A stretch of 18,686 nucleotides of DNA from Candidatus Poribacteria bacterium. Lineage in GTDB: Bacteria; Poribacteria; DTPJ01; WJIO01. Positions 1-18,686 of the stretch are shown in pieces. Positions within the stretch are counted from its first letter, which is position 1, and every line of letters starts with the position of its first letter. The stretch is from the NCBI GenBank assembly GCA_014730235.1, contig WJIO01000227.1, positions 1 through 18,686 of the forward strand, given 5' to 3'. The notes beneath the pieces are model-generated. The model was not told where the DNA came from, searched no databases, and worked only from the letters and a program-made list of their open reading frames with translations. The position numbers were made by a program, and so were the translations under genes.

Positions 1-232
1 CTTCCATATCACTGAGTTTGAGCGTCTTTTTAACATCCAGCATTTCCCTGTAACGGACTTCACCCATTTCTTCCACAGAAAGTCCCAGTTTATGCCTTTG
101 TTTTGTTGCTCCGCCTTTGGTTAGTGTCAGAAGGCTGATCTGGTTTCCCCTTTTGATCTGAGAATGGATTGCTGCTGCCGGGCCAAAAGATTCATCATCA
201 GGATGAGGAAAGATGTATAATATTTTACTCAT
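1..232 (-). CDS. PIG-L (LmbE-like) family deacetylase, N-terminal part only
   Basis: The gene begins at ATG 230-232 and runs off the left edge, so only 77 codons are visible. The protein opens with a hydrophobic beta strand followed by HPDDESFG (residues 10-17). This is the zinc-binding HPDDE signature of the PIG-L/LmbE family, whose members remove acetyl groups from N-acetylated sugars such as GlcNAc conjugates, or act on related small molecules. The stretch SLLTLTKGGATKQR (residues 36-49) and the later EEMGEVRYREM match the usual second strand and following helix of this family. The preceding gene ends 14 nt upstream and a strong GGGAGG ribosome site lies between them, so it looks co-transcribed with the adenylate-forming enzyme. 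A likely role is deacetylation of an amino sugar in the polysaccharide or its precursor. The family is clear; the substrate is unknown, and the C-terminal zinc histidine cannot be checked. Confidence 0.85.
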   Translation of the reverse strand, partial: MSKILYIFPHPDDESFGPAAAIHSQIKRGNQISLLTLTKGGATKQRHKLGLSVEEMGEVRYREMLDVKKTLKLSDME

Positions 233-237
233 GATAA

Positions 238-243
238 CCTCCC
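238..243 (-). promoter_or_regulatory. Ribosome binding site of the PIG-L gene
   Basis: The minus strand reads GGGAGG five nt before ATG 230-232. It is one of the best Shine-Dalgarno matches in the window and fixes the start of the partial PIG-L gene. Confidence 0.7.
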
Positions 244-246
244 GTA

Positions 247-1590
247 TTATGTGTTATCCAATTCGGAAACAACATATCGCCATTTGCCTGAAGCCGTCTG
301 GGGAATTTCGGCCACCTGATGGATTTTCACCTGGCTGTGTTCGCATCGGCGGGAGACAATGGATTTAATCTTATTTATGTCTTCATCTTTAAGATTTCCG
401 TTATTGGATGCTATAAGTATTTCAATGTTGTTTAACTGTTTTTGTCTTATCTGGAACTGCTTTACTGCCGGAAATTCCCAGAATATATGAGAGAAAAATT
501 CGCTGTGTATTTTCATTCCACTGGGTGTTATCACAAAGTCACCTGAGCGTCCTTCCACATGTTCCAGCATAGGTAACCCTCGACCGCATGGACAGTATTC
601 AGACGAAATGCTGGCCCTGTCGCCCACTTTGTATCTTATGAATGGAAAGGCGTAGTTGTCCAGACTTGTAAGCAAGACATTTCCTGTTTCCCCCGTTGGC
701 AGCAAGTTGTTATCATCATCTACAATCTCCACCAAGCATGTCAGGGCGTTTATGTGAAGTCCTGTATGTTGTGAACATTCAAAGGCCAGGATGCCGCCGT
801 CCCTTGCCCCATATTCATTGTATACTTCGCATCCAAAGGCCTGCTGTATGGTTTTGCGGTAATGGGGGAAAAGGGTTTCAGCCGTTGTAAAGACTGCTTC
901 TATATGTAAATCTGTTATATTATTATCAATAAGATATTTAGCCAGAACGTATATAGAGCTGGCGTAACCCCTTAAAAAATGGGCTTTTGACTTTCGTATC
1001 TGCTTTACATATTTCCTTAAATGCTCTTCTGTAATGTCAAAGGAAGAAAGGGTTACAAGTCGTTGAAGTTTATGGTATAACCATGTTTTTAGATTACCGA
1101 GGCCTGGATACAATGACGCCCCGCCCAGGTAGATCATTTTATCACCCAGTTTGTATCCCGCGTCTTGCCACTGTAGCATTACGCTGGCGATGGTAGAACT
1201 ATGGGTAGCCCTGGATATGTAAAATTGCAGGGCTCTGCTGGTTGTTCCGCCGGTGCTGCCCCACCGGGGTTGAGTGGCTTCCCAATCTTCGCTTTTGAAT
1301 TGTTCCCGGTTGTTCTGCACTGTTTCTTTGTCAATAACAGGCAGTTTTTGCAGATCTGCAACTGTGATATTTTCCCATGGTTTAAAATCACATTCGTCAA
1401 ACACATTTCGGTAAAACGGCACATTCTGATAGCATTGGCAAAGCAACTTTGCCAATGACTGACGCTGGAGTTCCTGTATTTCTTCCGGGCTTTGCCACTG
1501 GGCCTTATTTAGATATTTAAAAGTTTTTAAGGCATCTGTGCGTCGGGCCAAGTCTATTATGGGATATATCAGGTGACTATACATGTTCAT
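247..1590 (-). CDS. Phenylacetate-CoA ligase (PaaK/CapK)-like adenylate-forming enzyme
   Basis: This 447-residue protein belongs to the PaaK/CapK branch of the ANL (acyl-adenylate-forming) superfamily. It carries the phosphate-binding loop GSTGGTT (residues 111-117), the NEYGARD motif (about 258-264), a CxCGRG cysteine motif in the C-terminal half and a C-terminal SGK lysine region expected to take part in adenylation. Length is normal for the family. Characterised relatives activate phenylacetate with ATP and CoA. The CapK-type members found in capsule and exopolysaccharide loci have no firmly known substrate and may activate an acyl group for glycan decoration; that role is inferred here. 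The open frame extends four codons further to a TTG at 1602. I prefer ATG 1588-1590 because GGAG at 1597-1600 sits six nt before it and overlaps that TTG. The start overlaps the end of the upstream glycosyltransferase gene by 14 nt, which suggests translational coupling. Confidence 0.85.
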   Translation of the reverse strand: MNMYSHLIYPIIDLARRTDALKTFKYLNKAQWQSPEEIQELQRQSLAKLLCQCYQNVPFYRNVFDECDFKPWENITVADLQKLPVIDKETVQNNREQFKSEDWEATQPRWGSTGGTTSRALQFYISRATHSSTIASVMLQWQDAGYKLGDKMIYLGGASLYPGLGNLKTWLYHKLQRLVTLSSFDITEEHLRKYVKQIRKSKAHFLRGYASSIYVLAKYLIDNNITDLHIEAVFTTAETLFPHYRKTIQQAFGCEVYNEYGARDGGILAFECSQHTGLHINALTCLVEIVDDDNNLLPTGETGNVLLTSLDNYAFPFIRYKVGDRASISSEYCPCGRGLPMLEHVEGRSGDFVITPSGMKIHSEFFSHIFWEFPAVKQFQIRQKQLNNIEILIASNNGNLKDEDINKIKSIVSRRCEHSQVKIHQVAEIPQTASGKWRYVVSELDNT

Positions 1591-2731
1591 AAGCGTCTCC
1601 AATTCCCGGGCCGGGTTCTGACATGGATTTAAGGAGTTTGTGAAGCATCATACCCACCTGTTCTGGGGTATTACGCTTCAGAGCCACTTCTCTTGCCTTG
1701 TTACCCATTCGCAGGCATAGCTCAGGATCATCGAATAAAGCTGTTATATGCTCAACCATACCATCTACATCTTCTTCATTCACCAAAAGACCTGTGCTGC
1801 CATTGTCTACCATTTCGGGGATCGCGCCGATTCTGGTTGCTATTATGGGAAGTCCGGCCATCATAGCCTCGGCCACAGCTACCGGGTAGTTATCTCCCCG
1901 GGTGGGAAATACAAGCGCATGGGCGGATTTAAGGGCATTTATTAACTGGTCATACTCCAATTGACCGGCGAATTCGTAATTTTCATCCCCTACCATATCT
2001 ATAAACATGGCTTTTATCTTTTCCATTTCCCCTGGATGCTCTTCCACACCGGCTATGGTGAGGTGATAATTTACCCCTGATTCTTCCAATTTGGCACATA
2101 TTTGAGCCATCAGATCGGTTCCCTTGCGGTAACCTACCGCACCCACTGTAAGCAGCTTAAAGCAGCTCTCAGGGCTTCTGATTGTTCTTTTAATATCTCT
2201 GAAAGCCCAGGGAAGTTCCATTTTTACCGCGTTAGGTATTATCTCCACTTTTTGGGGATTAACGCTGTGGTCTGTAAGCCAATTTCCCCATCCTTTTGAC
2301 GTTGCTATCCAGGCCTGGGGTAGGCGCAGTATCCAGCGAACTATTGCCTTTTTGGTTTTGCTGTATTGATCATACTGCTCGATGATTAACCCGCTTTGAT
2401 GGTTTGCCACAAGCTGTGCCCCTGTCATCTGGGCAATAATTCCCAGTATGCCGAATTTAAAAACCGCTGGCCCGGCTGTTAGAAATATGTGGACGTAATG
2501 AGGTCTCCACGTTAAACATATCCAGAACATTTGCCATATATGCTTAAACATACGCAGAAAGTTATATAAGCTGATTTTTGCCGGGGTTGTATTTGAATCT
2601 CTTATGCCTGCTTCCATCAGTCTAAGCTCATACTGGGATTTTGGCAGAGATTGGAAAAATGATTTCAGTATGTTACCTTCCCCTGATGATGGAGGTGGGA
2701 GATGTCCGAAAAATAGTATGCGTTTTTTCAT
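1577..2731 (-). CDS. Glycosyltransferase family 4 (GT-B fold)
   Basis: This 384-residue protein is a GT4-type retaining glycosyltransferase. The N-terminal Rossmann half starts with KKRILFFGHLPPPSSGEGN (2-20), the usual glycine-containing acceptor-side loop. The C-terminal donor-binding half begins around FKLLTVGAVGYRKGTD (191-206) and contains FPTRGDNYPVAVAEAM (275-290). In the classical E-x7-E donor motif the first Glu is replaced by Asp (D280) and the second is E288; LPIIATRIGAIPEMVDNG follows as expected. It would add one sugar from a nucleotide donor to the lipid-linked repeat unit on the cytoplasmic side of the membrane. The ATG is preceded by a modest purine stretch (AAGAGAG, about 8 nt upstream). 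It follows the previous GT4 gene by 29 nt and overlaps the next gene. Donor and acceptor cannot be read from sequence. Confidence 0.9.
   Translation of the reverse strand: MKKRILFFGHLPPPSSGEGNILKSFFQSLPKSQYELRLMEAGIRDSNTTPAKISLYNFLRMFKHIWQMFWICLTWRPHYVHIFLTAGPAVFKFGILGIIAQMTGAQLVANHQSGLIIEQYDQYSKTKKAIVRWILRLPQAWIATSKGWGNWLTDHSVNPQKVEIIPNAVKMELPWAFRDIKRTIRSPESCFKLLTVGAVGYRKGTDLMAQICAKLEESGVNYHLTIAGVEEHPGEMEKIKAMFIDMVGDENYEFAGQLEYDQLINALKSAHALVFPTRGDNYPVAVAEAMMAGLPIIATRIGAIPEMVDNGSTGLLVNEEDVDGMVEHITALFDDPELCLRMGNKAREVALKRNTPEQVGMMLHKLLKSMSEPGPGIGDAYEHV
1597..1600 (-). promoter_or_regulatory. Ribosome binding site deciding the PaaK-like start
   Basis: GGAG on the minus strand lies six nt before ATG 1588-1590. 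The alternative TTG at 1600-1602 overlaps this site and has no comparable site of its own, so the ATG is the better start. Confidence 0.6.
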
Positions 2732-2760
2732 TTGCTTTGCTCTCTTGATTGTATTTTTGT

Positions 2761-3891
2761 TTAATTTAACAGCTTTCTATATACGTTAACTGTCATATCT
2801 GCAACGTTTTCTGGTGAATATTTATTTCTGGCCTCTAACTGAGCTTTCTTGCTTATATCTGACCATAAATCCGTATTAGATAATAACTCCCTTATATGCT
2901 TTGCTAAGCCTGTTATATCCCCCGGTTGGTATAGAATTCCTGTGCGCATGTTTTCAATCATGTAGGGTATACCTCCTACATTGGTAGCGATTACAGGTGT
3001 TCCAAGTACCATCGCTTCGGCTATAACCATAGGTGAATTTTCCTGGGTTGATGGTAGAATCAGAGCCTTTGCGTGTTGTATATATGATTTCAGTTTTTCC
3101 TGGGTAATATGTCCTGTAAAATGTATATCCTTTAGGTTTAATTCTTTTGTCTGTTTTTTTAGCTTGTTTATATATGCTCTATCTCCTGATCCACAAAATA
3201 TAAATTGTAAGTCGCTTTCTTTTCTCTGTAGTATTTCGGCAGACAGCAGTATATCTTCCGGTCTTTTAAGGGGTGTTAATGCGCCGGCGTAAACTACGTA
3301 TTTTCCAGGTGTTGGCGGATTGTCAGGCTCAGGTTGAAAAAATATGTCTGAAACCGGATTTGGTATGTTAAACACCCTTTTTCCTTCGGGCATAAAGTTA
3401 GCAACGTATGGTGAAATAGCAATTATATTCCTGAAGCGGGAAAATATATATTTCTGGGCTTCTGCATCCAGAAAAACCCCCGGTTTTCCCTTCAACCTTC
3501 CCCATACCCGGGCTTCGGCCTGCTTTACACCGTGAACTGTGAAGACGCTTTTGATTTTGCTTAAAAGGGTAGCCGTTGCTAAGATGGTGTTGTCCTGACA
3601 GTGTATAAGATCGGGTTTTATATGGTGAAGATTTTTTAAGACATTTAATAGAAAAAATGTGAACCTTGGACGTAATAATCTCTTGACTGTCAGATAATGA
3701 AAATTGATGCCGTTATGCTTACAATTTATATCTCTGTCCGCTTTTCGGGAAAGGGTTATTACATGGAAGTTAAATTCCCCGGTATAGGCCATAAGACTCG
3801 ATACCAGGCCGACTGAGGCCGTACCAACCCCGCCTACAAAGTCTTTATTATTAAGGGGATAATTTGTTAATATGGCAATTCGGGGTTTCAT
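2761..3891 (-). CDS. Glycosyltransferase family 4 (GT-B fold)
   Basis: This is a second GT4 enzyme, 376 residues. The N-terminus has the glycine-rich loop GGVGTASVGLV (20-30) after the first beta strand. The donor half begins at KYVVYAGALTPLKRPEDIL (197-215). The classical E-x7-E motif is intact (E274 and E282) within STQENSPMVIAEAM, followed by GTPVIATNVGGIPYMIEN. Length and architecture are typical of WcaC/RfaG-like polysaccharide glycosyltransferases. It should transfer a sugar to the growing oligosaccharide in the cytoplasm. The start lies 8 nt after the stop of the asparagine-synthetase-like gene. I see no good Shine-Dalgarno sequence before it, so it may rely on translation of the upstream gene. 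Sugar specificity is unknown. Confidence 0.9.
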   Translation of the reverse strand: MKPRIAILTNYPLNNKDFVGGVGTASVGLVSSLMAYTGEFNFHVITLSRKADRDINCKHNGINFHYLTVKRLLRPRFTFFLLNVLKNLHHIKPDLIHCQDNTILATATLLSKIKSVFTVHGVKQAEARVWGRLKGKPGVFLDAEAQKYIFSRFRNIIAISPYVANFMPEGKRVFNIPNPVSDIFFQPEPDNPPTPGKYVVYAGALTPLKRPEDILLSAEILQRKESDLQFIFCGSGDRAYINKLKKQTKELNLKDIHFTGHITQEKLKSYIQHAKALILPSTQENSPMVIAEAMVLGTPVIATNVGGIPYMIENMRTGILYQPGDITGLAKHIRELLSNTDLWSDISKKAQLEARNKYSPENVADMTVNVYRKLLN

Positions 3892-3899
3892 TTTATTTA

Positions 3900-5831
3900 C
3901 TAGTCTATATGGTTAATTGCTTTTATTTCCACCATTGGTTTATTATTTATAACTTCCTCGATATACAGTTTCAAGGATGCGGCTTTGGAGAAATCCAGCC
4001 GTTGTTCTTTCCATTTTTCCGTATTAAGATCATATTCCATTGTGGAAGTTAATAACCTATCATAAGCCGGGGAGCTGCTTTCTTTTTCTTTAAATAGCTT
4101 ATTTCTGTAAAGTTTGCCTGTCCATTCTTCCGTCAGGAATTCCCGATATCCTGTTTTTTTGCGCTTGTATCTTGATCTCAGGTGCTTTGGTCCTACCAGC
4201 ATTAATGAAAGAGGTGATATGACATCTGCCGGTGAGTAGCCATGATCTGTCGGGAATTTTAAAAGTTCGGGTTTGTATTTCTTGATTATGTATGCGTAAA
4301 AATACTGAGATTGATAGCGATTTTTAATTGTCGGGTTAAGGGTTCGGGAATATACTCCGGCAAAGGGTGCACTGAACAGGAATTCCACGAATTCGTCATC
4401 CAGAAATGGAAAGCGGTTTGTGCCGTAAAGCCTTTCCATGTGTACCTCTGCGCCGAAGTATTTACGCAGAGCTTCTGTCAACAGGAACATATAGAATCTT
4501 CGATCCGGTGACATGGCTCCAAAGCGATCTATTATGGTATCTTCCACATCTGCCACTAATTCAGGTGTGGCATTGCGTAGGGTGTCAGGGGAAAAATACA
4601 GGGTGGTTTCAGGATCAACGATTATTCGAGCCAGCTCTTCCTTCATATCCGGGGCTGAATTCATCCGGGCGAATCCAGGACTGACCATGTTGCCTACGTT
4701 CTGGAATGTCCTCAACAGTTCGCTGCCGAATATACCGGTAAGGAAAACGCTGGAAAAATCGCTCATATGCTGGAAAGCATAGGGATAGTTGGCTCTTTCC
4801 AGGGTTGACAGGCAGTCGGACAGCATCAGGGCCTGCATGGCATAATTGTCAAACATCCTTTCGTATGTTCCATTAAGCACTATAGGGCAGTAGTGAAACC
4901 CAAGTTTCTGAGACATTCGCTGGGGTATGGTGACGTTCATGCTGGTGGATATGCCAAAAGAGTAACAGAGATATTCGTCCTGCTTTTTATCCAGTACTGA
5001 AAGGATAGCCCGACTGTCAAAACCGGATGTAAAGGATACGCATGCTTTCGATGGTGCAAGCTGGTTTACTGTTTTATAGAAAATCTCTGAACCTTTCTCT
5101 AAAGCTTCTTTGGATGAATACATGGTTGATTCATAAAGCGATCTTACATCCCAGTATATGTAACTTTTAGCATTTTCTTCGTCTATGCGTATATATTCCG
5201 CAGGTTTTAGCATTTTTACCTTTTTAAAATAGGTGCGTCTGCCAATGGGATAATTAAATATAGCCAGTTCGGCTATACCTGCAGCATCAAGTTCCGGTTC
5301 TGTTGAAAGATGATTTGCTACTGCCGACATGCTGGTGGAAAATATAAATCGGGAGTTTTCCACAGCGTAATAGAGGGGGGAAATGCCGAAGCGACTGTTG
5401 TATACTCTACATTCGTTACGAAATCGGCATAAGTTATCCACATCTTCAATTAACATGACCAGACAAAAATTACCCTTTATTTTATTGACAAAATCATCAC
5501 CATCAGAACCATACAGCTTCGTTATTTCTTCAGCAGTCAACTTTTTAGCTGGGATGCTGGCGTCGTTTCTGGCAAATACTTCGCCGATGATAAACAGATG
5601 TTTGCCGTCATCTGCAAAATAGTTATTCCCCGCTGATGACTTTTCCAGGTATGTAGCCTGAAAAGACCAACCCCTCGCGTTATATTGACGGAAACGGGCA
5701 TCTCCCTTTGAATCGTTGATATTATTTTTATATATATGGCTTTCAAAGGCATTTTCCGGTAGGGGTGGCAGTTCCTGCTGTACTGAAAGGTCTACTATGC
5801 CCAGGATATCTATTATTTTGTCTGTGTCCAT
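3900..5831 (-). CDS. Asparagine-synthetase-like protein lacking the glutaminase cysteine
   Basis: The protein has 643 residues. Its C-terminal half has the features of the class B asparagine synthetase fold: a PP-loop ATP-binding motif SFTSGFDSR (266-274), the second loop LTGIFGSELL (374-383, where true synthetases have GxGGDE) and the RFPFLDDEFVEFLFS segment (493-507). The N-terminal about 230 residues resemble a class II glutamine amidotransferase domain (NCRVYNSRFGISPLYYA-like segment near 140-156). However, residue 2 is Asp rather than the Cys that acts as nucleophile in AsnB, so glutamine hydrolysis is not expected. It may use free ammonia or another amine, or form a different amide or adenylate. 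Such proteins occur in exopolysaccharide loci, including exosortase-associated ones, but their reaction is poorly known. GAGGG seven nt before ATG 5829-5831 supports the start. It follows the GH4 gene by 22 nt. Confidence 0.8.
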   Translation of the reverse strand: MDTDKIIDILGIVDLSVQQELPPLPENAFESHIYKNNINDSKGDARFRQYNARGWSFQATYLEKSSAGNNYFADDGKHLFIIGEVFARNDASIPAKKLTAEEITKLYGSDGDDFVNKIKGNFCLVMLIEDVDNLCRFRNECRVYNSRFGISPLYYAVENSRFIFSTSMSAVANHLSTEPELDAAGIAELAIFNYPIGRRTYFKKVKMLKPAEYIRIDEENAKSYIYWDVRSLYESTMYSSKEALEKGSEIFYKTVNQLAPSKACVSFTSGFDSRAILSVLDKKQDEYLCYSFGISTSMNVTIPQRMSQKLGFHYCPIVLNGTYERMFDNYAMQALMLSDCLSTLERANYPYAFQHMSDFSSVFLTGIFGSELLRTFQNVGNMVSPGFARMNSAPDMKEELARIIVDPETTLYFSPDTLRNATPELVADVEDTIIDRFGAMSPDRRFYMFLLTEALRKYFGAEVHMERLYGTNRFPFLDDEFVEFLFSAPFAGVYSRTLNPTIKNRYQSQYFYAYIIKKYKPELLKFPTDHGYSPADVISPLSLMLVGPKHLRSRYKRKKTGYREFLTEEWTGKLYRNKLFKEKESSSPAYDRLLTSTMEYDLNTEKWKEQRLDFSKAASLKLYIEEVINNKPMVEIKAINHID

Positions 5832-5853
5832 TATGTTTCCCTCGTTCTCTTGA

Positions 5854-7095
5854 TTAATTAAAATATTTGCTCAATAATTTTTCTGCATGTTTTAGCGACA
5901 ATACGTTTGGATGTAAAAACATTGCCTCAACTGCTTTCTCATAGGATTTTTCTATGATTGCCTGTATAAACATTTTTTCGCTGGCTTTTACTAGATCCAG
6001 CATTTCCAGCGCAAATTTTGGATAGTTTTCCGGTACTGGATCTGCTTTAATATTTTCTCTGTTAATTTTTACCGTTGTTTCGGCTGTTAGATACGGATTT
6101 TCTTTTTGTCTGGTTGTTGCTATAAATTTTTTCCCTTCTGAGTCAAGAGATTTGAGGAAAGGAACAATAATATCCTGATAATAGGTTACGCTGGGTTTCC
6201 GGGTAACTGTATGTTCCAGGTTTCCCTTTCTATATTCTTCCAGAATTTTTGCCCGTTGTTTTTTCAGACGGACTGTATGGATTTGATGTGTCAGGTACTT
6301 AAATTTTACATCTTCTACACTTCCCCGGATACCTTTTCCCCTTATGTATACTGATTCTCCTTTACGATACAAGCAGTAGGCCTGGTGTGTTGGTATTGTC
6401 CCAAATTCACCTGCGTATTGGTAATTAAACTCTTTAATTTTGTGCTTTTTGATTATGTTTACAGCTTTTTGCATCTGGCTTTTTCCGTTTATTTTAACAT
6501 CGCTTATCCAGCCCAGATGGTTTATTCCAAAATAATCAATACAGGTTTCTTCGGGTGATGATTGAAGCAGTTGGGCGAATTTTTCATTCAGGGAAAGCGT
6601 GTGATGACATATACCTATAAAGTTAATAGATGAATTCATTGCTATGGCTTCACATATTATGCTTACAGGATTGGTGAAGTTAATAAATATAGCCGATGAT
6701 TTTTTTTCTTCCATTGTTTTTACCGCATCCAGAATTGGCGGTAGATTGTGTATGGCTTCCACATATCCGGCGGCATGGCCTGTTATTCCGCTCAGGGCAA
6801 GGTTTTTGCGGTCTGTAACCTGACCCTGGGTTCCACCAGCGCGGAGCTGATTCAGTATGTAATGTGTTCCGGTAAGTGCTTCATCCAGTTTTGTTGTCCA
6901 GGATACTTCTGCTGAAAGCTTCAGCTTTTTAGATAACGAATGACAGTAGTTTCCCACTGTTTCGAGCTTTTGTTTATTTCTGCCTACAAGGTATATTTGA
7001 CCAAGTTTCAGGTTATGTTCTGCCATAGCCGTAAAAAACCAGGGTGTATTAAGACTGCTTCCTCCAATTATTACTAGCTTTTTTCCCTCAGGCAT
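5854..7095 (-). CDS. Glycoside hydrolase family 4 (NAD-dependent) enzyme
   Basis: This 413-residue protein matches GH4, the family of NAD- and metal-dependent 6-phospho-glucosidases, alpha-glucosidases, galactosidases and galacturonidases, which work by oxidation at C3 and elimination. Visible features: the N-terminal nucleotide-binding strand and loop KLVIIGGSSLNTPW (6-19), NQLRAGG (82-88), NFTNPVSI (139-146), and the expected metal ligands Cys163 in GICHH and His193 in GINHLGW. The region that usually reads ETxGxGG is ITGHAAGY here (104-111), so it is a divergent member. Length is close to the family norm. The start overlaps the ATP-grasp gene by 8 nt. GH4 enzymes normally sit in sugar-uptake operons, so its place inside a polysaccharide assembly locus is unusual. 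It could edit or recycle glycan intermediates, or use the redox chemistry to modify a sugar. No phosphotransferase or ABC sugar importer gene is nearby in the window. Confidence 0.85.
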   Translation of the reverse strand: MPEGKKLVIIGGSSLNTPWFFTAMAEHNLKLGQIYLVGRNKQKLETVGNYCHSLSKKLKLSAEVSWTTKLDEALTGTHYILNQLRAGGTQGQVTDRKNLALSGITGHAAGYVEAIHNLPPILDAVKTMEEKKSSAIFINFTNPVSIICEAIAMNSSINFIGICHHTLSLNEKFAQLLQSSPEETCIDYFGINHLGWISDVKINGKSQMQKAVNIIKKHKIKEFNYQYAGEFGTIPTHQAYCLYRKGESVYIRGKGIRGSVEDVKFKYLTHQIHTVRLKKQRAKILEEYRKGNLEHTVTRKPSVTYYQDIIVPFLKSLDSEGKKFIATTRQKENPYLTAETTVKINRENIKADPVPENYPKFALEMLDLVKASEKMFIQAIIEKSYEKAVEAMFLHPNVLSLKHAEKLLSKYFN

Positions 7096-8356
7096 TCTTG
7101 CCAGCCCTTCTTTGCTTTAACAGGTAAAGGGGCATGCGGAGATATTTCATGCCATAATCATTGGCTGAAAGGAAAGGCCTTATGTCATCAGTTGCAAAGG
7201 TGGCAAAGGCCTTGGAATCTATCCATGAGAGAACCCACGACCAGGGCATTAATTCGCCTTTGCGGAAATAATCCCAGAAGGCCTGGAAATCGGCTGTGGC
7301 GTTAAACCACTTTATTCCCTCGGTGAAATCTGTTTGCAAGTGCACCTTCTGGCCTGTCAGGTGTAGATATTGCACCAGGGGGAAATTCATTCCGCATCGG
7401 GTGGCCTGGTAATTCTGCTGCCACAATCTTGGGTTTAGCTCTATCATTTTGAGTTTGTCGTCTCTCTCATCTTTTTTGAATTCAATTGAACCTATTCCCC
7501 GGTATTGAATTCCCTTAAAGAACTGCATACCCAGTTGGGCCAGTTCTTCATATTTCAGGCTTTCTACTAACGTCCCTATTCCAAAATCCGTCCTGTATTG
7601 GCGTATTTTCCTGAGAGTAAATATCAGTAGAGGATTATTATCCTCCCCCATATAAGCGCAGACCTTGAAATGATTGGTGTTGGGGCCAAGGATTATGGAT
7701 TGAACCATTGCCTTTAAACCTGTGGGTATTATCTCCCTGTATCTTTCGCATAATTGTTGAGCATCATCCACCTTAAAACCCTTGTTGTCGAACTTTTCCC
7801 TCCATAGGTGGGAATAATATGGTTTTATAAAGGCTGGGTATATTACCTGATCCTTTATTTGTTCAACTTCCTCCATTGTTTCAGGGTAGAGGGTTTGGGG
7901 ATATGGAGTTCCTATCCTCTGGGCCATTTCATACTGAAGCTTTTTGTTTACTATGGCCTCCACAACCTGACTGGACGAGAGGGCAAAATGGAAACACTTG
8001 CTTAACTCACTACGATTGCGAGACATAAACAGCACAAAGGCATCTGTTGATGGAAATAAAACGCCTTTCTCCTGCTGTTTTTTCCCCTCTTTTAAAAGAA
8101 ACGCCAGTAGCTTTTGAGGTTCATGCACCGGATCAGGGCATAACTTTGCCTTGCAGTATCGGGATTTAAAACCAGGCATACCCGGGTTTGATTCCAGTCC
8201 GATTACGTTTATACCAGCTTTTCCAAGACTGCGGACAGCACCCAGGCCAGTTTCAAAAAGGCCTAGCACAAAAGCAGTGTTTGTTTTTTGGTATCGGTTT
8301 GTTCTTCCGTTCTTTGGTCTAACCATTCTGTCAGGGATGACATGGTTGTTATCCAT
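7088..8356 (-). CDS. ATP-grasp superfamily ligase (COG3919-like)
   Basis: The 422-residue protein has ATP-grasp architecture. A pre-ATP-grasp Rossmann-like domain starts at AFVLGLFETGLGAVRSLGKAG (about 28-48). The central nucleotide-binding part has NKKLQYEMAQRIGTPYPQT (about 132-150) and the lysine strand AFIKPYYSHLW. The catalytic metal-binding strands GIGSIEFKKD and MIELNPRLWQQ carry the acidic and Asn residues typical of the fold. ATP-grasp enzymes activate a carboxylate as acyl phosphate and join it to an amine or thiol. Here the natural proposal is amide formation on an amino sugar or sugar acid, but the substrate is unknown. The start overlaps the upstream deacetylase gene by 94 nt. 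AAGGAG at 8369-8374, 12 nt before the ATG, supports this start over the next in-frame ATG at 8326, which has no ribosome site. The long overlap implies coupled expression with the deacetylase. Confidence 0.85.
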   Translation of the reverse strand: MDNNHVIPDRMVRPKNGRTNRYQKTNTAFVLGLFETGLGAVRSLGKAGINVIGLESNPGMPGFKSRYCKAKLCPDPVHEPQKLLAFLLKEGKKQQEKGVLFPSTDAFVLFMSRNRSELSKCFHFALSSSQVVEAIVNKKLQYEMAQRIGTPYPQTLYPETMEEVEQIKDQVIYPAFIKPYYSHLWREKFDNKGFKVDDAQQLCERYREIIPTGLKAMVQSIILGPNTNHFKVCAYMGEDNNPLLIFTLRKIRQYRTDFGIGTLVESLKYEELAQLGMQFFKGIQYRGIGSIEFKKDERDDKLKMIELNPRLWQQNYQATRCGMNFPLVQYLHLTGQKVHLQTDFTEGIKWFNATADFQAFWDYFRKGELMPWSWVLSWIDSKAFATFATDDIRPFLSANDYGMKYLRMPLYLLKQRRAGKNA

Positions 8357-9348
8357 GCCTGATCGCTGCTCCTTATTATGTAGATATATTCCAACAGGGG
8401 TTCAAGTATGTTTTTTATATTCTCCGGATTCATGGATGGATGAAACCAGAAATGACATATAGTTCCAGTATTTAAGGCTGTTTTAACATATTTTTTCAGT
8501 ATATTGAGCCAGTATTCATTACTCCAATTTAGAGGAGGTTTTTCCAGACATATACCACCGGGTATTTGCCATATTCCAAGTTTATCGCGCCGGGGATAAT
8601 CAAGCTCGTAACCGGTATTTAGCCTGTATGACTTAATGCCTGCGTTTTTTAATTCCTGTATGTTTCCGACTATATTTCCGGGGAATACGAAGGAACGGAG
8701 TTTTATATTTTGAGATTCTGCGGCTTTTTTGCAGGCCTCCAATTCGCTTTCTGCCACTTCCGAAGGGCAAACTTTTTCGGACATGTTTATATGGGAAAAG
8801 GTGTGACATGCGATCTCATGTTTGACCGGAGAATCTGTGATTTGTCTTATTAGATCTGGTGCGTACCATTCAGGCGCGGATTTATGATCTGATGTGGGAT
8901 CTGAGTCGAACCAGTCGTCGGATTTATATTGCCAAAATTCGTTTGTGAAGTATGGGAGTCTTAGGATTTCCGGATGTATTAATCCATTTTTTTTCCGGCA
9001 TTTATCCAGAAAAAGATGACCTATAGTTGCCCAGGTTACGGGTATTTCGTATTTATGGAACATATGCATAATCTCCGGGAAATTTTCCCGAGTTTGCTGG
9101 GCCTGGTTTTTGGCGTGGGATATGGGATCTGCTTGTCCCTTTGCATGATTCCATCCCCATGCTAGTTCAAGATCGGCTGATATTATTATACATGACCTGA
9201 ATAAGAAAGGGTAAATACTACCCGGCTTTTTTTGATGATAAAAATCGGGATTTACCCTGGGTTTCAACCCCAGAGAATACTTGGTACGGCTTATGAGGGA
9301 TTGACCGCCGGTTCCTAATAGATTATATATTTTTTTATTAATTTTCAT
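8263..9348 (-). CDS. Polysaccharide deacetylase (NodB homology, CE4-like)
   Basis: This 361-residue protein shows the NodB fold motifs in order. SADLELAWGW (57-66) is a variant of motif 1, where D59 and E61 stand for the usual Asp pair. EIPVTWATIGHLF (101-113) matches the strand ending in FFVVG-like residues. CHTFSHI (181-187) is the H-x3-H metal motif with H182 and H186. RSFVFPGN (208-215) is motif 3, and ICHFWFHP (297-304) carries the late catalytic-type His. CE4 enzymes remove N- or O-acetyl groups from glycans using a divalent metal. I see no clear signal peptide, so it may act in the cytoplasm or on a membrane-bound intermediate. An in-frame stop lies two codons upstream of ATG 9346-9348, so the N-terminus cannot extend further. 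Related deacetylases occur in exosortase-associated exopolysaccharide loci. Its last 94 nt overlap the ATP-grasp gene. Confidence 0.88.
   Translation of the reverse strand: MKINKKIYNLLGTGGQSLISRTKYSLGLKPRVNPDFYHQKKPGSIYPFLFRSCIIISADLELAWGWNHAKGQADPISHAKNQAQQTRENFPEIMHMFHKYEIPVTWATIGHLFLDKCRKKNGLIHPEILRLPYFTNEFWQYKSDDWFDSDPTSDHKSAPEWYAPDLIRQITDSPVKHEIACHTFSHINMSEKVCPSEVAESELEACKKAAESQNIKLRSFVFPGNIVGNIQELKNAGIKSYRLNTGYELDYPRRDKLGIWQIPGGICLEKPPLNWSNEYWLNILKKYVKTALNTGTICHFWFHPSMNPENIKNILEPLLEYIYIIRSSDQAWITTMSSLTEWLDQRTEEQTDTKKQTLLLC
8369..8374 (-). promoter_or_regulatory. Ribosome binding site inside the deacetylase gene
   Basis: AAGGAG on the minus strand lies 12 nt before ATG 8354-8356 of the ATP-grasp gene and inside the coding region of the polysaccharide deacetylase. 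The spacing is rather long. It is the best support for the 94-nt gene overlap being real. Confidence 0.45.
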
Positions 9349-9419
9349 TTTTTAAGAAGCTTTTCTTTGTGCTGGAAATCCACTTTAATCCGAATGGTGC
9401 TGACTTAATGAAATTTCCC

Positions 9420-10661
9420 TTAATCCTTTATGAAAGGGGGAATAGAGTTTTGACTTTTGGAAAAGTTAAATTGAGATTCTTCATGCTGTCTTGTTAGCTG
9501 GTTGTATATATCAATAGTCATTTCGGATATTTTATCCCATGAAAACTGGTTTTGATTTTTTTGTTTAATATAACCGGACATTTTTTGTATTTTCCGGGGT
9601 TCTGATAGAAGGCTTATAATGGCATTTGCCAGGGCAAATGGTTGTTCTGGTGGAACCAACAGGCCTGTTTTGCCGTTATCAATAAATTCCGGGAGACCAC
9701 CTACACATGTTGCTATTACAGGTTTCTGGAACGCGTAGGCTGTCATCATTACACCGCTCTGGGTTGCGTCGGTGTAGGGCATGGCTGCGACGCTGGCCCT
9801 CTGGAATAACTGACATAAAAGGGAATTTGGTATATATTCCAGATATGTTTCAAATTTGCCACCGTTTTGTAGTGAGGGAAATTCAGGCACTTTGTAATCC
9901 TGAATTGGGTTACCTGCTATTATGAATTTTACACTTGGTACTTTACGTGCCACTACAGGAGCAGCTTTCAACAATGTCTCCAGGCCTTTGTATGGTGAAA
10001 TGCGACCAAAAAACAATATTGTATTATTTTCCGCATGCAAATCATGGGTTTTCCATCGGTTGAATATATCCATTATTCCCAGGGGGATTACAGATGATTT
10101 TTTGTCCTTTATGTCAACAGGGAAGACATTTTTACAGTAATCGCTGTGAAATATTATGTGTTGTGAATGACGAGTAAAGAACTCTTTGATCTGCTGTGAC
10201 CTGCCTTTTCCCTCGCCGGAATGGGCTTCAGCATCGTGTATGCTTAGAATTTTTGCGCTTTTTCGTGATAATAACGGAATAATAAGGCTTTTACTGCTGG
10301 CATCGTCGAAATGTATTACGTCAGGATTTATCTTTCGTATCCTTGATGCGAGTTTCAGGGCTACCCTTATATTAGAAAGGCTGTGCCAACGAGGATGGTT
10401 GTATACTGCCAGATGAAAGCCTGCCAGCTTTGTAAAATAATCGTGTATAACTTCCGGGGAGTATTCCTGTATTTCATCTATGCTTAATGTTATGACTCCG
10501 GCTTCAAGGTATTCGGGCGGCTGGAATACGGAACTATTCCATCCCTGAGGTGAAAGCTCAAGGATGACATGGAGTTCCAGCAATTCTTTTTTCGCCAGTT
10601 CCCTTATCAAGGGTAATGCTGTGTCTATGAAGCATGGTCGTGTATAGTAAATTACTCGCAT
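9420..10661 (-). CDS. Glycosyltransferase family 4 without the classical E-x7-E motif
   Basis: From ATG 10659-10661 the protein has 413 residues and begins MRVIYYTRPCFIDTALPLIREL, a normal GT-B N-terminus. The donor half starts at NTILFFGRISPYKGLETLLKA, the GRISPYKG turn being typical of GT4. The segment that normally carries E-x7-E reads MPYTDATQSGVMMTAYAF, with no Glu at either position, followed by KPVIATCVGGLPEFIDNGKTG. This TQSGV variant is seen in a subgroup of GT4 enzymes. The frame stays open upstream, past a TTG at 10880, without any ATG. I chose the ATG because family similarity begins there, although only a weak GGA precedes it. The gene follows a roughly 520-nt gap, so it may start its own transcription unit. 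The preceding deduced 73 residues are rich in His and Lys and look unlike a GT domain. Confidence 0.85.
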   Translation of the reverse strand: MRVIYYTRPCFIDTALPLIRELAKKELLELHVILELSPQGWNSSVFQPPEYLEAGVITLSIDEIQEYSPEVIHDYFTKLAGFHLAVYNHPRWHSLSNIRVALKLASRIRKINPDVIHFDDASSKSLIIPLLSRKSAKILSIHDAEAHSGEGKGRSQQIKEFFTRHSQHIIFHSDYCKNVFPVDIKDKKSSVIPLGIMDIFNRWKTHDLHAENNTILFFGRISPYKGLETLLKAAPVVARKVPSVKFIIAGNPIQDYKVPEFPSLQNGGKFETYLEYIPNSLLCQLFQRASVAAMPYTDATQSGVMMTAYAFQKPVIATCVGGLPEFIDNGKTGLLVPPEQPFALANAIISLLSEPRKIQKMSGYIKQKNQNQFSWDKISEMTIDIYNQLTRQHEESQFNFSKSQNSIPPFIKD

Positions 10662-10892
10662 TTTTTGTAATCCATTAATTTTTATTGCTTGTGATGGTTT
10701 GAAAGATACCCCTTGCCTTTTTGAGGGTGTAAGTTTTAGACCTATGTTGGTTTTTATATTATGCAGGATAGATGCCAAGAGTCGGTGCTTTTTTATGATC
10801 CTGTAAATGCTTGAAAAATGATGGGTGTTCTGTTGTTGATGGTGTTTGATGGGATGGTTTATTTGTGAAGCAAAACGCAACCGAGGGATAAG

Positions 10893-10898
10893 ATTATA
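10893..10898 (-). promoter_or_regulatory. Possible -10 box (TATAAT) of an internal promoter
   Basis: The minus strand reads TATAAT here. No good -35 hexamer is found 16 to 18 nt upstream, where the edge of the 40-bp palindrome lies, so if this is a promoter it may need an activator. Transcription would start near 10886 and give a leader of about 225 nt before the glycosyltransferase ATG. An AT-rich region easily yields such a hexamer by chance. Confidence 0.25.
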
Positions 10899-10918
10899 AA
10901 TGGCACACGAATTTGAAG

Positions 10919-10958
10919 GCTTTTCACGGATCGAATATATATTCGATCCGTGAAAAGC
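10919..10958. repeat. Perfect 40-bp palindrome
   Basis: The left arm is GCTTTTCACGGATCGAATAT and the right arm is its exact reverse complement, with no spacer, so all 20 base pairs match. As RNA it would form a long stem with a tiny AT-rich loop. Neither flank has a T run, which argues against a simple intrinsic terminator. It lies just upstream of a TATAAT on the minus strand, so it could be an operator, a processing or termination structure, or a remnant of a small mobile element. Confidence 0.85.
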
Positions 10959-11050
10959 GTTGGTGATATGGGATTAGGTTTTTTGATAATATGATATATG
11001 TTTTATGCTTATGATAATATTAATAGGTGTTTAGCGTTTCCAATTCTCCA

Positions 11051-11076
11051 AAATCCCCCTTTGGGAAGGGGGATTT
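11051..11076. repeat. GC-rich hairpin with 11-bp perfect stem
   Basis: The arms AAATCCCCCTT and AAGGGGGATTT flank a 4-nt loop (TGGG). It lies about 105 nt after the DegT-family stop. No long T tract follows on the minus strand, so it is at best a weak terminator. In composition it resembles dispersed intergenic hairpins of the CCCCCTT/AAGGGGG type that I recall from many environmental bacterial genomes; this is from memory and not checked. Confidence 0.6.
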
Positions 11077-11180
11077 GTAGAACTTTTGTAGCAATGTTTT
11101 ACAACTTTATGTAGTATTTATACTGTTTTGCAGAGGATGAATATGTGTGCAATTTGCAACATGGGATATGATGCAACATT

Positions 11181-12311
11181 TTATACATGGGTCAGGCTTG
11201 CTGTTATTATGTAATTTGTGACGGCATGGATAACCTGATCCGCTTCTTCGTTTGTCATTTCAGAATACAGGGGCAGAGTCAGGATCTCTTTCCAAAGACG
11301 GTCTGTTACATTTAATTCACCCCGGGTATACTGGCGGAAGAATGGCTGTGTGTGATTGGCTATGTAATGAACACCTGAGCCGACTTCCTTTTCCTTGAGA
11401 AAATCCATCATGTCGTCGCGCATTCCGGGAACACGTATTATGTATGTAAAAGGTGCGGTTTCGCTGTAATCTATATCCAAGGTATAAATTCCATCTGTGG
11501 ACTGGAAGGCCGTATCATATCTTCGGCATATTTCCCTGCGTCTTGTTATAAATTTGTCTACCTTTTTCATCTGTTCCAGGCCGATGGCTGCGTTTATATT
11601 ACTCATGTGGTATCGGAAGCCGTGAGATACTACCTCGTAGAACCAACCCCGTTCGTTACGGTATCTGCGCCATGTTTCCTTGTCAATTCCCAGTATGCGC
11701 TTTTGCCTTATCTTTTCGGCTACTTCGTCATCATCCAGGGCTACTGCGCCGCCTTCGCCGCAGGTTATTATTTTAATAGGGTCAAAGCTAAAGCATGTGG
11801 CATGACCAAAGCTGCCTATTTTGCGTCCTTTGTATTTAGAACCGAAGGCATGGGCGGCATCCTCGATAATCACGAGGTTATGCTCTTCGGCCAGGGCCAT
11901 GAGGGAATCCATATCACATGGTTTTCCGCAGTAATGGACGGGCATTATGGCCTTTGTCTTTGATGTTATCCGTCGCTTTATGTCTTTGATGTCAACAAGC
12001 AAATCCTTTTCGTTTACATCGCAGAAAACCGGTGTTGCTCCTGTGGATATTATAGCCTGTATGGATGCGGCGTAGGTCAGGGATGGCACTATAACCTCAT
12101 GGCCATGACCGATCCCGTAGCCATCTAAGGCTATGTGGAGGGCTGATGTGCCGGTGTTTACAGCTATAATGTTCTTTGCGCCGATGTATTCCTCTAGGGC
12201 TGCCTCGAAGTCTTTTGTAACAGAACCCATACCGAGCCATCCGGTTTCCATTACCGCTTCAATGGCTGATAATTCTTCTTTTCCTGTTGATGGTTTTGAT
12301 GTTGGTATCAT
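11181..12311 (-). CDS. DegT/DnrJ/EryC1/StrS-family sugar aminotransferase
   Basis: This 376-residue, PLP-dependent aminotransferase has all the usual family landmarks. NTGTSALHIAL (52-62) binds the cofactor phosphate, PSLTYAAS (76-83) is the N-terminal turn, and IIEDAAHAFGS (148-158) carries the Asp that contacts the pyridine ring. FSFDPIKIITCGEGG (174-188) carries the cofactor lysine K180. GFRYHMSNINAAIGLEQ (231-247) is the conserved substrate-side segment. The family transfers an amino group from glutamate or glutamine to a keto-sugar nucleotide, making amino sugars such as 4-amino-4,6-dideoxy or 3-amino sugars. That would supply the amine that other enzymes in the locus could acylate. GGAGG five nt before ATG 12309-12311 gives a firm start. 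The partner dehydratase or oxidase is not in the window, so the exact sugar stays open. Confidence 0.92.
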   Translation of the reverse strand: MIPTSKPSTGKEELSAIEAVMETGWLGMGSVTKDFEAALEEYIGAKNIIAVNTGTSALHIALDGYGIGHGHEVIVPSLTYAASIQAIISTGATPVFCDVNEKDLLVDIKDIKRRITSKTKAIMPVHYCGKPCDMDSLMALAEEHNLVIIEDAAHAFGSKYKGRKIGSFGHATCFSFDPIKIITCGEGGAVALDDDEVAEKIRQKRILGIDKETWRRYRNERGWFYEVVSHGFRYHMSNINAAIGLEQMKKVDKFITRRREICRRYDTAFQSTDGIYTLDIDYSETAPFTYIIRVPGMRDDMMDFLKEKEVGSGVHYIANHTQPFFRQYTRGELNVTDRLWKEILTLPLYSEMTNEEADQVIHAVTNYIITASLTHV

Positions 12312-12316
12312 TTTTT

Positions 12317-12321
12317 CCTCC
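12317..12321 (-). promoter_or_regulatory. Ribosome binding site of the DegT-family gene
   Basis: GGAGG on the minus strand, five nt before ATG 12309-12311. It contrasts with the flippase and polymerase genes just upstream, whose starts lack a visible site. Confidence 0.7.
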
Positions 12322-12327
12322 GTGAAT

Positions 12328-12383
12328 AGTGATCGGTGTTTAGGAAACTGAAATAAGTTTACGGATCACTGATTACTGATCAA
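12328..12383. repeat. Degenerate 7-nt-period repeat at flippase/aminotransferase junction
   Basis: On the plus strand 12363-12390 reads as heptamers GGATCAC, TGATTAC, TGATCAA, TAATAAC. A short inverted counterpart, AGTGATC, lies at 12328-12334, opposite GATCACT at 12364-12370. The block includes the flippase stop codon and encodes its final Ile-Ser-Asn-Gln. Fourteen nt (12364-12377) are identical to the block at 13836-13849. Confidence 0.55.
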
Positions 12384-13823
12384 TAATAACTTTTTGGGTG
12401 CCAGGGTTTTTAGCTTTTGTATATCCTCTGGCGATAGTGTTTTCAGAATTTTGTTGACCAATATGTATAATGGCGGCGCTATGGCGAAGCTTGCCACCAG
12501 GAAATTTATATGCTGCGATAAAAAATATGTTGCTATACCCATAACCAGGCTTGCTGTGGATATTTTTGCAACCCAGACCAGGGGATATGATATTTTCAGT
12601 TTTCGGAACAGGTAAAAGGCGTAGACGAAGAAGCTTATTGCATTTCCGGCTACTACTGCCCAACATGCTCCGTTTGTTCCCCATACAGGTATTGCTAAAT
12701 AACCTGCAATTCCCACACCTATCAGGGCAGAGCCGAAGAATATGGCGCTTAATGTCTGATGTCCCATTGCTACCATTGCTGGTCCCATGATATATCCCAC
12801 GCTGTTGAGGAGGCTTAAAGACAGGATTCGCAGGGCGCTACCGGCTGTATCGAATTGTTGGCCGTAAATCAACCTTATTACATAAGGTGCTATCACCCAT
12901 AGGCCTACACCCATGGGAACGGTAATGGCGAACATGTATTTATAGGCCCTGAGAAACATGCTTCTGAATCGCTCAATGGAGGTGGCATAGACGCTGGAAA
13001 AAGCCGGGAAGATGGCGTGGAAAAGCATTTCCGGCACTATGAAAATCATGGTGTAAATTCTATGGGCTGCGGCGAAGTTTCCTACTATCGCGTCGTCGCT
13101 TGTTAGATGGCGCAGCAGGAGTATTATGAGATTTGCGTATATGACCGAGATCATCATCAGAGCGGCGAAGGGGATGGATTTTACCAATAATTTTGGTGCT
13201 GATATTATCTTTTCCGATACCTGATTAACCTTCCTGGTTATTCTGCCTGTGAGGTATGCGTTGATGATAACCGGCAGCAGGGATGCGGACATAAGAACCA
13301 CCAGTATTATGGGGAAAGATAAACCCATCTTAACGGCAATTACGCCGCCTACTAAGGCTATGACAGCCCTGAGAGAACGGGTTAAGGAATCGTATCCCAT
13401 GGCCTGATAGGCATGGAGCATTGATATGAATATTGAACCGAAGGAACTTACCAGGTACGAGGCCATGACAACGCTGGCGATCAACAATCTTTGTCTTTCC
13501 CAATCGCTGTTGAATCCGTATATTATGAATATACCTACAGCTATAACCGCAAGGAATATTTTTAAGGTTAATATCTTTTTAAGATAGCTTTTTCCTGCGG
13601 ATGGTTTTTGGGCTACATCCCTTATAAGCAGTTGATCAAAGCCGAAGTTGACCAGAAGAACGATAATGGCAGCCAGGGACTGGGCATGGGCGTAGACTCC
13701 GTAGATTTCTGGGCCTATATAACGGGCCAGAACTGCTGTCCATAATATGCCTGAAGCCAGTACGGTAAAGCGTCCTATGGAAAGGAATATTGTGTTTTTT
13801 AAGATTTTTGTTCCAGTATTCAT
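12366..13823 (-). CDS. Wzx-like oligosaccharide flippase (MOP superfamily)
   Basis: From ATG 13821-13823 this is a 485-residue, very hydrophobic protein with about 12 to 14 membrane segments. Its N-terminus ILKNTIFLSIGRFTVLASG leads to VLARYIGPEIYGVYAHAQSL, the typical first two helices of polysaccharide flippases (RfbX/Wzx, MVF-like). The FDQLLIRDVAQ turn is also characteristic. Wzx proteins move undecaprenyl-diphosphate-linked repeat units from the cytoplasmic to the outer face of the inner membrane. The frame could begin six codons earlier at GTG 13839-13841, which overlaps the upstream stop as GTGA. Neither start has a clear ribosome site, so translation probably depends on the upstream gene. 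It sits directly after the polymerase/ligase gene, the classical Wzx/Wzy pairing. The last residues Ser-Asn-Gln are encoded by a heptamer-type repeat and probably carry no function. Confidence 0.9.
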   Translation of the reverse strand: MNTGTKILKNTIFLSIGRFTVLASGILWTAVLARYIGPEIYGVYAHAQSLAAIIVLLVNFGFDQLLIRDVAQKPSAGKSYLKKILTLKIFLAVIAVGIFIIYGFNSDWERQRLLIASVVMASYLVSSFGSIFISMLHAYQAMGYDSLTRSLRAVIALVGGVIAVKMGLSFPIILVVLMSASLLPVIINAYLTGRITRKVNQVSEKIISAPKLLVKSIPFAALMMISVIYANLIILLLRHLTSDDAIVGNFAAAHRIYTMIFIVPEMLFHAIFPAFSSVYATSIERFRSMFLRAYKYMFAITVPMGVGLWVIAPYVIRLIYGQQFDTAGSALRILSLSLLNSVGYIMGPAMVAMGHQTLSAIFFGSALIGVGIAGYLAIPVWGTNGACWAVVAGNAISFFVYAFYLFRKLKISYPLVWVAKISTASLVMGIATYFLSQHINFLVASFAIAPPLYILVNKILKTLSPEDIQKLKTLAPKKLLLISNQ

Positions 13824-13828
13824 TTGGT

Positions 13829-13856
13829 TACCAGTGATCACTGATTACTATTTACT
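13829..13856. repeat. Degenerate 7-nt-period repeat at polymerase/flippase junction
   Basis: On the plus strand the block reads TTACCAG, TGATCAC, TGATTAC, TATTTAC as heptamers. It covers the stop codon of the polymerase-like gene, encodes its last codons (Val-Asn-Ser-Asn-Gln) and includes the possible GTG start of the flippase. It shares 14 identical nt with the block at 12364-12377 in the same orientation. Confidence 0.55.
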
Positions 13857-15355
13857 GTATAAAATGCTTCTATTCTATCCATTATTGCCATTAGTAAGGC
13901 CGCGCACCAGATGCCGTTTTGCATGGTGAAAAAGTCCATGTTGAAGGAATAACCCAGGATCATCCCTGTCCATGCCCCGATTATTCCGGCCACATAGCCA
14001 GCAGGTATTGATGAACCTAGTTTTTTCCATAATTTATAACCTTTGTGGAGAACTGAGATTATTAATACAATTATGGTTAAAAGACCTATGAATCCAAATT
14101 GAAGTAATGTGTTGATTAAGCCTGTGTCTATGTTCCACATCTGCAAGAATTCTTCACTCATACCGTATCCGAACATGGGTGATTCCCAGAAATGCCCTAA
14201 TTGTTCCTGCCAGACCTGAGTTCGGCCTACAAATGTAGAGGCTTTGTGGCTTATCATGAAAAGCCGAGAAACCCATACGTCAAGCAGGGATCCCCCATAG
14301 TTTGAACTGGTAAAAGACCCAATCATGCTTACAGTGGCTAACACACCAATTCCTATAACGGCGAATATAACTACAATTCGAAACCTGTTTCCCCTTTGTA
14401 TGGCGAACATGGCCAACACTCCTACAGCTATAAGGAGGTACCATGTGCGGGTTAGCTCTATAATGAAACCAAGCATGGCCAAAAGTATAAAGGGCAACAG
14501 CTTGTAGACCTTTGCACCGGACATCATTACTCCCAGCAACATGAAAAAAGTTATATAGACATACAGGGTGGCTCTGCTCCAAAGGTATGGAACATCTTCA
14601 CCTTCTACGTTTATGGTGGCCAGGGTGTCGTAGTGGGTTTCACTGACAAGCCCAAGGGTCAATCTTGTTCCCATGACGGCTTCTATAATCTGAAGTCCTA
14701 CTGATGCTATAAGTATTACCAGGAGTAAATATATGAGGGTTCGCAGGCGTTTTGGCGAATCTACATTGGCCACTACCACGAAGTAAAAGGCATAAGTAAA
14801 CATACTGCGAAAGCAGTTCATACCCACGTCCAGATCGGTTATTCCCAGAAGAAGCCCAAGTATGAACGAAGTCATTACCATAAGTGCGATGAGAAGCACC
14901 TGCTTTATGAATAGGGGGTATTCCCTGCGGATGTAGAGCTTTATGATGCTTATGACGAACATGGCTGTCAGCAGACTGTCGCGCATATTCAATCTTAATC
15001 CAGGGCCTAACTGCCAGTAGGGCAGGTGTTTCATGTCAATGAACATGAGGACATTGGTGGACAATATCATGAGGGCAAATATTGCCGGCATGGGGTATCG
15101 GTAAAACAGAAAGAACATCCAGGCTGCGCCGATAAATAAGCCCAGTTGGGTTGTGCTGCCCTGACTCAGAAACCAGAATGACAACAATAATGCGAGAGCC
15201 ATCATTAGGATTTTCCACATTACAAAATGAGAGCCATCCACCCGAAAGCTTTTATTTAAAAAGGTTATCAGGCCTTTGAGTAGTTTGAAACGTATGGCAT
15301 CCCATGTGTAAGAGATGGCGTAGGCTGTGTTGGTTATTCTGGTGTTTATTGACAA
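13838..15355 (-). CDS. O-antigen polymerase/ligase-like membrane protein (Wzy/WaaL type)
   Basis: The 505-residue protein has about eleven to twelve hydrophobic helices and one larger soluble loop in its second half. The segment ESPMFGYGMSEEFLQMW followed by DTGLINTLLQFGFIGLLTII matches the PLFGxG ... N-x-L-L-x-x-x-G-x-x-G pattern of the Wzy_C domain family. Members polymerise lipid-linked repeat units or ligate the glycan to lipid A or another acceptor on the outer face of the inner membrane. The first in-frame ATG lies about 45 codons in, just at the first membrane helix. I favour TTG 15353-15355 because the hydrophilic N-terminal region (AIRFKLLKGLITFLNKSFRVDG) looks like real protein, although no ribosome site precedes it. 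It lies 37 nt after the FemAB-like gene and 4 nt of its end overlap the alternative GTG start of the flippase. Confidence 0.87.
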   Translation of the reverse strand: MSINTRITNTAYAISYTWDAIRFKLLKGLITFLNKSFRVDGSHFVMWKILMMALALLLSFWFLSQGSTTQLGLFIGAAWMFFLFYRYPMPAIFALMILSTNVLMFIDMKHLPYWQLGPGLRLNMRDSLLTAMFVISIIKLYIRREYPLFIKQVLLIALMVMTSFILGLLLGITDLDVGMNCFRSMFTYAFYFVVVANVDSPKRLRTLIYLLLVILIASVGLQIIEAVMGTRLTLGLVSETHYDTLATINVEGEDVPYLWSRATLYVYITFFMLLGVMMSGAKVYKLLPFILLAMLGFIIELTRTWYLLIAVGVLAMFAIQRGNRFRIVVIFAVIGIGVLATVSMIGSFTSSNYGGSLLDVWVSRLFMISHKASTFVGRTQVWQEQLGHFWESPMFGYGMSEEFLQMWNIDTGLINTLLQFGFIGLLTIIVLIISVLHKGYKLWKKLGSSIPAGYVAGIIGAWTGMILGYSFNMDFFTMQNGIWCAALLMAIMDRIEAFYTVNSNQ

Positions 15356-15359
15356 TTTT

Positions 15360-15380
15360 TGGTGATCAGTAATTGGTGAT
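15360..15380. repeat. 7-nt-period repeat upstream of the polymerase gene, inverted copy
   Basis: On the plus strand it reads TGGTGAT, CAGTAAT, TGGTGAT, so the outer heptamers are identical. Its reverse complement aligns with 12365-12384 at 16 of 20 positions, so it is the same kind of repeat in the opposite orientation. It fills most of the 37-nt gap between the FemAB-like and polymerase-like genes. Confidence 0.55.
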
Positions 15381-15392
15381 AGGTTTTGATTT

Positions 15393-16445
15393 TTATGCCC
15401 TTTTTAATTTATTCATGTGATTGTCGGATGGCAATACGGCGTGGGAGACTTTTCTGGCCAGGGCATCTACTAATCTTCGGTAACGTACTCGATGGAAGGG
15501 AACCAGATTTTTGGTGAAGCTCATTTTGAATCTGGCCAGAGTTGGCATTTTTTCCCTTTCCACACCTACCAGATCGTACCATCGGCATCCGGACTCTTTT
15601 GCCCACTGGATTATATGCCATTGTATAAGCTCTCCCTGTCCCATGTTGCGTATGCCGGAACCTGTTGCTCCGTGCCAGTGGTAGCATATTTGTTTGTATT
15701 TTAAGAATATACCTCCGGAGAGGTATTTACCCATGTATTTTGACAGGTATATCCTGGCCATATCTTTATGGGCAAATGCTTCCATTATTCGGCGATAGTA
15801 TTCCTTGATTTGAAATTTAACCCCGGTTTGTTCTGTCATCTGCTGCATTATGCTGTAATAAGCATCCAGTTTTTCCAAACCGCCAAACTCCACTGTAACC
15901 TGATTTTTCTGGGCTTTTCGGATCATGTTTCGCTTTTTACTGTTTATGGATTTAGTCCATATATCCTCCAGACTCATGGACATGTCTACATAGGCTGTTT
16001 CAAATGCTTTGCGATCCCATGTATTTCCGTTGCTTTGTGGGCAGACTTCCTCTGTCCAGCTTGTGTTTTCGGGTGAATTAAATAGACTGACGGCTATTCC
16101 TAGCTTAGTTTTTCCGGCGGCAGAGACTAATTTCCGGCATATATTTGCCTGTCTTTGATTGTCGCCTTCAGCTACCGGGCCTCCGTAGGATACTTCGTAG
16201 ATACGGGGTGGGCAGTAGCAGATGTGGTGACAATGGCATTGAGTTACCAGATGACATGGCATTACGCCTATGATATTATCATTTTCTTTTGCTACCAGAT
16301 AAAAGAAGTCAGTATTAAAAACTTCTGTTACGACTTTGTTCCAATCAGACGTGTGAAATATGCTTGATCCCGGGTTATTCTCCAGAAACATATCAATATT
16401 CTTTGTTTCTGAAGCAACCCTTAAATCAACTTTTTCGATTTTCAT
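15393..16445 (-). CDS. FemAB-like GNAT-fold protein
   Basis: This 350-residue protein looks like the FemAB/FemX group with a GNAT (Acetyltransf_6) domain. The N-terminal part contains SSIFHTSDWNKVVTEVF (27-43) and YLVAKENDNIIGVMP (49-63). The C-terminal GNAT half has KSINSKKRNMIRKAQKN (165-181), GGIFLKYKQICYHWHGAT, NMGQGELIQWHIIQWA and the closing strand GCRWYDLVGVE, all usual in this family. Fem proteins transfer amino acids from charged tRNA to lipid-linked peptidoglycan precursors. Relatives in exopolysaccharide and exosortase-associated loci may attach amino-acyl or acyl groups to glycans, but no substrate is known. GAGG eight nt before ATG 16443-16445 supports the start. It overlaps the stop of the GT2 gene by 4 nt (ATGA), so the pair is translationally coupled. 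It most likely modifies the lipid-linked sugar unit. Confidence 0.82.
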   Translation of the reverse strand: MKIEKVDLRVASETKNIDMFLENNPGSSIFHTSDWNKVVTEVFNTDFFYLVAKENDNIIGVMPCHLVTQCHCHHICYCPPRIYEVSYGGPVAEGDNQRQANICRKLVSAAGKTKLGIAVSLFNSPENTSWTEEVCPQSNGNTWDRKAFETAYVDMSMSLEDIWTKSINSKKRNMIRKAQKNQVTVEFGGLEKLDAYYSIMQQMTEQTGVKFQIKEYYRRIMEAFAHKDMARIYLSKYMGKYLSGGIFLKYKQICYHWHGATGSGIRNMGQGELIQWHIIQWAKESGCRWYDLVGVEREKMPTLARFKMSFTKNLVPFHRVRYRRLVDALARKVSHAVLPSDNHMNKLKRA

Positions 16446-17455
16446 CTCCCTTTCCTCAACATTCTAATTACAAATGGCACTCTTCGGGCCGGTTTTCTGT
16501 GGAGAAGCCACAGAGTTCCGGCGCAAAAGCCCATAAATCCAGCCCAACGATATTTAAGTTGTAATCTCGGTCTTATAATCTTGGCTGGTATACCAATAAC
16601 TAAACTGCTTATTACTTCCCAGGAAATATAGGCGTAGTATTTTAAGAAACGCACCAGACCGGCATGCAAGGCCATGACCAAGATACCGTTGCGGATATCG
16701 AAATAACGTGCAATTACGTTTCCGCTTCCGCCCATGCTCATGCTTACGCGATGCCAGATTTTTGCTTTGGGTGTATAGTAGAACTTCCACCCCTTTTCTT
16801 TTGATCTGGCCTGCCATTCATATTCCTCAGCTTCTAAGAAGAACTGAGGGTTGTAACCGCCAACCTCCTGGTATAATTTCTTGCTAACCAGCACAAAAAT
16901 GTCATCAAGAAAAGGAAACTCCTTTACCTGCTGGTATTGTCCAATATCCTTTTGTTTGAATCCTACATGGCTTCCGTTCCACAGGATTTTATGGTCATTT
17001 TTTCCTATGGTCTGTAAGGTATCGGGTTGATCGTAATAATAGACCTTGCCGGTAACAAAACCGGCTTTATTCTGAGTCAATGCTGTTTCCATAAGGGCGG
17101 ATAATGCGTTTTTATCAATTACCGTATCGTTATTCATTATCAGGAAATAATCTGCTCCGCGCTGATGTGCATACCGGATACCCTGGTTAAAGCCCTCTGA
17201 GTAACCTAGGTTTTCACCGTTTAGCACCAGATGCACATTGGGGAAATTTTCCCTTACAAAATCCACAGAGCCATCGGTAGAACCGTTGTCAATCACTACG
17301 ACTTCGTAGTTGGGATAATCCATCTCTAAAATGGATGTGAGACAATCTCCAAGCCACTTTTTGCCGTTCCAATTGAGGGTAAGGACAAATACCTTTGGTT
17401 GTAAATTTGTCTTATCCGTCTTTTCTTGACCAATCGTATGGGATGTCGTTGTCAT
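16442..17455 (-). CDS. Glycosyltransferase family 2 (GT-A fold, rhamnosyltransferase-like)
   Basis: From ATG 17453-17455 the protein has 337 residues. It has the full GT2 pattern: VFVLTLNWNGKKWLGDCL (first strand and helix), EVVVIDNGSTDGS (nucleotide site), ENLGYSEGFNQGI, the DxD-like triplet NND in FLIMNNDTVID (about residues 105-115), and EAEEYEWQARSKEKGWK, which carries the ED-type acidic cluster near the catalytic base. A hydrophobic C-terminal region (about residues 245-315) probably anchors it to the inner membrane. Enzymes of this subfamily often transfer rhamnose or a related deoxysugar from dTDP donors; here that fits the RmlC-like epimerase just upstream but is not proven. The frame extends three codons to a TTG. 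I chose the ATG, which still overlaps the epimerase gene by 44 nt. No strong ribosome site is visible. Confidence 0.9.
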   Translation of the reverse strand: MTTTSHTIGQEKTDKTNLQPKVFVLTLNWNGKKWLGDCLTSILEMDYPNYEVVVIDNGSTDGSVDFVRENFPNVHLVLNGENLGYSEGFNQGIRYAHQRGADYFLIMNNDTVIDKNALSALMETALTQNKAGFVTGKVYYYDQPDTLQTIGKNDHKILWNGSHVGFKQKDIGQYQQVKEFPFLDDIFVLVSKKLYQEVGGYNPQFFLEAEEYEWQARSKEKGWKFYYTPKAKIWHRVSMSMGGSGNVIARYFDIRNGILVMALHAGLVRFLKYYAYISWEVISSLVIGIPAKIIRPRLQLKYRWAGFMGFCAGTLWLLHRKPARRVPFVIRMLRKGR

Positions 17456-17867
17456 GGGGTTCAACTCTTATTTCATCGGGTTCTTTGTAGTTATATGGTT
17501 CAGTTGGACAGTTTATAATAAATGCCGGTTCCAGGCCAATGCCTTTCATTCCATGCAGTACCATAGGCGGAATGGTTATGAGTATGGGATTTTTTTCACC
17601 CATGAAGAACTCCTTTACCTGGCCGTATGTGGGGGAATCTTTCCGGCTGTCATACAATACTATCTTGGCCATGCCTTTTACCACTGTGAAATAATCGGTC
17701 TGTTTTTCGTGGCAGTGCCAGGCCTTTACAACTCCTGGATATACTGCGGACATGTAGACCTGTCCAAACTTCTGGAATACCTGGTCGTCGCTGCGGAGCA
17801 TTTCCATTAGCCAACCCCGCTCGTCGGGTATTACCTTTAGTTTTTTTATTTGAACTCCTTGGATCAT
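17412..17867 (-). CDS. dTDP-4-dehydrorhamnose 3,5-epimerase family protein (RmlC-like cupin)
   Basis: This 151-residue cupin belongs to the short branch of the RmlC family (full RmlC is about 180 residues). It has PDERGWLMEMLR (14-25), GVVKAWHCHEKQTDYF (45-60), in which H51 lines up with the RmlC catalytic histidine, IPPMVLHGMKG (99-109), the PTEPYNYKEPDEIR segment (121-134) with candidate catalytic tyrosines, and the closing PYDW (143-146). RmlC inverts C3 and C5 of dTDP-4-keto-6-deoxyglucose on the way to dTDP-rhamnose; the short members may act on other 4-keto sugars. RmlA, RmlB and RmlD are not in the window, so the pathway product is open. GGAG ten nt before ATG 17865-17867 supports the start. 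It lies 63 nt after the transaldolase-like gene. Confidence 0.85.
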   Translation of the reverse strand: MIQGVQIKKLKVIPDERGWLMEMLRSDDQVFQKFGQVYMSAVYPGVVKAWHCHEKQTDYFTVVKGMAKIVLYDSRKDSPTYGQVKEFFMGEKNPILITIPPMVLHGMKGIGLEPAFIINCPTEPYNYKEPDEIRVEPHDNDIPYDWSRKDG

Positions 17868-17890
17868 TATTTTATCACTCCATTTGAGAA

Positions 17891-17916
17891 GGCTCAGCAG
17901 GAGCTTCGCCCTCCCG
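17891..17916. repeat. GC-rich short intergenic element, possible dispersed repeat
   Basis: The 63-nt gap between the transaldolase-like and epimerase genes contains a GC-rich block, GGCTCAGCAGGAGC followed by TTCGCCCTCCCG on the plus strand. Its base composition differs sharply from the AT-rich flanks. On the minus strand GGAG and CTCC can pair around a 7-nt loop. It resembles a class of GC-rich dispersed intergenic sequence that I recall from several bacterial phyla. That is from memory and only a genome search can confirm it. It has no T tract and is not a clear terminator. Confidence 0.4.
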
Positions 17917-17930
17917 AAAGATTGAGAACT

Positions 17931-18674
17931 TTATTTTGCTACTTGTGCTAATTCCATTTCCCTGCAAGCTGCCAAGGCTTTTTCCGCGTCGGTGAGGAAC
18001 TGGGTTACGGTTTCTCTGGTTCTGGCTGCGGAAAGGCTTTTGGCGAGTACGTCGGGGGGAATTGTCAGTATATGAGCGCCCAGGGCTGCGTATGAATTTA
18101 CGTTTTCTGGTCTTCTTATAGAACCGACGATTATCTCGCTGGAATAATCAAACAGATCAAGCCATTCCCGGGTTTGTCTCAGGACTTTGGCGGCCTGTTC
18201 TACACCGTGTTCGTCGGCTATGCGTCCAGCGAAGATGCTTATGAAATTAGGTCTTTCTTTTGTCGCTCCGGCGGATTCCATACATTTGGCGGCGAGTATG
18301 GCCTGACTTGTTGTCATCATGGCCGTTACGTTTACCTGCACTCCATCGGTCACCAGCCTGTATATAGCCGGAAGCATTGATTCACCGTAGCGATCGGTTA
18401 TGGTTACTTTTACTGCGATATTTTCGGCCCAAGTAGCGTATTCCTTGCCCTGGGCTACTACTTCGGATATAATATCGGATGTTACTTCCACACTGACGGG
18501 GCGGGGGTATATGAGATCGGCGATTTCCAGCGTTCTTTGTTTTATGCCCTCCGTTCCGCCTTCGATACCACATTTAAGGCATATGGTGGGGTTTGTAGTT
18601 ACTCCATCACAAATTCCCCAAGACATGTATTTCCGTATTTCATCCAGATCAGCAGAATCTATGAATATCTTCAA
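17931..18674 (-). CDS. Transaldolase family protein (TalC / fructose-6-phosphate aldolase-like)
   Basis: This 247-residue protein has the small transaldolase architecture (TIM barrel). It shows IDSADLDEIRKY (5-16) with Asp6, GVTTNPT (24-30) with Asn28, SVEVTS (61-66), the Schiff-base lysine K89 in NIAVKVTIT, VNVTAMMTTSQA (114-125), ISIFAGRIADEHG (145-157) and VGSIRRPENV (173-182). Asp6 and Asn28 fall at the same positions as in E. coli fructose-6-phosphate aldolase, and K89 is close to its Lys85. Members transfer or release dihydroxyacetone units between sugar phosphates. It could feed an unusual sugar precursor into the polysaccharide pathway. The start is TTG 18672-18674: GAGGA seven nt upstream makes this convincing, and there is no ATG near the N-terminus. 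The window ends at that ribosome site, so its own upstream neighbour is unseen. Confidence 0.88.
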   Translation of the reverse strand: MKIFIDSADLDEIRKYMSWGICDGVTTNPTICLKCGIEGGTEGIKQRTLEIADLIYPRPVSVEVTSDIISEVVAQGKEYATWAENIAVKVTITDRYGESMLPAIYRLVTDGVQVNVTAMMTTSQAILAAKCMESAGATKERPNFISIFAGRIADEHGVEQAAKVLRQTREWLDLFDYSSEIIVGSIRRPENVNSYAALGAHILTIPPDVLAKSLSAARTRETVTQFLTDAEKALAACREMELAQVAK

Positions 18675-18681
18675 TTTTTAA

Positions 18682-18686
18682 TCCTC
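18682..18686 (-). promoter_or_regulatory. Ribosome binding site of the TTG-initiated transaldolase-like gene
   Basis: GAGGA on the minus strand lies seven nt before TTG 18672-18674 and reaches the right edge of the window. It decides for the TTG start, since conserved residues begin almost at once (Asp6). Confidence 0.65.

Follow-up and report, generated by a model that had tools for sequence, protein, structure and literature searches.

A deacetylase, an ATP-grasp ligase and a cysteine-less AsnB-like protein form a conserved cassette in surface-polysaccharide clusters of distant bacteria

What might a deacetylase, an ATP-grasp ligase, a GH4-family NAD enzyme and an AsnB-like protein do side by side in a glycan locus of Candidatus Poribacteria? 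The four open reading frames lie on the minus strand of the 18,686-nt stretch of DNA analyzed here (the window), at the coordinates first assigned to them, and their families had been named correctly in the preliminary description: CE4-like amino-sugar deacetylase (8263..9348; PF01522), ATP-grasp carboxylate-amine ligase-like protein (7088..8356; PRK12767-like, CPSase_L_D2), GH4 protein (5854..7095; PF02056/PF11975) and AsnB-like protein (3900..5831; GATase_7, with TIGR01536 below its cut-off). The reported spacing was likewise right, with overlaps of 94 nt (deacetylase/ATP-grasp) and 8 nt (ATP-grasp/GH4) and a gap of 22 nt (GH4/AsnB-like). The longer overlap rests on the ATP-grasp start codon ATG 8356, which has an AAGGAG 12 nt upstream; the sole later start codon ahead of the conserved fold, ATG 8326, would shorten it to 64 nt.

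The limits drawn around these four genes were not borne out, as the gene run extends into glycosyltransferases at both ends, all on the same strand. Downstream, a GT4 glycosyltransferase gene (2761..3891) follows the AsnB-like gene after 8 nt, then after 29 nt a second GT4 gene (1577..2731), and finally, overlapping it by 26 nt, a gene for a CapK/PaaK-like AMP-forming carboxylate-activating protein (247..1602; NF045666 159 bits, cut-off 300). Upstream, a GT4 gene (9420..10880, likely real start ATG 10661) lies 71 nt from the deacetylase gene, followed by genes for a DegT/PseC-like sugar aminotransferase (11181..12311; PF01041 405 bits; PseC 338 bits vs a cut-off of 423.5), a Wzx flippase (12366..13841), a Wzy/ligase-like membrane protein (13838..15355) and a FemAB/GNAT-like protein, a candidate VimA-type aminoacyl transferase (15393..16445; PF02388 61.8 bits). 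The flippase and the Wzy/ligase-like protein (12366..15355) place the run in a Wzx/Wzy-type glycan context. No Rfam family matched within the window, and a promoter and terminator scan of it returned little above shuffled background.

Fourteen further loci with an AsnB-like gene formed the comparison set when the four families were sought as neighbors across genomes, a check that the preliminary description had proposed. It came out well for three of them: deacetylase, ATP-grasp and AsnB-like genes recur together, and GH4 is not a recurring neighbor. The same ATP-grasp family sits beside the AsnB-like gene in 10 of the 14 loci, the contig ending at the AsnB-like gene in the other four, and the same deacetylase family is present in seven. 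Loci L123 and L124 reproduce the order of the window, with a D-2-hydroxyacid dehydrogenase in place of GH4 and similarly small overlaps (GT4, glycosyltransferase, deacetylase, ATP-grasp, 2-hydroxyacid dehydrogenase, AsnB-like, glycosyltransferase); a homolog of the upstream GT4 gene precedes the deacetylase in both, as well as in L127 and L132. In L029 the order is ATP-grasp, 2-hydroxyacid dehydrogenase, AsnB-like, GT4 (32% identity to the GT4 at this place in the window), and 2.3 kb downstream lies the deacetylase (42% identity). Other arrangements are ATP-grasp, short-chain dehydrogenase (SDR), AsnB-like (L027); SDR, ATP-grasp, AsnB-like (L118-L121); and deacetylase, GNAT-like, ATP-grasp, AsnB-like (L125). 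L132, from a genome outside the window's phylum, holds deacetylase, AsnB-like and ATP-grasp genes in one cluster. Within that phylum (84 genomes) the AsnB-like gene was found only in the window, the second match in its own genome (C136) being a Cys-bearing AsnB; a genome of the same order (G001) has the deacetylase and ATP-grasp genes only.

Because the same genes are neighbors in other phyla, their association lies above chance. Polysaccharide loci are variable and swap genes freely, and the GH4 gene lacks a conserved partner, so the idea that decorating genes with no common role came together fortuitously fits the position of GH4 alone; the deacetylase, ATP-grasp and AsnB-like genes contradict it by recurring across at least three unrelated lineages, with their order kept in L123 and L124, and as an account of all four genes it is very improbable. 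Deacetylase, ATP-grasp and Cys-less AsnB-like protein thus constitute a conserved, undescribed cassette in surface-polysaccharide clusters of distant bacteria. No deacetylase was seen near the cassettes of L119-L121, and their SDR, ATP-grasp and AsnB-like trio may do without one.

The deacetylase scores 29.4 bits against PF01522 (cut-off 23.1), has no evident signal peptide and carries the CE4 motifs (D-x-E, H-x3-H and a late His), with D59, E61, H182, H186 and H303 invariant among the eight sequences from the window and seven cassette loci. The AF2 model of the ATP-grasp protein has a pLDDT of 89.6; residues 1-20 are unfolded in it (pLDDT < 50), and homologs start at about residue 21-28. Its best PDB matches are 2pn1 (Z 28.3), PurK (Z 26), the L-amino-acid ligase 3vot (Z 25.1) and PylC (Z 25.1), and the nucleotide- and metal-binding residues K138, K178, E306 and N308, like R310, are invariant in 27 sequences. 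It shares the ATP-grasp fold and ligands with the "carbamoyl phosphate synthase-like" proteins of PRK12767 and, by fold, with PylC and L-amino acid ligases, although it scores below the NCBIfam cut-offs. Members of this ATP-grasp family pair with deacetylases of unrelated folds, PIG-L in 16 Bacilli loci and CE4 in Omnitrophota and in G001. The Bacilli loci (L015, L016, L033-L046 and others; PIG-L deacetylase, GT4, ATP-grasp, kinase-like) resemble the window in uniting a sugar deacetylase and a GT4 in one gene run with an ATP-grasp protein 30-34% identical to that of the window; they differ in having PIG-L instead of CE4 and in lacking an AsnB-like or NAD enzyme gene beside the ATP-grasp gene. 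We found no description of them in open-licence papers. ATP-grasp relatives from Methanomassiliicoccus (47-51% identity) were set aside, as no adjoining glycan genes were seen.

In line with the absence of glutaminase function noted in the preliminary description, the AsnB-like protein lacks the N-terminal glutaminase cysteine: it begins MDTDK, with no Cys at position 2. None of the 11 members in the family alignment (A4) has Cys2, L132 has Ala in its place (MAGII), and the residue is missing from every member with an intact N-terminus. Both curated families remain far off (TIGR01536, 75.9 of 267.1 bits; TIGR03108, 54.2 of 816.9 bits). The PP-loop reads TSGFDSR (residues 268-274) in the window and TGGFDGR in relatives, related to SGGxDS but altered; given this departure and a structure prediction at a pLDDT of 40, any adenylating activity is putative. 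Beta-lactam synthetase and carbapenam synthetase are AsnB homologs that have no glutaminase Cys and make amides with an amine replacing ammonia. The AsnB-like protein of the window, likewise Cys-less, may resemble them, in a different context.

An alternative is that the AsnB-like protein makes a uronamide from free ammonia, the deacetylase, ATP-grasp and NAD enzyme serving separate decorations encoded in a common operon. Ahead of the cassette, L123, L124 and L132 carry genes for nucleotide-sugar dehydrogenases (of UDP-glucose 6-dehydrogenase type, as scored for L123), which makes a supply of uronic acids likely, and the AsnB homologs WbpS and WbqG of polysaccharide loci make uronamides (PMC7468200). 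Separate decorations fit poorly with the ATP-grasp gene standing beside the AsnB-like gene wherever the contig runs past the latter (10 loci); such tight co-conservation argues for a joint step, and we consider the uronamide alternative unlikely.

The fourth slot varies. Window, L027 and L029 form a well-supported clade of AsnB-like proteins (96/94), and even here three unrelated NAD enzymes occupy it. The R/E/H catalytic triad (R260, E289, H308) is intact in the 2-hydroxyacid dehydrogenases of L029, L123 and L124. GH4 was found in this slot in the window only, a single case on a MAG contig, the other loci having 2-hydroxyacid or short-chain dehydrogenases. GH4 as a conserved cassette member was rejected: no close relative turned up in viral contigs, genome contigs or 145 relatives except G134, whose protein is 26% identical and whose region (L022) resembles a sugar-uptake/catabolism locus, its ORFs judged by eye. 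Plasmid matches were at most about 27% identical and mostly annotated as 6-phospho-beta-glucosidases.

Could the GH4 protein nevertheless be a true glycosidase, correcting or recycling glycan intermediates that were misassembled? Both GH4 Pfam domains score above their cut-offs (PF02056 73.4 bits vs 23.2; PF11975 55.8 bits vs 24.1), and in alignments the NAD motif (GGSS, residues 11-14) and the metal ligands N142, C163 and H193 are kept, together with the Tyr Y250, which lines up with the 1up7 base region. Set against this, alignment with solved GH4 structures and with paralogs from the same genome revealed that the acid-bearing DT/ET-x-G loop is deleted. This loop reads QETxG in 1s6y, 5c3m, 6wbt and 1up7 and is DTxGPGG-like in six of the seven paralogs, the divergent L007 also differing. 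With dehydrogenases in that slot of the sister loci as well, glycosidase function appears quite improbable. The proposal that GH4 supplies C3 redox chemistry or editing was not supported, since the gene is not conserved, the loop is lost and nothing speaks specifically for either role; sugar C3 chemistry may still be within its reach, judging by the metal and NAD ligands kept in its sequence.

The preliminary description had known of no described pathway with this combination. That statement holds for the exact set of genes, of which we found no description in open-licence papers, and has to be limited to it because the Wbp/Vim linking-sugar pathway of Porphyromonas gingivalis and Tannerella forsythia, partly characterized, follows the same logic: an amine is freed and another acyl group put on (PMC7468200). 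Wbp/Vim is the nearest described pathway. It shares with the window a CE4 deacetylase, a FemAB/GNAT-like protein, an AsnB homolog and a DegT aminotransferase in one glycan pathway, and T9SS tails in the host genome; it lacks an ATP-grasp protein, the cassette NAD enzyme and a Cys-less AsnB, and the window lacks the Wbp core genes. The cluster could itself be a form of this pathway, with the CE4 protein as VimE, the FemAB-like protein (15393..16445) as VimA, the AsnB-like protein as WbpS and DegT as WbpE, making an aminoacylated diamino-uronic acid that possibly serves as the linking sugar anchoring type IX secretion cargo. The window's genome does encode at least 20 T9SS C-terminal tails above the PF18962 cut-off, and its FemAB-like protein weakly matches TIGR03019 (86.6 bits vs a cut-off of 260.35), the family matched by VimA (PMC7468200); its gene lies several genes upstream of the deacetylase gene. 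Furthermore, beside the cassette of L118, L122 and L125 a FemAB-like gene adjoins an apparent CE4 deacetylase gene, and L118 and L122 also carry a Cys-bearing AsnB. However, the N-terminal Cys that marks glutamine-dependent enzymes is missing from the AsnB-like protein, a scan of the 15 main window proteins showed no WbpA, WbpB or WbpD homolog, DegT is of the PseC/ArnB-like kind, and a better TIGR03019 protein (339 bits) is encoded elsewhere in the genome. Moreover, the Cys-bearing AsnB and the CE4-like/FemAB pair of L118 are separate from the cassette beside them, which marks the cassette as an addition rather than the Vim set itself. That the cluster is a form of Wbp/Vim is improbable. The exosortase A (XrtA/PEP-CTERM) exopolysaccharide locus sets enzymes of these kinds next to one another (deacetylase, FemAB TIGR03019, amidotransferase TIGR03108), but the FemAB-like and AsnB-like proteins of the window fall far under these family cut-offs, and a PF09721 profile search found no exosortase in the window's genome (G000, 91.6% complete).

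A conserved trio with a fourth slot filled by varied NAD enzymes suggests that the cassette probably equips an amino sugar with an unusual group in amide linkage. We tentatively favor, at somewhat short of an even chance, the reading that the block represents the window's own version of a conserved N-acylation/amidation cassette acting in Wzx/Wzy-type surface glycan assembly. The earlier idea of deacetylation followed by re-acylation or amidation survives in this form, with the trio conserved as neighbors and the ATP-grasp family paired with deacetylases of two folds (CE4 and PIG-L); the part given to GH4 does not. Glutaminase Cys loss, GH4 loop loss and the Wbp/Vim precedent point the same way; the low-confidence AsnB-like model with its altered PP-loop, the metal and NAD ligands kept by GH4, its single occurrence in the slot and the cassettes of L119-L121 speak against it. 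For substrates, step order and the added group, we infer the following. A cytoplasmic CE4-like deacetylase would free the amine of a GlcNAc-type sugar bound to a lipid or a nucleotide. Judging by the 2-hydroxyacid and short-chain dehydrogenases that occupy its slot elsewhere, the NAD enzyme would prepare a carboxylate building block, the GH4 protein having presumably been recruited as a dehydrogenase and not as a glycan hydrolase. Two ligases would then form amide bonds, the ATP-grasp protein by way of an acyl phosphate and the Cys-less AsnB-like protein by way of an acyl adenylate, the latter protein accepting an amine in place of glutamine-derived ammonia. The sugar may end up carrying a hydroxy-acyl or aminoacyl group in N-linkage, or it may become a substituted uronamide. 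A more specific version is possible though doubtful: the Cys-less AsnB and the ATP-grasp protein would work in tandem on the deacetylated amino sugar, with an exchangeable NAD dehydrogenase supplying them; GH4 would have turned into a biosynthetic dehydrogenase in this organism; and the product would perhaps be a new linking or capping sugar of T9SS bacteria.

Deacetylase, ATP-grasp protein, interchangeable NAD dehydrogenase and Cys-less AsnB provide a recognizable gene signature for a probable amide-bearing sugar in the surface glycans of little-studied bacteria. As the gene order reveals two slots in which enzymes alike in kind but unrelated replace one another, the chemistry is testable. 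Should GH4 prove to be a dehydrogenase, a family known for NAD-dependent cleavage of glycosides would have been put to biosynthetic use, and if the sugar is an anchor in T9SS genomes, the Wbp/Vim linking-sugar story would extend past Porphyromonas and Tannerella.

All main window genes lie on the reverse strand and make up a Wzx/Wzy-type surface glycan locus, the window being one entire contig (G000:C155) of its draft genome (5.5 Mb, 451 contigs). Genes for transaldolase-like, sugar 3,5-epimerase-like, GT2 glycosyltransferase, FemAB-like, Wzy/ligase-like, Wzx and DegT aminotransferase proteins are followed by a GT4 glycosyltransferase gene, deacetylase (8263-9348), ATP-grasp ligase (7088-8356), GH4 (5854-7095), AsnB-like (3900-5831), two more GT4 genes and a CapK/PaaK-like AMP-forming protein. 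The spacing reported in the preliminary description was reproduced: ATP-grasp overlaps deacetylase by 94 nt and GH4 by 8 nt, and 22 nt separate GH4 from the AsnB-like gene. The 94-nt overlap assumes a start at ATG 8356, where the ribosome-binding sequence is good; the next candidate start is 8326, and residues 1-20 of the ATP-grasp have no confident structure in the predicted model. The co-directed run extends past the AsnB-like gene to a GT4 gene 8 nt on, another after 29 nt and the CapK-like gene at -26 nt. The gap between DegT and GT4 is about 300 nt (500 nt if GT4 starts at ATG 10661) and contains a 46-bp near-perfect palindrome (10916-10961; 23-nt arms, 96%, no spacer), a possible sign that a separate transcription unit begins here; none of the other loci examined contained the 36-base core of this palindrome.

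We applied the check named in the preliminary description, whether the four families are neighbours in other genomes. Searching 84,980 species genomes with the ATP-grasp alignment yielded two Ignavibacteria loci with an AsnB-like gene nearby. In L029 (Melioribacter), the order is ATP-grasp, D-2-hydroxyacid dehydrogenase, AsnB-like (39% identity) and GT4, with a deacetylase (42%) 2.3 kb beyond; in L027 it is ATP-grasp, short-chain dehydrogenase (SDR) and AsnB-like. An AsnB-like profile, blind to neighbouring genes, added 10 genomes of the class of L029, plus G523, a nearly complete genome from a different lineage. As these scans sampled the 80 best loci and 294 genomes of one class, all counts are lower bounds. 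Besides the window, 14 loci were compared, two obtained through the ATP-grasp scan and twelve through the profile. ATP-grasp was present in 10 of them, the contig stopping in or at the AsnB-like gene in the other four (L122, L126, L127, L128), and the deacetylase family of the window in seven (L029, L118, L123, L124, L125, L127, L132). L123 and L124 share the window's order, i.e., GT4, an extra glycosyltransferase, deacetylase, ATP-grasp, NAD enzyme, AsnB-like and glycosyltransferase, and their deacetylase and ATP-grasp genes overlap by 11 and 14 nt. Chance association can therefore be ruled out for three genes of the block: deacetylase, ATP-grasp and AsnB-like recur together, whereas GH4 occupies its place only in the window, a single case among the loci examined.

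The catalytic Cys at position 2 is missing throughout the AsnB-like family (Ala in L132), so no glutamine splitting is expected, consistent with the earlier suggestion that glutaminase function is absent. The PP-loop reads TGGFDGR or TSGFDSR. Cys-less AsnB homologues using amines are known, namely beta-lactam and carbapenam synthetases.

Further genes adjoin related cassettes. In L118 and L119, an MBOAT gene, DltB-like (scored for L118), and a small protein lie upstream of the SDR, ATP-grasp and AsnB-like trio. In L120, L121 and L128, the AsnB-like gene is followed by one for a tRNA deacylase of YbaK/EbsC type (scored for L121), and in L126 (3398-5913) it adjoins ORFs that, judged by eye from N-terminal sequences, resemble HisH/HisF/WbpG amidino-sugar genes.

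Among partly characterised pathways, Wbp/Vim comes closest. It has a putative CE4 deacetylase (VimE); VimA, matching TIGR03019, determines the amino acid put on the sugar (Ser or Gly), and the AsnB homologue WbpS forms the uronamide (PMC7468200). The window follows the same kind of logic, but we did not assign it to Wbp/Vim, for four reasons: the Cys is missing from its AsnB-like protein; the window showed no WbpA/B/D; neither FemAB nor the AsnB-like protein reaches the family cut-off; and the L118 cassette has a FemAB, a CE4-like gene and a distinct Cys-bearing AsnB alongside it. Our literature search found no paper on ATP-grasp, NAD enzyme and Cys-less AsnB together. The window's genome, from a small phylum, encodes 20 or more type IX secretion C-terminal tails above cut-off (PF18962), spread over many contigs. 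Elsewhere in it (L138, 5664-6719; G000:C209) lies a strong TIGR03019 FemAB (339 bits, above cut-off), despite no exosortase being detectable in this genome.

The high-confidence predicted model of the ATP-grasp (pLDDT 89.6) has 2pn1, PurK, L-amino acid ligase and PylC as structural matches (Z 25-28), which establish its fold, though not its substrate. K138, K178, E306, N308 and R310 are unchanged across 27 relatives. In the wider family, a sugar deacetylase occurs in the same gene run even when its fold differs, PIG-L in 16 Bacilli loci and CE4 in three Omnitrophota and a same-order genome (G001); this fold swap provides the strongest evidence for an ATP-grasp that acts on a freed amine. The conserved Bacilli locus (L015, L016, L033-L046, L053, L062) reads PIG-L deacetylase, GT4, ATP-grasp and phosphotransferase, and on a Priestia plasmid lies near spore coat genes. 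The closest ATP-grasp relatives (L025, 51%; L026, 47%), in Methanomassiliicoccus, neighbour ORFs that by eye resemble genes for cobalamin and for cobalt/nickel transport rather than glycan genes.

An NAD enzyme is in contact in eight of the 10 loci having ATP-grasp (none in L125 and L132): an SDR in five (L027, L118-L121) and a D-2-hydroxyacid dehydrogenase in three (L029, L123, L124). Its position varies: in L118-L121 the SDR is upstream of ATP-grasp, whereas in the window and in L027, L029, L123 and L124 the NAD enzyme lies between ATP-grasp and AsnB-like. In the AsnB-like tree, the window groups with L027 and L029 (support 96/94), so three unrelated NAD enzymes occur within one three-member clade. 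The hydroxyacid dehydrogenases retain Arg260, Glu289 and His308 (L029 numbering), the triad expected in active enzymes of this type. The window GH4 retains the NAD motif, Asn142, Cys163, His193 and one Tyr, but lacks the loop bearing the conserved acid, which six of seven paralogues in its own genome and the solved 6-phospho-beta-glucosidases have. This pattern points to a GH4 protein that would be used as a dehydrogenase.
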